From contig DYIY01000002.1 in assembly GCA_020723405.1 (NCBI GenBank), forward strand, positions 310,001 to 374,000: a stretch of 64,000 nucleotides of DNA, read 5' to 3'. The DNA comes from Thiobacillus denitrificans (GTDB lineage: Bacteria; Pseudomonadota; Gammaproteobacteria; Burkholderiales; Thiobacillaceae). Positions 1-64,000 of the stretch are shown here, in pieces; the stretch's first letter is position 1; every line of letters starts with the position of its first letter. A program made the position numbers and the translations under genes. The notes beneath the pieces are model-generated. The model saw nothing but the letters and a program-made list of their open reading frames with translations, did not search any database and had not been told where the DNA came from.

Positions 1-246
1 TTCCAGGCCCATGAGACTGCGCAGGGCCTGGGCGGCGGCGGCGCTCTGGGCCACGGAGCAGATGCCGCAGATGCGCGGCACGATGACCAGGGCGTCCAGG
101 GGGGACTTGCCGGCCAGCATGGTCTCGAAGCCCCGGTAGAGGGGGGAGTTGACCCGGGCGGTGGCCACCCGGCCATCGTCGATGTCCAGGTGGACTTCCA
201 GGTCGCCTTCGACGCGGTTGAAGGGGCCGAGGATGCGGGTGGTCAT
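1..246 (-). CDS. hupV: Regulatory (H2-sensing) [NiFe] hydrogenase large subunit, N-terminal part
   Basis: This is the first 82 codons of a [NiFe] hydrogenase large subunit, cut off by the window edge. The ATG is at 246. Residues 58-63 read RICGIC, the N-terminal pair of cysteines that bind nickel, and the following SVAQS is typical of the sensor class (HupV/HoxC, group 2b) rather than of the catalytic enzyme, whose copy at 19119-20915 has [10 protein letters not shown] instead. The N-terminus carries the RVEGDLEV motif of the family. It follows hupU, its partner small subunit, in the same direction, with a 229-bp gap filled by a repeat doublet. Known role of the family: the HupUV complex binds H2 in the cytoplasm and controls a histidine kinase (HupT/HoxJ). 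The kinase gene is not in the window and is presumably just beyond the edge. Confidence 0.93.
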   Translation of the reverse strand, partial: MTTRILGPFNRVEGDLEVHLDIDDGRVATARVNSPLYRGFETMLAGKSPLDALVIVPRICGICSVAQSAAAAQALRSLMGLE

Positions 247-309
247 GGGGTGAGGGGGGTAAGGGTGAGGGTGATAGGGGTGAGGATGGTGGGTGTGCTG
301 GCGGCAGCG

Positions 310-436
310 AAATCCCCCCTAACCCCCCTTTTACAAAGGGGGGGAATCCCGTGGTGGTGGGGATACCTGGCTGCGAACCCTACGCGGGCACGGAGGTTTT
401 CTCCCCCCTTTTGTAAAGGGGGGCTGGGGGGGATTT
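310..436. repeat. Inverted-repeat doublet 1 (REPIN-like), between hupU and hupV
   Basis: The left arm starts AAATCCCCCC and folds on itself (C6 T-run, short loop, A3 G-run). The right arm is the inverse copy ending GGGGGGATTT. About 55 bp of unrelated sequence lies between the arms. It separates two genes that are normally adjacent. Confidence 0.9.
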
Positions 437-475
437 GACCCGCGAAAAACCCGCGCAACGCTTTCCCGAGTCCCC

Positions 476-1483
476 TCATTTCAACCCCGTCTTCTTCACC
501 GCCGGAGTGACCACGGCATGGTCCGCCACCGCATTTTCCCGCACCCGCTTCGGGGTGGCGGACTTGGACAGGGCGGCCAGGGCCACGAACCAGGCCTTGG
601 GCATGTCGGTGGGCAGGCCGATGGGAATGCCGGCCACCTTGGGGGTCTCGGCAAAGGGGTGGCCGGGTTCCTCGAAACGCGGTTCGGTGCAGGACACGCA
701 GGCGTAGCCGCCGCGCAGGCAGGAGCCGCCGCCGTTCCACAGGCGGGTGTTGCAGTCGGCGTGGGCCTGGGTGCCCTTGCAGCCCAGATTTTCCATCATG
801 CAGCCCTGGTCAGAGGCTTTCTCGGCGCTGGCCTTGAACTCGTAGAACTCGTTGCGCGGACAGCCGTGGTGGACCAGATGGTCGGCAAAGAACCGGGGCC
901 GGTGGAAGGGGTCCAGGTCGGCTTCGGCGAATCGGTCCAGGGACAGGGCCAGCAGGGTGTCCAGCACCCAGCCGGGATGGGTGGGGCAGCCCGCCACGTT
1001 GATGACCGGCAGGCCGGCAGCGGCCCGGAAGGCGGGGCCCAGAAGTCCGCCGGGATGGTCGCCGTCGTATTGCAGCCCCACCGCGCCCCCCGGGTTGCCG
1101 CCGCCGGCAGTGATGCCGCCGAAGGCCGCGCAGGTGCCCACCGCCAGGACGTGGCGGGCCCGGGTGGCCAGGTCCAGCACCCAGGACATCATGGGCCGGC
1201 CCGTGCCGGAGAGCATGTGGAAGCGGCCCGTGCCCTGGGGGCCGGTCATGATGGAACCCTCCACACAGAGGATGTCCAGGCGCTCCCGACCCTCGGCACA
1301 GGCGGCCAGGATGGCCAGGGCTTCGGGGCCGCTCTCCCGGCTGAGGGAGGGGTGCCAGAGAAGGTGGATGCCGGCGGCTTCCAGATGGGCCAGCAGATGG
1401 GGTTGCTCGGCGTTGAGCAGGGACAGGGTGCAGCCGCCGCAACCGCCGGACTGGAGCCAGAGAAGGTTGAGGGGGGCAGTCAT
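476..1483 (-). CDS. hupU: Regulatory (H2-sensing) [NiFe] hydrogenase small subunit
   Basis: A 335-residue small subunit of the cytoplasmic sensor hydrogenase (HupU/HoxB). The protein starts directly in the mature fold (LWLQSGGCGGCTLSLL, first Fe-S cysteines at 15 and 18) and has no Tat signal, unlike the catalytic small subunit HupS at 20927-22006. Further cluster ligands are seen in GTCAAFGG, VAGCPTHPGW, HHGCPRNEFYEFKASA, NLGCKG, ADCNTRLWNGGGSC and the YACVSC stretch. The length matches the family. It lies upstream of hupV and downstream of the activator gene, the usual arrangement of an H2-sensing module. The family is known to form a complex with its large subunit and a histidine kinase and to signal H2. 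It does not support growth itself. Confidence 0.95.
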   Translation of the reverse strand: MTAPLNLLWLQSGGCGGCTLSLLNAEQPHLLAHLEAAGIHLLWHPSLSRESGPEALAILAACAEGRERLDILCVEGSIMTGPQGTGRFHMLSGTGRPMMSWVLDLATRARHVLAVGTCAAFGGITAGGGNPGGAVGLQYDGDHPGGLLGPAFRAAAGLPVINVAGCPTHPGWVLDTLLALSLDRFAEADLDPFHRPRFFADHLVHHGCPRNEFYEFKASAEKASDQGCMMENLGCKGTQAHADCNTRLWNGGGSCLRGGYACVSCTEPRFEEPGHPFAETPKVAGIPIGLPTDMPKAWFVALAALSKSATPKRVRENAVADHAVVTPAVKKTGLK

Positions 1484-1498
1484 GGGTGGAGGGGGTAC

Positions 1499-1533
1499 TC
1501 CCCCCTTTTGTAAAGGGGGGTTGGGGGGGATTT
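1499..1533. repeat. Single arm of the C6T3/A3G6 repeat, upstream of hupU
   Basis: A right-type arm with CCCCCCTTTTGTAAAGGGGG and a GGGGGATTT tail, 15 bp upstream of the hupU start codon, with no left arm next to it. It lies in the 5' leader of hupU mRNA, where its own hairpin (six G-C pairs plus A-T pairs) could affect translation or mRNA stability. Confidence 0.8.
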
Positions 1534-1613
1534 GCAGGACTTGGCCTGGCTGCGACGGGTTTGGTCTCCGTAGTCAGGCTTAAGAGGGCGTAGTGGGTGG
1601 GCTGGGCGTGGCG

Positions 1614-1707
1614 AAATCCCCCCTAGCCCCCCTTTACAGAAGGGGGGGATCAGGTGGGCGGGGAATGGGGGCTCCTGCCCTTCGTGAGCAGGGGTTGGGG
1701 GGGATTC
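1614..1707. repeat. Inverted-repeat doublet 2, degenerate right arm
   Basis: The left arm is a normal AAATCCCCCC arm. The right arm keeps the GGGGGGATTC end, but the hairpin core is changed to CTCCTGCCCTTCGTGAGCAGG. This looks like an older or gene-converted copy. It runs up to within a few bases of the stop codon of the activator gene. Confidence 0.75.
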
Positions 1708-1714
1708 AAGCCGC

Positions 1715-3169
1715 TCAGCCATCCAGCTTCCTCCCCTTCACCGGCCGTTCCACCCCTAGCCGGGCCATCTTCTTGGATAACCCCAGCCGGGACAGACCCA
1801 GTTCCCGCGCGGAGCGGGACAGGTTGCCCTGGTATTGGGCCAGGGTGTCCATCAGCAGGCGGCGTTCCAGTTCGTCCACCCGGCCTTTCAGGTCGGCGGC
1901 GGGGGCGGTTTCCAGCACCCGGGAGAGGCCGGCCTGGCGGATGTGGGGGGCGAGCAGGTCCGGGGTGAGGATGGGCCCGTCGGAGAGGACCAGCATGCGC
2001 TGGATCTCGTTCTGCAGTTCGCGCACGTTGCCGGGCCATGCGTAGGCGGTCATGCAGGCCAGGGCGGCCGGGTCCAGGCCGTCCACGGGGCGGCCCAGGG
2101 CCTGGCCGGCCCGGTGCACGATGGCCCGGGCCAGGGCGGCGATGTCCATGGGCCGTTCGCGCAGGGCGGGCAGGCGCAGGGGCACGGTGGCCAGGCGGTA
2201 GAACAGGTCTTCCCGGAAGCGGCCGGCCTTCACTTCAGCTTCCAGGTCCCGGTTGGTGGCAGCGATGACCCGCACGTCCACGGATACGGGCCGGTTGCCG
2301 CCCACCGGGCGGAATTCACCTTCCTGGAGCACCCGCAGCAGTTTCACTTGCAGGGCCGGGGTGGTTTCGCCGATTTCGTCCAGGAACAGGGTGCCCCCGT
2401 GGGCCTGCTGGAACAGGCCCACCCGGTCCTCGAAGGCGCCGGTGAAGGCGCCCCGCTTGTGGCCGAAGAGTTCCGATTCCAGCAGGTTGTCCGGCAGGGC
2501 GCCGCAGTTCTCCACCACGAAGGGCTTGTCGGCCCGGCCGCTGGCGTAATGGATGGCCCGGGCCAGCAGTTCCTTGCCGGTGCCGGATTCGCCGGATAGC
2601 AGGATGGACACGTCGTAGCGGGCCGCCCGTTCCACCAGATCGCACACGCCGTTCATGGGACTGCCTTCGGCACGCACGATGTTGTCCAGGGCGAAGGCCT
2701 GCTTCACCCGCTTGCGGGTGGCTTCCACCCGGCTGCGCAATACCGGTTCCGCGGCCCGCAATTCCACGGCCAGCTGGCAGTTCTCCTTTTGCAGGCGATG
2801 CAGTTCGGCGGCCCGCTTCAGGGTCAGCAACAATTGCTCCGGGTGCCAGGGCTTGAGCAGGTACTGGTAGATGCCCGCCTCGTTGATGCCGGCGATGATG
2901 TCTTCGCTGTCGGTGTAGCCGGAGATGATGATGCGCACCGTGTCCGGCCAGGCCTTGCGCACTTCCTTGAGGTATTCCACCCCGCTGACATCCGGCATGC
3001 GCTGGTCGGTAAGCACCACCTGGATGGCCCGGGCTTCCATGATGCCCCGGGCCTCGGCGGCGCCGGAAGCGGTGAAGACCTCGAAGTCTTCCTCCAGGGT
3101 GCGGCGCAGGGCCTCCTGGGAGCGGACTTCGTCGTCGATGACGAGGACGGTGGGCAGGGGGGGGGTCAT
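1715..3169 (-). CDS. hoxA: Sigma-54 dependent response regulator of hydrogenase genes
   Basis: A 484-residue NtrC-type activator of the HoxA/HupR group. The receiver domain covers about 1-125, with acidic residues D12-D13, the phosphorylatable D55 and K106. The AAA+ domain has Walker A GESGTGKE at 193-200, the sigma-54 contact loop GAFTGA at 240-245, and Walker B FLDEIGE. The C-terminus ends in a Fis-type helix-turn-helix ([22 protein letters not shown]). It lies between hypX and the sensor hydrogenase, as in known hup/hox loci. In this family the activator works with sigma-54 on the hupS promoter; in some members the unphosphorylated form is the active one. A -24/-12 element is present upstream of hupS (22079-22094), which fits. 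Which kinase acts on it cannot be seen here. Confidence 0.94.
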
Positions 3170-3203
3170 GGGGTGGGAAGGGGGTGGGGGAGGAGGCGTT
3201 GAT

Positions 3204-3299
3204 AAATCCCCCCCTGCCCCCCTTTTTCAAAGGGGGGAGTTGGTCTGTTGGGATGCAGAAGTTCTTCCCCCCTTTTGTAAAGGGGGGCCAGGGGGGGGT
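3204..3299. repeat. Inverted-repeat doublet 3a, between hypX and hoxA
   Basis: Left arm AAATCCCCCCCTGCC with its hairpin, and an inverse right arm that ends GGGGTC rather than GGATTT. It is the first of two doublets back to back in the 286-bp gap between hypX and the activator gene. Confidence 0.9.
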
Positions 3300-3327
3300 C
3301 AAAAGGCCCAGCCAGGCCACACACCGG

Positions 3328-3423
3328 AATCCCCCCCCGCCCCCCTTTAAGAAAGGGGGGAGTAGCGCAGTGGTAGCCCCAACCTATTCCCCCCCTTTGA
3401 AAAAGGGGGGTTAGGGGGGATTT
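3328..3423. repeat. Inverted-repeat doublet 3b, between hypX and hoxA
   Basis: A second complete doublet only 28 bp after the first, with both arms intact (AATCCCCCCCC start, GGGGGGATTT end). Together the two copies fill most of the hypX-hoxA gap, which otherwise holds no gene. Confidence 0.9.
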
Positions 3424-3455
3424 AGGACCCGTAGCCAAACCACCCACCTCCCCCA

Positions 3456-5285
3456 TCACCCCTCCCCCTCCGGCACCACCCACCCCAGGTCCCGGTGTAC
3501 CGCCAGGTGCCGGGGCGTCCAGGAATGGGGGGTCTTGGCCACGAAATGGTGGCGGGCCACGTGGTAGCTGGGATCGAAGCCGTAGAAGTTGCGCTGCATG
3601 TGCTTCAGTTCCTCGGCCCGGTAGTCTTCCAGAGGCTTGGCCGCCTCGTCCTCGGCGCGCCGGCGGGCCTTGGCCTGGAGCCATGACTCCAGTTCGGGGG
3701 ACTCCGCCAGGGCCTGGGCCCGGGCGCGGGTTTCCGCCTGGAACGTGGCCGGGTCATCACCGAAGGCGGCGTCGATGAAGCCCTCCCGCAGGGCGTCGGC
3801 CGCGCCCAGGGGCAGGCGGTTGCCCATGATCCCAGCGGCCCGTTCCGCGCCCACCCGGCGGGGCAGCAGGTAGCTCCAGTATTCCGAACCGTAGAGGTTG
3901 CCCATGTTCTTGTAGTGGGGGTTGAGGATCACCCCCCGGCGGGCCCACACCCGGTCCGCCGCCAGGGCCAGGAAGGCGCCGCCGGCCCCGGCGTTGCCGG
4001 CCAGGGCGCTGACGGTGAGTTGGCGGTCGGTGGCCAGGATGGCGCGGCAGAGATCGTCCATGGCGTTGATGTTGCGCCAGGATTCGTCGGGGGGGCTGTC
4101 CGCGGCTTCGATGCGGTTGAGGTCCAGGCCGTTGCTGAAGAAATCCGTGCCGCCCAGGAGGACGATGACTCTGGTGGGACGCTGCCTTGCCGCTGCATAG
4201 GCGGCCAGCAGGTTCTCGCAGGCGGTAGTGCCCATGGCGCCGTTGTAGAAGTCGAAGGACAGGTAGCCCACGGGGCCGTGCTCGGCGTAGGTGATGTGGG
4301 GGTCGGGGAAAGTCTGAATCCCCCCCTGCCCCCCTTTAAGAAAGGGGGGAGAGGGTTGCTGGTCCAGCGAAGCATCCACCTTTTGGAAGGGGGAAGCGGA
4401 TTGCTGAACCACCGAACTACTCCCCCCTTTCGTAAAGGGGGGTTGGGGGGGATTTAACGCCGCGTCCATCTCCACCAACCCCAGCCAATCCCCCCCAAAC
4501 ACCCCACCCACCGGCAACTTGATCCCCCCTTCCACCTTGCAATGCCCGATCCACACCGCCCCATCCACCGTCCCCCGCACCACCCCCTCCCCCACCCGGC
4601 CCAGCAGTTCGCCCGGGTTGCCTACAGCGTCGAACGGCCGGGCATCGAACAGCCAGCAGTCCCGGCCGAACAGGCTGTCCCGCACCCCGGGGAAACCGTC
4701 GCCGCTGTTCAGCTTGGCCAGGACGGTGACCGTGTCGTCCCGTGCCCAGTCCACGCGCCGGTCAGCCTGGGTCACCAGGGGATGCATGGGCCGCAAGGCG
4801 GGCTGACCGGGCTGCCAGGTGCCGGCCTGGTACTCGGGCCAGCGGTCCAGGGCCGCCTTCACCGCCATCACCGCCGCTTCGGTGACTTCATTGCGGTAGA
4901 GACTGGACTTCTTCGCCCCCCGCAGGGGGAAGCTCGCGCTGGCCCATACCGGCCCGGCATCCATCTCCGCCTCGGCCTGGAGCACGGTGACGCCCCATTC
5001 CCCTTCGCCTCGCAGGATGGCCCAGTCCAGGGCGGACGGGCCCCGGTCGCCCACCGGGCCGGGGTGCACGATGAGGCAGACGTGCTGGCGCCAGACGTCC
5101 TCGGGGATGGCCCGGCGCAGGTAGGGCGCCAGGATGAGATGGGGGCGGAACAAGGCCACCGCTTCCCGGGTGACGCTGTCGTTGATGTCGAATTCGATGG
5201 AGAGCTGGTGGCCCAGGGCCTGCAATTCCACGAACAGCCGCTGGGTGAGGCTGTTGAAGGCGTGGGTGAGGAGGAGGAGACGCAT
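3456..5285 (-). CDS. hypX: Hydrogenase maturation protein HypX with an in-frame repeat insertion
   Basis: A 609-residue HypX/HoxX. The N-terminal half is a formyltetrahydrofolate-binding, transferase-like domain (HPGPVGDRGPSALDWAI, starting at 74). The C-terminal half is an enoyl-CoA hydratase/isomerase-like domain (GNAGAGGAFLALAADRVWAR, then NPHYKNMGNLYGSEYW). The family makes the CO ligand of the NiFe site from a formyl group under aerobic conditions, which suits the oxygen-tolerant enzyme encoded upstream. Between the two domains, at about residues 277-323, lies a stretch rich in PP, KGG and Q that is the direct translation of repeat doublet 4317-4455. The reading frame stays open across it. 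It probably forms a disordered linker, but whether the protein is fully active is not known. Confidence 0.93.
   Translation of the reverse strand: MRLLLLTHAFNSLTQRLFVELQALGHQLSIEFDINDSVTREAVALFRPHLILAPYLRRAIPEDVWRQHVCLIVHPGPVGDRGPSALDWAILRGEGEWGVTVLQAEAEMDAGPVWASASFPLRGAKKSSLYRNEVTEAAVMAVKAALDRWPEYQAGTWQPGQPALRPMHPLVTQADRRVDWARDDTVTVLAKLNSGDGFPGVRDSLFGRDCWLFDARPFDAVGNPGELLGRVGEGVVRGTVDGAVWIGHCKVEGGIKLPVGGVFGGDWLGLVEMDAALNPPQPPFTKGGSSSVVQQSASPFQKVDASLDQQPSPPFLKGGQGGIQTFPDPHITYAEHGPVGYLSFDFYNGAMGTTACENLLAAYAAARQRPTRVIVLLGGTDFFSNGLDLNRIEAADSPPDESWRNINAMDDLCRAILATDRQLTVSALAGNAGAGGAFLALAADRVWARRGVILNPHYKNMGNLYGSEYWSYLLPRRVGAERAAGIMGNRLPLGAADALREGFIDAAFGDDPATFQAETRARAQALAESPELESWLQAKARRRAEDEAAKPLEDYRAEELKHMQRNFYGFDPSYHVARHHFVAKTPHSWTPRHLAVHRDLGWVVPEGEG
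4317..4455. repeat. Inverted-repeat doublet 4, inside hypX and translated
   Basis: The left arm starts AATCCCCCCTGCC and the right arm ends GGGGGGATTT. A third, decayed hairpin core (CCACCTTTTGGAAGGGGGAAG) lies between them. On the hypX strand the arms encode PPQPPFTKGG and PPFLKGGQGGI. Confidence 0.92.
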
Positions 5286-5310
5286 GGGTGGATGGTGGGG
5301 TTGAGAGGGG

Positions 5311-5904
5311 TTAAATCCCCCCTGACCCCCCTTTAGGAAAGGGGGGAACAGCCTCGCCAGCTTCGGGATGCGCCACTCCCCCCTTTTGTAAAGGGGGGCT
5401 GGGGGGGATTCCAGCCCGTTTCACTGCTGAGAAGATCACCTCAATCACCGCCTTCGTCTCCAGCAACACCTGCCGGTCATCAAAGCGCAGGACCTGGATT
5501 CCCTGGGATTGCAACCATTCATCACGCTTTGCATCCTTGGCCTGCTGTTGCGTATCGAAACGGTGCTGGCTGCCGTCCAGTTCAACCACCAACCTGGCTT
5601 TGGGGGCGTAGAAATCCAGGAAATAGGGGCCCAGGGGGCGTTGCCGGTAGAAACGGGTGCCCAACTGGTCCCGACGCAGAGCATCCCAGAGGCGGGTTTC
5701 GGCGTCGGTCTGGTGGGTACGGAGTTGGCGGGCGTAGGCTCTTAAGTGAGGGGCGTATTGATCGAGCGTGGGGAGATGTGGATGGCCTGGAATCCCCCCC
5801 TGCCCCCCTTTAGAAAAGGGGGGAACGGCGTCACACGCCTCGGCCGGATGTTCTCCCCCCTTTCCTAAAGGGGGGTTGGGGGGGATTCGCACCCGGTCCA
5901 CCAC
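5311..5904 (-). CDS. DUF559 (Vsr-like, PD-(D/E)XK) endonuclease bracketed by repeat doublets
   Basis: A 197-codon open frame whose core (about 40-160) is a DUF559 domain: QRTHQTDAETRLWDALRR-type helix region, then FRYRQRP/LGPYFLDFYAP and LVVELDGSQH, giving the D...E-x-D metal site of Vsr-like nucleases, and a C-terminal VLRFDDRQVL strand. Residues 6-38 and 165-197 are translations of the flanking doublets (PPNPPLGKGG, PPFSKGGQGGI; PPSPPLQKGG, PPFPKGGSGGI). No other ATG lies between the annotated start and the core, so the true start may be a GTG/TTG/CTG or the ATG at 5904. The gene sits between hypE and hypX in the same direction. Family function is not settled; single-strand or mismatch nicking is inferred only from the fold. 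It could be cargo carried by the repeats or an enzyme that acts on them. Confidence 0.82.
   Translation of the reverse strand: MVDRVRIPPNPPLGKGGEHPAEACDAVPPFSKGGQGGIPGHPHLPTLDQYAPHLRAYARQLRTHQTDAETRLWDALRRDQLGTRFYRQRPLGPYFLDFYAPKARLVVELDGSQHRFDTQQQAKDAKRDEWLQSQGIQVLRFDDRQVLLETKAVIEVIFSAVKRAGIPPSPPLQKGGVAHPEAGEAVPPFPKGGSGGI
5313..5410. repeat. Inverted-repeat doublet 5, 3' side of the DUF559 gene
   Basis: Complete doublet with AAATCCCCCCTGACC start and GGGGGGGATT end. It supplies the last 33 codons of the DUF559 frame; the TAA stop overlaps its outer end. It also lies 27 bp upstream of the hypX start codon. Confidence 0.9.
5791..5887. repeat. Inverted-repeat doublet 6, 5' side of the DUF559 gene
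   Basis: Complete doublet, AATCCCCCCCTGCC start and GGGGGGATTC end. It encodes residues 6-38 of the DUF559 frame and lies 18 bp downstream of the hypE stop. Confidence 0.9.
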
Positions 5905-6957
5905 TCAACAAATCCTCGGCAACTGCTCGCCACTCAGCCAGTCCACCATCCGCCTGCCGCCAAACCCGGTCTTCATCTGCACGAAGCCGTTGGGGTCCTC
6001 CACCACCTTGCCGATGACGGCGGCCTGGCGGCCCAGGGGATGGGCGTGCATGGCGGCGAGCAACCGGCCCGCGTCTTCGGCGGCGCAGACGGCGATGAGC
6101 TTGCCTTCGTTGGCGATGTTGATGGGGTCCAGGCCCAGCAGTTCGCAGGCGGCTTCCACTTCCGGCTTCACGGGAATGGCGGCCTCCTCCAGGTGGATAC
6201 CCACCCCGGACTGGTGGGCGATCTCGTTGATGGTGGCCGCCAGCCCGCCCCGGGTGGGGTCGCGCATGACGCGGAGGGCGGCGCCGCTGGCCAGCATGGC
6301 GGCCGTCAGGCCGTTGAGGGCGGCCGTGTCGGAGAGGATGGGGGCGTCGAAGCTCAGGTTCTCCCGCTTGCTCATGATGGCCACCCCGTGGTCGCCCACG
6401 GTGCCGCTCACCAGCAGCACGTCACCAGGCCGGGCCAGGTCGCCGGAGAGATGGATGCCTTCGGGCAGGAAGCCGACGCCGGTGGTGGTGATGAACACCC
6501 CGTCGCCCTTGCCCTGCTCCACCACCTTGGTGTCGCCGGCCACCAGCTTGACCCCCGCCTCATTGGCCGCCCGGGCCATGGATTCGACGATGCGGGCCAG
6601 GTCGGCCAGGGGGAAGCCCTCTTCCAGGATAAAGCCGGCGGTGAGGTAGAGGGGCCTGGCGCCCATGACCGCTACGTCGTTGACGGTGCCGTGGACCGAC
6701 AGGCAACCGATGTCGCCGCCGGGGAAGAACAGGGGCGAGACCACGTGGCTGTCGGTGGACACCACCAGCCGGCCCGGCTCCACGGGCAGGCAGGTGCCAT
6801 CGTTGCCCTGGGCCAGGTATTCGTTGCCCAGGTGTTTGGCGAACAGGTCGGTGATGAGTTGCACCATGGCCCGGCCACCGCCGCCATGGCTCATGTCCAC
6901 CCGGCCATGCTTGATGTCCAGGGGGCGGGCGTAGCCCTTCTTTACTTGGCCGGTCAT
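5905..6957 (-). CDS. hypE: Hydrogenase maturation protein HypE (carbamoyl dehydratase)
   Basis: A 350-residue HypE of normal length. The C-terminus is PRIC, whose last cysteine receives a carbamoyl group from HypF and is dehydrated with ATP to a thiocyanate, the source of the CN ligands. The PurM/SelD-like ATP-binding core shows DMSHGGGGRAM near the N-terminus, GGDIGCLSVHGTVNDVAVMG, and VMRDPTRGGLAATINE. The ATG overlaps the stop of the hepT gene by 4 bases (ATGA), so it is now translationally coupled to a toxin gene rather than to hypD, its usual neighbour. The last two bases before the DUF559 frame are contiguous with the hypE stop. Confidence 0.97.
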   Translation of the reverse strand: MTGQVKKGYARPLDIKHGRVDMSHGGGGRAMVQLITDLFAKHLGNEYLAQGNDGTCLPVEPGRLVVSTDSHVVSPLFFPGGDIGCLSVHGTVNDVAVMGARPLYLTAGFILEEGFPLADLARIVESMARAANEAGVKLVAGDTKVVEQGKGDGVFITTTGVGFLPEGIHLSGDLARPGDVLLVSGTVGDHGVAIMSKRENLSFDAPILSDTAALNGLTAAMLASGAALRVMRDPTRGGLAATINEIAHQSGVGIHLEEAAIPVKPEVEAACELLGLDPINIANEGKLIAVCAAEDAGRLLAAMHAHPLGRQAAVIGKVVEDPNGFVQMKTGFGGRRMVDWLSGEQLPRIC

Positions 6958-7298
6958 GGTCCAACCTTGTCTTGATGGGATTCCAGAATACTCAGCATGC
7001 TTGGTATCTCCACGCTGACCGTATGCCAGACCAGATCCCGATCCACGCCGAAATAAGCGTGGGCGAAGACATTGCGCGCACCGACGATGTCCTGCCAGGG
7101 GATGTCCGGGATTTGCCCGCGCACCGAATCCGGGATGTGTTTGGCAGCCTCGCCTATCAGTTCAAGGTTGCGCAAGGTCGCGTCGAAAACCAGGCGGTTG
7201 GCTTCGAAGGCTGCACGATCCAAACCCCGGGTGTAGTGCAAGACCTGCCGGCAAAAATCGATGATATCCAGGTAGAACAGGCGCCAGTCACGCGACAT
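6954..7298 (-). CDS. hepT: HepT-like HEPN ribonuclease toxin
   Basis: A small all-helical HEPN (DUF86) protein. With the start at 7298 (MSRDWRLFYL) it has 114 residues; a longer form from 7319 is possible but would overlap mntA more. The catalytic Rx4HxY motif is complete: R75, H80 and Y82 in RNVFAHAY. The start lies inside the last codons of mntA (11-base overlap), and the stop overlaps the hypE ATG (ATGA). HepT proteins cleave RNA and are silenced by polyadenylylation on the motif tyrosine by MntA. Here the pair is inserted between hypD and hypE in the same direction, so it is likely read from the hydrogenase operon mRNA. Confidence 0.88.
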   Translation of the reverse strand: MSRDWRLFYLDIIDFCRQVLHYTRGLDRAAFEANRLVFDATLRNLELIGEAAKHIPDSVRGQIPDIPWQDIVGARNVFAHAYFGVDRDLVWHTVSVEIPSMLSILESHQDKVGP

Positions 7299-7581
7299 CG
7301 ACCAAGTCCTTTTCCACATAAGGTCGCAGTTCTTCGCGCAGTCCCTTGTCCGTGACCAGATCGACGGGATGTCGCAACAATGATTCCAGATAGCGGCTCA
7401 AGCCCATATAGCGGCGCAGGGTCGCGCCGCCCTCGAAACTGACCAGTAAATCGACGTCGCTATCTTCCCGGGCTTCACCGCGCGCGGTCGATCCGAACAG
7501 CGCCAGGCGCACAACGCCGTACTGGCTGGCCATCACTTGCCGGTGGGCACTGAGAATGCCTAGTGCTTCCTGTCTATCCAT
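7288..7581 (-). CDS. mntA: MntA-like minimal nucleotidyltransferase antitoxin
   Basis: A 97-residue minimal nucleotidyltransferase. The signature GSx10DxD is intact: G30-S31, then D42 and D44 in SDVD. I chose the ATG at 7581 (MDRQEALGIL) because GAGGGG lies 7 bases upstream, inside the end of hypD; the ATG at 7587 has the same sequence only 1-2 bases away. The hypD stop (7574-7576) falls just inside this gene, so hypD and mntA are coupled. MntA enzymes neutralise HepT by adding AMP units to its catalytic tyrosine. The partner follows immediately. The module has no obvious link to hydrogenase function. Confidence 0.88.
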   Translation of the reverse strand: MDRQEALGILSAHRQVMASQYGVVRLALFGSTARGEAREDSDVDLLVSFEGGATLRRYMGLSRYLESLLRHPVDLVTDKGLREELRPYVEKDLVDVA

Positions 7582-8722
7582 TGCCATTCCCCTCTGATTG
7601 CACATCCTTGTACCGCCCATAAGTGTAATGGGCCGCGCAGGCTCCCTCGCTGGAGACCATGCAGCTCCCCATGGGGTTCTCCGGCGTGCACACCGTGCCG
7701 AAGATCTTGCAGTCGGTGGGCTTCTTCACGCCGCGCAGGATGGCGCCGCATTCGCAGGCCTTGTTGTCCGGCACCGGCTGGTATTCCAGGCCATAGCGCC
7801 GCTCGGCGTCGAACTCGGCGTACTTGTCGCGGATGCGCAGGGCGGAATACGGCACCTCGCCCAGGCCCCGCCATTCAAAGCTGCGGCGCAGCTCGAACAC
7901 GTCCGACACCAGGTTCTGGGCCTTCTCGTTGCCCTCCGGGGTCACGGCCCGGGTGAACTCGTTCTCCACCGTGGCCCGGCCCTCGTTCACCTGGCGCACC
8001 AGCATGAGGATGGCCTGCATCACGTCCAGGGGCTCGAAGCCGGCGATGACCACCGGCTTGCGGTATTCCTCGGCGAAGAACTCATAGGGCCGGCTGCCGA
8101 TGACCGTTGACACGTGAGCCGGGCCGATGAAACCGTCCAGGGGCACCGTGCCCAGTTCCCGCACTTCCGGGGATTCCAGGATGTTCATGATGGCCGAGGG
8201 GGTGAGCACGTGGCAGCACAGCACGGTGAAGTTCTTCAGGCCCTCCGCCTGGGCCTGCCGGATGGCCACCGCCGTGGGCGGCGTGGTGGTCTCGAAGCCG
8301 ATGGCGAAGAACACCACCTCCCTGCCCGGATTGTCCCGGGCGATCTTCAGGGCATCGGTCACCGCATAAACCATGCGGATGTCGCCGCCCCGGGCCTTGG
8401 CCTTCATCAGGGACAGGCCGTTGGAGGCCGGCACCCGCACCGTGTCGGCATAGGTGCAGAGGATGACGCCCCGCTCCAGGGCCAGCTTGATGGCCAGATC
8501 GATGCGGCCGATGGGCAGCACGCACACCGGACAGCCCGGCCCGTGGATCATGCGCACGTTGGGCGGCAGCAGGTCCGGCACCCCGTAGCGGGAAATGGCG
8601 TGGGTGTGGCCGCCGCAGAACTCCATGAAGTTGTAGCGCCGGTCGGGCCGGACCTCGGCGGCGATGGCTTTCGCCAGGCCCTTGGCGACCTCGCCGTCGC
8701 GGAATTCGTCGACGTATTTCAT
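7574..8722 (-). CDS. hypD: Hydrogenase maturation protein HypD (Fe-S scaffold)
   Basis: A 382-residue HypD. Conserved motifs: FCGGHTHAI with C36, GPGCPVCV with C64 and C67, and the C-terminal [4Fe-4S] set in ACECGAILRG, DCKIFGTVCTP, MGSCMVS and GACAAHY. With HypC it forms the scaffold on which Fe(CN)2CO is assembled. The ATG overlaps the hypC stop by 4 bases. At its 3' end the coding sequence runs into the mntA start. The C-terminal SEGNGNG tail after TYGRYKDVQ seems slightly longer than I expect for the family; it is where mntA has become attached, so the end of hypD may have been altered by that insertion. Confidence 0.97.
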   Translation of the reverse strand: MKYVDEFRDGEVAKGLAKAIAAEVRPDRRYNFMEFCGGHTHAISRYGVPDLLPPNVRMIHGPGCPVCVLPIGRIDLAIKLALERGVILCTYADTVRVPASNGLSLMKAKARGGDIRMVYAVTDALKIARDNPGREVVFFAIGFETTTPPTAVAIRQAQAEGLKNFTVLCCHVLTPSAIMNILESPEVRELGTVPLDGFIGPAHVSTVIGSRPYEFFAEEYRKPVVIAGFEPLDVMQAILMLVRQVNEGRATVENEFTRAVTPEGNEKAQNLVSDVFELRRSFEWRGLGEVPYSALRIRDKYAEFDAERRYGLEYQPVPDNKACECGAILRGVKKPTDCKIFGTVCTPENPMGSCMVSSEGACAAHYTYGRYKDVQSEGNGNG

Positions 8723-8955
8723 GCGCCGAGGGCCTGTTCCATGAGACCGGCTTCCGCCATCAGGGCCAGGGTCTTTTCCGCTTCCTCGGGGTCAAGACGG
8801 GTCAGGGCATAGCCCACGTGGACGATCACGTAGTCACCCACCTGCACGTCTTCCACCAGGGCCAGGGAAACGTCCTTGCGCACGCCGCCAAGGTCCACGA
8901 TGGCTTGGTCGTTTTCGGCGATCTCCACGACTTTCGCGGGAATGGCTAGGCACAT
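8719..8955 (-). CDS. hypC: Hydrogenase maturation chaperone HypC
   Basis: 78 residues, starting MCLAIPAKVVE: the invariant C2 binds the iron of the Fe(CN)2CO unit and then the large-subunit precursor. The beta-barrel core (VDLGGVRKDVSLALVEDVQVGDYVIVHVGYAL) and the acidic helix (LDPEEAEKTL) are typical. It is coupled to hypD by a 4-base overlap. Upstream there is a 119-bp gap to the DUF2283 gene in which I see no gene. A second, paralogous HypC-type chaperone (hupF) lies at 17125-17430. Confidence 0.97.
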   Translation of the reverse strand: MCLAIPAKVVEIAENDQAIVDLGGVRKDVSLALVEDVQVGDYVIVHVGYALTRLDPEEAEKTLALMAEAGLMEQALGA

Positions 8956-9074
8956 GCTGTATGTCCTCGGGAAATAAGTTCGATCGCAAGCCGACCCTCA
9001 CCAAGGCTCAGAAGATTCGACTGCCGGGTATGCAAAGCCTTGTTGTCGTGCGTTCCGGTGAAGAAACTCATGGT

Positions 9075-9272
9075 TCAGGCAGCAATCTGCTCGAAGGAAA
9101 AGTGGGGGATGTCCGCCCGGTCCTTCGCGTGCTCGATGGTGATGGCGCAGATGTTGCCGTCGGCATCCACGTCCAGCAGGGTGTTCTCGTCCAGGTCTCG
9201 GGTTTCGTCGACCGGGGCGGAACGGAACTCGATGTAGAGCGTGTCCGTATCCTGGAAATATTTGATCTTCAT
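9075..9272 (-). CDS. DUF2283 small protein, probable antitoxin
   Basis: 65 residues starting MKIKYFQDTDTLYIEF, the beta-hairpin signature of DUF2283, followed by a short beta-rich body with GNICAITIEHA. Its ATG overlaps the stop of the gene before it (9269-9544) by 4 bases. Such DUF2283 proteins are often encoded directly after a small DUF4258-like protein, and the pair is thought to act as a toxin-antitoxin module; that role is inference. The pair interrupts the hypF-hypC junction. Confidence 0.8.
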   Translation of the reverse strand: MKIKYFQDTDTLYIEFRSAPVDETRDLDENTLLDVDADGNICAITIEHAKDRADIPHFSFEQIAA

Positions 9273-9544
9273 GGTGTGAACCTCCGGTCAAAAAAGGCGT
9301 TGTGAACGGTCTCACCGTCCGCCAACAGAATGACACGTAATGCGCGGTTATCGGCTTCCTGAATCAGCCCCCAGCGGCAAATCCGTCCATCACTTTGAAC
9401 TTCCTCGCGGATCGGTTGGACGATGACTTGCTCGATCCATGCTTCCTTGATGCCAACTCGATCTGGCCGTTGCTGGGTGGCATAGAAGTATTGGGTGAAC
9501 TTCACGGGGCTACTCACATCCTTGAGTGATTGACTGCATTGCAA
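9269..9544 (-). CDS. DUF4258-like small protein, probable toxin partner of DUF2283
   Basis: 91 residues if it starts at the ATG at 9544, which lies within the last codons of hypF (35-base overlap). GTG codons at 9517 and 9505 would give shorter forms, starting close to VKFTQYFYATQQRPDR; no clear ribosome binding site decides between them. The body (KEAWIEQVIVQP, GRICRWGLIQEADNRALRVILL, TVHNAFFDR) resembles small proteins that regularly precede DUF2283 genes. I assign it to the DUF4258-like group from memory of such pairs, not from a search. Function unknown; a RelE-like or other toxin role is possible. Confidence 0.7.
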   Translation of the reverse strand: MQCSQSLKDVSSPVKFTQYFYATQQRPDRVGIKEAWIEQVIVQPIREEVQSDGRICRWGLIQEADNRALRVILLADGETVHNAFFDRRFTP

Positions 9545-12368
9545 CCCAAGCCTGTCCCAGGCTCAAGCCCCCGTCGTTGGGCGGGGCCTGGCGGGCGGAT
9601 AGAACGGTGAAGCCCCGCTCGGTCAGCAAGCGGGTCAGGTTGCGGGACAGAATGTGGTTGAGAAAACAGCCGCCGCCCAGGGCGATGGTGGTAAGACCTT
9701 CCCGGCGGGCGGCACGTTCAGTCCAGTCGGCCAGGGCCTGGGCCAGGGTGGCGTGGAACAGGGCGGCGCCATGGGCGGCATCGGTTTCATCGGCGAGCCG
9801 GGCGAGAAGCGGCAGCAGGTCCAGTTGGCTTGTCACCCCGTCAGAGAACGGGGTCCAGGAGGCGTCGATCTGGATTCCGGCATTCGCCGGAATGACGGAG
9901 TCAAGGATGCGATATCCCTCATCCCAGGCCATGACCGGTCCGGCCACTTCTGCCAGGCCCTCCAGCAGCATGGCCGCCTGGCCTTCGTAGGCCATGACTT
10001 CCCGGGCACCCAGCAGGCCGGCGGCGGCATCGAACCAGCGGCCCAGGCTGGTGGTGGGGGGGCAGTGCAGGTCCCGTTCCAGCATCACGTGCAACTGCCG
10101 GGCCATGGGCTGGCCGGGGAAGCGGCGGGGAATGTCGTCCGCGCGGCCCAGGCGGTACAGGGCGGCTGCGGCCATGCGCCAGGGCTCCTTGGCCGCCTTG
10201 TCGCCGCCGGGCAGGGGCATTGATGAGAGGTGGCCCAGGCGGGTGAAATCGGCCCCGGATTGCGCCCCGTCCAGGCGCAGCAGTTCGCCGCCCCAGGCGC
10301 TGCCATCCGTGCCCAGGCCGACGCCGTCCAGGGCCAGGCCCAGGAGGGGTTCGGTGACCCCGTGTTCTGCGGCCACGGCGGCGATATGGGCATGGTGGTG
10401 TTGCACCGGGATGGCCGGCACGTTCCATTGGCCGGCCAGTTCCAGGGCGTGGCGGGTGCTGAAGAAGTCCGGGTGCAGGTCGTGGGCCAGGGCCTGGGGC
10501 AGGACTTGCAGGATGTCCAGGAGATGGGTGGCCACTTCCATGAGCATGGTGCAGGTGGCGGGATTGTCCAGGCCGCCGATGTGCTGGGAGAGGAAGGCTT
10601 CGTCGCCCCGGGTGATGCAGAGGGTGTTCTTGAGGTAGCCGCCCAGGGCGAGGACGGGGGGGCCGGCGCGGGGCAGGCGGATGGCGCGGGGGGTGTAGCC
10701 TCGGGCACGGCGGATGAATTGGGGGGTGATGGAGGTTGAGGCGTTGCTAAATCCCTCCTGTCCTCCCTTTACGAAAGGGAGGGACCCTTCGGTGGGGGGA
10801 TGGGGGTCTTCCATACTTCCCAGAGGTTGGGAACCTTCGGGGAGGGGATGGGGGGCTCCCCCCTTTTGTAAAGGGGGGTGGGGGGGGATTTCGGAGGGAG
10901 TGGGGAGGGTGACGGGGTTAAATCCCTCCTGTCCTCCCTTTACAAAAGGGAGGAACCCTTCGGGGAACGGATGGGGGTCTTGCATACTTCCCTGAGGTTG
11001 GGAACCTTCGGGGAGGGCCTGGGGTTCCCCCCCCTTTTGTAAAGGGGGGTTGGGGGGGATTTCGGCGGCGCAGCGGACCACCGAGTCGTCGCAGCGGACC
11101 ACGATGTCCCGGTCGTGCATCAGCACCAGGTCGGCGATGCCGGCGAGGCGGGTTTGGGCTTCCAGGTTGTCGATGACCAGGGGTTCGCCGCCGGGGTTGG
11201 CGCTGGTCATGACCAGGACCAGGTCCTGGGGGTGTTCCATCCAGCCGGTGCCGGGGGGGCAGCCCAGGGCTTCGTGGAACAGGAGCCAGTGGAGGGGGGT
11301 GTAGGGCAGCATGACGCCGAGCCAGGCCAGGCCCGGGGCGATGCCGGGGAAGGCGGTGTCGGCGCCGGGCTTCTTGCGCAGCAGGACGATGGGGTGCTCG
11401 GGGGAGGTGAGCAGTCGGGCTTCGGCGGGGGTGATTTCTACCCAGTCGGCCACGGAGGCCAGGTTGGCGGCCATGAGGGCGAAGGGCTTTTCTTCCCGGT
11501 TCTTGCGCTCGCGCAGGGTTTGCACGGCGGTGGGGTTGCGGGCGTCGCAGGCCAGGTGGAAGCCGCCCAGGCCCTTGATGGCGACGATGGCGCCGGATTG
11601 GAGGTGGTGGAGGGTGGTGGGGAGGGGTTGTTGAGGGTGTTGAGGGGGGTTAAATCCCTCCTGTCCTCCCTTTACAAAAGGGAGGGACCCCTCGGTTGAG
11701 CGGACCGGGTCCATCGCCTCCGACCTGTTCCCCCCCTTTTGTAAAGGGGGGCTAGGGGGGATTTCTACAAGCTCAGCAATCCACAACCTCGGCCCGCACA
11801 CCGGACACGCCGTGGGTTCCGCATGAAACCGCCGGTTGCCCGGATCCCGGTATTCCCCTTCGCAATCCGGGCACAGGGGAAACGCCGCCATGCTGGTTCG
11901 GGCCCGGTCGTAGGGCAGGCCCCGGGTGAGGGTGTAGCGGGGGCCGCAGTGGGTGCAGTTGATGAAGGGATAGCGCCAGCGCCGGTCGGCAGGGTCGAAC
12001 ATCTCGGCCAGGCAGTCCGGGCAGGTGGCGGTGTCGTGGCCGATCATGGTGGCGGCCTGGCCGGCACCGCTTTCGCTGATGGCAAAGTCCCCGAATTCCC
12101 CCGAGGCCGGGCCGTCGGCCCAAGTCAGGGCCCGCACCTGGGCCAGGGGGGGAATCTCTTGGGGCAGGCGTCGGGTGAAGGACTCGATGGCCTCCGCACT
12201 GCCTTCCACCAGCACCTCCACGCCGGCAGCGTCATTGCGCACCCAGCCGGTGAGGTTCTGGGTTCGGGCCAGGTGCCAGACATAGGGGCGGAAGCCCACG
12301 CCCTGGACGATGCCAGCCACGCGCAGACGGCGCTGGATTTGATCCCGGCTTGCGAGGGGCGCGTTCAA
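9510..12368 (-). CDS. hypF: Carbamoyltransferase HypF enlarged by four in-frame repeat insertions
   Basis: A 952-residue HypF; the family usually has about 750-780. Domains in order: acylphosphatase (RRLRVAGIVQGVGFRPYVW, about 12-100), a double zinc finger (CPDCLAEM, NCTHCGPRY, CPDCEGEY, CPVCGPRL), a YrdC-like adenylation domain, and the Kae1/TobZ-like carbamoyltransferase domain (LALDGVGLGTDGSAWGGEL, GGGCFLNHILSRNL). The extra length is repeat DNA translated in frame: about residues 201-239 (doublet 11652-11764), 435-540 (two doublets, 10749-11062) and 823-846 (palindrome near 9831-9900). These total roughly 165 residues, which accounts for the excess. HypF carbamoylates HypE from carbamoyl phosphate. 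The frame is open throughout, so the protein may still work if the inserts loop out, but this is unproven. Confidence 0.94.
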   Translation of the reverse strand: MNAPLASRDQIQRRLRVAGIVQGVGFRPYVWHLARTQNLTGWVRNDAAGVEVLVEGSAEAIESFTRRLPQEIPPLAQVRALTWADGPASGEFGDFAISESGAGQAATMIGHDTATCPDCLAEMFDPADRRWRYPFINCTHCGPRYTLTRGLPYDRARTSMAAFPLCPDCEGEYRDPGNRRFHAEPTACPVCGPRLWIAELVEIPPSPPLQKGGNRSEAMDPVRSTEGSLPFVKGGQEGFNPPQHPQQPLPTTLHHLQSGAIVAIKGLGGFHLACDARNPTAVQTLRERKNREEKPFALMAANLASVADWVEITPAEARLLTSPEHPIVLLRKKPGADTAFPGIAPGLAWLGVMLPYTPLHWLLFHEALGCPPGTGWMEHPQDLVLVMTSANPGGEPLVIDNLEAQTRLAGIADLVLMHDRDIVVRCDDSVVRCAAEIPPNPPLQKGGEPQALPEGSQPQGSMQDPHPFPEGFLPFVKGGQEGFNPVTLPTPSEIPPHPPLQKGGAPHPLPEGSQPLGSMEDPHPPTEGSLPFVKGGQEGFSNASTSITPQFIRRARGYTPRAIRLPRAGPPVLALGGYLKNTLCITRGDEAFLSQHIGGLDNPATCTMLMEVATHLLDILQVLPQALAHDLHPDFFSTRHALELAGQWNVPAIPVQHHHAHIAAVAAEHGVTEPLLGLALDGVGLGTDGSAWGGELLRLDGAQSGADFTRLGHLSSMPLPGGDKAAKEPWRMAAAALYRLGRADDIPRRFPGQPMARQLHVMLERDLHCPPTTSLGRWFDAAAGLLGAREVMAYEGQAAMLLEGLAEVAGPVMAWDEGYRILDSVIPANAGIQIDASWTPFSDGVTSQLDLLPLLARLADETDAAHGAALFHATLAQALADWTERAARREGLTTIALGGGCFLNHILSRNLTRLLTERGFTVLSARQAPPNDGGLSLGQAWVAMQSITQGCE
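9831..9900. repeat. 'SVIPANAGIQ'-type palindromic repeat inside hypF
   Basis: Contains GATTCCGGCATTCGCCGGAATGAC, a palindrome common in many proteobacterial genomes, next to a second short palindrome (CCCCGTCAGAGAACGGGG). On the hypF strand it encodes SVIPANAGIQ followed by a short WTPFSDGVT stretch, in frame. Confidence 0.88.
10749..10891. repeat. Inverted-repeat doublet 7a inside hypF, tandem copy
   Basis: A variant with CCTCC-type outer arm (AAATCCCTCCTGTCC) and a standard inner arm. The interior (GAACCTTCGGGGAG and related) closely matches copy 7b exactly 171 bp further on, so the two form an in-frame tandem duplication of 57 codons. Confidence 0.92.
10920..11062. repeat. Inverted-repeat doublet 7b inside hypF, tandem copy
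   Basis: Second unit of the 171-bp tandem duplication. On the hypF strand both copies encode 48 aligned residues starting EIPP.PPLQKGG and ending LPFVKGGQEGF; 9 hypF-frame codons lie between them. Confidence 0.92.
11652..11764. repeat. Inverted-repeat doublet 8 inside hypF
   Basis: AAATCCCTCCTGTCC arm and a standard GGGGGGATTT arm, 113 bp, after the zinc-finger part of hypF. It encodes EIPPSPPLQKGG to SLPFVKGGQEGF. The CCTCC-type outer arm is shared only with the other two hypF copies, which points to local spread. Confidence 0.92.
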
Positions 12369-12386
12369 TCGGGCAACACCCTGGGG

Positions 12387-13520
12387 TCAGCCCTTGGCCG
12401 CCAGGCGGGCTTCCAGTTCCGCGATCCGTTTCTTCAGCAAATCCACGTTGGCTTCCCGGGCCACCCTGGCTTGGCCCAGGCCAGCCAGCAGCCAGTCGAT
12501 CCACTCTTCCATGCCCTGCCCGCTGGTGGCCGACACCTGCATGACCTGCAATTTCGGGTTCACCCGGCGGGCGAAGTCCACGCATTTCTCCACGTCGAAA
12601 TTCAGGTAGGGCAGCAGGTCCACCTTGTTGAGCAGCATCAGGTCGGCGGCGTTGAACATGTCCGGGTATTTGAGGGGTTTGTCCTCGCCCTCGGTGACCG
12701 AGAGGATGACCACCTTGTGGGCTTCGCCCAGGTCGAAGGCGGCGGGACAGACCAGGTTGCCCACGTTTTCGATCATGAGCAGGCTGTCGTCGGGCAGGGC
12801 CAGGCGTTCCAGGGCGTGGCCCACCATGTGGGCGTCCAGATGGCAGCCCTTGCCGGTATTGACCTGGATGGCGGGGGCACCCGTCGCACGAATCCGGTCG
12901 GCGTCGTTGCTGGTCTGCTGGTCGCCTTCCACCACGGCGACAGGAAAATGCGGGGCCCGGTCCTTCAGCAGCTCGATGGTCTTCACCAGCAGGGTGGTCT
13001 TGCCGGAGCCGGGGCTGGAGACCAGGTTGACGGCGAAGATGCCGTGTTCGGCGAAGTGCTGGCGGTTGCCGGCGGCGTAGGTGTTGTTCTTGCCCAGGAT
13101 GTCCTGTTCGATCTTGACCATGCGCTCCTGGGTGAGGCCCGGGGCGTGGGCGTGGGCGGGGCCCAGGCCGTAGTGGAGGTCTCCCTTGTGCTCGTGGAAG
13201 TGCATGGCGCTGCTGCCGGCGTGGAGTTCGGCGTCGCCATGAGCATGGTCGTGGCCGGCGCCCGCGTCGTGCAGGTGCTCGTGTCCGTGATCGTGGCCGC
13301 CGTGCCCGTGGTCGTGGACATGGGGGTGGCCGTGGCTGTGCACGTGTTCGTGGGGATGGCTGTGGGTGGTGCCGTCCGCATGGGTGTGCTCGTGGCCATG
13401 GGCGTGGCTGTGGTCGTGCTCGTGCTCATGGCTGTGGGGATGGGTGTGGTCGTGGGGGTGGGCGTGGTCCTGACCTTCGATTCGGGTCTCGCCCTGGCCG
13501 CAGCCGCAGACGGTGCACAT
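12387..13520 (-). CDS. hypB: Nickel-binding GTPase HypB with a very long histidine-rich region
   Basis: 377 residues. It starts MCTVCGC (the high-affinity N-terminal metal motif), after a good ribosome site (AGGAGA, 7 bases upstream of the ATG). Residues 19-131 hold about 40 histidines, mostly as HxH pairs. The GTPase domain follows: P-loop [23 protein letters not shown], the metal-site KGCHLDAHM, and NKVDLLPY. A short charged coiled tail ends the protein. HypB delivers nickel to the large-subunit precursor with HypA, driven by GTP. The histidine stretch is known in rhizobial HypB as nickel storage; here it is longer than I recall for those. It follows hypA after a 93-bp gap with a GC-rich hairpin. 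Confidence 0.96.
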
Positions 13521-13570
13521 GGTTGGTTCTCCTGCTTCAAGCTTGGCAAACGGGAGGGCCCCCGGGGGGT

Positions 13571-13606
13571 GCCCTTCTCCTCCCCCTCTCTGACCGGAGG
13601 AGGGGC
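13571..13606. other. GC-rich hairpin between hypA and hypB
   Basis: An imperfect stem (GCCC-TT-CTCCTCC against GGAGGAGGGGC). On the mRNA a run of six U precedes, not follows, the stem, so it is not a terminator for this strand. It may be a remnant of a CCCTCTCC-type dispersed repeat or a processing site. Confidence 0.5.
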
Positions 13607-13613
13607 AAAAAAG

Positions 13614-13955
13614 TCATTCCACCAGCAAATCCTTCACGCGCATCTCCGTGCCGCCGGTGGCCTGGATCTGGTAGCTGCCGCATTTCGGGCAGGCGTCGTA
13701 GAGGGCGGCGATCTCTACGGTCTGGCCGCAGCCCAGGCACCAGCCCTGTCCGGGCAGGCGTTCCAGTTCCACCCGGGCGCCGTCGGCGACGCTGCCCTTG
13801 AGCACCACGTCCATGCAGAAGCTCAGGGCTTCCACTTCCACGCCGGACAGGGCGCCGATTTCCAGGCGCACTTCGGTCACCCGTTTGAAACCCTGACGGG
13901 TGGCGGCGTCTTCCACGATCTGGAGGATGCCTTCGGCCAGCGACATTTCATGCAT
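13614..13955 (-). CDS. hypA: Hydrogenase nickel incorporation protein HypA
   Basis: 113 residues, the usual size. It starts MHEMSLAEGI: the N-terminal amine and H2 bind nickel. The zinc-ribbon cysteines appear as CLGC and CPKC in the C-terminal half. It works with HypB in nickel delivery. Its start overlaps the end of hupK (stop at 13948) by 8 bases, so the hup maturation genes run directly into the hyp genes as one transcription unit. Confidence 0.96.
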   Translation of the reverse strand: MHEMSLAEGILQIVEDAATRQGFKRVTEVRLEIGALSGVEVEALSFCMDVVLKGSVADGARVELERLPGQGWCLGCGQTVEIAALYDACPKCGSYQIQATGGTEMRVKDLLVE

Positions 13956-15048
13956 TCATCATTTCCACAGAATAGGCCACGCAAGGGTCCAGGGATTGGG
14001 CCACCAGGCGGGCCCGGACGTCCAGGTCCGGGCTGGCGGGCAGGCTTTCCAGGGCCTGGGCCAGGGGCCCAACGGGATGAAAATTCCATTCGGTGGGGGC
14101 GATGATGCGGTATTCCGCCACCCGCCCCGCCTCCAGCCGCAGGGCGTGGAGCAACAGGCCCCGGGCCGTCTCCACGGCCGCCACCCCGCCATTGTCCTCC
14201 AAGGGCCAGGCGGCCACCACGGGCCAGCCGGCGGGATCGGCCAGGCGTTCCGGCAGGCCGGCCAGTTCGACGAGCCGGGCCAGCAGGCGGGCGCCGGCTC
14301 CCCGGCCCCGGGCCTGGAGCCAGGCGGCGACCAGGGGATGATCGGCCACCCGGGCCAGGGCGCCGGTTTCGGCGGGCTGGCCGCGCAGGCGGGGAGCGGC
14401 ACAAAAGGCGGGGTCGGCCAGGGCCTGGCGGGCGATTTCTTGGGCCAGCCCGGCGTCCAGGCCGGCCAGGGGCGGCAGGAAAGGCTGATTACTCACGCCC
14501 TGGTCGGGGCCGTCGCCCAGGTCGGCGAACAGGCGGGCCACCACGGTATTGCCCAATCCAAGCCAGTCCCGGAAGCCGGTGAAGTCCCGGGCCAGCCAGA
14601 CGGCGGCGGGTTCTCCCAGCAGGACGGTTTCCAGCAACTGGGCCAGCCCGGCGGCAAAGCGGGCCGGGTCGCCAGCCGACTGGCGCAGGCGCAGCAGGCT
14701 GTCCATGTCCGGGGAGCGGCCGGCCTGCTCCGGCCAGTTGATGAGCAGGCGCCAGGCGTGTTCCTGGGCCAGCTCCATGAGCACCCGGGGGACGGGGTCG
14801 CCGTGGGGGAGGCGGTCTTGGGTTTGCACGCCCTGGGCCGCCAGGCCGGCGGCCCGGGCGGCGCAGGACTGGGCCTGGCCGCACAGGCTGAAGATGAGGC
14901 CGGCCAGGTCGGCGGCTTCGTCCGGGGTGCGGCCGGCCATGAGCCGTTGCGCCAACTGGGGCCGGCTGGAGAGGATTTCCGCTCTTTCCACCCGCCCCGC
15001 CCTCCGGTGCAGGCGGATGTCGATGCGGCCTTCCAGGGAACCGCTCAT
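13948..15048 (-). CDS. hupK: Hydrogenase expression/formation protein HupK
   Basis: 366 residues from the ATG at 15048 (MSGSLEGRIDIRLHRR). The frame is open further upstream, but that part overlaps hupJ and has no similarity. Features: FSLCGQAQSCAARAA in the N-terminal third and, at the C-terminus, SLDPCVAYSVE, a relic of the large-subunit DPCxxC motif; HupK/HoxV is considered a distant homologue of the large subunit that acts as scaffold for the active-site metal unit in aerobic maturation. The start overlaps the hupJ stop by 4 bases (ATGA) and the stop overlaps the hypA start. Confidence 0.9.
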   Translation of the reverse strand: MSGSLEGRIDIRLHRRAGRVERAEILSSRPQLAQRLMAGRTPDEAADLAGLIFSLCGQAQSCAARAAGLAAQGVQTQDRLPHGDPVPRVLMELAQEHAWRLLINWPEQAGRSPDMDSLLRLRQSAGDPARFAAGLAQLLETVLLGEPAAVWLARDFTGFRDWLGLGNTVVARLFADLGDGPDQGVSNQPFLPPLAGLDAGLAQEIARQALADPAFCAAPRLRGQPAETGALARVADHPLVAAWLQARGRGAGARLLARLVELAGLPERLADPAGWPVVAAWPLEDNGGVAAVETARGLLLHALRLEAGRVAEYRIIAPTEWNFHPVGPLAQALESLPASPDLDVRARLVAQSLDPCVAYSVEMMNA

Positions 15049-15548
15049 GCCTTGCCGCCCAACAGGGCGCCCAGGAACCCCCGCCGGCTCACCGGCGCTT
15101 CCAGTTTGGCGTTGAGTCCTTCGGCCGGGGCCGGCGGCTCCGGGGTGACCGGGGTGAAGACCTCTCCCAGCACGGCGGCCGCCACTTCCCGGGCCTGGTC
15201 CATGGTGGCGAAGTCGAACATGGGGGAAAACAGGGAACTGGTGAGGTAGGGCCCCAGTTCCTCCTCCTGGGCGGTGAGGAATTCGTAGGTGCCGGAGGGG
15301 AAGGTGCGCTCCCGCCGGGTGCCGCTGCCCACGTCGTACCAGGTGGAGGCTGGGCTGGGCAGGCAGATGAGGCTCATGAACCAGGGGGTGATGAGCACTC
15401 CGACCCACTCGTTGTCACAGCGGCGGAAGCCCACCGCCTCCACCGCCAGGGCCGGGTTGACCAGGCCCACACCGGCCATGCGGGTGGCGGAGATGTGGCG
15501 GAACACGTCTTCCAGGAAGCGGGAGGGGTTTTCGCTGTCTTCAGCCAT
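15045..15548 (-). CDS. hupJ: [NiFe] hydrogenase assembly chaperone HupJ (HybE/HoxT family)
   Basis: 167 residues from MAEDSENPS at 15548. The HybE-like core is seen in EAVGFRRCDNEWVGVLITPWFMSLICLPSP and in the RTFPSGTYEF and SLFSPMFDFA segments. After a proline-rich linker the protein ends SRRGFLGALLGGKA, a twin-arginine-like tail that I recall in other members of this family. Proposed role: chaperone that keeps the unprocessed subunits from early export or association. It overlaps hupI by 8 bases upstream and hupK by 4 downstream. Confidence 0.9.
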   Translation of the reverse strand: MAEDSENPSRFLEDVFRHISATRMAGVGLVNPALAVEAVGFRRCDNEWVGVLITPWFMSLICLPSPASTWYDVGSGTRRERTFPSGTYEFLTAQEEELGPYLTSSLFSPMFDFATMDQAREVAAAVLGEVFTPVTPEPPAPAEGLNAKLEAPVSRRGFLGALLGGKA

Positions 15549-15759
15549 GATCCACCACCATGAACTGTTCCCGGGCGCCGTCGCATTGGGGGCAGCGCCA
15601 ATGCTCGGGCAGATCGACGAAGGCGGTGCCGGGGGGAATCTGCCACACCGGGTCGCCCAGGGCCGGGTCATAGACGTACCAGCAGATCTTGCACTCCAGC
15701 CGGGCATCGGGGGGCAGACGGCTGGCATCGCCCAGGTAGGAGCCTTCAAAGGTGGCCAT
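15541..15759 (-). CDS. hupI: Rubredoxin HupI
   Basis: A 72-residue rubredoxin from the ATG at 15759 (MATFEGSYLGDASR), the start I prefer by family comparison; an upstream ATG at 15792 would add 11 residues. The iron site is complete: CKICWYVYDP and CPQC, with the PPGTAFVDLPEHWRC segment between. Neither start has a clear ribosome site, and a perfect 8-bp hairpin lies just upstream (15801-15822). HupI/HoxR rubredoxins help build the proximal cluster of HupS in the presence of oxygen, which fits the six-cysteine cluster seen in this HupS. Confidence 0.93.
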   Translation of the reverse strand: MATFEGSYLGDASRLPPDARLECKICWYVYDPALGDPVWQIPPGTAFVDLPEHWRCPQCDGAREQFMVVDHG

Positions 15760-15800
15760 GGGAGAAGCGTGATCCAATTTGCAGTGCAACATGATGGCCC

Positions 15801-15822
15801 GGGAGACAGGGACTTGTCTCCC
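15801..15822 (-). other. Perfect hairpin in the hupH-hupI spacer
   Basis: GGGAGACA and TGTCTCCC form an 8-bp stem with a 6-base loop. There is no T-run, so it is not a terminator. It sits 9 bases before the ATG at 15792 on the mRNA and could mask or set the rubredoxin start. Confidence 0.6.
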
Positions 15823-15848
15823 CCCAAACCATCAGGGTCTTTACTGGA

Positions 15849-16676
15849 TCAGCCGATCCAGTCCAGCACTTCCGCCAGCCGCTCGGCGCTGTCCTGCAAG
15901 TCCTCGGCGGCAGCCCGGGCCACTTCCGGCACGTCGGTGATTTCCAGGGTGTTGAGGATGAGGGCGTCCTGGGAGTTGAAATACTGCACCCACCAGACCC
16001 GACGGATGCCGGTGGCGGTGATGCGGCAGTTGCCGTAGCCCCGGGACAGCAGGGTCATCCGCCCCCGGCCCAGGCGCTGGTCCAGCCAGGCACCATCTTC
16101 AGGCCCGAAGGGCAACAGGGACAGATTGATGACGTGACTGTCCGGCCGGGTCACCCGGTCGGCGATCTCGGCCAGCAGGGCCGGCGCGTTGACCACACCA
16201 GGACCGGCTTCAGCGGCATGGGGTGCGGATTGGCCGTACCGGGCCATGGCGCGGAGGGCGCCGGGTACGTCGCCCACTTCCACCCGGTCGGCATAGGGAT
16301 GTCCCTCGTGGTCCTGGCCGCGCAGCCGCCAAACACCGGCAAACACGCTCTCCTGGACGGACAGGCTGCCAGCTTCACCCTGGACCTGGGCGCTCACCTC
16401 GCCTTCACCGAGCAATTGGTCGATGAGTTGGCGGTCAGTTCTGTTCAGGCCGGCCATATCCATGGCGATGGCTGGATCACCCGGACGCCAGGCCCGGACG
16501 GCAGAGAGCAGCCCGCCAAGCCAGGCCCGCGCCGGGGGCGCCACTTCGTCGGCCTCGGGCAGGCTGGGGGTCTGGTAGGTGCGCATGTCGTGGGGCATGG
16601 GCAGGTAATCCAGGGTCTCATCCTCTTGCTGGCTGCCGGGGCCAAGCGCAACGACTGGAATAGGGAAGGCGTGCAT
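15849..16676 (-). CDS. hupH: Hydrogenase expression/formation protein HupH
   Basis: 275 residues from MHAFPIPVV at 16676; the frame upstream of this ATG overlaps hupG and is not coding. HupH/HoxQ family features: the acidic N-terminal region with MPHDMRTYQTP, a GEGEVSAQV segment, the VFAGVWRL strand and the C-terminal YGNCRITATG / VWWVQYFNSQD block. It acts with HupG in maturation of the exported small subunit under oxygen. The spacing to hupG is 8 bp. The spacer to hupI (about 90 bp) holds the hairpin described separately. Confidence 0.93.
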   Translation of the reverse strand: MHAFPIPVVALGPGSQQEDETLDYLPMPHDMRTYQTPSLPEADEVAPPARAWLGGLLSAVRAWRPGDPAIAMDMAGLNRTDRQLIDQLLGEGEVSAQVQGEAGSLSVQESVFAGVWRLRGQDHEGHPYADRVEVGDVPGALRAMARYGQSAPHAAEAGPGVVNAPALLAEIADRVTRPDSHVINLSLLPFGPEDGAWLDQRLGRGRMTLLSRGYGNCRITATGIRRVWWVQYFNSQDALILNTLEITDVPEVARAAAEDLQDSAERLAEVLDWIG

Positions 16677-16684
16677 GGCGGACC

Positions 16685-17128
16685 TCAATGGCAGGTGGCG
16701 GAGGAAGGGGTGGCGGTCTGGACCGGGATGCCCACGGAGGGCGGCCGGGAGGCGGGGGTGGCCAGCAGTTCGCCGATGCGTTGCAGGTAGACGGACCAGT
16801 CCTGGATGCCGCTCACCGCACCCACGTAACCACCCTCCCGGACAAAGACCAGGGTGGGCCAGCGGTTGAAACCGAAACGGGTTTGCAGGGACGAGTCCAG
16901 GGCGGCGTCGGCCACACCGGCGCGGAAGCGTCCTGGGAAAGCCCGCAGCAGTTCCGGCAGCACCACCGCCACGTCCAGGCATTCCGGGTGCTGGATGGGG
17001 TCGCCGGCACAGAACAGCACGGCGTCGCCGGGGGCGGCCAGGAAGGGTTCCAGGTTGTCGGCATCCAGGCGGGGGTAACCGAATTCGTCGACGAGACGGG
17101 CGATCAGGGCATGCATGGGAAGGCTCAT
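16685..17128 (-). CDS. hupG: Hydrogenase maturation protein HupG (HyaE/HoxO family)
   Basis: 147 residues with a thioredoxin-like fold lacking a CxxC redox pair: DAVLFCAGDP, CLDVAVVLPELLRAF, LQTRFGFNRWPTLVFVREGGYVG, IQDWSVYLQRI. The HoxO/HyaE family binds the Tat-signal-bearing small subunit and holds it until cofactors are in place. The start overlaps the hupF stop by 4 bases. The C-terminal tail (PSVGIPVQTATPSSATCH) is low in complexity and probably disordered. Confidence 0.92.
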   Translation of the reverse strand: MSLPMHALIARLVDEFGYPRLDADNLEPFLAAPGDAVLFCAGDPIQHPECLDVAVVLPELLRAFPGRFRAGVADAALDSSLQTRFGFNRWPTLVFVREGGYVGAVSGIQDWSVYLQRIGELLATPASRPPSVGIPVQTATPSSATCH

Positions 17129-17430
17129 GAAGGGGCTCCTCGCAGATGGGGCGGTAGTTCCGGGGTGCGGCCGATCAGGTCGGCAAAGTGGGCGGACAGG
17201 TCGGTCTCGCCGTCCATGGCCGCCTCCAGGCCATCCAGGGCGGCGTTGATGCGCTGGGCGGACTCGGCGTCGATGACTTCCCGGGCGGCGTCGATGAAGG
17301 CCAGCAGCCAGGTGCCCGGGGGCTGCTCGCCCACCAGGGCCAGGTCAAGCTGGCGCAGGCCGCCACGGCCCTGGCAAAGGGCCACGTAGCCGTGGCATTC
17401 GACGACTTGCATGGGGAGGCCTAGGCACAT
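17125..17430 (-). CDS. hupF: HypC-like hydrogenase chaperone HupF (HoxL)
   Basis: 101 residues, starting MCLGLPMQVVE with the same C2 as HypC, followed by the barrel core (LDLALVGEQPPGTWLLAFIDAAREVI). It is longer than HypC and has a helical C-terminal extension (QRINAALDGLEAAM). HupF/HoxL helps protect or deliver the active-site unit to the HupL precursor when oxygen is present. A 202-bp gap to hupD upstream holds repeat doublet 9, so coupling to hupD has been lost. Confidence 0.95.
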   Translation of the reverse strand: MCLGLPMQVVECHGYVALCQGRGGLRQLDLALVGEQPPGTWLLAFIDAAREVIDAESAQRINAALDGLEAAMDGETDLSAHFADLIGRTPELPPHLRGAPS

Positions 17431-17462
17431 GGGGAGGGGTCCTGGTGAATTTGGGCGGCGTT

Positions 17463-17605
17463 AAATCCCCCCCAGCCCCCCTTTACGAAAGGGGGGAGCA
17501 GCGTCGCCAGGGTGGGGAAGGCTTTCCGGCCCAGCGAAGCTTGATGACGCTCAGCACACCACCAGCCTGTTCCCCCCCTTTGCAAAGGGGGGTTAGGGGG
17601 GATTT
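17463..17605. repeat. Inverted-repeat doublet 9, between hupD and hupF
   Basis: AAATCCCCCCCAGCC arm and inverse GGGGGGATTT arm, 143 bp with a longer spacer (about 70 bp). It fills most of the hupD-hupF gap. It is the last copy of this family in the window; none is seen from 17.6 to 64 kb. Confidence 0.9.
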
Positions 17606-17632
17606 GCGACGCGTCCATTTGCGACACGTCCC

Positions 17633-18271
17633 TCACCCCCCCACCCCCAGAAACCGCCCATCCCCCATCCGGCAGGCCATTTCCGCGCTGGGCCGCTGGC
17701 CCTCGTACACGTCCATGGCCAGGCTTTCCAGGGTGAGGGACGCGGGGGAGCCCTCACGCCGCTCCGGCCGGGCCAGCCAGCCATAGAGGGTGTCCAGGGC
17801 CAGCCTCAGGGCTTCGGGGATGCGGGATTTCACCGTGTCCGACAGGCTGCCGCCGTAGTCGTCCAGCACTTCCGGCTGGCAGCCGATGAGGGTGATGGCC
17901 TCCGGACTCCAGCCCCGCAGGCGGGCGACGGAGAGCACTTCCTGGAAGCCGGTCTGGTGCAGGCTCATCTTCTTCACCCCCATGAAGGCGGGCACTTCGT
18001 CATCCCGCACCACTTTCAGGGTGCCGGGTTCCAGGCCGTAGTCCACGGCGTCGAAGATGAGCAGGCGCCGGCAACCCTCCACGTAGGGCAACAGATAGAG
18101 GCCCTGGGTGCCGCCGTCCAGCAGGTGCACCCCGGGGCGGAAGCCCCACTCGGCGTGAAGCCGTTCCAGGGCCCGGATACCGAAGCCCTCATCGGCCCAG
18201 AGCAGGTTGCCGATGCCCAGGATCAAAGTGTCGCAGCGGTAGTCCAGGTCGTTCACGGCCAGGGGTTTCAC
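17633..18271 (-). CDS. hupD: Hydrogenase large-subunit maturation protease HupD
   Basis: 212 residues from a GTG at 18271 that overlaps the hupC stop (GTGA). Motifs of the HybD/HycI family: GIGNLLWADEGFG with the nickel-sensing glutamate, DAVDYG with the aspartate, and SLHQTGFQEVL with the histidine. It removes the C-terminal peptide of HupL after the histidine of DPCLACSTH once the metal site is filled. A GTG at 18256 could be the start instead. The C-terminal region (after the TLYGWLARPER segment) is longer than in the short protease forms. Confidence 0.94.
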   Translation of the reverse strand: MKPLAVNDLDYRCDTLILGIGNLLWADEGFGIRALERLHAEWGFRPGVHLLDGGTQGLYLLPYVEGCRRLLIFDAVDYGLEPGTLKVVRDDEVPAFMGVKKMSLHQTGFQEVLSVARLRGWSPEAITLIGCQPEVLDDYGGSLSDTVKSRIPEALRLALDTLYGWLARPERREGSPASLTLESLAMDVYEGQRPSAEMACRMGDGRFLGVGG

Positions 18272-18984
18272 GGTTTGTCGTCCTTGAACATGCGCCACCC
18301 GGACAGCATGGTGGACACCAGGCTCTGCCGGGACATGATGTCTTCCCGGATGGCGGCATAGACGTGGATGAGCACGAACACCACGAACACCCACAGGCCC
18401 ACGTGGTGCCAGGTATGCACGTCCTGGCTCTGGCCGAACAGGGGGATCACCCAGGAGGTGAACAGGCTGTGGGCCCAACTGCCTTCCTGAGCGCCCTCGC
18501 CGTAGAGAGCGAAGCCGGTGATGATCATGAACACTGCGGTGGTGAGGAACATCGTGAACATGGCCAACTGGGCCAGGGGGTTGTGGCCCACGTACTTCTT
18601 CGGGTCCGGCTCCAGGAAGAGATACCAGCGCAGTTCGAAGAGCACTTCCCGCCACCATCTGGCGTTGAAGATGGGCAGGATGAACATCTGCCGGGCGTGG
18701 TGGTTGCCCACGAAGGCCCAGTAGACCCGGCCCAGCAGGCCGATGAGCAGCACGTAACCGGCGCTGAAGTGGGCGAAGCGGATGTAGCCCATGAGGAAGT
18801 TCTCGCTGGCCTCGCCGGGCTGGCTGGGCAGGGGGCTGGCGATGAACCAGCCGGAAATGGCCAGCACCGTGATGGCCAGGGCGTTGACCCAGTGCCAGAG
18901 CCGGACCGGTGCTTCGTAAACGTAGACCGCCTTGACCGCTCGCCCGTGGGCTGCGGCTTCCTGCATGTCCTGTGCTGAAAGCAT
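18268..18984 (-). CDS. hupC: Hydrogenase cytochrome b subunit HupC
   Basis: 238 residues, four membrane segments at about 31-50, 69-91, 138-160 and 191-213. Candidate haem ligands are H31, H72, H194 and H207. It anchors HupSL on the periplasmic face and passes electrons to quinone. A strong ribosome site (AAGGAG, 7 bases before the ATG) is present, which fits translation independent of hupL: the 135-bp hupL-hupC gap is occupied by a palindromic repeat. Confidence 0.96.
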   Translation of the reverse strand: MLSAQDMQEAAAHGRAVKAVYVYEAPVRLWHWVNALAITVLAISGWFIASPLPSQPGEASENFLMGYIRFAHFSAGYVLLIGLLGRVYWAFVGNHHARQMFILPIFNARWWREVLFELRWYLFLEPDPKKYVGHNPLAQLAMFTMFLTTAVFMIITGFALYGEGAQEGSWAHSLFTSWVIPLFGQSQDVHTWHHVGLWVFVVFVLIHVYAAIREDIMSRQSLVSTMLSGWRMFKDDKP

Positions 18985-19001
18985 GTGCTTCTCCTTTTTG
19001 A

Positions 19002-19113
19002 GCGGGTAGTCGGTAGTGGGTAGTCGGTAGCCGTTTCACCGCGCCGGAGGCGCGCAAACAAAGCTACTGACTACTGCTACCGACTACCGACTACCGACTA
19101 CCGGCTACCGACT
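19002..19113. repeat. Palindromic repeat family B, copy 1 (hupL-hupC gap)
   Basis: GCGGGTAGTCGGTAG arms on the left, CTACCGACTACC arms on the right, and a GC-rich centre (GCGCCGGAGGCGC). The right side has four tandem CCGACTA units. The whole can fold into one long hairpin in the middle of the hup operon. Confidence 0.92.
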
Positions 19114-19118
19114 GCGTT

Positions 19119-20915
19119 TCACCGTACCCGCACCTTGCTCATCTCCTGACCGTCCGGCGCCATCACGTGGGTGGAGCAGGCGAGACAAGGATCGAAGCTG
19201 TGCAGGGTGCGCAGGATTTCCAGGGGCTGGTCGGCCTTGGCCACCGGGGTGTTCATCAGGCTGGCCTCGAAGGCGCCGATCTGGCCCTTGCTGTCCCGGG
19301 GGCTGCCGTTCCAGGTGGTGGGCACCACGCACTGGTAGTTGTCGATGCGCCCTTCCTTGATGCGCACCCAGTGGCCCAGGGCGCCCCGGGGCGCTTCGGT
19401 GAAGCCCACGCCCTTGGTCTCCGCCGGCCAGGTGGCAGGCTCCCACTTGTCGATGTTGGCAGTGGACAGGTCGCCGGCCTTCAGGTTGGCCATGAGCTTG
19501 TCCTGGAAGTAGCGCATCTTGTGGGCGGCCCAGGAGGCTTCCAGGCCCCGGGCGGCAGTGCGGCCCAGGGTGGAGAACAGGGCCGGCAGGGGCAGGCCCA
19601 GCTTGCTGAGCACCATGTCCACCGGCTCCTTGAACTCCGGGTTCTTCTGCACGTAGCCGATGATGTAGCGGGCCAGGGGGCCCACTTCCATGGCGTGGCC
19701 CTTCCAGCGGGGGGCCTTGATCCAGGAGTACTTGCCGCCTTCGTCGATCTGCTCGATGTGGGTGGAAGTGCCCTTGGCGTTCTTGCCCAGCTCGTAGTGG
19801 GGCGCGGTTTCCCCGTCCCAGGGGTGGAGGCCTTTGCCCGGCGCATCGCCTTCGTACTTGAACCAGGAGTGATCCACGAATTCCTGGATCTGGGTGGGGT
19901 CCCGCAGGTCCACGTCATGGACCTTGGTGAGGTCGCCGTTGATGATGGCGCCCCGGGGCAGCATGAGGTTGGCGGCCGAGTAGTCGTTGGCCTTGTCCGG
20001 GATGTCGCCATAGGACAGCACCGACCGGGAGGACAGGCCACCGCCGTAGGTCCAGTCCTTGTAGAAGGAGGCGATGGCCAGCAGGTCCGGGATGTAGACG
20101 TTGTCGATGAAGTCGATGGTCCGGTCGATGATGTAGGACACCAGGTTCAGGCGTTCCATGTTCACCGCCCCCACGGCGCCGGTGTCGTGGACGTTGATGG
20201 CGCAGGGCACGCCGCCCACCAGCCAGTTGGGGTGGGGGTTCTTGCCGCCGTAGATGGTGTGGATCTTGACGATGTCCTTCTGGAAATCCAGGGCTTCCAG
20301 GTAGTGGGCCACAGCCATCAGGTTGGCTTCCGGGGGCAGCTTGTAGGCCGGGTTGCCCCAGTAGCCGTTCATGAAGGGGCCCAGCTGGCCCGATTCCACG
20401 AACTTTTTCAGGCGGTTCTGGATGTCGCGGAAGTAGCCCGGGGAAGACAGGGGCCAGGAGGAAATGCTCTGGGCCAGGGCCGAGGTGGCCTTGGGGTCCG
20501 CCTTCAGAGCCGACACCACGTCCACCCAGTCCAGGGCGTGCAGGTGATAGAAGTGCACCAGGTGGTCGTGGGCCTGGAGGGTCAACTGCATGATGTTGCG
20601 GATGCTGTTGGCGTTCTCCGGAATCTTGATGGCCAGGGCGTCTTCCACGGCCCGCACGCTGGTCAGGGCGTGGGTGCCGGTGCAGACGCCGCAGATCCGT
20701 TCGGTGAAGGCCCAGGCGTCCCGGGGGTCCCGGCCCTTGAGGATCACTTCCAGGCCCCGCCACATGGTGCCGGTGGAGACGGCGTTGCGGATGGTGTTGC
20801 TGGAATCCAGGTTCACTTCCACCCGCATGTGGCCTTCGATGCGGGTGACCGGGTCCACCACCACCCGCTTGCCGGAGTTGTCGAGCTTGAAGCCTTGGGT
20901 TTCGTAAGCTGCCAT
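19119..20915 (-). CDS. hupL: [NiFe] uptake hydrogenase large subunit
   Basis: 598 residues. Nickel ligands: RICGVC with C75 and C78 near the N-terminus and DPCLACSTH at 575-583 with C577 and C580. The last 15 residues after H583 are the peptide removed by HupD. Other family motifs include [10 protein letters not shown] and the FHxPxxx-like [17 protein letters not shown]. It catalyses H2 oxidation with HupS, in a membrane-bound group 1 enzyme. The gene follows hupS after 11 bp. Together with the HupS cysteines it belongs to the oxygen-tolerant class (group 1d). Confidence 0.98.
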
Positions 20916-20926
20916 GTCTGTTTACC

Positions 20927-22006
20927 TCACTTGTCCTGGGTGTCAGCCTGCTTGGTGCGGCTCTGCTTGATGGCGCTCACCGCCGCGTGGGCCACCACGG
21001 CGGCGCCCACCACGCCGGCCACCGTGCCGCCCACCTGGTCGGCGTTGGATTCCACGCCGAACTGCTGGATGCCGGTGACCCGGTCGTAGAAGCCGCCCTT
21101 GTCCCAGAAACCGTCTTCCGAGCAGCCGATGCAGCCGTGCCCCGACTGGATGGGGAAGGACACCCCGCCGTTCCAGCGGGTGGTGGAGCAGGCGTTGTAG
21201 GTGGTGGGGCCCTTGCAGCCCATCTTGTAGAGGCAGTAGCCCTTGCGCGAACCCTCGTCGTCCCAGGCCTCGGCGAACTGGCCGGCGTCGAAGTGGGGCC
21301 GGCGATAGCATTTGTCGTGGATGCGCTGGCCGTAGAACATCTTGGGCCGGCCCTGGCGATCCAGTTCCGGGATGCGGTCGAAGGTCAGCATGTAGGTGAT
21401 GACCCCGGTCATGACCTCGGCGATGGGCGGGCAACCCGGCACCTTGATGATGGGCTTGTCGCTGATGACCTTGTGCACCGGGGTGGCCTGGGTGGGATTG
21501 GGCTTGGCCGCCTGGACGCAGCCCCAGGAAGCGCAGGAGCCCCAGGAGATGATGGCCTTGCAGTCCTTGGCCACGTGCTTCAACTGCTCCACGAAGGGCC
21601 TGCCGCCGATGATGCAGCTCATGCCTTCCTGATTGAGGGGCGGGTTGCCTTCCACCGCCAGGATGTAGTTGCCCTTGTACTTGGTCATGACCTCGTCGAG
21701 GATGGCCTCGGCCTGGTGGCCGGCGGCGGTCATGATGGTGTCGTCGTAGTCCAGGGAGATCATGGACAGCACCGCGTCCTTGGCCAGGGGGTGGCCAGAA
21801 CGGATGAAGGACTCGGAGCAGCAGGTGCACTCCAGGCCGTGGAGCCAGAGCACCGGGGTGCGCGGCTTGGTTTCCATGGCATGGGCGATGCGGGGCACGA
21901 AGGCAGGCCCCAGGCCCAGGGAGGCGGCGGTGAGGCTGCAATATTTGAGGAAGCTGCGGCGGGTGATGCCCTGCCGCCGCATCACCTCGTAGAAGGTTTC
22001 CACCAT
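20927..22006 (-). CDS. hupS: [NiFe] uptake hydrogenase small subunit, oxygen-tolerant type
   Basis: 359 residues. A Tat signal runs to about residue 43 (RRSFLK at 16-21, cleavage after AHA). Counting from M44, the mature protein has C17, C19, C20, C115, C120 and C149: all six ligands of the proximal [4Fe-3S] cluster, including the two extra cysteines (C19, C120) that mark oxygen-tolerant enzymes. Distal and medial cluster ligands follow ([40 protein letters not shown]). A C-terminal hydrophobic helix ([19 protein letters not shown]) anchors the protein in the membrane. It is the first gene of the operon, about 60-75 bases below a candidate sigma-54 promoter. Confidence 0.98.
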
Positions 22007-22078
22007 GGACTCGATCTCCTCTCGAACGGTTCGAAGGGTTCCGCTTCATCGGGGAAGCGTGAACGTCGAGTCCTCTTT

Positions 22079-22094
22079 ATCAAGAACCATGCCA
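22079..22094 (-). promoter_or_regulatory. Candidate sigma-54 (-24/-12) promoter of the hup operon
   Basis: On the minus strand the sequence reads TGGCATGGTTCTTGAT, which fits the consensus TGGCACG-N4-TTGCW at 14 of 16 positions; the -12 GC is GA. The predicted start is about 60 bases before the hupS ATG. A HoxA-type sigma-54 activator is encoded in the same locus, which supports the call. Confidence 0.65.
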
Positions 22095-22326
22095 GTCCAA
22101 CAGGTATGGATTTGTCACATTAATACAATGGGTTGGATACTGCCCGCGAAGGGCGTACCCAGCATAACGATTACTATGTTTTCATGTCTTTAGACATATT
22201 TGTTAACTATGTAATGACCCAATGTAACCACACAGGCCCTGCTGTTTTTCCCTCTGGGAAGCTATTCGTTGACGCTTGCCGGGTTTCGGCCTTAGTTTCC
22301 CTACCTTCCTTGCCAACGCCACTGCC
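22095..22326. promoter_or_regulatory. AT-rich divergent control region between hupS and the proline-rich protein gene
   Basis: The 320-bp gap between hupS and the gene at 22327 holds no gene. It is clearly richer in A and T than the neighbours, especially at 22150-22215. It contains an inverted repeat ATGTCT-TT-AGACAT (22184-22197), a possible activator site. No consensus IHF or sigma-70 site could be fixed by eye. Confidence 0.5.
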
Positions 22327-23628
22327 ATGACCTCCAAGATCAAACCCATGACCGCCCTGATCGGCGCGCTGGCTCTGGCCCCTCTGGCCATGCTCAGCAC
22401 CGAAACGGCCTGGAGCGAAGTGCCTGGCAAGGGTGATGCCCGCAAGCCGGTGGTGAAGAAAAAGGCCAAGAAACCCCAGACCAGGAAACCCGCTCCCAAG
22501 CCCGTGGTGCAGAACAAGGCAAAACCGGACACAGCAAATGCCCAACCCGTCCTGGCCCTGAAGCCCGCCGAACAGCTTCCCGTCCTGCCTGCACCCGCCC
22601 CCGTGGCGGTGAACCCTTATCTGCCTGGCGCGCCGGTGGCGGCCGTTGCCACCCCCCAGGTCGTCACGCCCAGCGCAGTCCCGCAAGCGGCCGGGCCGGC
22701 AAGCGCAGCGGCTCCCGCCTATCGCAACCCCTATCTGGCTTACCTGTACACCGGTCCGGTCAAGGCCCCGGTGGCCGCACCCACGCCCTGGTCCCTGCCC
22801 AACCCCTGGGGCCAGGCCGCCCAGGCCGCGCCCACGCCCTGGTCCAATCCCTTCCTGGCCATCCGTCCGCCGGTATTCCCCGGCCAGCCCTGGACACCAC
22901 CTCAGGCGCCGCTGTCTGCGCCGGCACCCGTTGCCCCCCCCAGCAGCAATCCCTACCTGAACCCTTACCTGCCCCAGGCTGCCGCTCCGGCTCCCCAGGC
23001 TCAACCGGCTCCCGCCCCGACGCCCTTGCCCTTCCCGGCCCTGGTGGCGCCCAACTGGGTCGCCCCGTTCCCCGCCCTGCCGTCTCCTGCCCCGGCGGGG
23101 GGGCCGGCCAACCGGCCCTGGATCCCGCCGGTCCAGGCAGCAGTCCAGCCCACTCCGGCTGCCCACCTGGCGGCCAGCAGCAATCCCTACCTGGCCTACC
23201 TGCGCGCCCCTGCCCCGGCGGCATCCGCACCGCTGCCTGCGGCAGCACCGGTTCCGGCCACGGCGCCGGAAATCGTGGTGAACGCGCCCGCGCCCAGGAT
23301 GTCCGAGCCGGTGTACCAGCCGGCCCAGTCTGCGGAAGTTGAAACCAGCCGCCCGGCCCGCAACGATCCCTCGCCCTGGGAAAAGCTCAAGTATTCCGTG
23401 ATGGGCGGCATCCCCCCCATAACCGACCAGGCCATACTGCCCAAGATCACCACGGTCTATCCCACCGGTGAGAAACCTCTGAAGGTGCTGACCTTCAAGT
23501 GCCCCACCGAACTGGTGGGCATCACCCCCCCTACCACCGCCCTCCTCCACGATGCGGTGACCTTCGCCTTCGACGGTGTCAACAAGACCAACCTGCTGCC
23601 CTTCAACCTGCAACAGGTCTGCCAGTAA
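22327..23628 (+). CDS. Unknown exported proline/alanine-rich protein with NPYL repeats
   Basis: 433 residues from the ATG at 22327 (MTSKIKPMTALIG); the frame is open 17 codons further up. A signal peptide is likely to about residue 28-31. Then come a lysine-rich stretch (KPVVKKKAKKPQTRKPAPK), and a long Pro/Ala region with the motif NPYL at 96, 134, 208, 212 and 286, plus NPFL at 174, some extended to NPYLAYL. The last 75 residues look folded (WEKLKYSVMGGIPP, TVYPTGEKPLKVLTFKCP, PFNLQQVCQ) with two cysteines (392 and 432) that could form a disulphide. I do not recognise the family. The gene is divergent from hupS and shares its upstream region, but a link to hydrogenase is only a guess. It could be a periplasmic or cell-surface linker protein. 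Confidence 0.8.
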   Translation: MTSKIKPMTALIGALALAPLAMLSTETAWSEVPGKGDARKPVVKKKAKKPQTRKPAPKPVVQNKAKPDTANAQPVLALKPAEQLPVLPAPAPVAVNPYLPGAPVAAVATPQVVTPSAVPQAAGPASAAAPAYRNPYLAYLYTGPVKAPVAAPTPWSLPNPWGQAAQAAPTPWSNPFLAIRPPVFPGQPWTPPQAPLSAPAPVAPPSSNPYLNPYLPQAAAPAPQAQPAPAPTPLPFPALVAPNWVAPFPALPSPAPAGGPANRPWIPPVQAAVQPTPAAHLAASSNPYLAYLRAPAPAASAPLPAAAPVPATAPEIVVNAPAPRMSEPVYQPAQSAEVETSRPARNDPSPWEKLKYSVMGGIPPITDQAILPKITTVYPTGEKPLKVLTFKCPTELVGITPPTTALLHDAVTFAFDGVNKTNLLPFNLQQVCQ

Positions 23629-23692
23629 GCCAGCCCGGGAACCTCCCCGCCCTCCGGGGGCCTGATAAGCTGGTGCCCACCACGCTTGTCCC

Positions 23693-26182
23693 ATGACCCC
23701 TCCCACCCATCCCATCCGCCAGGTCATCGAACTGCCCATTGCCGGCATGACCTGTGCTGCCTGTTCCAGCCGCCTGGAGAAAAACCTGAACCGGCTGGAG
23801 AGGGTGAGCGCCAGCGTGAACCTGGCCACGGAAAAAGCCCGGGTGGAATTCGATCCGGATTCGTCCAGCGCCGCCGCCATCGTGGAGCAGGTGCAGAAAA
23901 CCGGCTTTTCTGTGCCGGTCCAGACCCTGGATCTGGCCATTTCCGGCATGACCTGCGCCGCCTGTTCCAGTCGCCTGGAACGGGTGCTGAACCAGTTGCC
24001 CGGGGTGGAAGCCCGGGTCAACCTGGCTACCGAGAAGGCCCGTCTGCGTTACACCCCGGGTTTGTCGAGCCCCGATGACCTGGTAGCGGCCGTGGCCCGG
24101 GCCGGCTTTGCCGCCGCCCCCATCACCGAGGCCAGCCGGGCCGAGGAGAAGGCCCGCAAGGCGGCCGAATACCAGGGCGAACTGCGCGTCTTCCTGATCT
24201 CCGCCCTGTTCACCCTGCCCCTGCTGGCCCAGATGGTGCCCATGCTGGGGGGCGTCCACCACGTGGAATGGATGCCGGCCTGGCTGCAATGGCTGCTGGC
24301 CACGCCGGTGCAGTTCTGGGCCGGCCGGCGCTTCTACACCGGGGCCTGGAACAGCCTGCGCGGTGGCGGGGCCAACATGGACGTGCTGGTGGCCCTGGGC
24401 ACCAGCGCCGCCTATTTCTTCAGCGTGGCGGTGATCCTGCTGGGCCTGGACAGCCACGTCTATTTCGAAGCCAGCGCCGCCGTGGTGACCCTGGTGCGCC
24501 TGGGCAAGCTCCTGGAAGCCCGGGCCAAATCCCGCACCTCGGCGGCCATCGAACAACTGGTGGGCCTGCAACCCCGTACCGCCTGGGTGGAAAGGGGCGG
24601 CGATGCCGTGGAGGTGGAAGCGGCCCTGCTGAAGATCGGCGACCTGGTGCGGGTACGCGCCGGGGAAAGGGTGCCGGCGGACGGCCAGGTGCTGGACGGC
24701 CGGTCCAGCCTGGACGAAAGCCTGCTCACCGGCGAAAGCCTGCCGGTGGCCAAGGGCCCGGGCCAGACGGTCCACGCCGGCACCCAGAATCTGGACGGCA
24801 CCCTGCGCATCCGGGCCGAAGGCGTGGGGGCCCATACCCAGCTCATGGAGATCGTGCGGCTCACCGAAGCGGCCCAGGGGTCCAAGGCCCCCATCCAGAA
24901 GCTGGCGGACCGGATTTCCGCCGTGTTCGTCCCGGCGGTCATCGCCATCGCCCTGGCCACCCTGGCCGGCTGGTGGTGGAGCAGCGGCGACTTCACCGCC
25001 AGCCTGGTGCCCGCCGTGGCCGTGTTGGTCATCGCCTGCCCCTGCGCCCTGGGCCTGGCCACCCCCACGGCGGTCATGGTGGGCCTGGGCCGGGGGGCAC
25101 AACTGGGTATCCTGGTGCGCTCGGCGGAGGCCCTGGAGCGGGCGGAAAAGCTGGCCGTGCTGGCCCTGGACAAGACTGGCACCCTCACCGAAGGGAAGAT
25201 GGCCCTGGTCCGGCTGGAGCCCGGGCCGGGCATGACGGAAACGGAACTCCTGCACCTGGCGGCGGCATTGGAACAGGGCAGCGACCACCCCATCGCCCGG
25301 GCCATCCTGGCCTCCGCCACGGAACGGGCACTTCGCCTGCCCGTCGTTGAAGATTTCGAGAACCGGCCCGGGGAAGGGGTGACCGGCCGGGTGGATGGGC
25401 GCAGTCTGTGGCTTGGCTTGGACAACGCCCACCCTCTCCCCGACTCTCTCCCCTCAAGGGAAAGGGAGCAGATTCCGCCCCCGGCCTCGCCTGAGCCCCT
25501 TACCGTTGAGGGGGGATGGGTTGGGGAGAGGATGGGAACGGTCCTGCCATCCGCCGTACACGGCGACAAAATCCAAGACAGCACCACGGCCATCCACCTA
25601 CGCGAAAACAATACCCTGCTGGGCAGCCTTTATCTGGCCGACCGCCTGCGCCCCTCCTCCCGCACCGCCCTGGCCCGGCTCAAGACCCTGGGCATCCGGC
25701 CGGTGATGCTCACCGGCGACCAGGAAGGGGTGGCGGCCGCCATTGCCCGGGAGGCGGGCATCACCGAATTCCGCGCCCGGGTGAAACCCCAGGACAAGGC
25801 TGCCACCGTGGCAATCCTCAAGTCCGAAGGCAGCGTGGTAGGCATGGCCGGTGACGGCATCAACGACGCCCCGGCCCTGGCCGCCGCCGACGTGAGCTTC
25901 GGCATGGCCGGCGGCAGCGACATCGCCCTGGAAGCAGCGGACGTGACCCTCATGCGCCCGGACCTGAACGGCGTGGCGGATGGCGTGGAACTGTCCCGGG
26001 CGGTGATGCGGAAGATCCGCCAGAACCTGTTCTTCGCGTTTTTCTACAACGTGCTGGCTTTGCCTTTGGCCGCCCTGGGCTACCTGAACCCGGTCATCGC
26101 CGGCGCGGCCATGGCCCTGTCCTCGGTCTCGGTGGTGAGCAACTCCCTGCTGCTCAAGGGCTGGAAGCCGGGGCGACGCTGA
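23693..26182 (+). CDS. copA: Copper-exporting P1B-type ATPase CopA with in-frame repeat insertion
   Basis: 829 residues. Two heavy-metal-binding domains carry GMTCAAC (C21/C24 and C88/C91). Transport site CPC in IACPCALG (about 447), phosphorylation site DKTGTLTEG (about 493), and GDGINDAP (about 719). The actuator loop shows DESLLTGESLPV. It exports Cu(I) from the cytoplasm. In the nucleotide-binding domain, residues about 580-616 are the translation of a CCCTCTCC-type repeat (25430-25538) and look unrelated to normal CopA. The start lacks a clear ribosome site. No copper regulator gene (cueR) or chaperone is adjacent. Confidence 0.95.
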   Translation: MTPPTHPIRQVIELPIAGMTCAACSSRLEKNLNRLERVSASVNLATEKARVEFDPDSSSAAAIVEQVQKTGFSVPVQTLDLAISGMTCAACSSRLERVLNQLPGVEARVNLATEKARLRYTPGLSSPDDLVAAVARAGFAAAPITEASRAEEKARKAAEYQGELRVFLISALFTLPLLAQMVPMLGGVHHVEWMPAWLQWLLATPVQFWAGRRFYTGAWNSLRGGGANMDVLVALGTSAAYFFSVAVILLGLDSHVYFEASAAVVTLVRLGKLLEARAKSRTSAAIEQLVGLQPRTAWVERGGDAVEVEAALLKIGDLVRVRAGERVPADGQVLDGRSSLDESLLTGESLPVAKGPGQTVHAGTQNLDGTLRIRAEGVGAHTQLMEIVRLTEAAQGSKAPIQKLADRISAVFVPAVIAIALATLAGWWWSSGDFTASLVPAVAVLVIACPCALGLATPTAVMVGLGRGAQLGILVRSAEALERAEKLAVLALDKTGTLTEGKMALVRLEPGPGMTETELLHLAAALEQGSDHPIARAILASATERALRLPVVEDFENRPGEGVTGRVDGRSLWLGLDNAHPLPDSLPSREREQIPPPASPEPLTVEGGWVGERMGTVLPSAVHGDKIQDSTTAIHLRENNTLLGSLYLADRLRPSSRTALARLKTLGIRPVMLTGDQEGVAAAIAREAGITEFRARVKPQDKAATVAILKSEGSVVGMAGDGINDAPALAAADVSFGMAGGSDIALEAADVTLMRPDLNGVADGVELSRAVMRKIRQNLFFAFFYNVLALPLAALGYLNPVIAGAAMALSSVSVVSNSLLLKGWKPGRR
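25430..25538. repeat. CCCTCTCC-type dispersed repeat inside copA
   Basis: Left part CCCTCTCCCCGACTCTCTCC, right part GGTTGGGGAGAGGATGGG, with smaller inverted pairs between. It resembles the common CCCTCTCC/GGAGAGGG intergenic repeats of proteobacteria. It reads through in the copA frame as LPDSLPSREREQ to GGWVGERMG. Confidence 0.85.
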
Positions 26183-26186
26183 CGGC

Positions 26187-26268
26187 CGGTGCGGTTCGCG
26201 ATGCTCACCACACCCTTGTACGCTTCCTCCCTGCGTAGGATGTGGTGAGCGCAGCGAACCGCATCAAG
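26187..26268. repeat. GCGGTTCGC palindromic repeat, copy 1
   Basis: GTGCGGTTCGCGATGCTCAC on the left and GTGAGCGCAGCGAACCGCA on the right form a long hairpin with a CGTAGGATG core, directly after the copA stop. The type is widespread in proteobacterial intergenic DNA. Confidence 0.85.
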
Positions 26269-26304
26269 AGACACAGCCCCGCCTCGACGATCGTTCCGGG
26301 TTTC

Positions 26305-26379
26305 CGGTGCGGTTCGCGATGCTCACCACACCCTACCATTTCCCCCCCGCGTAGGATGGGGCGAGCGCAACGAGCCGCA
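26305..26379. repeat. GCGGTTCGC palindromic repeat, copy 2
   Basis: A second, slightly diverged copy (GATGGGGCGAGCGCAACGAGCCGCA on the right side), 36 bp after copy 1. The two fill the gap between the convergent copA and GIDE-like genes and may act as a shared transcript end. Confidence 0.85.
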
Positions 26380-26390
26380 GCACCCAGCGC

Positions 26391-27293
26391 TCAAATCCCC
26401 CCCTTCAGCATCCAGGTCAGCCCGCCCAGGCAAACCAGCATCAACACAAAGCACAACCTGGCCCCCCAGACATACCACCCCCCCACGCTGTCCGGGTCCC
26501 GGTTGCTGATCAGGTAGGGGCGACGATCCCCCGGGTGGCCCATGAAGTGGCGCACGGCTTCAGCCCGGATGGCCTGGTGGCGGCGGGCCACTTCGCGGCG
26601 TGCCGCCAGCCGGGCCAGTTGCCACTCCTTGTCACTGATCCGGCCGTCCTGGTCCAGATCGAAACGACGATGCAACTCGACCTGATCCTCTTTCCATTCC
26701 GCCAGCAGATTCCCTTCGTCCCCCCGGGCATCCAGGACCCGGTCCTCGGGCCGGTCGCTGCTGAACCGGCCCAGGGCATAGAGGGTATCGCCCTTGAGGA
26801 TCAGCCATTCCGTGTAGCGGACGTTTCCTTCCGTGCGCACCTCCCGGTGCTTGGATTCGATGTGGGCGCCTTCCGGATCCAGGGTGCAACGGCCGCTGCC
26901 GTCGTCCAGATCGAAGGGTTCCGGGCTCTCCTCCCGATGGGTGGTCCGCCATTTATTGTCGGAACGGTGTTCCACCGTGTAGCGGTACCACAGGCAGGGC
27001 AGTTGGGTGTGGGGCGTGGGAATCTGCCGGCCCTGGTGGGGCTGGGCGGTGCCGTGGAGTTCCACGTAGCCTTGGGCGGCGGAAGCCACCCGGGAAGTGG
27101 GCGTGTCGTTGACCGCCCGGGCGATGCCCCACAGATGCAGCCAGCCGATGAGATTGAGCACGGCGGACACGCCCAGCACGATGGTCCAGACGTCCGGATC
27201 CCCCATCTCCAGGGCCCCGTAGCCCAGGAATCCCTGGGCCACGAACAGATAGGCCCCCAGATCGCGCCGCCAGTGCTTCAGCGTGCCGATCAA
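26391..27293 (-). CDS. Membrane protein with GIDE-like domain and an EF-hand motif
   Basis: 300 residues. Two hydrophobic segments near the N-terminus (GAYLFVAQGFLGYGALEMG, then VWTIVLGVSAVLNLIGWLHLW) and one at the C-terminus (GARLCFVLMLVCLGGLTWML). The region between resembles the GIDE domain (LPCLWYRYTVE, GRCTLDPEGAHIE, EWLILKGDTLYALG), which in bacteria is often found beside LemA, as here. At about 212-223 there is a clear EF-hand loop (DLDQDGRISDKE), suggesting calcium binding; this is unusual in my experience. It lies 32 bp downstream of lemA in the same direction, probably one operon. Function unknown. Confidence 0.8.
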   Translation of the reverse strand: MIGTLKHWRRDLGAYLFVAQGFLGYGALEMGDPDVWTIVLGVSAVLNLIGWLHLWGIARAVNDTPTSRVASAAQGYVELHGTAQPHQGRQIPTPHTQLPCLWYRYTVEHRSDNKWRTTHREESPEPFDLDDGSGRCTLDPEGAHIESKHREVRTEGNVRYTEWLILKGDTLYALGRFSSDRPEDRVLDARGDEGNLLAEWKEDQVELHRRFDLDQDGRISDKEWQLARLAARREVARRHQAIRAEAVRHFMGHPGDRRPYLISNRDPDSVGGWYVWGARLCFVLMLVCLGGLTWMLKGGI

Positions 27294-27325
27294 CGATTTC
27301 CCCTAACCCGACGGGAATGACCGAC

Positions 27326-27913
27326 TCAGGAGGCGGCGCTCTCTCCCCGGAACAGGGCCTTCACGTCCACGTCCTTGAGATCGTCGGCGGCAAAGGTCAG
27401 CAGGGCCTTGGGCAGGAAGCCGAACAGGCGGGCCACCACGTTGTCCGGAAACTGCTCGATGCGCACGTTGTGGATGTTGACGCTCTCGTTGTAGAACTCC
27501 CGCCGGTCGGCGATGGCCTCTTCCAGGCCGGTGATGCGCGCCATGAGCTGGTTGAACTGCTCGTTGGCGCGCAGTTCCGGGTAGGCCTCCACCACCGCGA
27601 AGATCTGCCCCAGGCCGGCCCGCAGGGCCCCTTCCGCCAACCCCAGGGCCGGCATGTCCTGGCTCTGGCTGGCGGCCTGGACCCGGCCGCGGGCCTCGGT
27701 GACCTTTTGCAGGGTCTCCTGCTCGAACTGCTTGTACTGGCGGCAGGTTTCCACCAGCTTGGGCAATTCGTCGTGGCGCTGCTTGAGCAGCACGTCGATG
27801 TTGGACCAGGCCTTGGCCACGTTGTGCTTCAGGTTCACCAGGGCGTTGTAGACCACCACGGCGTAGATGAGGACGATGACGACCAGGGCCCAGAAGATGA
27901 TGGCGGTGGACAT
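27326..27913 (-). CDS. lemA: LemA family protein
   Basis: 195 residues. One N-terminal membrane segment (IIFWALVVIVLIYAVVVYN), then the helical LemA domain (VNLKHNVAKAWSNIDVLLKQRHDELPKLV, YPELRANEQFNQLMARI, EEAIADRREFYNESVNIHN, FPDNVVARLFGF). The role of the family is not settled; membrane stress or envelope functions have been proposed. The next gene in the operon is the GIDE-like protein, the usual companion. It lies downstream of gyrA after 85 bp. Confidence 0.93.
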   Translation of the reverse strand: MSTAIIFWALVVIVLIYAVVVYNALVNLKHNVAKAWSNIDVLLKQRHDELPKLVETCRQYKQFEQETLQKVTEARGRVQAASQSQDMPALGLAEGALRAGLGQIFAVVEAYPELRANEQFNQLMARITGLEEAIADRREFYNESVNIHNVRIEQFPDNVVARLFGFLPKALLTFAADDLKDVDVKALFRGESAAS

Positions 27914-27998
27914 AAGGACTCCCCCTTCGCGTTGAACACCTGCGGGCGCCGGGCGCCCTCCCCGCCCGCGCCGCCGACAGCGGCGCGGAGAACACTGC

Positions 27999-30569
<2,571 letters not shown>

Positions 30570-30768
30570 GGGGGGAACGGTCTCCGGGAGCGTTTTTTTG
30601 CGGTTTCTTCAGCGGTTTCAGGCCGCGACTGAATCGGGGGATTTTAGCATGGCCACCCTGCCCGGCCCCCGGGAAAAGTGACTCGCGCCCGGCGAGCCGT
30701 TAGCATCCGGGCCTGCCGCCCCTTCTCCTACTTGCCACCGTCAGCCTTCTGCTTGCCTTGAACCCGCC

Positions 30769-32097
30769 ATGACGCCACAGACTGCCGACCTGCGCATCGA
30801 CGCCGGCTGGATCGTGCCGGTTCGCCCCTCGGGCCGGGTCCTCACCAGCCACAGCCTGCTGGTGCGGGACGGCTGCATCGCCGGCCTGCTTCCCGCTGCC
30901 GAAGCGGACCAGCTTTGGCATGCCGACCGGCACCTGCGCCTGCCCAACCACGCCCTGATGCCCGGGCTGGTGAATCTGCACACCCACGCGGCCATGAACC
31001 TGCTGCGGGGCCACGGCGACGACCTGCCCCTCATGACCTGGCTCAACGAGCACATCTGGCCCGCCGAGGCCCGCCACGTCTCGTCGGCCTTCGTCCGCGA
31101 CGGCACCCGCCTGGCCTGCCTGGAGATGCTCAAGGGCGGGGTGACCTGCTTCAACGACATGTATTTCTACCCGGAGGCCGCCGTGGAAGCGGCAGTGGAA
31201 GCCGGCATCCGCATCGCCGCCGGCCTCATCGTCCTGGACGCCCCCACCGGTTACGGGGCCGACGCCGACGATTACCTGGCCAAGGGCCTGGCGGTCCGGG
31301 ACGCCTGGCGGGACCACGAGCTGGCCCACTTCTGCCTGGCGCCCCACGCGCCCTACACGGTGAGCGACCGGGCCCTGGAAAAGGTGGCCACCTTCGCCGC
31401 CCAACTGGACGTGCCGGTGCACATGCACATCCACGAGACCGAGGACGAGATCCGCCAGGGCCTGGACAACCACGGGATACGGCCCCTGGCCCGGCTCAAG
31501 GGACTGGGCCTGCTGGGCCCGGGCCTGGTGGCGGTCCATGCCGTCCACCTCAAGGAAGAGGAGATCGGCTGGCTGGCCAGCCATGGCTGCCACATGGCCC
31601 ATTGCCCGGCCTCCAACCTCAAGCTGGCCAGCGGCTTCGCCCCAGTGGCCCGGCTCCTGGGCGCCGGGGTGAACGTGGGCCTGGGCACCGATGGCGCCGC
31701 CAGCAACAACCGCCTGGACCTGTTCGCTGAAATGCGCCTGGCCGCCCTGCTGGCCAAGGGCGTGGCCGGCGATCCGGCGGTGCTGCCCGCCCACGCAGCT
31801 TTGGAGATGGCCACCCTGGCCGGGGCCCGGGCCCTGGGCCTGGAGGCGCGGATCGGTTCCCTGGAGCCGGGCAAGCGGGCCGACCTGGTGGCCGTGGACC
31901 TGGAATCGGTGGCCACCCAGCCCTGCTACGACCCCATTTCCCAACTGGTCTATAGCGCCGGACGGGACCAGGTGAGCCACGTCTGGGTCAACGGCACCCC
32001 GGTGCTGGCCGACGGTCGCAGCCTGCTGCTCGATGAAGCGGAAACCCTGGCCCGGGCCCACGCCTGGCGGGTGCGGATCGGGCTTGCAGGCGACTGA
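30769..32097 (+). CDS. mtaD: 5-methylthioadenosine/S-adenosylhomocysteine deaminase
   Basis: 442 residues, TRZ/ATZ amidohydrolase. Metal ligands NLHTHAAMN near 68, HMHIHETEDE, the VHAVHL stretch and the LGTDGAASNN aspartate. The CFNDMYFYP and HAPYTVS segments are typical of MtaD rather than guanine or cytosine deaminase. It deaminates MTA and SAH in methyl-group recycling. Substrate choice cannot be decided by eye among related deaminases. No clear ribosome site precedes the ATG. It is convergent with the rluE gene, with only 3 bp between the stops. Confidence 0.88.
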   Translation: MTPQTADLRIDAGWIVPVRPSGRVLTSHSLLVRDGCIAGLLPAAEADQLWHADRHLRLPNHALMPGLVNLHTHAAMNLLRGHGDDLPLMTWLNEHIWPAEARHVSSAFVRDGTRLACLEMLKGGVTCFNDMYFYPEAAVEAAVEAGIRIAAGLIVLDAPTGYGADADDYLAKGLAVRDAWRDHELAHFCLAPHAPYTVSDRALEKVATFAAQLDVPVHMHIHETEDEIRQGLDNHGIRPLARLKGLGLLGPGLVAVHAVHLKEEEIGWLASHGCHMAHCPASNLKLASGFAPVARLLGAGVNVGLGTDGAASNNRLDLFAEMRLAALLAKGVAGDPAVLPAHAALEMATLAGARALGLEARIGSLEPGKRADLVAVDLESVATQPCYDPISQLVYSAGRDQVSHVWVNGTPVLADGRSLLLDEAETLARAHAWRVRIGLAGD

Positions 32098-32100
32098 AGT

Positions 32101-32658
32101 TCAAGGGCGCGGGGCCGGACCCGCCACCTCCCGCCACTCCCCGGGCAGCATGTCCCCCAGCTCATAGCCGCCCACCGCCGCCCGGACCAGACGCAAGGTG
32201 GGAAACCCGGCCTTGGCGGTCATGCGCCGCACCTGGCGGTTCTTGCCTTCGGTAAGCTGGATTTCAATCCAGGCGGTGGGGATGGCCTTGCGGAAGCGCA
32301 CCGGCGGATCCCGGGGCCACAGCCCGGCGGGTTCGGCCATGACCCGGGCCCGGGCCGGCCGGCTGACGAAGTCGCCCAGATCCATGGGCCGGCGCAGGGG
32401 CGCCAGGGCGGCCTCGTCCGGGGCCCCTTCCACCTGGGCCCAATAGGTCTTGGGCAGCTTGTGGCGGGGGTCCGCCAGCCGATGCTGTAGCGCACCATCG
32501 TCGGTTAGAATGAGCAGGCCTTCGCTATCCGCATCCAGACGGCCGGCCGCGTAAACACCCGGAAAGGGAATGAACTCCTTGAGCCCCGGATGTCCATCCT
32601 CGGACGTGAACTGGCTCAATACGCCATAGGGTTTGTTGAACAGGATGATGCGGGCCAT
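32101..32658 (-). CDS. rluE: 23S rRNA pseudouridine synthase, RluE type
   Basis: 185 residues, RsuA/RluB/E/F family without an N-terminal S4 domain. The catalytic aspartate is in [19 protein letters not shown], and the family ends [22 protein letters not shown]. Short length, start [11 protein letters not shown] and the lack of S4 point to RluE, which modifies U2457 (E. coli numbering). It is divergent from icd, with only 29 bp between the start codons, so the two promoters must overlap the coding regions. Confidence 0.9.
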
Positions 32659-32687
32659 CAGTGGTTTTCCCGAGATCAGGAGTCAAC

Positions 32688-33909
<1,222 letters not shown>

Positions 33910-33929
<20 letters not shown>

Positions 33930-34116
33930 AGCGGTCGGCGTCCCGGGGAGGGTCTTCCACCCCGAGGCGGCGGAGCAGGCTGATCAGTTCGTCGGCAATG
34001 GGACCCAGTTCTTCCTTTTGACGCTGCAAGCCGGCCAGCAGGTGCGCAAGCTCCCCGCCAGGCAAGGAGGCTTCCCGCAACGAATCAACAGGAGGAAAGG
34101 GTTGAGGGGTGTTCAT
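33910..34116 (-). CDS. Small hypothetical protein overlapping the icd 3' end
   Basis: 68 residues. I do not recognise it. Reasons to call it: a strong ribosome site (AGGAGAGG) 4-6 bases before the ATG, and a protein with a plausible amphipathic helix ([31 protein letters not shown]). Its last 20 bases overlap the end of icd on the opposite strand. An inverted repeat (ATATGTC-TTTTT-AGACGTAT region, 34134-34150) lies just upstream and may be a control site. Confidence 0.55.
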
Positions 34117-34199
34117 CTGGCCTCTCCTGAGCCATATGTCTTTTTAGACGTATAGCACAGGGGGCCAGACTTGGCGGGCGGCAATGGCCCCGCTCGCCG

Positions 34200-34221
34200 A
34201 AAAAACCGGATTACACCGGCA
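34200..34221 (-). terminator. Weak candidate terminator of the cold-shock gene
   Basis: On the minus strand GCCGGTGTAATCCGG is followed by six T. The stem is only 4-5 bp, so this is a weak call. Confidence 0.35.
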
Positions 34222-34226
34222 CCGAA

Positions 34227-34430
34227 TTACATCGGCTGGATGTTGGAGGCTTGTTTGCCCTTGGGACCGTCCACCACATCGAAGGTAACCCGCTGGTTTT
34301 CCTTCAGGCTTTTGAAGCCCTTGCTTTGGATGGCGGAAAAGTGGGCGAACACGTCGTCACCGCCCCCATCGGGAGTGATGAAGCCGAAGCCTTTAGAGTC
34401 GTTAAACCATTTAACAGTGCCAGTGGCCAT
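34227..34430 (-). CDS. csp: Cold-shock domain protein (CspA family)
   Basis: 67 residues from [14 protein letters not shown]. Both RNA-binding motifs are present: KGFGFITP (RNP1) and DVFAHFS (RNP2). A ribosome site (AGGAG) lies 8 bases upstream. The protein is a general RNA chaperone for single-stranded RNA. The frame is open a further 63 codons upstream but that part has no start or similarity. It is divergent from clpS, and the 174-bp gap between the two ATGs must hold both promoters and the long leader expected for csp genes. Confidence 0.97.
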
Positions 34431-34604
34431 CGAAACTACTCCTAAACGAATAAAACAATTGACCTGTTCGGCCCGAATACTCCGCCAAGCCAAACGCCGG
34501 CTTTTTACATGCCAAATAACCGTTCCGTCAATCGGCTTGAAAAAAAACTTCACGCCGCCACAATCACACCATCCATGCAACCTTGGTTCCCCCCTTTCCA
34601 TCCC

Positions 34605-34916
34605 ATGGCAGTAAGGCATCAGGACGAATCGGAACTTGCCCCGGCGGGTGTCACGGCGCCTCCGCCGCCGCTATATAAGGTTTTGCTTCTGAATGACGAT
34701 TTCACACCTATGGATTTCGTCATCCAGGTATTGCGCCGTTATTTTCATATGGGGTTGGAACAGGCCACCACGGTCATGCTCAAAGTGCATAATGAGGGCT
34801 CGGGTCTGGCTGGCGTGTTCACCCGCGACGTGGCGGAAACCAAGGTGCAACTGGTGACCGAGCATGCCCGGGAACATCAGCACCCCCTGCAATGCGTGAT
34901 GGAGGAGAACCAATGA
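34605..34916 (+). CDS. clpS: ClpS adaptor of the ClpAP protease
   Basis: 103 residues from the ATG at 34605 ([10 protein letters not shown]), which gives the family's usual length; the frame is open up to 34509. The core contains [20 protein letters not shown] (N-degron binding, with the N-D-D and M residues), VMLKVHNEG and TRDVAETKV. It brings proteins with N-end-rule residues to ClpA. The stop overlaps the clpA ATG (ATGA), so the two are translationally coupled. Confidence 0.97.
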
Positions 34917-37177
34917 TTGCCCAGGAGTTGGAAGTCAGTCTGCACATGGCCTTCATGGAGGCCCGGCAGAAGCGCCACGAGTTCATCACCGTGGAGCATC
35001 TCCTCCTCGCCATGCTCGACAACCCGTCGGCGGCCGAAGTGTTGCGCGCCTGCGCCGCCAACATCGACGACCTGCGCAAGAAGCTGGCCGACTTCATCGA
35101 ACGCCACACGCCCAGAGTGCCCGGCGAGGCCGACGTGGACACCCAGCCCACCCTGGGCTTCCAACGGGTGATCCAGCGGGCCATCCTGCACGTGCAATCC
35201 TCCGGCAAGAAGGAAGTCACAGGCGCCAACGTGCTGGTGGCCATCTTCGGCGAGAAGGACTCCCACGCCCTGCATTTCCTCTCCCAGCAGGGCCTGTCCC
35301 GGCTGGACGTGGTGAACTTCATCTCCCACGGCATCACCAAGGCCCCCCAGGAAGCCGCGCCCAGCGGTCGCCAGGAACCCGCTGGGGAACAGCAGGAAGG
35401 CGAGGACAAGAGCGCCTCCCCCCTGGAATCCTTCACCACCAACCTGAACGCCCAGGCCCTGGCCGGCAAGATCGATCCCCTCATCGGCCGGGATCTGGAA
35501 CTGGAAAGGGTCATCCAGACCCTGTGCCGACGGCGCAAGAACAACCCCCTGCTGGTGGGTGAGGCCGGTGTGGGCAAGACGGCCATCGCCGAAGGCCTGG
35601 CGCGGCGGGTCATCGAACACAGCGTGCCTGACATTCTGGAAGGGGCCACGGTCTATGCCCTGGACATGGGTGCCCTGCTGGCCGGCACCAAATACCGGGG
35701 CGACTTTGAGCAACGCCTGAAGGCGGTGCTCAAGCAGTTGGCGGGCAATCCCAAGGCCATCCTGTTCATCGACGAAATCCATACGGTGATCGGTGCCGGC
35801 GCCGCTTCGGGCGGCACCCTTGATGCCTCCAACCTGCTCAAGCCGGCGCTTTCCTCGGGCCAGTTGCGCTGCATTGGCGCCACCACCTACAACGAGTTCA
35901 GGGGCATCTTCGAGAAGGATCACGCCCTGTCCCGGCGCTTCCAGAAAATCGACGTCAAGGAACCTTCCGTCGAGGAGACCGTGCTGATCCTCAAGGGCCT
36001 CAAGTCCCGCTTCGAATCCCATCATGGTGTCAAGTACACCCAGGGGGCCCTGTCCACCGCCGCCGAACTGTCGGCCCGCTACATCAACGATCGGCACCTG
36101 CCGGACAAGGCCATCGACGTCATCGACGAAGCCGGCGCCGCCCAGCGCATCCAACCCAAGTCCAGACAGAAGAAGGTCATCACCCCCAAGGAGATCGAAG
36201 ACATCGTCTCCAAGATCGCCAGGGTGCCGGCCAAGACCGTGGCCAGCGACGAACGCAATGCCCTGAAGAGCCTGGATCGGGATCTGCGCGCCGTGGTGTT
36301 CGGCCAGGACAAAGCCATCGAAGCCCTGGCCACCGCCATCAAGATGTCCCGCTCCGGACTGGGCAACCCGGCCAAGCCCATCGGCTCCTTCCTGTTCTCC
36401 GGCCCCACCGGGGTAGGCAAGACGGAAGTGGCCCGGCAACTGGCCTACACCCTGGGGGTGGAACTGATCCGCTTCGACATGTCGGAATACATGGAGCGCC
36501 ATGCGGTCTCCCGCCTCATCGGCGCACCGCCCGGATACGTGGGCTTCGAGCAGGGCGGCCTGCTCACCGAGGCCATCACCAAGAACCCCTACGCGGTACT
36601 CCTGCTGGACGAGATCGAGAAGGCCCATCCGGACATCTACAACGTGCTGCTCCAGGTCATGGATCACGGCACCCTTACCGACAACAACGGCCGCAAGGCG
36701 GACTTCCGCAACGTGGTGATCATCATGACCACCAACGCCGGTGCCGAAGCCATGACCAAGACGGGCATCGGTTTCGCCCTGCCCACCAAGGCCGGCGACG
36801 AGATGGCCGACATCAAGCGCATGTTCACGCCCGAGTTCCGCAACCGTCTGGACGCCATGATCTCCTTCGCCCCCCTGACCGAGGAAATCATCCTGCGGGT
36901 GGTGGACAAGTTCCTCATGCAGCTCGAAGAACAACTCCACGCCAAGAAGGTGGAAGCCCATTTCACCGAAGCTCTGCGTGCCTGGCTGGCCAGAAAGGGC
37001 TTCGATCCCCTCATGGGGGCCCGGCCCATGTCCCGGCTCATCCAGGACACCATCCGCAAGGCCTTGGCGGACGAACTGCTGTTCGGCCGTCTGAGCGAGG
37101 GTGGGGAAGTGACGGTGGATCTGGACGAACAGGAAGCGATCCAACTGGCCTTCAGCAAGGAACTTGAACCGGCCTGA
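34913..37177 (+). CDS. clpA: ATP-dependent Clp protease ATP-binding subunit ClpA
   Basis: 754 residues from the ATG that overlaps the clpS stop. N-terminal Clp repeats ([26 protein letters not shown]), first AAA+ domain with GEAGVGKTA and [13 protein letters not shown], second with GPTGVGKTE and [12 protein letters not shown]. The IGF/IGL-type ClpP docking loop is seen as KTGIGFALP. It unfolds substrates for ClpP. clpP is not in the window. A clear terminator follows. Confidence 0.98.
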
Positions 37178-37196
37178 ATACCTTGCTCAACACATT

Positions 37197-37228
37197 AAAA
37201 CAGGCGCGCATGCCCCTGTTTTATTTTG
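37197..37228 (+). terminator. Rho-independent terminator after clpA
   Basis: AAAACAGG and CCTGTTTT form an 8-bp stem with a 10-base loop, followed by TTTTATTTT. The A-run on the left arm means it may also stop transcripts from the convergent tatD gene. Confidence 0.85.
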
Positions 37229-37232
37229 TATT

Positions 37233-38003
37233 TCAAGCTTTCGCGCGGAACAGTCGGAAGAAGTTTTCCGTGGTGATCCGGGCCACCTCTTCCAGGGGTA
37301 TCCCGCGCAGGCTGGCAATTTCCTCGGCCACATGGCGCACGAAGGCGGGCTCGTTGCGCCGCCCCCGATGGGGTACCGGAGCCAGATAGGGGGCATCGGT
37401 CTCGATGAGCATCCGCTCCAGGGGAACCCGGCGGGCCACCTCCTTGAGGTCGGTTGCGCTCTTGAAACTGACGATGCCGGAGAAGGAGATGTAAAAGCCC
37501 ATGTCCATGGCAGCCTGGGCTACCTCCCAGGACTCGGTGAAACAATGCATGACGCCCCCGGCCTGAGCGGCCTCCTCCTCGGCCATGATGGCCAAGGTGT
37601 CTTCCGCCGCGTTGCGAGTGTGGATGATGAGGGGCATCCGGGCCTGCCGGGCGGCGCGGATATGGGTGCGGAAGCGGGTCCGTTGCCAGTCCACCTCCTC
37701 TCGTTTCATGCGGTAGTAATCCAGCCCCGTTTCGCCGATGGCCACCACCTTGGGCCGGCTGGCCAGTTCCAGCAGATCGGCCACGCCCGGCTCCCGGCCC
37801 TCGTCGTGGTCGGGATGGACCCCCACCGAGGCAAACAGGTTGTCGTGGGCCGCCGCCAACGCCAGGACCCGGGGCAGGTTTTCCAGATTCACCGCCACGC
37901 ACAGGGCATGGCTCACCTCGGCCTGTGCCATGCGGGCAAGCAAAGGCGCCACCCCTTCACTGAAATCGGGGAAATCGATGTGGCAATGGGAATCGATGAA
38001 CAT
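37233..38003 (-). CDS. TatD family metal-dependent DNase (YcfH type)
   Basis: 256 residues. Metal ligands: DSHCHIDF at the N-terminus, the glutamate in IGETGLDYY, HTRNA, MHCFTE and the aspartate in IETDAPYLAP. The order and length match the YcfH branch, which commonly lies next to holB and pilZ. It is a probable 3'-5' exonuclease; the physiological role is not settled. It is separated from pilZ by palindromic repeat B copy 2. It converges with clpA. Confidence 0.93.
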   Translation of the reverse strand: MFIDSHCHIDFPDFSEGVAPLLARMAQAEVSHALCVAVNLENLPRVLALAAAHDNLFASVGVHPDHDEGREPGVADLLELASRPKVVAIGETGLDYYRMKREEVDWQRTRFRTHIRAARQARMPLIIHTRNAAEDTLAIMAEEEAAQAGGVMHCFTESWEVAQAAMDMGFYISFSGIVSFKSATDLKEVARRVPLERMLIETDAPYLAPVPHRGRRNEPAFVRHVAEEIASLRGIPLEEVARITTENFFRLFRAKA

Positions 38004-38009
38004 GTTTGG

Positions 38010-38099
38010 AGCGGGTAGCCGGTAGTTTGTAGTCGGTAGCGAAGCACTTCCGCGCCTGCGGCGCTGAAACGGCTACAGACTACCGACTACCCGCTACCG
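38010..38099. repeat. Palindromic repeat family B, copy 2 (pilZ-tatD gap)
   Basis: GCGGGTAGCCGGTAG and GTAGTCGGTAG on the left, CTACAGACTACCGACTACCC on the right, centre CGCGCCTGCGGCGC. It fills the whole pilZ-tatD gap. Confidence 0.92.
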
Positions 38100-38104
38100 A
38101 TGGA

Positions 38105-38470
38105 TCACATGGTATGGGTGTGCCGGGTGGACTTCATGGCATTGCCCAGGATGCCTTCGATCTTCTGCCGCACGGTGTTGGCCCCTTCGCTCTCGTCGAA
38201 CTGCACGCCAATGCCCTGCTGTCGGCTGCCCTGGGCACCGGAGGGGGTGATCCACACCACCTTGCCGGAAATGGGCAGTTTGTTGGGGTCGTCCATGAGG
38301 GTGAGCAGCATGTAGACCTGGTCCCCCATCTGGTAAGGACGGTTGGTGGGAATGAACAGGCCACCCCCCTTCACATAAGGCATATAGGCCGCATACAGGG
38401 CGGAGCGCTCCTTGATGGCCAGGGAGAGCATGCCGGCCCGGCCGGCCGGTTGGCGTGCGGCTTCGCTCAT
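38105..38470 (-). CDS. pilZ: PilZ domain protein, type IV pilus type
   Basis: 121 residues from MSEAARQPAG at 38470. The body (MLSLAIKERSALYAAYMPYVKGGGLFIPT, then VYMLLTLMDDP, VVWITP, GIGVQFDE) matches the PilZ proper group of Pseudomonas and Xanthomonas, which lacks the RxxxR and D/NxSxxG c-di-GMP-binding residues. It is coupled to holB by 4 bases. In Pseudomonas the same order pilZ-holB-tmk is known, and PilZ is needed for pilus assembly through PilB/FimX. So it probably does not bind c-di-GMP itself. Confidence 0.92.
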   Translation of the reverse strand: MSEAARQPAGRAGMLSLAIKERSALYAAYMPYVKGGGLFIPTNRPYQMGDQVYMLLTLMDDPNKLPISGKVVWITPSGAQGSRQQGIGVQFDESEGANTVRQKIEGILGNAMKSTRHTHTM

Positions 38471-39462
38471 GGTCTGCCTTTGCTCACTTGGATGTAGCGG
38501 ATGAGCCAGGATTCTAGCAACATCTGGGCATTGAGCGGATGACGCAGCCAACGGGCGGCAGCGGTGATCTCTGCCTGGAAGGCCAGCAGGCCGGCCAGAT
38601 CCGCCTGCCGGCCGATTTGCTCCGCCACCTTTGTCCGGTCCTGGAAGTAGCGGGGCGCGCCCGCCAGACGGGTGGCCAGCAGATCGGCCAGCCAGCGGGC
38701 CAGCCAGCCCCAGGCGTCGGCCAGATCGTCCTTATGGGCCTGGGCCAGGACACAAGCGTCCAGACGAGCCGGTTCGGACAGGGCATCGAGGAAGGCATCC
38801 CGCCGCCCACTACGCTCAGGATCGGCGTAAGCCAGCGCGGAGAGAGGGGCGCCGCCGGCCTCCGCCAGCAAGGCTTCCGGCGCCGCCACACCTGCTTGTG
38901 CCAGCCAGTCCAGGGCCACGCTCCGGGAGGGGGGATTCACTGCAACCTGCCGGCAACGGGATAATACGGTGGGCAGCAGGCGCCCGGGCTTGTGCGACAC
39001 CAAGAGCAGCAACACCTGGGGAGGAGGCTCCTCCAGGGTCTTCAACAAGGCATTGGCGGCGGCTACGTTCATGTGCTCGGCCGGGTGGATGACGGCGGCC
39101 CGCCAGCCGCCCCGGTGGGCGCTGAGGGTGAGGAATTCGGTCATGGTCCGCACCGCTTCCACGCTGATCAGGCGGCCGCCCTTCCTGGCAGGTTTGTCCC
39201 CCTCCTCCCCATCTGCTTCCTGGGGCTCCACCAGGCGGAAATCGGGATGGTTGCCCTGGCTGAACCAGTTGCAGGCATCACAGCGGCCACAGGCGCCACC
39301 TGTTTCTGGCGATTCACAGAGCAGCCATTGCACCAGCGCCAGGGCCAGATCGCGTTTGCCTACACCCGCCGGGCCGTGCAGGAGCAGGGCATGGGGCAGC
39401 CGCTGCCGTTCCCCGGCAATCTGGCGGAACAGGATCTGGTTCCAGGGATGGATCACGCCCAT
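38467..39462 (-). CDS. holB: DNA polymerase III subunit delta'
   Basis: 331 residues. P-loop-like HGPAGVGKRDLALALVQ, zinc module CGRCDACNWFSQGNHPDF, and the SRC-type motif LPTVLSRCRQVAV that acts in trans on clamp-loader ATPase sites. It belongs to the clamp-loader complex. It overlaps the tmk stop by 10 bases and the pilZ start by 4, so the genes are tightly coupled. Confidence 0.96.
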   Translation of the reverse strand: MGVIHPWNQILFRQIAGERQRLPHALLLHGPAGVGKRDLALALVQWLLCESPETGGACGRCDACNWFSQGNHPDFRLVEPQEADGEEGDKPARKGGRLISVEAVRTMTEFLTLSAHRGGWRAAVIHPAEHMNVAAANALLKTLEEPPPQVLLLLVSHKPGRLLPTVLSRCRQVAVNPPSRSVALDWLAQAGVAAPEALLAEAGGAPLSALAYADPERSGRRDAFLDALSEPARLDACVLAQAHKDDLADAWGWLARWLADLLATRLAGAPRYFQDRTKVAEQIGRQADLAGLLAFQAEITAAARWLRHPLNAQMLLESWLIRYIQVSKGRP

Positions 39463-40061
39463 GACTCCAGCAGGCGCTGCAACTGGCTGCGCACTTCGGC
39501 CAGGGGACGCCCCCCGTCGATGATCCGGATGCGCTCAGGCTGGGCTCGGGCCCGACGTAGATAGGCGTCACGCACCCGCTCGTGGAAATCCCGCCGTTCC
39601 CGTTCGAAGCGGTCGGGATCCCGCGCGGAGGCCAAGCGCCGGGCGGCCTCCTCGGGTGCCAGATCGAAGAGCAGGGTCAAATCCGGTTGCAAACCTTCCT
39701 GTACCCACTGCTCCAGCAACTCCAGCCGGGATTCGGGCAGGCCCCGCCCGCCGCATTGGTAAGCGAAACTGGCGTCGGTGAAGCGGTCGGAAATCACCAC
39801 CTCGCCCGCCGCCAGGGCCGGACGGATGAGGGTTTCAATGTGCTCCCGGCGGGCGGCGAACATGACCAGGGCCTCCGTGTCGGGCTGCATGGGTTGATGC
39901 AGGACCAATTCCCGCAGTTTCTCGCCGATGGGCGTGCCCCCCGGTTCCCGGGTCAGGCGAACCGTCCGGCCCCGGTTGCGGAACCAGTCGGCCAACCAGT
40001 CCAGATGGCTGCTCTTGCCGGCGCCGTCCACGCCTTCCAGGGTGATGAAGCATCCTTGCAT
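39453..40061 (-). CDS. tmk: Thymidylate kinase
   Basis: 202 residues from the ATG at 40061. P-loop LEGVDGAGKSSH, the DR(F/Y) motif SDRFTDASFAYQ with G-G-R-G, and the lid region RFERERRDFHERVRDAYL. It phosphorylates dTMP. The frame extends upstream through mltG but that is not coding. It follows mltG after 8 bp. Confidence 0.96.
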   Translation of the reverse strand: MQGCFITLEGVDGAGKSSHLDWLADWFRNRGRTVRLTREPGGTPIGEKLRELVLHQPMQPDTEALVMFAARREHIETLIRPALAAGEVVISDRFTDASFAYQCGGRGLPESRLELLEQWVQEGLQPDLTLLFDLAPEEAARRLASARDPDRFERERRDFHERVRDAYLRRARAQPERIRIIDGGRPLAEVRSQLQRLLESWA

Positions 40062-40069
40062 GATTCGTT

Positions 40070-41047
40070 TCAGCGTTGGTAGCGGTTGACGGCCCGATTG
40101 TGGGCTTCCAGTGTCTCGGAGAAAACATGCCGACCATTGCCCTTGGCCACGAAATAGAGGGCACGGCTGGGTTCCGGGTTCAGGGCCGCGCGCAGGGCTT
40201 CCAGGCCCGGCAGGGCGATGGGGCCGGGCGGCAAACCGGCCCGGGTGTAGGTGTTGTAGGGTGTGTCGGTGAGCAGATCGACCTTGCGCAGGTTGCCGTC
40301 GAAGGACGGCCCCAGGCCATAGATCACCGTGGGATCGGTCTGCAGGCGCATCCCGATGCGCAGGCGGTTGATGAATACTGCGGCGATCAGCGGGCGTTCT
40401 TCCGCCGCTCCGGTTTCCTTTTCGACGATGGAGGCCATGACCAGGGCCTCGTAGGGCGTGCGGTAGGGCAGATTCGTGGCCCGGGCGGCCCACTGGGTTT
40501 CCAGATGCCGGGCCATGGCCTGCTGGGCGCGGCGATACAGGGCCAGATCGGCACTCCCCTGATCGAAGAAGTAGGTGTCCGGGAAAAACAGGCCTTCTGC
40601 GTTGCGGTCCGTCATGCCCAGTTCCACCAGCAGCGCCTCGTCCGTCATGCCCGCCGTGTCGTGGCGCAACCCTCCATGGGCATCCACCGCTTGGCGCATC
40701 TGCCGGAAGGTCCAGCCTTCCACGATGGTGAGCTTGCCCAGCAGAGTATCTCCGGCAGTGATCTTGCGCAGCAGATCCAGCGGGCTGGCGGGTGCCTCCA
40801 GGCCATAGCTGCCGGCCTTGATGGAGGATTCCTGGCCGCTCAGACGAGCCAGGAGGACGAAGGCCCAGGGCTGTTCCAGGGCCCCCAGTGTATGCAGATC
40901 CTGGCTCACGGACTTGAGAGTGGCACCCCGCTCCACCGAAAAGGCCAGGGGATAGCCCCCGCCGTCGGGAAGCGTGGTGGCGTAGTGAAGGAGCCAGCCT
41001 GCCAGACCGGCCAGGGACAGGAGGAGGAGCAGAATCAGCTTACGCAT
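40070..41047 (-). CDS. mltG: Endolytic murein transglycosylase MltG
   Basis: 325 residues. One N-terminal membrane segment (LILLLLLSLAGLAGWLLHYA), a LysM-like region, and the YceG catalytic block (FFPDTYFF, ASIVEKETGAAEERPLIAAVFINRLRIGM with the catalytic glutamate, LQTDPTVIYGLG, PYNTYTRAGLPPGPI). It cuts nascent peptidoglycan strands at the inner membrane. Overlaps pabC by 8 bases. Confidence 0.96.
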   Translation of the reverse strand: MRKLILLLLLSLAGLAGWLLHYATTLPDGGGYPLAFSVERGATLKSVSQDLHTLGALEQPWAFVLLARLSGQESSIKAGSYGLEAPASPLDLLRKITAGDTLLGKLTIVEGWTFRQMRQAVDAHGGLRHDTAGMTDEALLVELGMTDRNAEGLFFPDTYFFDQGSADLALYRRAQQAMARHLETQWAARATNLPYRTPYEALVMASIVEKETGAAEERPLIAAVFINRLRIGMRLQTDPTVIYGLGPSFDGNLRKVDLLTDTPYNTYTRAGLPPGPIALPGLEALRAALNPEPSRALYFVAKGNGRHVFSETLEAHNRAVNRYQR

Positions 41048-41846
41048 CGAGCAGGGGGATCAGCCGGGGACTGATGACGGCCTCGGGCCAGGCCCGCGTT
41101 TCCAGGATGGCAACCCGGCGCAGGCCCATGAGACTGTTGCAGGCCAGCACCTCCTCGGCTGCCAGGAGGTCCGCCAGTTCCAGGTCGGCCTCCGCTGCCT
41201 CCAGGCCGGCCTGGCCGGCCAGGCAGAGAAGCCGGGCACGAGCCACGCCGGCCACGCCGCAACGGTCCAGACGGGGGGTGAGGAGCCGGCCCTCCCGCCA
41301 GAGGAAGAGGTTGCTCATGACGCCGGACACCAGACGGCCATCAACATCCAGCAGCACCCCTTCGTGGATCGTTGGATCATCCCATTCCCCCCGGGCCAAC
41401 ACGTTTTCCAGGCGGTTGAGGTGCTTGATGCCGGCCAGAGCAGGCTGGTGCCCCAGGCGCAGGTTGCAAACCCGCAGCCTGAGCCCCGCCGCGGGATATT
41501 CCGGGAGAGGCGAATCCCAGCAGGCCAGGATACGTGTGGGCAAGCCGATGGGCGCGTACCCCCTGGGGCCCAGGCCCCGGGTCACGGTGATGCGCAGTAC
41601 GCCCTGATCGGGGAGTGGGCCCAGGCGGTCCAGGTCATCCGCCAGGAGGTCCGCCCCGGGACAGGCCAGTTGCAGACGGGCGCAGTCAGCAGCCAGTTTG
41701 GCCAGGTGGGCCTCCCACCAGCGGGGCCGGCCGGCCACGATGGCCAGGGTGCGGAACACGCCGTCGCCGTAGGCCAGGCCCCGGTCCAGGGCCGGGACGG
41801 ACGACTCGGCCCGGCCGTTGATAAGCAGACGGGGGGTGCCAGCCAT
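41040..41846 (-). CDS. pabC: Aminodeoxychorismate lyase
   Basis: 268 residues, fold-type IV PLP enzyme. RGLAYGDGVFRTL near the N-terminus, the PLP lysine in AGIKHLNRLENVLAR, and GVMSNLFLW. It makes p-aminobenzoate for folate. Between fabF and mltG, the classical proteobacterial position. The gap to fabF is 19 bp. Confidence 0.95.
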   Translation of the reverse strand: MAGTPRLLINGRAESSVPALDRGLAYGDGVFRTLAIVAGRPRWWEAHLAKLAADCARLQLACPGADLLADDLDRLGPLPDQGVLRITVTRGLGPRGYAPIGLPTRILACWDSPLPEYPAAGLRLRVCNLRLGHQPALAGIKHLNRLENVLARGEWDDPTIHEGVLLDVDGRLVSGVMSNLFLWREGRLLTPRLDRCGVAGVARARLLCLAGQAGLEAAEADLELADLLAAEEVLACNSLMGLRRVAILETRAWPEAVISPRLIPLLDA

Positions 41847-41865
41847 GGAAACCCGGCGGCCGGCG

Positions 41866-43119
41866 TCAGATGCGGCGGAAGATCAGGGTGCCGTTGGTGC
41901 CGCCGAAGCCGAAATTGTTCTTCAGGGCCACGTCGATCTTCATGGACCGGGCGGTGTTGGCGCAGTAATCCAGGTCGCACTCCGGATCCTGCTCGAAGAT
42001 GTTGATGGTGGGGGGGGATATCTGGTGGTGCACGGCCAGGGCGGTGAACACCGATTCCAGACCGCCGGCACCACCCAGCAGGTGGCCGGTCATGGACTTG
42101 GTGGAATTGACCACCAGGTTGCGCGCCGCGTCGCCAAAGGCCAGCTTGATGGCGTTGGTTTCATTCCTGTCCCCCAGGGGGGTGGAGGTGCCGTGGGCGT
42201 TGATGTACTGGACCTGATCCGGATTCACGCCGGCATCCCGCAGGGCATTGACCATGGACCGCTTGGGACCGTCGGTGTCCGGGGCAGTCATGTGGAAGGC
42301 ATCGCCGCTCATGCCGAAGCCGGCGATCTCGGCGTAGATGCGCGCCCCCCGGGCCCTGGCGTGTTCGTATTCCTCCAGGACCATGACGCCGGCCCCTTCG
42401 CCCAGCACGAAACCGTCCCGGTCCTTGTCCCAGGGCCGGCTGGAGGTGGCCGGATCATCGTTACGGGTGGACAGGGCCTTGGCGGCGGAGAAACCGCCTA
42501 CGGCCAGGGGACAGACAGTGGATTCGGCACCACCGCAGACCATCACGTCGGCATCGTTGTGCTCGATCATCCGGGCGCTGGTGCCGATGGCATGCAGACC
42601 CGTGGTACAGGCCGTGACCACCGCCAGGTTGGGACCCTTGAGGCCGAGCAGGATGGACAGGTTGCCCGAGATCATGTTGATGATGGTGCCCGGGATGAAG
42701 AAAGGCGAAATCTTGCGCGGGCCGCCGGTCTCCACGTATGTCTTGTGGGTATCCTCGATCATGGGCAGGCCGCCGATGCCGGAACCGATGTTGACGCCGA
42801 TCCGTTCCCGGTTGGCATCGGTGATCTCCAGGCCGGAATCCTTGACCGCATCCAGACCGGCCGCCAGGCCGTAATGGATGAACACGTCCATCCGCCGGGC
42901 TTCCTTGGCCGACAGATAGCTGGCGACGTCGAAGTCCTTCACTTCACCGGCGATCTGGGAAGCGAAATTGGCCGGATCAAAACGGCTGATGCGGGTAATG
43001 CCCGACTTGCCGGCCAACAGGTTGGACCAGGCTTGCTCCACGGTGTTGCCCACCGGGGAGATCAGCCCCAAACCGGTGACCACCACGCGACGTCTGGCGG
43101 GACGGGAATCCTGGGACAA
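41866..43119 (-). CDS. fabF: 3-oxoacyl-ACP synthase II
   Basis: 417 residues. Catalytic cysteine in TACTTGLHAIG, the two histidines in NAHGTSTPLGD and STKSMTGHLLGGAGG, and the C-terminal NNFGFGGTNGTLIF. It elongates acyl-ACP and sets the C18:1 content. A 96-bp spacer to acpP contains a GC-rich inverted repeat (CCGGCCGGCGCGGTGCGC region) with no T-run. Confidence 0.97.
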   Translation of the reverse strand: MSQDSRPARRRVVVTGLGLISPVGNTVEQAWSNLLAGKSGITRISRFDPANFASQIAGEVKDFDVASYLSAKEARRMDVFIHYGLAAGLDAVKDSGLEITDANRERIGVNIGSGIGGLPMIEDTHKTYVETGGPRKISPFFIPGTIINMISGNLSILLGLKGPNLAVVTACTTGLHAIGTSARMIEHNDADVMVCGGAESTVCPLAVGGFSAAKALSTRNDDPATSSRPWDKDRDGFVLGEGAGVMVLEEYEHARARGARIYAEIAGFGMSGDAFHMTAPDTDGPKRSMVNALRDAGVNPDQVQYINAHGTSTPLGDRNETNAIKLAFGDAARNLVVNSTKSMTGHLLGGAGGLESVFTALAVHHQISPPTINIFEQDPECDLDYCANTARSMKIDVALKNNFGFGGTNGTLIFRRI

Positions 43120-43215
43120 GATGCGGCTCCTGTACGAACAATAAAACCCGGCCGGCGCGGTGCGCTTCGGCCGGGCGGATGCCGCCGGGAGCCCGGCGGC
43201 GCGCGTTGCGGGGTG

Positions 43216-43455
43216 TTACTTGTTCAGATGGCCGTTGATGTAGTCAACGGCCTGCTGGACGGTGGTGATCTTCTCGGCTTCCTCGTCGGGAATCTCACAC
43301 TCGAAAGCCTCTTCCAGAGCCATCACCAGTTCAACGGTGTCCAGGGAATCAGCGCCCAGGTCGTCCACGAAGGAGGACTCCAGCTTCACATCGGCCTCGT
43401 TGGCGCCCAGCTGCTCGGCGACGATCTTTTTGACACGTTGCTCAATATCACTCAT
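43216..43455 (-). CDS. acpP: Acyl carrier protein
   Basis: 79 residues from [10 protein letters not shown]. The phosphopantetheine site is S37 in GADSLDTVE. Very acidic, with C-terminal DYINGHLNK. The frame is open 8 codons further upstream, but the family start is used. It carries the growing acyl chain in fatty acid synthesis and sits between fabG and fabF as usual. Confidence 0.98.
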
Positions 43456-43557
43456 CAGAAAACTCCCTACGGGTAGCAAAAAAGCGGGGGCATTCTAGCA
43501 AAATCCCCGGGTTGAAGAATCAGGTGTGAAACGAATATTCGCGGGAATATACCCGCT

Positions 43558-44295
43558 TCAGTCCATGTACATGCCACCGTTCACGTGCAGGGTGGCGCCG
43601 GTCACGTAAGCCGCCCCGTCGGAGGCCAGGAAGGCCACGGCGTGGGCGATGTCCTCGGGCGTGCCCAGCTTGCCCAGGGGAATGCGCTCCAGCAGCTTGG
43701 TCCGCGCCGCCTCGGGCAGGGCCTTGGTCATGTCGGTGTCGATGAAGCCGGGGGCCACGCAGTTCACGGTGATGCCCCGGCTGCCCACTTCCTGGGCAAG
43801 GGATTTGGAGAAACCGATCATGCCGGCCTTGGCCGCGGCATAGTTGGTCTGCCCGGCGTTGCCCGAAGCCCCCACCACGGAGGCGATGTTGACGATGCGG
43901 CCGAAACGGGCCTTCATCATGGGGCGCAACACGGCCCGCGACAGGCGGAACACGGAGGTGAGGTTGGTGTCCATGATGGCCGCCCATTCCTCGTCCTTCA
44001 TGCGCATGAGCAGGTTGTCCCGGGTGATGCCGGCGTTGTTGACCAGCACATCCAGGCGCCCGTGGCGGGCCAGGATTCCCTCCACCACGGCGTCCACGCT
44101 GGCCGGATCGTTGACATTGAGGGGCAGCCCTTCTCCCTTGAGCCCGGCTTGCGCCAGCCCGGCGGCAATGTCCGCCGCACCCGCCTCGCTGGTGGCGGTG
44201 CCCACCACCAGGCAACCGGCCCGGCCCAGAGCATGCAGGATGGCCTTGCCGATTCCCCGGGATGCGCCGGTTACCAATGCCACGCGTGTTTCCAT
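43558..44295 (-). CDS. fabG: 3-oxoacyl-ACP reductase
   Basis: 245 residues, short-chain dehydrogenase. NADPH-binding GASRGIGKAI, NNAGITRDNLLMRM, and the catalytic S-Y-K set in NIASVVGASGNAGQTNYAAAK. It performs the first reduction in each elongation round. It follows fabD after 10 bp; the 102-bp gap before acpP may carry an extra promoter, but none is clear. Confidence 0.97.
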   Translation of the reverse strand: METRVALVTGASRGIGKAILHALGRAGCLVVGTATSEAGAADIAAGLAQAGLKGEGLPLNVNDPASVDAVVEGILARHGRLDVLVNNAGITRDNLLMRMKDEEWAAIMDTNLTSVFRLSRAVLRPMMKARFGRIVNIASVVGASGNAGQTNYAAAKAGMIGFSKSLAQEVGSRGITVNCVAPGFIDTDMTKALPEAARTKLLERIPLGKLGTPEDIAHAVAFLASDGAAYVTGATLHVNGGMYMD

Positions 44296-44305
44296 GGGAT
44301 TCTCC

Positions 44306-45238
44306 TCAGTCCTGGGTCTTGGTCAGCAGATCAGTCAGGCCGGCGGCATCGGCCAGGGCCAGCGACGCCACGCCTTCGGCGATGCGTTTGTTGAGCCCCG
44401 CCAGCACCTTGCCGGGGCCGCACTCGGCCACCAGGGGAATGCCGCCTGCGGCCATGGCCCGCACCGTCTCCACCCAACGCACCGGGCTGTAGAGTTGGCG
44501 GGCCAGGGCGTCGCGGATGGCCGCCGGGTCGGCGTGGCTGGCCACGTCGGCATTATGCAGGACAGGGACCACCGGCGCCTTGACCTGGATACCGTCCAGC
44601 GCAGCCAGCAGCTTGTCCGCCGCAGGCTTCATGAGGGCGCAGTGGGAAGGTACGGAAACCGGCAGGGGCAAGGCCCGCTTGGCGCCCTTTTCCTTGGCCA
44701 GGACGCAGCCCCGGTCCACGGCGGCCTTGTGGCCGGCGATGACCACCTGACCCGGTGAATTGAAATTGACGGCCTCCAGCACCTCCCCCTGGGCCGCTTC
44801 GGCGCACACGGCCAGCACGGCGGCGTCGTCCAGACCCAGCACGGCAGCCATGGCTCCGACCCCTTCCGGGACAGCGGATTGCATGGCCTCGGCCCGCAAT
44901 CGCACCAGTTTCACCCCATCGGCAAAGTCCAGGGCGCCGGCACACACCAGGGCGGTGTATTCCCCCAGACTGTGGCCGGCCATGAGGGCAGGCACACGCC
45001 CACCCTGGTCGAGCCAGAGCCGGTAGACGGCCACGCCGGCCGCCAGCATGGCCGGCTGGGTATTGACGGTCTGGTTGAGCAGATCGGCGGGCCCCTCGGC
45101 CACCAGGGCCCATAAATCCTGGCCCAGGGCGGCGGAGGCCTGGGCGAAGGTGTCCCGCACCACGGCGGCGTCACCATAGGCGGCCATCATGCCCACGGAC
45201 TGGGAACCCTGGCCGGGAAAAGCAAAGGCGAAGTTCAT
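44306..45238 (-). CDS. fabD: Malonyl-CoA:ACP transacylase
   Basis: 310 residues. FAFPGQGSQSVGM start, nucleophile in AGHSLGEYTAL, the QPAMLAAGVAVYRL segment with its catalytic arginine region, and the histidine in VPSHCALM. It loads malonate on ACP. It follows fabH after 98 bp. Confidence 0.97.
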   Translation of the reverse strand: MNFAFAFPGQGSQSVGMMAAYGDAAVVRDTFAQASAALGQDLWALVAEGPADLLNQTVNTQPAMLAAGVAVYRLWLDQGGRVPALMAGHSLGEYTALVCAGALDFADGVKLVRLRAEAMQSAVPEGVGAMAAVLGLDDAAVLAVCAEAAQGEVLEAVNFNSPGQVVIAGHKAAVDRGCVLAKEKGAKRALPLPVSVPSHCALMKPAADKLLAALDGIQVKAPVVPVLHNADVASHADPAAIRDALARQLYSPVRWVETVRAMAAGGIPLVAECGPGKVLAGLNKRIAEGVASLALADAAGLTDLLTKTQD

Positions 45239-45336
45239 ATCGTCAACTCCGAATCGAGAGTGGAGGGTCGAGCAAGGGAGGCATTCGCGGGATCGACTTC
45301 ACGCGCGAGTCGCCCAATCCCGGCCCTCGATCCAAA

Positions 45337-46311
45337 TCACATTCGCACCAGTACCGAACCCCAGGTGAAGCCCCCGCCGAAGGCCTCCATGAGCACCAGT
45401 TCGCCGGCCTTGATGCGCCCCTCCCGCACGGCGGTATCGAAGGCCAGTGGAATGGAGGCGGCGGAGGTGTTGCCGTGACGGTCCACGGTCACGACCACCC
45501 TCTCCAGGCCCATACCCAGCTTTTTCGCCGTGGCCTGGATGATGCGGATGTTGGCCTGGTGGGGCACCAGCCAGTCGATGTCGGTCTTTTGCAGGCCGTT
45601 GGCTTCCAGGGTCTCGTCCACGATGGCGTCCAGGGTATTGACCGCCATCTTGAACACCGCGTTGCCGGACATGCGCATGTAGCACGCGCCTTCCTTCTTG
45701 AGGGACACGCCGCCGTCCACGAACAACAAATCCTGGTAGCGGCCATCGGCATGCAGGTGGGTGGCCAGGATGCCCGGCTCTTCCGACGCCCGCAGCACCA
45801 CCGCGCCGGCACCATCACCCCACAGGATGCAGTTGCCCCGATCGCTCCAATCGGTGATGCGGGACAGGGTCTCGGCCCCCACCACCAGGGCGGTCTTCAC
45901 CTGGCCGGAACGGATGAACTGGTCGGCCACGGAGACGGCGTAAACGAAACCGCTGCACACCGCCTGCACGTCGAAGGCCGGACAGCCGTTGGTGATGCCC
46001 AGCTTGGCCTGGAGAATGCAGGCGGTACTGGGAAAGACCCGGTCAGGCGTGGTGGTGGCCACCACGATCAATTCGATGTCGCCTGCATCGATGCCGGCTG
46101 CCTCGATGGCTTCCTCGGCCGCCTGCTGGGCCAGGTCGCTGGTCAATTCCCCCTCGGCGGCGATGTGCCGCTCCCGGATGCCGGTGCGCTCCAGGATCCA
46201 CTCGCTGGTGGTGTCGATGGTCTTTTCCAGTTCGGCGTTGGTCAGCACCCGGGTGGGCAAGTGGCTACCGGTGCCGATGACTCGGGAATAGATTCGGGCG
46301 GACTGGGTCAA
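45337..46311 (-). CDS. fabH: 3-oxoacyl-ACP synthase III
   Basis: 324 residues from a TTG at 46311 that overlaps the plsX stop (TTGA). AAGGAG lies 7-8 bases upstream within plsX, which decides the start; no ATG is available. Catalytic cysteine in [12 protein letters not shown], histidine in VPHQANIRI and asparagine in [10 protein letters not shown]. It starts fatty acid synthesis from acetyl-CoA and malonyl-ACP. Confidence 0.95.
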
Positions 46312-47357
46312 GCCGCTTCTCCTTCCTCTTCGCTGAAGCCGTTCATGGTGTTGTTGTGGACGCCCACCTGGTCGGCGATGCGGCGCAGCAGGCCGCCGCG
46401 CACTTCCTCCACCGCCTTGTGGACGGCCTGTTTGAAGGAGAACACGTCGGCAGAACCATGGCTCTTGATGATCACGCCATTGAGGCCCAACAGACTGGCG
46501 CCGTTGTAGCGGCGCGGATCCAGCTTGCGCTTGAAGGCGTGCAGAACGGGCAAGGCGATGAGCCCGGCCAGGCGGGTGACGGGGTTCTTCTTGAACTCCC
46601 AGCGCAACTGATCGCCGATGAGCTTGGCCAGCCCTTCCGAGGTCTTGAGGGCCACATTGCCGACGAAACCATCGCAGACCACCACGTCCACCGTGCCCTT
46701 GTAGATGTCGTCCCCTTCCACGTTGCCGTGGAAATTCAAGCCGCTCTCCTTGAGCAGCTCCCCGGCCCGCTTGACCACATCGTTGCCCTTGATGTCTTCC
46801 TCGCCGATGTTGAGCAGGCCCAAGGAGGGCCGTTCCTTGTGCTCGATGGCGGCCACCAGGGCCGAGCCCATGATGGCGAACTGGAGCAGGTGTTCGGGGG
46901 TGCAATCCACGTTGGCGCCCAGGTCCAGCATGTAGGTCTGGCCGGCTTTGGATGGCAGGGTGGAAGCGATGGCGGGCCGGTCAATGCCCGGCAGGGTCTT
47001 CAGGACGAAGCGGGACACCGCCATGAGGGCGCCGGTATTGCCGGCGGAAACCCCGGCATCGGCCTCGCCCCGCTTGACCAGATCCGCCATGACCCGCATG
47101 GAGGAATCCTTTTTGCTGCGCAGGGCCACCGGCAGCGGATCGTCCATCTTCACCACCTCGCTGGCGTGGTGCACGCGCAGGCGGGGACCAGGCTTGGCAC
47201 GGCAGGCCTTGAGTTCAGCGAGGATGGCATCTTCCAGGCCCACCAGGACGAAATTGATGTCCGGTTCCTCGCGCAAGGCCTCCAGGGCCGCCCTGACGGT
47301 CACATGGGGGCCGTGGTCGCCCCCCATGGCGTCAATGGCGATCGTGATGTCTCGCAT
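46308..47357 (-). CDS. plsX: Phosphate acyltransferase PlsX
   Basis: 349 residues. [12 protein letters not shown] at the N-terminus, [28 protein letters not shown] and [26 protein letters not shown] are all PlsX hallmarks. It makes acyl-phosphate from acyl-ACP for phospholipid synthesis. Between rpmF and fabH as usual; 64 bp follow rpmF. Confidence 0.98.
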
Positions 47358-47421
47358 GGGTGATCAGGCCCGGCCGCCGACGGCAGGAATCACCGGCGGC
47401 AAGGCGGGATCGCGAGCTGGC

Positions 47422-47607
47422 TCAGCTGTTGTCGGACTTGCTGGCAACGACCTTGCGGCCACGGTAGTAGCCGTTGGGGCTGATATGGTGGCGCAGATGC
47501 ACCTCGCCGGTGGTGGCTTCCACGGCGGTGGGCGGGTTGCTCAGAAAATCGTGGGCGCGATGCATGCCGCGCTTGGACGGGGACTTCTTGTTCTGTTGGA
47601 CAGCCAT
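47422..47607 (-). CDS. rpmF: 50S ribosomal protein L32
   Basis: 61 residues from [17 protein letters not shown], after AAGGAG at 7 bases. It keeps the short basic N-terminus and the [18 protein letters not shown] segment. The usual four zinc cysteines of some L32 proteins are absent, as in the C-minus forms. Between yceD and plsX. Confidence 0.97.
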
Positions 47608-47638
47608 GACACTTCTCCTTGATTCAAAAACCGCCTGC

Positions 47639-48070
47639 CTAGGCCTGACCGGGACACCCACCGTCGGGATGACGGGGCGCCACCGGCAAGCTCAGCAAAA
47701 TCTCGTCTTCCACCAGCGCCGCCAGACCCTGACGGGTTTCCGCCACCAGGGCATCCACCAGGGGATCTTCCGCTTCCCAGCGGGCCAACTCGGCCTCATC
47801 CCGGGCCACGGGCAACACCGTCTGGATGTCCAGGTCTTCCGTGAACCGCCCCAGGCAGCGCTGGCAGGTCAACCAGACCGTGGCACGGATGTCCAGACGC
47901 AAGACGGGACGACCCGCTTCCATGCCACCCGCCAGACGGTATTGCACCGCAACATCATCTGAGGTCAAATTGCCCTGCAAACGCGGCAAGGATTCGACAC
48001 GCAACTCACCTTCCAGGCAAGCGCCGGACCGGGCGAAACGTAGCGTATCCAGGGTTGCCGGTGCAGACAT
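47639..48070 (-). CDS. yceD: YceD/DUF177 family protein
   Basis: 143 residues from [12 protein letters not shown] at 48070; an ATG at 48121 would add 17 residues. The DUF177 signature [10 protein letters not shown] with a CxxC pair is present, then the acidic [19 protein letters not shown] and [14 protein letters not shown]. The family is needed for normal 23S rRNA levels in some bacteria. It precedes rpmF by 31 bp, the common arrangement, and is divergent from the pyruvate carboxylase genes. Confidence 0.93.
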
Positions 48071-48194
48071 AAGCCGTAAATGGTAAGCTTTGCGGCCCTT
48101 TTTGTCAAAGTTAAGCGTCATTTCCGTTGTCTGGGGGCAGGCCGTATTTCCTGCCGGGCGGAATGGACTCCACGCCACTTTCAAAGGCCATAGC

Positions 48195-49613
48195 GTGATC
48201 AAGAAGATACTCATTGCCAACCGGGGCGAGATTGCGGTGCGCATCGTGCGGGCCTGCAAGGAGATGGGGATCCAGTCGGTGGCCATCTACACCGATGCCG
48301 ACCGCCATGCCCTCCACGTCAAGAAAGCCGACGTGGCCTACAACATCGGCTCGGACCCGGTGCTGGGCTACCTGAACGCCCACAACATCGTGAATCTGGC
48401 CGTGGCTTCGGGCTGCGACGCCCTCCACCCCGGCTATGGTTTCCTGTCGGAAAACCCGGTCCTGGCGGAAGTCTGCGCCCGGCGCGGCATCAAATTCATC
48501 GGCCCGTCCCCGGAAGTCATCACCCAGATGGGCGACAAGATCCAGGCCCGACTGGCCATGATCAAGGCCGGCATCCCGGTGGTGCCCGGTTCGGACCACA
48601 ACCTGGAGAACGCCGAGGAAGCGTTGAAGCTGGCCCGGGAGATCGGCTACCCGGTCATGCTCAAGGCCACCAACGGTGGGGGCGGCCGGGGCATCCGCCG
48701 TTGTGATTCCGACGACGAACTGGTGAAGAACTACGAGCGGGTGGTGTCGGAAGCCACCAAGGCCTTTGGCAAACCCGAGGTGTTCATCGAGAAATGCGTG
48801 GTGAACCCCAAGCACATCGAGGTCCAGGTCATCGGCGACAGCCACGGCAGTTGCGTCCACCTCTACGAGCGGGACTGCTCCATCCAGCGGCGCAACCAGA
48901 AACTCATCGAGATCGCCCCTTCGCCCCAGCTCACGGAGGCCCAGCGGGAATACATCGGCAAGCTGGCAGTGCGGGCGGCCAAGGCCGTGGGTTACGAAAA
49001 CGCCGGCACCGTAGAGTTCCTGCTGGACCACGACAACCAGTTCTACTTCATGGAGATGAACACCCGTCTCCAGGTGGAACATACGGTGACCGAGAACATC
49101 ACCGGCATTGACATCGTCCAGGAACAGATCCGCATCGCCGACGGACTGCCCCTGCAATACAAGCAGGAGGACATCCATCACCGGGGCTTTGCCATGGAAT
49201 TCCGCATCAATGCGGAAGATCCCCAGAACGGATTCCTGCCCAGCTTCGGCCGCATCACCCGCTACTACGCGCCGGGCGGCCCCGGGGTGCGCACCGACGC
49301 GGCCATGTATTCCGGCTACACCATCCCGCCCTACTACGACTCCATGTGCGCCAAGCTGACCGTCTGGGCCCTGAACTGGGAAGCGGTGATCGAACGGGGC
49401 CGCCGGGCCCTGGACGACATGAAGGTATATGGCGTGAAGACCACCATCCCCTACTACCAGGAAATCCTGCAGAACCCGGACTTCCGCACCGGCCGATTCA
49501 ACACCGGCTTCGTGGAAGCCCACCCCGATCTGCTCAATTACGCGGTCAGCCGGCCACCGGAACACATCGCCGTCGCCCTTTCCGCCGCCATCGCCGCCCA
49601 CCTGGGCATCTGA
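48195..49613 (+). CDS. pycA: Pyruvate carboxylase biotin carboxylase subunit
   Basis: 472 residues from a GTG at 48195 (IKKILIANRGEIAVR follows). ATP-grasp biotin carboxylase: KATNGGGGRGIRRC, EKCVVNPKHIEVQV, ERDCSIQRRNQKLIE, FMEMNTRLQVEHTVTE. The partner gene with the carboxyltransferase and biotin domain follows after 15 bp. This two-gene form is known from Pseudomonas and makes oxaloacetate from pyruvate. An acetyl-CoA carboxylase role is unlikely as no accB is adjacent. Confidence 0.93.
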   Translation: MIKKILIANRGEIAVRIVRACKEMGIQSVAIYTDADRHALHVKKADVAYNIGSDPVLGYLNAHNIVNLAVASGCDALHPGYGFLSENPVLAEVCARRGIKFIGPSPEVITQMGDKIQARLAMIKAGIPVVPGSDHNLENAEEALKLAREIGYPVMLKATNGGGGRGIRRCDSDDELVKNYERVVSEATKAFGKPEVFIEKCVVNPKHIEVQVIGDSHGSCVHLYERDCSIQRRNQKLIEIAPSPQLTEAQREYIGKLAVRAAKAVGYENAGTVEFLLDHDNQFYFMEMNTRLQVEHTVTENITGIDIVQEQIRIADGLPLQYKQEDIHHRGFAMEFRINAEDPQNGFLPSFGRITRYYAPGGPGVRTDAAMYSGYTIPPYYDSMCAKLTVWALNWEAVIERGRRALDDMKVYGVKTTIPYYQEILQNPDFRTGRFNTGFVEAHPDLLNYAVSRPPEHIAVALSAAIAAHLGI

Positions 49614-49628
49614 ACGAAAGACACCACG

Positions 49629-51482
49629 ATGACTCAAGTCAAGATCACCGAACTGGTCCTTCGCGACGGCCATCAGTCCCTGATCGCCACCCGCATGCGC
49701 ACCGAGGACATGCTGCCCATCTGCGGCAAGCTGGACAAGGCGGGCTTCTGGTCTCTGGAAGCCTGGGGCGGTGCCACCTTCGACGCCTGCGTGCGCTTCC
49801 TCAAGGAAGACCCCTGGGAGCGCCTGGCCAAGCTGCGCCGCGCCCTGCCCAACTCCCGCATCCAGATGCTGCTGCGGGGCCAGAACCTGCTGGGTTACCG
49901 CCATTACCCCGATGACGTGGTGCGGGCCTTCGTGCAGAAATCCGCCGACAACGGCATCGACGTGTTCCGCGTGTTCGACGCCATGAACGACGTCCGCAAC
50001 ATGCGGGTGTCCATCGAGGCCGTGAAGGCCGCCGGAAAGCACGCCGAGGGCACCATCAGCTACACCACCAGCCCGGTCCACGACATTCCCTATTACGTGG
50101 CCATGGCCCGGCAACTGGAGGCCATGGGCAGCGACACCCTGGCCATCAAGGACATGGCCGGCCTGCTCACCCCCTACACCACCGCCGAACTGGTGAAGGC
50201 TCTGAAGGCTGCCGTGTCCATCCCCATCCATCTGCACAGCCACGCCACCTCGGGTCTGGCCAGCATGGTGCACATGAAGGGTGTGGAAGCCGGTGCGGTG
50301 ATGGTGGACACCTGCATCTCCGCCTTTGCCGAAGGGGCCAGCCACCCCACCACGGAAAGCCTGGTGGCGGCCTTCGCCGGCACCCAGTACGACACCGGCA
50401 TGGACCTGGGCGCCCTCCAGGAAATCGCCGCCTACTTCCGTGAAGTGCGCAAGAAATATTGGCAGTTCGAGATGAGCGGCCCCCAGGTGGACACCCGCAT
50501 CCTGGTCTCCCAGGTGCCCGGCGGCATGATTTCCAACCTGACCAACCAGCTCAAGGAACAAGGTGCGCTGAACCGCATGGACGACGTGCTGGCGGAGATC
50601 CCCCGGGTGCGCGAAGACCTGGGCTTCCCGCCCCTGGTCACCCCCACGTCCCAGATCGTCGGCACCCAGGCGGTGCTCAACGTACTCACCGGCGGCCGCT
50701 ACAAATCGGTCACCAACGAAGTGAAGAACTACCTGCTGGGCCGCTACGGCGCGGCCCCGGGCAAGGTCAACGAAGAAGTGAAGAAGTTGGCCGTGGGCGA
50801 GCAGGAAGTCATCACCTGCCGGCCCGCCGACCTGTTCAGCGACGAACTGGACAAACTGCGCGTCGAAGCCGAGGCCCTGGCCAAGACCGACGAGGACGTG
50901 CTGACCTACGCCATGTTCCCGGACATCGGCCGCACCTTCCTCCAGGAACGGGCCGCCGGCACCTTGACCCCGGAGCCCCTGCTGCCGCCCGAGTCCCGGG
51001 AAGCCCTGTCCTGCCCGGCCGTCTACGCGCCCAGCGAGTTCAACGTCACCCTCCACGGGGAGACCTACCACATCCGCATCAAGGGCACCGGCCACGGCAG
51101 CGAAGGCCAGCGCCCCTTCTACGTGCACGTGGACGGCGTGGCCGAAGAGGTGCTGCTGGAAGCCCTGGACGAAGTGGAAGTCACCCCTGGCGCCATCGCC
51201 CCCCGCAAGGCCGGCGGCAAGAAGGACGGCGGTGTGGGCAAGGCCCGTCCCCGTCCCACCCACCCGGGCTGCGTCACCACCGCCATGCCCGGCACCATCG
51301 TGGATGTGAAGGTGAAGGCCGGCGACAAGGTGAAGGCCGGCGACGGTGTATTGGTCATCGAAGCCATGAAGATGGAAAACGAGGTCCAGGCCCCGGTCTC
51401 CGGCGTGGTCACCAACGTCTTCGTCGCCAAGGGCGACGCCGTGACGCCCGACCAGGTGCTGGTGGAAATTCAGCCTGAATGA
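49629..51482 (+). CDS. pycB: Pyruvate carboxylase carboxyltransferase/biotin subunit (OadA-like)
   Basis: 617 residues. Carboxyltransferase TIM barrel (LVLRDGHQSLIATRMRTEDM, DVFRVFDAMND, AIKDMAGLLTPY, HLHSHATSGLA), the PYC-OADA domain, a linker with PRPTHPGC, and a C-terminal biotin domain with K581 in EAMKMENE. Similar to the alpha subunit of Na+-pumping oxaloacetate decarboxylase, but neither oadB nor oadG is nearby and a biotin carboxylase gene precedes it, so pyruvate carboxylase is the better call. Confidence 0.9.
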   Translation: MTQVKITELVLRDGHQSLIATRMRTEDMLPICGKLDKAGFWSLEAWGGATFDACVRFLKEDPWERLAKLRRALPNSRIQMLLRGQNLLGYRHYPDDVVRAFVQKSADNGIDVFRVFDAMNDVRNMRVSIEAVKAAGKHAEGTISYTTSPVHDIPYYVAMARQLEAMGSDTLAIKDMAGLLTPYTTAELVKALKAAVSIPIHLHSHATSGLASMVHMKGVEAGAVMVDTCISAFAEGASHPTTESLVAAFAGTQYDTGMDLGALQEIAAYFREVRKKYWQFEMSGPQVDTRILVSQVPGGMISNLTNQLKEQGALNRMDDVLAEIPRVREDLGFPPLVTPTSQIVGTQAVLNVLTGGRYKSVTNEVKNYLLGRYGAAPGKVNEEVKKLAVGEQEVITCRPADLFSDELDKLRVEAEALAKTDEDVLTYAMFPDIGRTFLQERAAGTLTPEPLLPPESREALSCPAVYAPSEFNVTLHGETYHIRIKGTGHGSEGQRPFYVHVDGVAEEVLLEALDEVEVTPGAIAPRKAGGKKDGGVGKARPRPTHPGCVTTAMPGTIVDVKVKAGDKVKAGDGVLVIEAMKMENEVQAPVSGVVTNVFVAKGDAVTPDQVLVEIQPE

Positions 51483-51485
51483 GGC

Positions 51486-51579
51486 AGCGGGTAGTCGGTA
51501 GCGGTAGTTTGTAGCTAAATATGGCGCGCCTCCGGCGCGGAAACCCAAGCTACCGACTACCAACTACCGACTACCGACT
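51486..51579. repeat. Palindromic repeat family B, copy 3 (pycB-maf gap)
   Basis: GCGGGTAGTCGGTAG left, CTACCGACTACCAACTACCG right, centre GGCGCGCCTCCGGCGCGG. It fills the gap between pycB and the Maf gene, starting 4 bp after the pycB stop. Confidence 0.92.
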
Positions 51580-51582
51580 CAC

Positions 51583-52173
51583 ATGCAACTCGTCCTCGCC
51601 TCCACCTCGCCCTATCGCCGGGAATTGCTCAGCCGCCTGGGCGTGCCCTTCCAGGTCGCCGCCCCGGACGTGGACGAAACCCCGTTGCCCGGGGAATCCC
51701 CGGACGAAACCGCCCAACGCCTGTCCATCCTCAAGGCCCGGGCCGTGGCGGAGCGCTTTCCCGACGCCCTGATCATCGGTTCGGACCAGGTGGCCCTGCT
51801 GGAAGGGGTACAACTGGGCAAGCCCGGCAGCCATGACAAGGCCGTGGCGCAACTGTGCGCCATGCGTGGCAAGACCCTGGAATTCCACACCGCCCTCACC
51901 CTGCTCAACGCCCGGACCGGCGCGGTGCAGACGGCCAACGTCCCGGTGCGCCTGGTGATGCGGGACTACAGCGACGCCCAGATCGAGGCCTACCTGAAGA
52001 AGGACCAGCCCTACAACTGCTGTGGCAGCGCCCGCAGCGAATCCCTGGGCATCGCCCTCATCGCCCGCTACGAGACCGAGGATCCCAACGCCCTGGTGGG
52101 CCTGCCCCTGATCAAGCTCACCGAGATGCTGGCCCGGGAAGGGCTGGACGTGCTGACTTACGGTGGGGAGTAA
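51583..52173 (+). CDS. Maf-type nucleotide pyrophosphatase (YceF branch)
   Basis: 196 residues. LASTSPYRRELLSRLG start, DETPLPGESPDE, IIGSDQVALLEG and GKPGSHDKAVAQL. The YceF branch hydrolyses 7-methyl-GTP. The usual neighbour in other proteobacteria is yceD-rpmF, which here lies 4 kb away on the other strand. It ends 3 bases before the start of the next gene. Confidence 0.92.
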   Translation: MQLVLASTSPYRRELLSRLGVPFQVAAPDVDETPLPGESPDETAQRLSILKARAVAERFPDALIIGSDQVALLEGVQLGKPGSHDKAVAQLCAMRGKTLEFHTALTLLNARTGAVQTANVPVRLVMRDYSDAQIEAYLKKDQPYNCCGSARSESLGIALIARYETEDPNALVGLPLIKLTEMLAREGLDVLTYGGE

Positions 52174-52176
52174 GGG

Positions 52177-52911
52177 GTGAGGGGGGAGGGGGACACCCCG
52201 CCGGGCACGCTGTACCTGATCCCCACGCCCCTGGGGGATACGTCCCTGGATCAGGTGCTGCCCGAGGAAACCCGGCGCATCGCTGCCAGCCTGAGCCACT
52301 TCGTCGTCGAACAGGCCAAGACGGCCCGGGCCTTTCTCAAGCAGGTGGGCACCGCCCTGCCCCTCCAGCAACTGTCCCTGCTGGAACTCAACGAACACAC
52401 CCCGAAGAACCAGTTCGATACCCTGCTGGCGCCGCTCCTGGCCGGCCAGGACGTGGGCCTGCTCTCGGAGGCCGGCTGTCCGGCGGTGGCCGATCCGGGG
52501 GCCGACCTGGTGCGACTGGCCCACACCAGGGGCATCCCCGTGCAACCTTTGGTGGGGCCCTCCTCCATCCTGCTGGCCCTGATGGGCTCGGGCCTGGTGG
52601 GCCAGCGCTTTGCCTTCCACGGCTACCTGCCGGCCCGCCCGGAGGAGCGGCTCAAGGCCCTGCGCGAGCTGGAACGCCGGTCCGAAAAGGAAGACGCCGC
52701 CCAGGCCTTCATCGAGACCCCCTACCGCAACGAGGCCATGCTGGAGAGTGTGCTGGCGGCCTGCCGGGACGACACCCTGCTCACCATCGCCTGCGACCTC
52801 ACCCTGCCCCAGCAGTTGCTGGCCACCCGTGCGGTGGCCGCTTGGCGCTCGCTGGCGATGGACATCCGCAAGCGCCCGGCCGTCTTCCTGCTCTACCGCC
52901 GAAAAGCCTAG
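52177..52911 (+). CDS. RsmI-like SAM-dependent methyltransferase (tetrapyrrole-methylase fold)
   Basis: 244 residues if it starts at the GTG at 52177, right after the maf stop; the ribosome site is unclear. TLYLIPTPLGD, GLLSEAGCPAVADPGADLVRLAH, and VGPSSILLALMGSG are the SAM-binding loops of the RsmI fold. It lacks the usual RsmI GNLGD start (here PTPLGD), so it is the shorter paralogue group often found next to maf genes, with unproven substrate. The stop overlaps the 3' end of the convergent ligase gene by 4 bases. Confidence 0.85.
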   Translation: MRGEGDTPPGTLYLIPTPLGDTSLDQVLPEETRRIAASLSHFVVEQAKTARAFLKQVGTALPLQQLSLLELNEHTPKNQFDTLLAPLLAGQDVGLLSEAGCPAVADPGADLVRLAHTRGIPVQPLVGPSSILLALMGSGLVGQRFAFHGYLPARPEERLKALRELERRSEKEDAAQAFIETPYRNEAMLESVLAACRDDTLLTIACDLTLPQQLLATRAVAAWRSLAMDIRKRPAVFLLYRRKA

Positions 52912-53762
52912 AAGGGATCCCGGACCCGCAGAAAGCTGGCGAAGCGGGGCAGGCCGTTCTTGTTCAGTTCCCGATAGCGATAGGTGACCAGACTGCCGAC
53001 GGGGGGCGGATCGTGGCGCTGGGCATCGCTGAAACCCGTGCCGATGCGCAAGCGCCGGCCATCGGGCAACTCGACGATCAGGGCGCCCAGCAGTCCCTGC
53101 AATCTTCCTGTCCCGGGCACATGGCCCACCACCCGGCCTTCCGCATCCAGCCAGGGCTTGAGCTTCAGAAGATCATCGCTGCGGCCTACGACGTAGGAGG
53201 CGTCGGCGCGATGCAGCATGAGCCCCTCGCCGCCATCCCGGACCACCGCTTCCATTCTTTGCTTCAACTGGCGGGCATCCGCGACCCGGAACTGCTCCAC
53301 CACGCCCAACCAGGGCACCCCCGTGGCCGCCACCAACTCCCGGAGGACAGCCAGGCGGGTGCTGAAATCTCCCGCACCGCCGGGTAATTCGAACAGCATG
53401 TACTTCACCTGGCGCCATTCCTCGTCCAGGGGTTCGGTCTTGCGCACGATGCCGGAAACGCGGTCGAAGCGGCCCCGGTCCATCCACAGTTCGCCATCCA
53501 GGGGCCGGGCGGGAAAGCCCGCCGTGAACCAGGCCGGCGGGTGGACCGGCAGACCGCTGCGGAAGTAGAGGGCATGGCCGTCCCAGTAGGCCCGCACCCC
53601 GTCCAGCTTTTCGCTGACCCAGTAACGGCCCGGGTCGATCCCGTCGCGATAGACGTTGGCCAGCAGCAGTTCCGGGGCCCCGGGCCCTGCCGCCCAGAGT
53701 CCGCGAGCAGGCAGGAACAGGGCCAGCCACAGCAGGAACCGGCGGCGGTGCAGGCTGGCCAA
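52908..53762 (-). CDS. Periplasm-targeted ATP-dependent DNA ligase (LigE type)
   Basis: 284 residues. An N-terminal export signal (RRRFLLWLALFLPARGLWAA; arginines then a hydrophobic stretch, cleavage near AAG). Motif I EKLDGVRAY with K52 as the AMP-accepting lysine, DGELWMDRGRF (motif III-type), DGGEGLMLHR (motif IV) and LLKLKPWLDAEG (motif V). A minimal nucleotidyltransferase plus OB-fold, like LigE of Neisseria, Haemophilus and Vibrio, which are exported and linked to DNA uptake or biofilm DNA. It is the only ligase in the window. Gap to cysM 39 bp. Confidence 0.88.
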   Translation of the reverse strand: MASLHRRRFLLWLALFLPARGLWAAGPGAPELLLANVYRDGIDPGRYWVSEKLDGVRAYWDGHALYFRSGLPVHPPAWFTAGFPARPLDGELWMDRGRFDRVSGIVRKTEPLDEEWRQVKYMLFELPGGAGDFSTRLAVLRELVAATGVPWLGVVEQFRVADARQLKQRMEAVVRDGGEGLMLHRADASYVVGRSDDLLKLKPWLDAEGRVVGHVPGTGRLQGLLGALIVELPDGRRLRIGTGFSDAQRHDPPPVGSLVTYRYRELNKNGLPRFASFLRVRDPF

Positions 53763-53801
53763 TCGCCCCCCTCAGTGACCGGGTCCCTGATCTATGACGG
53801 A

Positions 53802-54689
53802 TCAGGCGGGGAACACGCCAGTGGACAGATAGCGGTCGCCCCGGTCGCAGACGATGGACACGATGACCGCGTTCTCCACTTCCTTGGACAGTTCCAGAGC
53901 CGCATACAGGGCCCCGCCCGAGGAGATGCCGGCGAATATCCCCTCCTCCGCCGCCAGGCGCCGGGCGGTGTCCTCTGCGGCATCCTGGCCCACGTAGATC
54001 ATCCGGTCCACCCTGTCGTAGTCGCAGATGCTGGGCACGTATTCCACCGGCCATTTGCGGATGCCGGGGATCTGGGCGCCGTCTTCCGGCTGGACGCCGA
54101 CGATCTGGATGGCCGGGTTCACTTCCTTGAGATAGCGGGAGCAGCCCATGATGGTGCCGGTGGTGCCCATGCTGGAAACGAAGTGGGTGATCTTGCCCTC
54201 TGTGTCGCGCCAGATCTCCGGGCCTGTGGACTCGTAGTGGGCCAGCGGATTATCCGGGTTGGAAAACTGGTCCAGGATCTTGCCCCTGCCCTCCCGCTGC
54301 ATCTGTTCCGCCAGGTCCCGGGCCCCTTCCATGCCCGACTCCTTGCTCACCAGCACCAGGTCGGCGCCGTAGGCCCGCATGGTCTGGCGCCGTTCGATGG
54401 ACAGGTGCTCGGGCATGATGAGCACCATCCGGTAGCCCCGGATGGCGGCGGCCATGGCCAGGGCGATGCCGGTGTTCCCGCTGGTGGCCTCGATCAGGGT
54501 GTCGCCGGGCTTGATCTCGCCCCGGGCCTCGGCCTTGGCGATCATGGACAAAGCAGGCCGGTCCTTCACTGAACCGGCCGGGTTGTTGCCTTCCAGCTTC
54601 ACCAGGACCACGTTGGTGGTCTCCCCGGGGAGTTTCCTGAGGCGGACCAGGGGCGTGTTGCCGACGAAGTCTTCGATGGTCTTATACAT
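53802..54689 (-). CDS. cysM: Cysteine synthase B (O-acetylserine sulfhydrylase)
   Basis: 295 residues. PLP lysine K42 in NPAGSVKDRPALSM, phosphate loop in EATSGNTGIALAM, and SMGTTGTIMGCSRYL. The shorter length and VGVQPEDGAQIPGIRKW favour CysM over CysK. It makes cysteine from O-acetylserine and sulphide or thiosulphate. Repeat B copy 4 directly precedes the ATG. Confidence 0.94.
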   Translation of the reverse strand: MYKTIEDFVGNTPLVRLRKLPGETTNVVLVKLEGNNPAGSVKDRPALSMIAKAEARGEIKPGDTLIEATSGNTGIALAMAAAIRGYRMVLIMPEHLSIERRQTMRAYGADLVLVSKESGMEGARDLAEQMQREGRGKILDQFSNPDNPLAHYESTGPEIWRDTEGKITHFVSSMGTTGTIMGCSRYLKEVNPAIQIVGVQPEDGAQIPGIRKWPVEYVPSICDYDRVDRMIYVGQDAAEDTARRLAAEEGIFAGISSGGALYAALELSKEVENAVIVSIVCDRGDRYLSTGVFPA

Positions 54690-54786
54690 AGCGGGTAGTT
54701 GGTAGTGGGTAGTCGGTAGCCGTTCAGGCGCGCCTGGGGCGCGCGAACATCCGGCTACAAGCTACCAGCTACCGACTACCCGCTAC
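54690..54786. repeat. Palindromic repeat family B, copy 4 (ugd-cysM gap)
   Basis: GCGGGTAGTTGGTAGTGGG left, CTACCAGCTACCGACTACCC right, centre GGCGCGCCTGGGGCGCGCG. It occupies almost the full 106-bp gap, so it lies in the leader of cysM. Confidence 0.92.
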
Positions 54787-54795
54787 AAGACCGTC

Positions 54796-55962
54796 TCAAT
54801 CCTTCCCGAACAGATCCCGGCTGTAGATCTTGTCGGCCACGTCGCGGATGTCCTCGGTGATACGGTTGGCGATGATCACGTCGGACTGGCGTTTGAACTC
54901 GGCCAGGTCGTTCACCACCCGGGAATGGTAGAACTCGGCCTCGGTCAGCACCGGCTCATAGACGATCACTTCGATGCCCTTGGCTTTGATCCGTTTCATG
55001 ATGCCCTGGATGCTGGAGGCCCGGAAATTGTCCGAGCCGCTCTTCATGATCAGCCGGTGCACCCCCACGGTCTTCGGGTTCATGCGGATGATGCTGTCGG
55101 CCACGAAGTCCTTGCGCGTCGTGTTGGCGTCGACGATGGCCCGGATCAGGTTCTGGGGCACATCCTTGTAGTTGGCCAGGAGTTGCTTGGTGTCCTTGGG
55201 CAGGCAGTAGCCGCCGTAGCCGAAAGAGGGGTTGTTGTAATGCTGGCCGATGCGCGGGTCCAGACAGACGCCTTCGATGATGTGCTTGCTGTCCAGGCCG
55301 TGGGTGGCGGCATAGGTGTCCAATTCGTTGAAATAGGCCACCCGCATGGCCAGGTAGGTGTTGGAGAACAGCTTGATGGCTTCGGCTTCGGTGGAATCGG
55401 TGAACAACACCGGAATGCCTTCCTTCTGGGCCCCTTGGGTAAGCAGCCGGGCAAAGGTCTGCGCCCGTTCCGATTGCTCGCCGATGACGATGCGGGAGGG
55501 ATGCAGGTTGTCGTACAGCGCTTTGCCCTCGCGCAGAAATTCCGGCGAGAAGATCAGATTGTTGCTGCCGGTTTCCTCCCGCACCTTGGCGGTGTAACCC
55601 ACCGGTACGGTGGATTTGATGACCATCACCGCATCCGGGTTCAAGGCCATCACGTCCCGGATCACCGCCTCCACCGAGCGGGTGTTGAAGTAGTTGGTCT
55701 CCGGGTCGTAGTCCGTGGGGGTGGCGATGACGACAAAGTCGGCACCGGCATAGGCATCGGTCTTGTCCAGGGTGGCACGGAAATTGAGGGGTTTGTTGGC
55801 CAGGAAGTCCTCGATCTCCGCATCGGAGATGGGCGACTCCCTCCGGTTCATCTTGTCCACCTTCTCGGGGACGATATCCAGGGCCACCACTTCGTTGTGC
55901 TGGGCGAGGAGCACGGCCAGGGAGAGTCCCACGTAGCCGGTGCCGGCAATGGCGATTTTCAT
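54796..55962 (-). CDS. ugd: UDP-glucose 6-dehydrogenase
   Basis: 388 residues, the short Ugd form. NAD-binding [49 protein letters not shown], and the catalytic cysteine in [12 protein letters not shown]. It makes UDP-glucuronate for surface polysaccharides. No polysaccharide genes are adjacent in the window. It follows pyrF after 16 bp. Confidence 0.96.
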
Positions 55963-55978
55963 GCTGTTTCCCGTAGGG

Positions 55979-56698
55979 TTAATTGGACGGAAGAGTGCTG
56001 ATTTCAGCGGAAATGCGTTTCAAGGCTTCGACAGGGTCGGCTGCCTGGGTGATGGGCCGGCCGATGACCAGATAATCGGCACCGGCAGCCAAAGCCTGAA
56101 GCGGGGTGAGGATCCGGGTCTGGTCTCCCGTGGCGCTGCCTGCAGGGCGGATGCCCGGAGTGACCAGTTTGAAGTCCGGCCCCATTGCCCGGCGCAGGGC
56201 CGGCGCCTCCAGAGCCGAGCAGACCACCCCGTCCAGTCCGGCCTGGCCCGTGAGGAGGGCAAGACGCAACACCTGCTCCTCGGTGGCACCGGACACCCCC
56301 ACGGCCGCCAATTCCTCCGGCCCCATGCTGGTCAGCACGGTGACGGCGATGAGCAGGGGCCGGCGCTCCAGGTCTTCCAGGGCCTGCCGGGCGGCGGCCA
56401 GCATGCGTGGCCCCCCGGAGGCATGCACGTTGACCATCCACACCCCCAGTCGGGCCGCCGCCTTGCAGGCCTGGGCCACGGTGTTGGGAATGTCGTGGAA
56501 CTTCAGATCCAGGAATACCAGGTAGCCCCGCCCCACCAGATCCCGGACGAAATCCGGTCCGGCCGCCACAAAAAGTTCCTTGCCCACCTTCAAGCGGCAC
56601 AGGGCAGGGTCCAGACGCGCTACCACGGCTCTGGCCGAGTCGGCATCCGGGTAATCCAGGGCGACGATGATGGGGGGGACGGAGGGGGAATCACTCAT
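55979..56698 (-). CDS. pyrF: Orotidine 5'-phosphate decarboxylase
   Basis: 239 residues. [11 protein letters not shown], the catalytic D-x-K-x-x-D set in [22 protein letters not shown], and [14 protein letters not shown]. It makes UMP. Overlaps the lapB stop by 8 bases. Confidence 0.96.
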
Positions 56699-57848
56699 GT
56701 TCGATACGTTCCGGGGGAATGCTTTCCCAGCGGGCGCAGGCCGGGCATTGCCAGAAGAACTGGCGGGCCTTGAAGCCGCAACTGGTGCATTGGTAATAGG
56801 CGATGCGACTTACCTGGCGGTGCACCAGATCCTGGGCCAGACGGGTTTCCATGGCCTCCGGGTGTACGGCGTTGCTGGCCTGGAGATAGTCGTCCAGGGC
56901 ACGCAGGCTGGGGTGGCGCTTCAATTCCTCGGCGGCCAGTTGCCTGGCCGCCTCCCAGCCCTGGTGTTCGGCCACGGTCTGGAACAGCAGATGCAGGAGA
57001 TCCGGGCTGGGGCGCCGATCCAGATAGGCCTTGAGCAGGGCCACCACCTCGCCGCTGCGACCCTGGCGGCCATGGGCCTGGACCAGCCGCTCGGCCACCA
57101 CGGGCAGGAAGCCCGGGTTGATGTCCTCCAGGCGCCGCCAGGCGACGATGGCGGCCTCATCCCGGCCCTGTTTCACCTCCAGGTCGCCCAGCAGCATCCA
57201 GGCCCGGGCGGCCCGCTTGTTCTCCTCAAGGGCGAGCTCCAGTTGGGCACGGGCCCCGTCCGGGTCATCCCGCAGCATGGCAGCAGCGGCCAACTCGCAA
57301 TGGTAGTGGGCCGTGTCGGCATGCTGGGCCGGGCAACCCAGCTTCTCCAGGCGTTTGGCGGTGAGGATGGCCTGCTGCCAGTCCTTGGTGAGCACCTGGA
57401 TATCCAGGATGTGGCGCAGGGCATCCAGGGCGTGGCTCCCCGTTTCCAGACGGCGGAAGACGGATTCGGCCCGGTCCAGCAGGCCCGATTTCAGGAAATC
57501 CTCCCCCAGTTCATAGAGGGCCTTCATGCGCTGGTCCTGGGACAGGTCGGCCCGGTCCACCAGGTTCTGGTGGATGCGGATGGCCCGATCCAGTTCCCCC
57601 CTGCGGCGGAACAGGGCGCCCAGGGCGAAGTGCAGTTCCAGGGTGTCCGGGTCCATCCTGGCCACTTCCAGAAAGGCCTCGATGGCCTTGTCCGGCTGCT
57701 CGTTGAGCAGGTAGTTGAGGCCCTTGAAGTAGGAACGGGGCACCGCCCGGGATTCCTGCATGACGTGGCGGATGTCCACCCGGGCGGCCAACCAGCCCAG
57801 GCCGAAGAACAAGGGAATGACCAGCAGGTACCAGGACTCGAATTCCAT
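56691..57848 (-). CDS. lapB: Lipopolysaccharide assembly protein LapB
   Basis: 385 residues. N-terminal membrane segment ([18 protein letters not shown]), then tandem TPR units (from [20 protein letters not shown]) and a C-terminal rubredoxin-like knuckle ([20 protein letters not shown]). It couples LpxC turnover by FtsH to LPS synthesis. The start at 57848 follows lapA after 2 bp. The longer frame upstream is not coding. Confidence 0.95.
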
Positions 57849-57850
57849 GC

Positions 57851-58096
57851 CTACTCTTTCTGCAATTCCCGGCGCAGGCTGCGCAACTCCCGGTGGCCCC
57901 GCAACAGACGCAGGGAGCAGGCCAGCAAGCCGGTGAACAGCCCCAGGGCGAAGACGGCCAGGATGACCAGGGACAGGGGGGCCCGCCACTCCAGGCCCAG
58001 GAAATAGCGCAGGACCACGGTGTCGCTGTTCTGGGCAGCAAAGCCCAGCAGCAGCAGGAACAGGATGATCTTGAGAGGAAGCGCCAGGGCGCGCAC
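57851..58096 (-). CDS. lapA: Lipopolysaccharide assembly protein LapA
   Basis: 81 residues from a GTG at 58096; no ATG lies in a suitable place. Two membrane segments: IILFLLLLGFAAQNSDTVVL and LSLVILAVFALGLFTGLLAC. The QNSD sequence and the polar tail (RLLRGHRELRSLRRELQ) are typical of LapA. It works with LapB in LPS assembly. It lies 138 bp after ihfB, and a terminator stands between. Confidence 0.88.
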   Translation of the reverse strand: MRALALPLKIILFLLLLGFAAQNSDTVVLRYFLGLEWRAPLSLVILAVFALGLFTGLLACSLRLLRGHRELRSLRRELQKE

Positions 58097-58181
58097 AGGT
58101 CGGGCCGGTCTTGGAATGGGCGGATTGTAGCGGGATGCCCTCCCCGTCACCACAGCGCCAGGCCCATGGGCCGGCGCCAAT

Positions 58182-58213
58182 AAAAAAGGGCGCCGGGTTG
58201 CGCGGCGCCCTTT
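58182..58213 (-). terminator. Rho-independent terminator after ihfB
   Basis: An 11-bp stem (AAAGGGCGCCG with CGGCGCCCTTT), 7-base loop, then six T on the minus strand. It separates ihfB from lapA, so lapA-lapB-pyrF must have its own promoter or depend on read-through. Confidence 0.9.
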
Positions 58214-58233
58214 GGAACGACAGCCGGGATTGG

Positions 58234-58521
58234 TTATGAATCCTTGAAGTCCACCCGATCGCGCAATTCCTTGCCCGCCTTGAAGTGGGGCACGTACTTG
58301 CCTTCGACATGGACCTTTTCGCCGGTCTTGGGGTTGCGCCCCACCCGGGGCGGGCGGAAATTCAGACTGAAGCTGCCGAACCCGCGGATTTCGATGCGTT
58401 CCCCTTCCACCAGACTGCTGATCATGGCATCCAGGATCGTCTTCACCGCCAGTTCGGCATCCGCCGCCACCAGATGAGGATGGCGCTCCGCCAGCCGGGC
58501 GATCAGCTCCGACTTGGTCAT
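58234..58521 (-). CDS. ihfB: Integration host factor subunit beta
   Basis: 95 residues from [10 protein letters not shown]; an ATG 6 codons upstream overlaps the rpsA stop. DNA-binding arm [20 protein letters not shown] with the conserved proline. It bends DNA with IhfA. It follows rpsA after 14 bp, the usual order. IHF could also help loop DNA at the sigma-54 promoter of hupS. Confidence 0.97.
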
Positions 58522-58535
58522 GGCGCCGGCTTCGA

Positions 58536-60251
58536 TCATTCCGCGCTCTTGTTATCGAGTTTGGCCTTGAGCAGGGCACCCAGGTTGGTGGTGCCGGTGG
58601 ACTGCTCGGAAGCCAGTTTGCGCAGGGCCTCGGACTGCTCGGCGGCGTCCTTGGCCTTGATGGACAGGTTGATCTGGCGGTTCTTGCGATCAATGTTGAT
58701 GATCACCGTCTCCACCGCGTCGCCTTCCTTCAGGTGATTGCGGATGTCCTCGACCCGCTCACGGGAAACCTCGGAGGCCCGCAGGTAGCCTTCCACCTCG
58801 CCGTCCAGACCGATCACCGCGCCCTTGGCATCCAGGGACTTGACGCTGCCCTTGACGATGGAACCCTTGTCATGGGTGGCCACGTAGGCGTTGAAGGGAT
58901 CATTCTCCAGTTGCTTGATGCCCAGGGAGATGCGCTCCTTCTCCACGTCGATGGCCAGCACCACGGCTTCCACTTCCTCACCCTTGCGGTAGTTGCGCAG
59001 GGCTTCCTCGCCGGGCAGGCTCCAGGACAGGTCGGACAGGTGCACCAGGCCGTCGATGCCGCCAGGCAGGCCGATGAACACGCCGAAATCGGTGATGGAC
59101 TTGATCTGGCCCTTCACCTTGTCACCCTTCTTGGCGTTCATGGCGAAATCGTCCCAGGGATTGGATTTGCACTGCTTCATGCCCAGGGAGATACGGCGGC
59201 GGTCCTCGTCGATCTCCAGGACCATGACTTCCACTTCGTCACCCAGGGAAACCATCTTGGAGGGATTCACGTTCTTGTTGGTCCAGTCCATCTCGGACAC
59301 GTGGACCAGGCCCTCGATGCCCGGTTCGATTTCCACGAAGGCGCCGTAGTCGGTCAGGTTGGCCACCTTGCCGAACATGCGGGTGCCGGTGGGGTAACGC
59401 CGGGACAGGCCCACCCACGGGTCTTCGCCCAGCTGCTTGAGGCCCAGGGAAACCCGGTTCTTCTCCTGATCGAACTTGAGCACCATGGCGGTGACTTCGT
59501 CGCCCACGGTGACCACTTCGGAGGGATGCTTGACCCGGCGCCAGGCCAGGTCGGTGATGTGCAGCAGGCCGTCGATGCCGCCCAGGTCCACGAAGGCACC
59601 GTATTCGGTGATGTTCTTGACCACGCCCTTGACCTGGGCGCCTTCCTTCAGGTTGGCCAGCAGGGTCTCCCGCTCGGCGCCCATGCTGGCTTCCAGCACG
59701 GCCTTGCGGGACACCACCACGTTGTTGCGCTTGCGGTCCAGCTTGATGACCTTGAAATCGGATTCCTTGCCTTCGAAGGGGCTGGTGTCCTTGATGGGGC
59801 GCACGTCCACCAGAGAACCGGGCAGGAAGGCGCGGATGCCGTTGCACATGACGGTGAGGCCACCCTTGACCTTGCCGTTGATCACACCCTTGACCACGCG
59901 GCCCTCTTCCATGGCGGCTTCCAGATCCAGCCAGGCGGCCAGACGGCGGGCCCGGTCGCGGGACAGCTTGGTGGAACCGTAACCGTCCTCGATGGATTCG
60001 ATGGCGACCTGGACGAAGTCGCCCACCTGCACTTCCACCTCGCCCCGGTCGTTCTTGAACTCCTCGACGGGGATCAGGCTCTCGGACTTGAGGCCGGCGT
60101 TGACGGTGACGAAGTTATCGTCGATGGCCACGACTTCGGCGGTGATGACTTCACCCTGACGCATTTCCTGCTTGGAGATGCTTTCTTCGAAGAGGGCGGC
60201 AAAGGATTCCATGGATTCCATGGCGGGTTGGATGGACATTGCGGTGGACAT
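58536..60251 (-). CDS. rpsA: 30S ribosomal protein S1
   Basis: 571 residues from [11 protein letters not shown] at 60251; ATGs at 60281 (upstream) and at the [13 protein letters not shown] stretch are alternatives. Six S1 (OB-fold) domains are visible, for example [60 protein letters not shown] and [21 protein letters not shown]. It helps mRNA bind to the ribosome. Between cmk and ihfB as usual. Confidence 0.97.
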
Positions 60252-60349
60252 GTAGGGACCTGAGTGAAACCGTGTTGCCACGGCGGGTTGGTTGAAAATA
60301 AAAACCGAAAGGCACCCGGTCTTTCACCCGGACGGCGCCTTCCGGCGGT

Positions 60350-61024
60350 TCAGTGGGCGGAGGCTTCCCGGAACCAGACCAGTACCTGCTCCACGGCTTG
60401 GCCGATGGTCAGGTCGGAGGTTTCCAGGAGGTGGGCATCCGCCGTCTGTCGCAGGGGAGCGGCGGCCCGGGCGGCATCCCGCGCGTCCCGTTCGCTCAAG
60501 TCCTGAAACAGGGCGGCGAGATTAGCATCGAATCCTTTTTCAATCAACTGCTTATAGCGTCTGTTGGCGCGCTCCTCGCAAGTCGCCGTAAGGAAGATTT
60601 TGAGCGCCGCATCGGGGAATACCACCGAGCCCATGTCCCGCCCATCGGTCACCAGCCCCGGGGCCTGGCGGAAGGCCCGCTGGCGTTCCAGCAGGGCTTC
60701 CCGGACCGGAGGCATGGCGGCAATGCGGGAGGCGTCCCGGCCCGCCTCCTCGGTGCGGATGGCGTCCCCCACGGGCTGGCCGTCCAGGTACACCTCGCCG
60801 CCGTCGAAGCGCAGGTCCAGGCCCCGGGCCAGGCCGGCCAGGGCCTGCGGATCCTCCAGGGACACGCCGGCCCGGCGGGCGGCGAAGGCGGTGACCCGGT
60901 AGATGGCGCCGCTGTCCAGATAGTGGAAGCCCAGGGCCCGGGCGGCCAGGGCGGCCACGGTGCCCTTGCCGGAGGCGGAAGGCCCGTCGATGGCGATGAC
61001 GGGAATCGCTGCGCTGGCGTGCAT
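60350..61024 (-). CDS. cmk: Cytidylate kinase
   Basis: 224 residues from [15 protein letters not shown]-loop [35 protein letters not shown] and the insert with [10 protein letters not shown]. It phosphorylates CMP and dCMP. The ATG overlaps the aroA stop by one base (TGATG). Confidence 0.96.
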
Positions 61025-62322
61025 CAGAAGGCCTTGGTCTGGGTGATGGCGGCGAAGCGCTCGAAGTAGTCGGGGAAGGTCTTGGCCACGCATCCGGGGT
61101 CGTTGATGCGGACCGGCACCCCCCCCAGGGCCACCAGGGAGAAGCACATGGCCATGCGGTGATCGTCGTAGGTGTCGATGGCGGCGTTGGGCACCAGCCT
61201 GGCCGGCGGGGTGATGCGGAGGAAGTCGGACCCCTCCTCCACCGTGGCGCCCAGCTTGCGCAGTTCCGTGGCCATGGCGGCGATGCGGTCGGTTTCCTTG
61301 ACCCGCCAGGAGGCGATGTTGGACAGGGTGGTGGGGCCCTCGGCGAACAGGGCCAGCACGGCCAGGGTCATGGCGGCGTCGGGGATGTGGTTGCAGTCCA
61401 GGTCCAGGGCCTGCAATTTCGTGCCGCAGGCCAGGCGGCTCTCCACCCAGTCGGGGCCGAAGCCCACTTCCACGCCCATGCGGGCCAGGGCTTCGGCGAA
61501 GCGCACGTCGCCCTGGATGCTGTTGCGGCCCACCCCCTGGACCCGCACCGGGCCATGGCCCAGGGCGCCGGCGGCGAGGAAGTAGGAGGCCGAGGAGGCA
61601 TCCCCCTCCACCAGGATTTCCAGAGGGCTCCGGTAGGTGGCGGCGGGCACGATGAAGCGCTCCCAGCCCTCCCGCGCCACCGCCACGCCGTAGCGCTTCA
61701 TGAGGTTGAGGGTGATCTCCACGTAGGGCTTGGAGATGAGTTCCCCCACCACCCGGATGCCCACTTCCCGGCCCAGCAGGGGGGCGGCCAGCAGAAGGCC
61801 GGTCAAATACTGGCTGGACACGTTGCCCTTCACGGCGATCTCGCCCCCCTGGGGCTCGGGGGGCAGGATGTGCAGGGGCGGGAAGCCGTCGTTCTCGGTG
61901 TAGTCGATGTTGGCGCCGGCCAGGCGCAGGGCCTCCACCAGGTCGCCGATGGGCCGCTCGTGCATGCGCGGCACCCCGGACAGGGTGTAGTCGCCGTGGG
62001 CGAAGGCGCAGGCGGCGGTGAGGCTGCGGAAGGCGGTACCGGCGTTGCCGAGGAACAGGTTGGCGTACTTCACCGGGAAGGAACCGGCCACGCCGCTGAC
62101 CCGGTAGTCGTCCGTGCCGTCGATGCGCTGCCAGCCCACCCCCAGGCGATGCAGGGCGTCCAGCATGACGTGGGTATCGTCCGATTCCAGCAGCCCCTTC
62201 ACCAGGGTCTCCCCCGCCGCCAGGGCGGACAGGAGCAGGATGCGGTTGGAGATGCTCTTGGAGCCGGGCAGGCGGATGCTGCCCCGGGCGCCGGACAGGG
62301 CCGGCAGGTCAAGGTGTTGCAT
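61024..62322 (-). CDS. aroA: 3-phosphoshikimate 1-carboxyvinyltransferase
   Basis: 432 residues. [50 protein letters not shown], and [17 protein letters not shown] mark EPSP synthase of the common class I type. It makes EPSP for aromatic amino acids. It abuts tyrA upstream. Confidence 0.97.
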
Positions 62323-63192
62323 TCAGTGGCCTCGCGCTTTGATCCAGTTGTGCCGGGCTTCCCGGGCCCGGGCGAATAAGGCTTCCAGGGCGGCGCTGTC
62401 CCCCGCCTTGAGCAGATCCCTCAGGTCGCCCAGCTTGGCGATGAAAGTATCCATTTCGGCCACCAGGGCGTCCTTGTTGGCCATGCTGATGTCCCGCCAC
62501 ATTTCCGGGTGGCTGCCGGCGATGCGGGTGAAATCCCGGAAGCCGCTGCCGGCGTGGCGGAAATAGATGTCTGCATCGGGCCGCCCGGCCAGTTCCTCCA
62601 TGAGGGCGAAGGCCACCAGATGGGGCAGGTGGCTGACGGCGGCGAACACCTGGTCGTGGCGCTCGGGGGGTAGCCGGCAGACGGTCGCCCCGCAGGCTTT
62701 CCAGAGGGCGGTCACCCTGTCGACCGCTTCCGGGGCATTTTCCGGCAAGGGGGTGATCACCAGGGGTTTGTGCCGGTACAGGCCGGGACGGGCCGCCTCG
62801 GCCCCACTGTTCTCGGCACCGGCGATGGGATGGGCCGGCACGAACTGGCCGATGCGCTCGCCCAGGCCGGCCCGGGCGGCGGCGATGACGTCCTGCTTGG
62901 TGCTGCCGGCATCGGTGATGATGCAGCCTGGCGGCAGGACGGGCGCCAGTTCGCGGAACAGGGGCCCCATGGCGCCAACCGGCACGGCCAGCAACACCAG
63001 ATCCGCGTCCCCCACCGCTGCTGCGGCGGAATCGGCGATGGCATCGATGATGCCCAGTTCCCGGGCCTTGTCCAGGTTGGCCCGTCTCCGTCCCACGCCG
63101 GTCACCTTGCCCACCAGGCCCTGCTGCTTCAGGTCCAGGGCCAGGGAGCCGCCGATCAGGCCCACCCCCACCACCACCAGGTGCTTGATCAT
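62323..63192 (-). CDS. tyrA: Prephenate dehydrogenase
   Basis: 289 residues from MIKHLVVVGVGLIGGSLALD at 63192, the NAD(P)-binding loop. TDAGSTKQDVI, FVPAHPIAGAENSGAEAA, and the ERHDQVFAAVSHLPHLVAFAL segment are typical. It makes 4-hydroxyphenylpyruvate (or works on arogenate). The start overlaps the hisC stop by 4 bases. Confidence 0.95.
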   Translation of the reverse strand: MIKHLVVVGVGLIGGSLALDLKQQGLVGKVTGVGRRRANLDKARELGIIDAIADSAAAAVGDADLVLLAVPVGAMGPLFRELAPVLPPGCIITDAGSTKQDVIAAARAGLGERIGQFVPAHPIAGAENSGAEAARPGLYRHKPLVITPLPENAPEAVDRVTALWKACGATVCRLPPERHDQVFAAVSHLPHLVAFALMEELAGRPDADIYFRHAGSGFRDFTRIAGSHPEMWRDISMANKDALVAEMDTFIAKLGDLRDLLKAGDSAALEALFARAREARHNWIKARGH

Positions 63193-64000
63193 GCCTTCCC
63201 CAGGATTGCCGCCAGGGCCGCCAGGCAGCGCTCGTTCTGCTCCGGCAGGCCGATGCTCACCCGCAGGTATTCGGCCATGCCGTAGTTGCCCACCGGGCGG
63301 ACGATGACGCCCTGACGCAACAGGGCCTGGAACACCGGCGTGGCATCGCCGCCCGGAGCCACCCGTACGGCGACGAAATTCCCGGCGGACGGTATCCAGT
63401 CCAGGCCCAGGCGCCGGAATCCGGCCTCGTACTGGGCCATGCCGGCATCGTTGAGGGCCTTGCTGCGGGCCAGGAAGTCCCCGTCGTCCAGGGCGGCGGC
63501 GGCGGCAGCCAGGGCCAGGCTGTTGACGTTGAAGGGCTGGCGCACCCGGTTGAGCAGGTCGGCCACCTCCGTCCGGCAGACCCCGTAGCCCACCCGCAGT
63601 CCCGCCAGGCCATAGGCCTTGGAGAAGGTGCGGGTGAGGATCAGGTTGGGGAAGCGCTTCAGCCAGTCCAGGGCAGGGGCCCGCTGGCGCGGGTCCATGT
63701 ATTCCACGTAGGCTTCGTCCAGCACCACCACCAGGGAGCGGACGGCCAGGGCTTCCAGGGCCCGTTCCAGTTCGGCGTTGTCCAGCAGGGTACCGGTGGG
63801 GTTGTTGGGGTTGGCGATCCACACCACCCGGGTATGGGGCTGGACCCGGGCCAGCATGGCTTCCAGGTCGTGGCCGAAATCCCGGGCCGGCGCCTCAATG
63901 CCGATGGCGCCGGCGGCCTGGGTGGCCAGGGGATAGACGGCGAAGGCATGGCGGGAATAGACCGCGGAAGTGCCCGGGGCCAGGAAGGCCCGGGCCACCA
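63189..64000 (-). CDS. hisC: Histidinol-phosphate aminotransferase, C-terminal part
   Basis: The 5' end lies outside the window. About 270 residues are seen: NPNNPTGTLLDNAEL, VVVLDEAYVEYMDP, the PLP lysine in TFSKAYGLAGLRVGYG, and the arginine in EYLRVSIGLPEQNER. Upstream of tyrA it may act in both histidine and phenylalanine/tyrosine synthesis. pheA is probably just outside the window. Confidence 0.94.
   Translation of the reverse strand, partial: VARAFLAPGTSAVYSRHAFAVYPLATQAAGAIGIEAPARDFGHDLEAMLARVQPHTRVVWIANPNNPTGTLLDNAELERALEALAVRSLVVVLDEAYVEYMDPRQRAPALDWLKRFPNLILTRTFSKAYGLAGLRVGYGVCRTEVADLLNRVRQPFNVNSLALAAAAAALDDGDFLARSKALNDAGMAQYEAGFRRLGLDWIPSAGNFVAVRVAPGGDATPVFQALLRQGVIVRPVGNYGMAEYLRVSIGLPEQNERCLAALAAILGKA

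Follow-up and report, generated by a model that had tools for sequence, protein, structure and literature searches.

The intrastrand-triplex motif known as BoxC, PIT or TM was published for E. coli as CCCTCNCCC-N3-6-GGGNGAGGG-N3-GGGNGAGGG (Holder et al., 2015, PMC4666352). The main text of that paper gives 23 copies in K-12, occurrence in more than 260 genomes and higher local rearrangement, and reports no transposase or integrase remnants or mobility genes near the E. coli copies. Such elements have been known from E. coli since the 1990s, occur widely among bacteria and accompany genome instability; where they came from was left open. REPINs were tied to the RAYT enzymes (TnpA-REP) by bracketing, pairing, co-occurrence and insertion polymorphism taken together. 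The available text of Di Nocera et al. (PMC3733652) distinguishes repeats tagged by GTAG or CGTC, describes REPs lying inside repair genes and reports no dedicated transposase for the CGTC class. In the available text of PMC12907096 the DUF559 protein VsrA of Caulobacter is regarded as a mismatch-repair enzyme with a part in the response to DNA damage. Evolution experiments with Legionella pneumophila found hot spots of recombination at segments containing a transposase and DUF559, according to the available text of PMC12308824. A published link between DUF559 and hairpin repeats of the kind treated here was not found in the searchable open-licence literature, including by queries with the arm sequences.

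The locus described here carries a DUF559 nuclease gene with hairpin repeats (arms) on both sides. Our reading, to which we assign a probability of about 0.6, is that intrastrand-triplex hairpin repeats (BoxC/PIT/TM together with the C6T3-N3-A3G6 type) have DUF559 nucleases as their cognate enzymes and spread in a homing-like way. It draws on bracketing, lineage pairing, co-occurrence, insertion polymorphism and purifying selection, all observed in the genomes compared. If true, it would provide a role for a Pfam family still named 'unknown function'.

The nuclease unit between hypE and hypX

The window is the whole stretch of 64,000 nucleotides that was analysed. It contains a hydrogenase cluster, in which the hyp names are those of an earlier note and agree with the domains. 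The features were as follows.

5311-5904, minus strand: DUF559 nuclease ORF, 197 aa with a GTG start; the N- and C-terminal tails are translated arms
5422-5745, minus strand: DUF559 domain within the nuclease ORF (PF04480 match)
5855-5887, minus strand: arm 1 (sense order), tail outward, 17 bp past the hypE stop
5791-5823, plus strand: arm 2, tail toward the nuclease, upstream doublet with arm 1
5378-5410, minus strand: arm 3, tail toward the nuclease
5314-5346, plus strand: arm 4, tail outward, downstream doublet with arm 3
5905-6957, minus strand: hypE (AIRS/AIRS_C), left neighbour; the empty site of relatives lies directly after the hypE stop
3456-5285, minus strand: hypX (Formyl_trans + ECH_1), right neighbour, with an in-frame doublet at 4317-4454
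311-17604, mostly doublets: 22 arms of the local family in the hydrogenase cluster (pattern with up to 3 mismatches)
19001-19120, 38010-38102, 51486-51579 and 54690-54784: four places with a second repeat family (GGTAGTCGGTAG runs)

All four arms of the unit matched the pattern AATCCCCCC-NNN-CCCCCCTTT-NNN-AAAGGGGGG without mismatch. Each of them is a C6T3/A3G6 hairpin with a perfect 9-bp stem, a loop of 3 bases and a single C-rich tail. The nuclease ORF starts and ends at the two doublets, which confirmed the earlier note's description of a DUF559 gene bracketed by two repeat doublets. The doublet-nuclease-doublet unit fills the space between the hypE ORF (end at 5905) and hypX (start at 5285), leaving by our count 17 bp from hypE to the first arm and 28 bp from the last arm to hypX. 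The source genome (G000, 4.15 Mb) contained 201 arms at up to 3 mismatches, against 0 for the reversed pattern, and one DUF559 match by profile search. By our arithmetic ∼0.02 arms are expected in 500 bp of flanking sequence; 4 were found at the unit. The same pattern and threshold gave no local-family arms in 17605-64000 of the window. Arms are dense throughout 311-17604, where 22 are crowded together, so the bracketing, although real, proves little in this window alone and is carried by the comparative data below.

Folding of the doublets was compared with shuffled sequences and gave z values of -8.2 for the upstream and -5.2 for the downstream doublet. This strong folding, and the frequent position of arms at gene joints in the window, would suit a regulatory or structural function, in which arms are transcription or RNA signals favoured beside the gene, for example keeping a toxic nuclease low. 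Against such a function, the same arms occur about 200 times in G000 and in frame inside genes, and PIT elements had no promoter or terminator activity according to work cited in the main text of Holder et al. (PMC4666352); we regard it as highly improbable.

The PF04480 match of the window protein covered residues 54-161 (E 3.2e-32, 111.1 bits against a cut-off of 20.6). An AF2 model from 38 sequences (pLDDT 86.6, pTM 0.80) was closest among solved structures to 3hrl, a gonococcal DUF559-like protein (Z 15.2), followed by I-Bth0305I (3r3p, Z 11.8) and Vsr with DNA (Z 10.2); profile searches gave E values of 3.1e-38 for 3hrl and 0.0026 for I-Bth0305I. The modelled DUF559 fold is that of Vsr and the homing endonuclease I-Bth0305I. 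Residues E26, D54, E65, H71 and D81 were invariant in the 38 sequences and were assigned by us to the EDxHD motif. With the NCBIfam vsr model (cut-off 97.85 bits) the window protein gave no match at E 0.01 and one relative scored 19.4 bits. Matches to mitoribosomal structures, and those to enterotoxin-B (E 0.03 or worse), were ascribed to remote similarity of fold or to chance. A defence system was dropped as a candidate, PADLOC giving only weak partial matches (DpdF 6.8e-9 over 59 residues).

The predicted fold, the invariant E, D, E, H and D and the keeping of the host frame by inserts are shared with the EDxHD endonuclease I-Bth0305I. The DUF559 units differ from it in lying between dispersed repeats, in having no single conserved insertion site and in not being seen in an intron or intein. 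Vsr and Caulobacter VsrA likewise share the modelled fold, whereas the nuclease described here is linked to repeats.

In-frame doublets were also observed inside hypX (4317-4454) and, three times, inside hypF (10750-11763), and the frame stays open in both genes. Doublets at near-equal distances from the nuclease (about 1.3, 2.3, 3.9, 5.1 and 6.6 kb) were seen in the regions L066, L069, L082, L086 and L090 and in the window; their recurrence in several species means that these doublets are old, and the nuclease gene lies in a hot zone for them. The second repeat family of the window consists of runs of GGTAGTCGGTAG and its inverse flanking a short GC-rich stretch.

Flanking repeats and nuclease lineages across genomes

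Flanks of 200 bp on each side of the DUF559 domain were searched for the best ungapped match between them, direct or inverted, scoring 1 for a match and -2 for a mismatch; a score of at least 18 was counted as a shared repeat. Controls were other non-overlapping ORFs of at least 90 aa from the same regions, more than 1500 bp from DUF559. Three samples were utilized, which may overlap in species. The family sample comprised 60 domains (84 matches less 21 that were short or weak, 2 of the other 63 that were left out and one with too short a flank). The named-genome sample comprised 77 (the best 80 of 573 loci by likeness to the family alignment, 3 with short flanks). The phylum sample consisted of the best-scoring locus from 60 of 83 genomes with a strong DUF559 match.

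A shared flank repeat was found for 41/60 DUF559 domains of the family sample against 20/583 control ORFs and 1/546 random segments, for 54/77 in the named genomes (best 80 of 573 loci) against 3/479 controls and 4/671 random segments, and for 35/60 in the phylum sample against 5/526 controls. Together this amounts to 130/197 domains against 28/1588 control ORFs; the remaining 67/197 were without a shared repeat by the same test. Hairpin stems of at least 8 bp were present in both flanks at 39/59 (controls 9/174), 44/71 (4/207) and, in the phylum sample, 30/60 (16/526). The core word CCCTCTCCC occurred in the flanks of 36/61, 44/80 and 34/60 loci, compared with 2, 1 and 0 random pieces. Named arm motifs stood in both flanks of 42/60, 44/77 and 28/60 domains against 11/592, 0/485 and 0/526 controls, in total 114/197 against 11/1603. 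The bracketing is therefore far more general than a single window. Ten of the 11 bracketed family controls were listed, all near a C6T3-type nuclease (L069, L082, L086 and the window); given this clustering, the window taken alone would be compatible with chance, and it is the control ORFs that rule out chance bracketing in a repeat-rich operon.

Among arms with the exact common pattern, tails pointed inward rather than outward in 26 against 6 cases upstream and in 39 against 10 downstream. Of 131 C6T3 hairpins in 8 regions, 125 had exactly one C5+ tail, 6 had none and 0 had two; for CCCTCNCCC hairpins in DUF559 flanks a tail was present in 197/271 (strand counts halved). Arm-like flanks repeated within 20 kb were not clearly above controls (21/59 against 33/174; 11/71 against 22/207), and a general rule that flanking arms recur within that distance is unsupported by these counts. 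A palindrome of the CGTC type (ATTCCCGC, letters approximate) was found in the flanks of 0/201 loci, and CGTC REPs were rejected as nuclease partners. By our sequence tests the arms appear to fall in neither the GTAG nor the CGTC tag class. At L063:3622-6273, minus strand, with positions given on the reversed strand, spaced repeats encoding FPGLIRPGLIEA were observed that resemble a CRISPR array.

A DUF559 tree of 61 domains was calculated by a quick method from few columns, with the C6T3 label given when the motif lay in either flank. The label changed 2 times on this tree compared with a shuffled mean of 15. One clade (support 99) carried it in 17/18 rows, and the remaining rows had CCCTCTCCC/CCCTCCCCC except for 3. 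Both nuclease types were present within G014, G015, G021, G077, G103 and G105, each flanked on one side or both by arms of its own type, the C6T3 arm of G077, G103 and G105 being on the downstream side only. The sister subclade of G053, G058, G077, G080, G103 and G105 had C6T3 arms downstream only, which counts against our reading. Flank similarity correlated with protein identity across genomes (Spearman 0.71, 1807 pairs, 0/500 permutations as high), also when restricted to 442 pairs with unlike surroundings (Spearman 0.60, 0/1000 permutations as high). Shared flank sequence (score of at least 18) was found in only 5/23 same-genome pairs. Arm type follows nuclease lineage, even inside single genomes.

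Within the genus the median number of local arms was 179 in 9 genomes with a C6T3-clade nuclease and 0.5 in 14 counted as without. The exceptions among the 14, all less than 90% complete, were G029 (46 arms, 77% complete) and G031 (32 arms, 86%), both with no DUF559 match, and G028 (12 arms), which was counted there with one DUF559 match outside the tree. In 299 genomes of the phylum, with strong DUF559 defined as E <1e-20, at least 3 copies of the exact pattern CCTCACCC-N2-8-CCTCTCCC were found in 49/83 DUF559 genomes and 11/216 others; the reversed control pattern gave 0 in nearly all of them and a maximum of 6 (G271). Within ten families 28 co-occurrences were observed against 14.3 expected. 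The exact pattern was missing from 26/83 DUF559 genomes, and at least 10 copies were present in 7/216 genomes without strong DUF559.

C6T3 arms near the hypE-site nuclease reached 13-34 times the genome average in G000, G014, G015, G021, G023 and G024, and 117 times in G025 and 91 times in G107, which have few arms genome-wide (11 and 22). The regions round four non-cognate DUF559 genes (G014, G015, G021) comprised three without C6T3 arms and one with 4 (7.6 times). Round the second C6T3-clade nuclease of G021 (L084) the density was only 1.6 times average.

Y1/RAYT proteins (PF01797) were matched in 9/14 genomes tested, with no match in G000, G015, G018, G057 and G113, and 0/27 of the Y1 matches had an arm within 250 bp. 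The arms might instead be moved by RAYT, another transposase or replication slippage, with DUF559 as cargo or bystander. The Y1 proteins in 9/14 genomes are in keeping with this, as are arms found also without a nuclease, but no Y1 match exists in G000 with 201 arms or G015 with 79 local arms, none of the 27 Y1 matches has arms beside it, control genes are seldom bracketed (11/1603) and arm type tracks nuclease lineage. A bystander role is accordingly judged quite improbable, and RAYT as arm mover is unsupported.

The proposed pairing of DUF559 with arms resembles REPIN/RAYT in its short palindromic repeats, often inverted doublets and about 200 in G000, and in one dedicated enzyme gene bracketed by repeats with lineage-specific pairing; this is a likeness of working, not kinship. 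It differs in that the enzyme is a Vsr-like PD-(D/E)XK nuclease and not a Y1 HUH transposase, in that the arms carry a pyrimidine tail (AATCCCCCC or CCTCACCC) and no GTAG tag, and in that Y1 matches are missing in 5/14 genomes and without arms beside them in the others.

Empty, filled and in-frame insertion sites

The hypE locus was compared at 18 genus loci. The unit was present at 7/18 (gaps of 501-766 bp), hypE and hypX adjoined at 4/18 (0, 3, 16 and 16 bp), and at the other 7/18 no hypX was found beside hypE or the locus was cut. The four sites without the nuclease gene were all without arms, and arms persist in all seven genomes of the genus where the gene separates hypE from hypX, so that no orthologous copy free of repeats was found. 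In G023 the hypE-side doublet was lost and arms elsewhere in the unit were kept. The nuclease gene lay likewise between hypE and hypX in G107 and next to hypE in G038. A hypE-site nuclease common to several species indicates no recent movement there. The dN/dS of the hypE-site DUF559 was 0.09-0.27 (21 pairs, 7 genomes), indicating purifying selection. The earlier note suggested that repeat, nuclease and repeat had been inserted together as one unit and would represent a partnership of repeats with a nuclease; both readings are supported by the flank enrichment, the filled and empty hypE-hypX sites and the lack of an arm-free orthologous copy.

The recG comparison covered 53 genomes, with G014 entered twice. 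Loop one was occupied by a nuclease unit in G014 and by a single arm in G023; in G001 it had a doublet, as it did in G029 judging by the peptide. Most of the 53 genomes showed no such insert there. Loop two contained nuclease units in G001, G047 and G050. The G014 unit ends in two copies that are inverted relative to each other, their tails turned toward the nuclease. Target-site duplications were not recognised by eye at the hypE and recG junctions, which are old. Pfam host domains were matched on both sides of DUF559 in RecG of G014, in four Radical_SAM_N/DUF3362 proteins, which we take to be YgiQ, and in an MmeI-like enzyme; a DBI_PRT protein with a DUF559 insert, presumably CobT, gave host domain matches in two stretches. 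In RecG of G001 and G047 the insert is near the N-terminus and Pfam host domains were matched only after it. In-frame inserts in conserved genes, including DNA repair genes, are also known from Rickettsia RPE and from intragenic GTAG/CGTC REPs (PMC3733652); those repeats differ in sequence, and the available text of that paper mentions no nuclease in the inserts.

A DUF559 protein that persists at hypE across species under purifying selection, with a Vsr-like fold, might also be a repair or quality-control nuclease that clears extruded hairpins and triplexes or mends mismatches in them, is near arms because it is needed there, and limits arms instead of spreading them. The DNA-damage role of Caulobacter VsrA (PMC12907096, available text) would agree with this. 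A diffusible repair enzyme, however, needs neither a flanking substrate nor insertion in recG, cobT-like and radical-SAM genes, and arms are more numerous, not fewer, in nuclease genomes; such a guarding function is considered unlikely.

For the preferred reading, of DUF559 as the cognate enzyme of the arms, we infer that the nuclease recognises and cuts arms and thereby mobilises them through repair-driven copying. Each arm is a hairpin of a purine and a pyrimidine strand, and its single pyrimidine tail could pair with the purine strand as a third strand; arms are arranged singly, in inverted doublets or in nuclease units with tails mostly toward the nuclease. The nuclease would recognise an arm when extruded or single-stranded and would cut or nick at it. 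Host repair of the break from another arm-bearing copy would then copy doublets and nuclease units to new places; in this homing-like scheme the nuclease gene would be autonomous and the doublets non-autonomous. To our knowledge PD-(D/E)XK nucleases do not rejoin DNA as RAYT can. Since a nuclease of this type only cuts, a homing-like, repair-dependent route is expected, not RAYT chemistry.

An in-frame DUF559 unit was also observed inside an MmeI-like restriction-modification protein at L060:8238-11456. In L200, L202 and L206, with L201 similar, the loop of recG that is occupied by the unit in G014 has another in-frame repeat, of the GCGAGTCGCGAGTCGCAAGT type. The presence of another repeat type in other species indicates a site tolerant of several repeat families.

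Triplex motifs and ycjD in E. coli

The common arm beside DUF559 is the reverse complement of the published E. coli triplex consensus. As in BoxC/PIT/TM, the arms have a pyrimidine tail, the putative third strand, beside a purine/pyrimidine hairpin. They differ in that a nuclease is tied to them, and the local C6T3 family keeps the layout with a variant sequence. A bracketing, lineage-matched nuclease family is thus a candidate enzyme for the origin of BoxC/PIT/TM, testable in K-12 through ycjD, and DUF559 might supply an enzyme recognising triplex-forming DNA. A wider proposal, held tentatively and at somewhat less than even odds, is that DUF559 and triplex-forming hairpins constitute a third bacterial repeat system beside GTAG/RAYT and CGTC. 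Its self-copying arm-nuclease-arm units and nuclease-free doublets would spread via host repair, also by in-frame insertion in housekeeping genes, across many phyla and in E. coli K-12.

In K-12 MG1655 a triplex motif lies about 170 bp from the 3' end of the DUF559 gene ycjD (1351407-1351760), and a decayed arm overlaps that 3' end; arms in E. coli are on one side of ycjD only. The chance of a motif within 200 bp of a given gene is about 0.4% by our arithmetic (23 copies, 4.64 Mb). The main text of Holder et al. (PMC4666352) makes no mention of ycjD. The E. coli control genome gave no PF04480 match, though MG1655 is annotated with ycjD as a DUF559 gene. The ycjD region was matched over at least 80% in 3333/5426 E. 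coli genomes. 12 E. coli strains were chosen from a spread list of 5385 records. The inner hairpin was present in 7/7 ycjD loci examined, and both hairpins were missing in 6/6 strains with other genes after fabI. In strain TC_EC10 the inner arm is intact, with its tail at ycjD.
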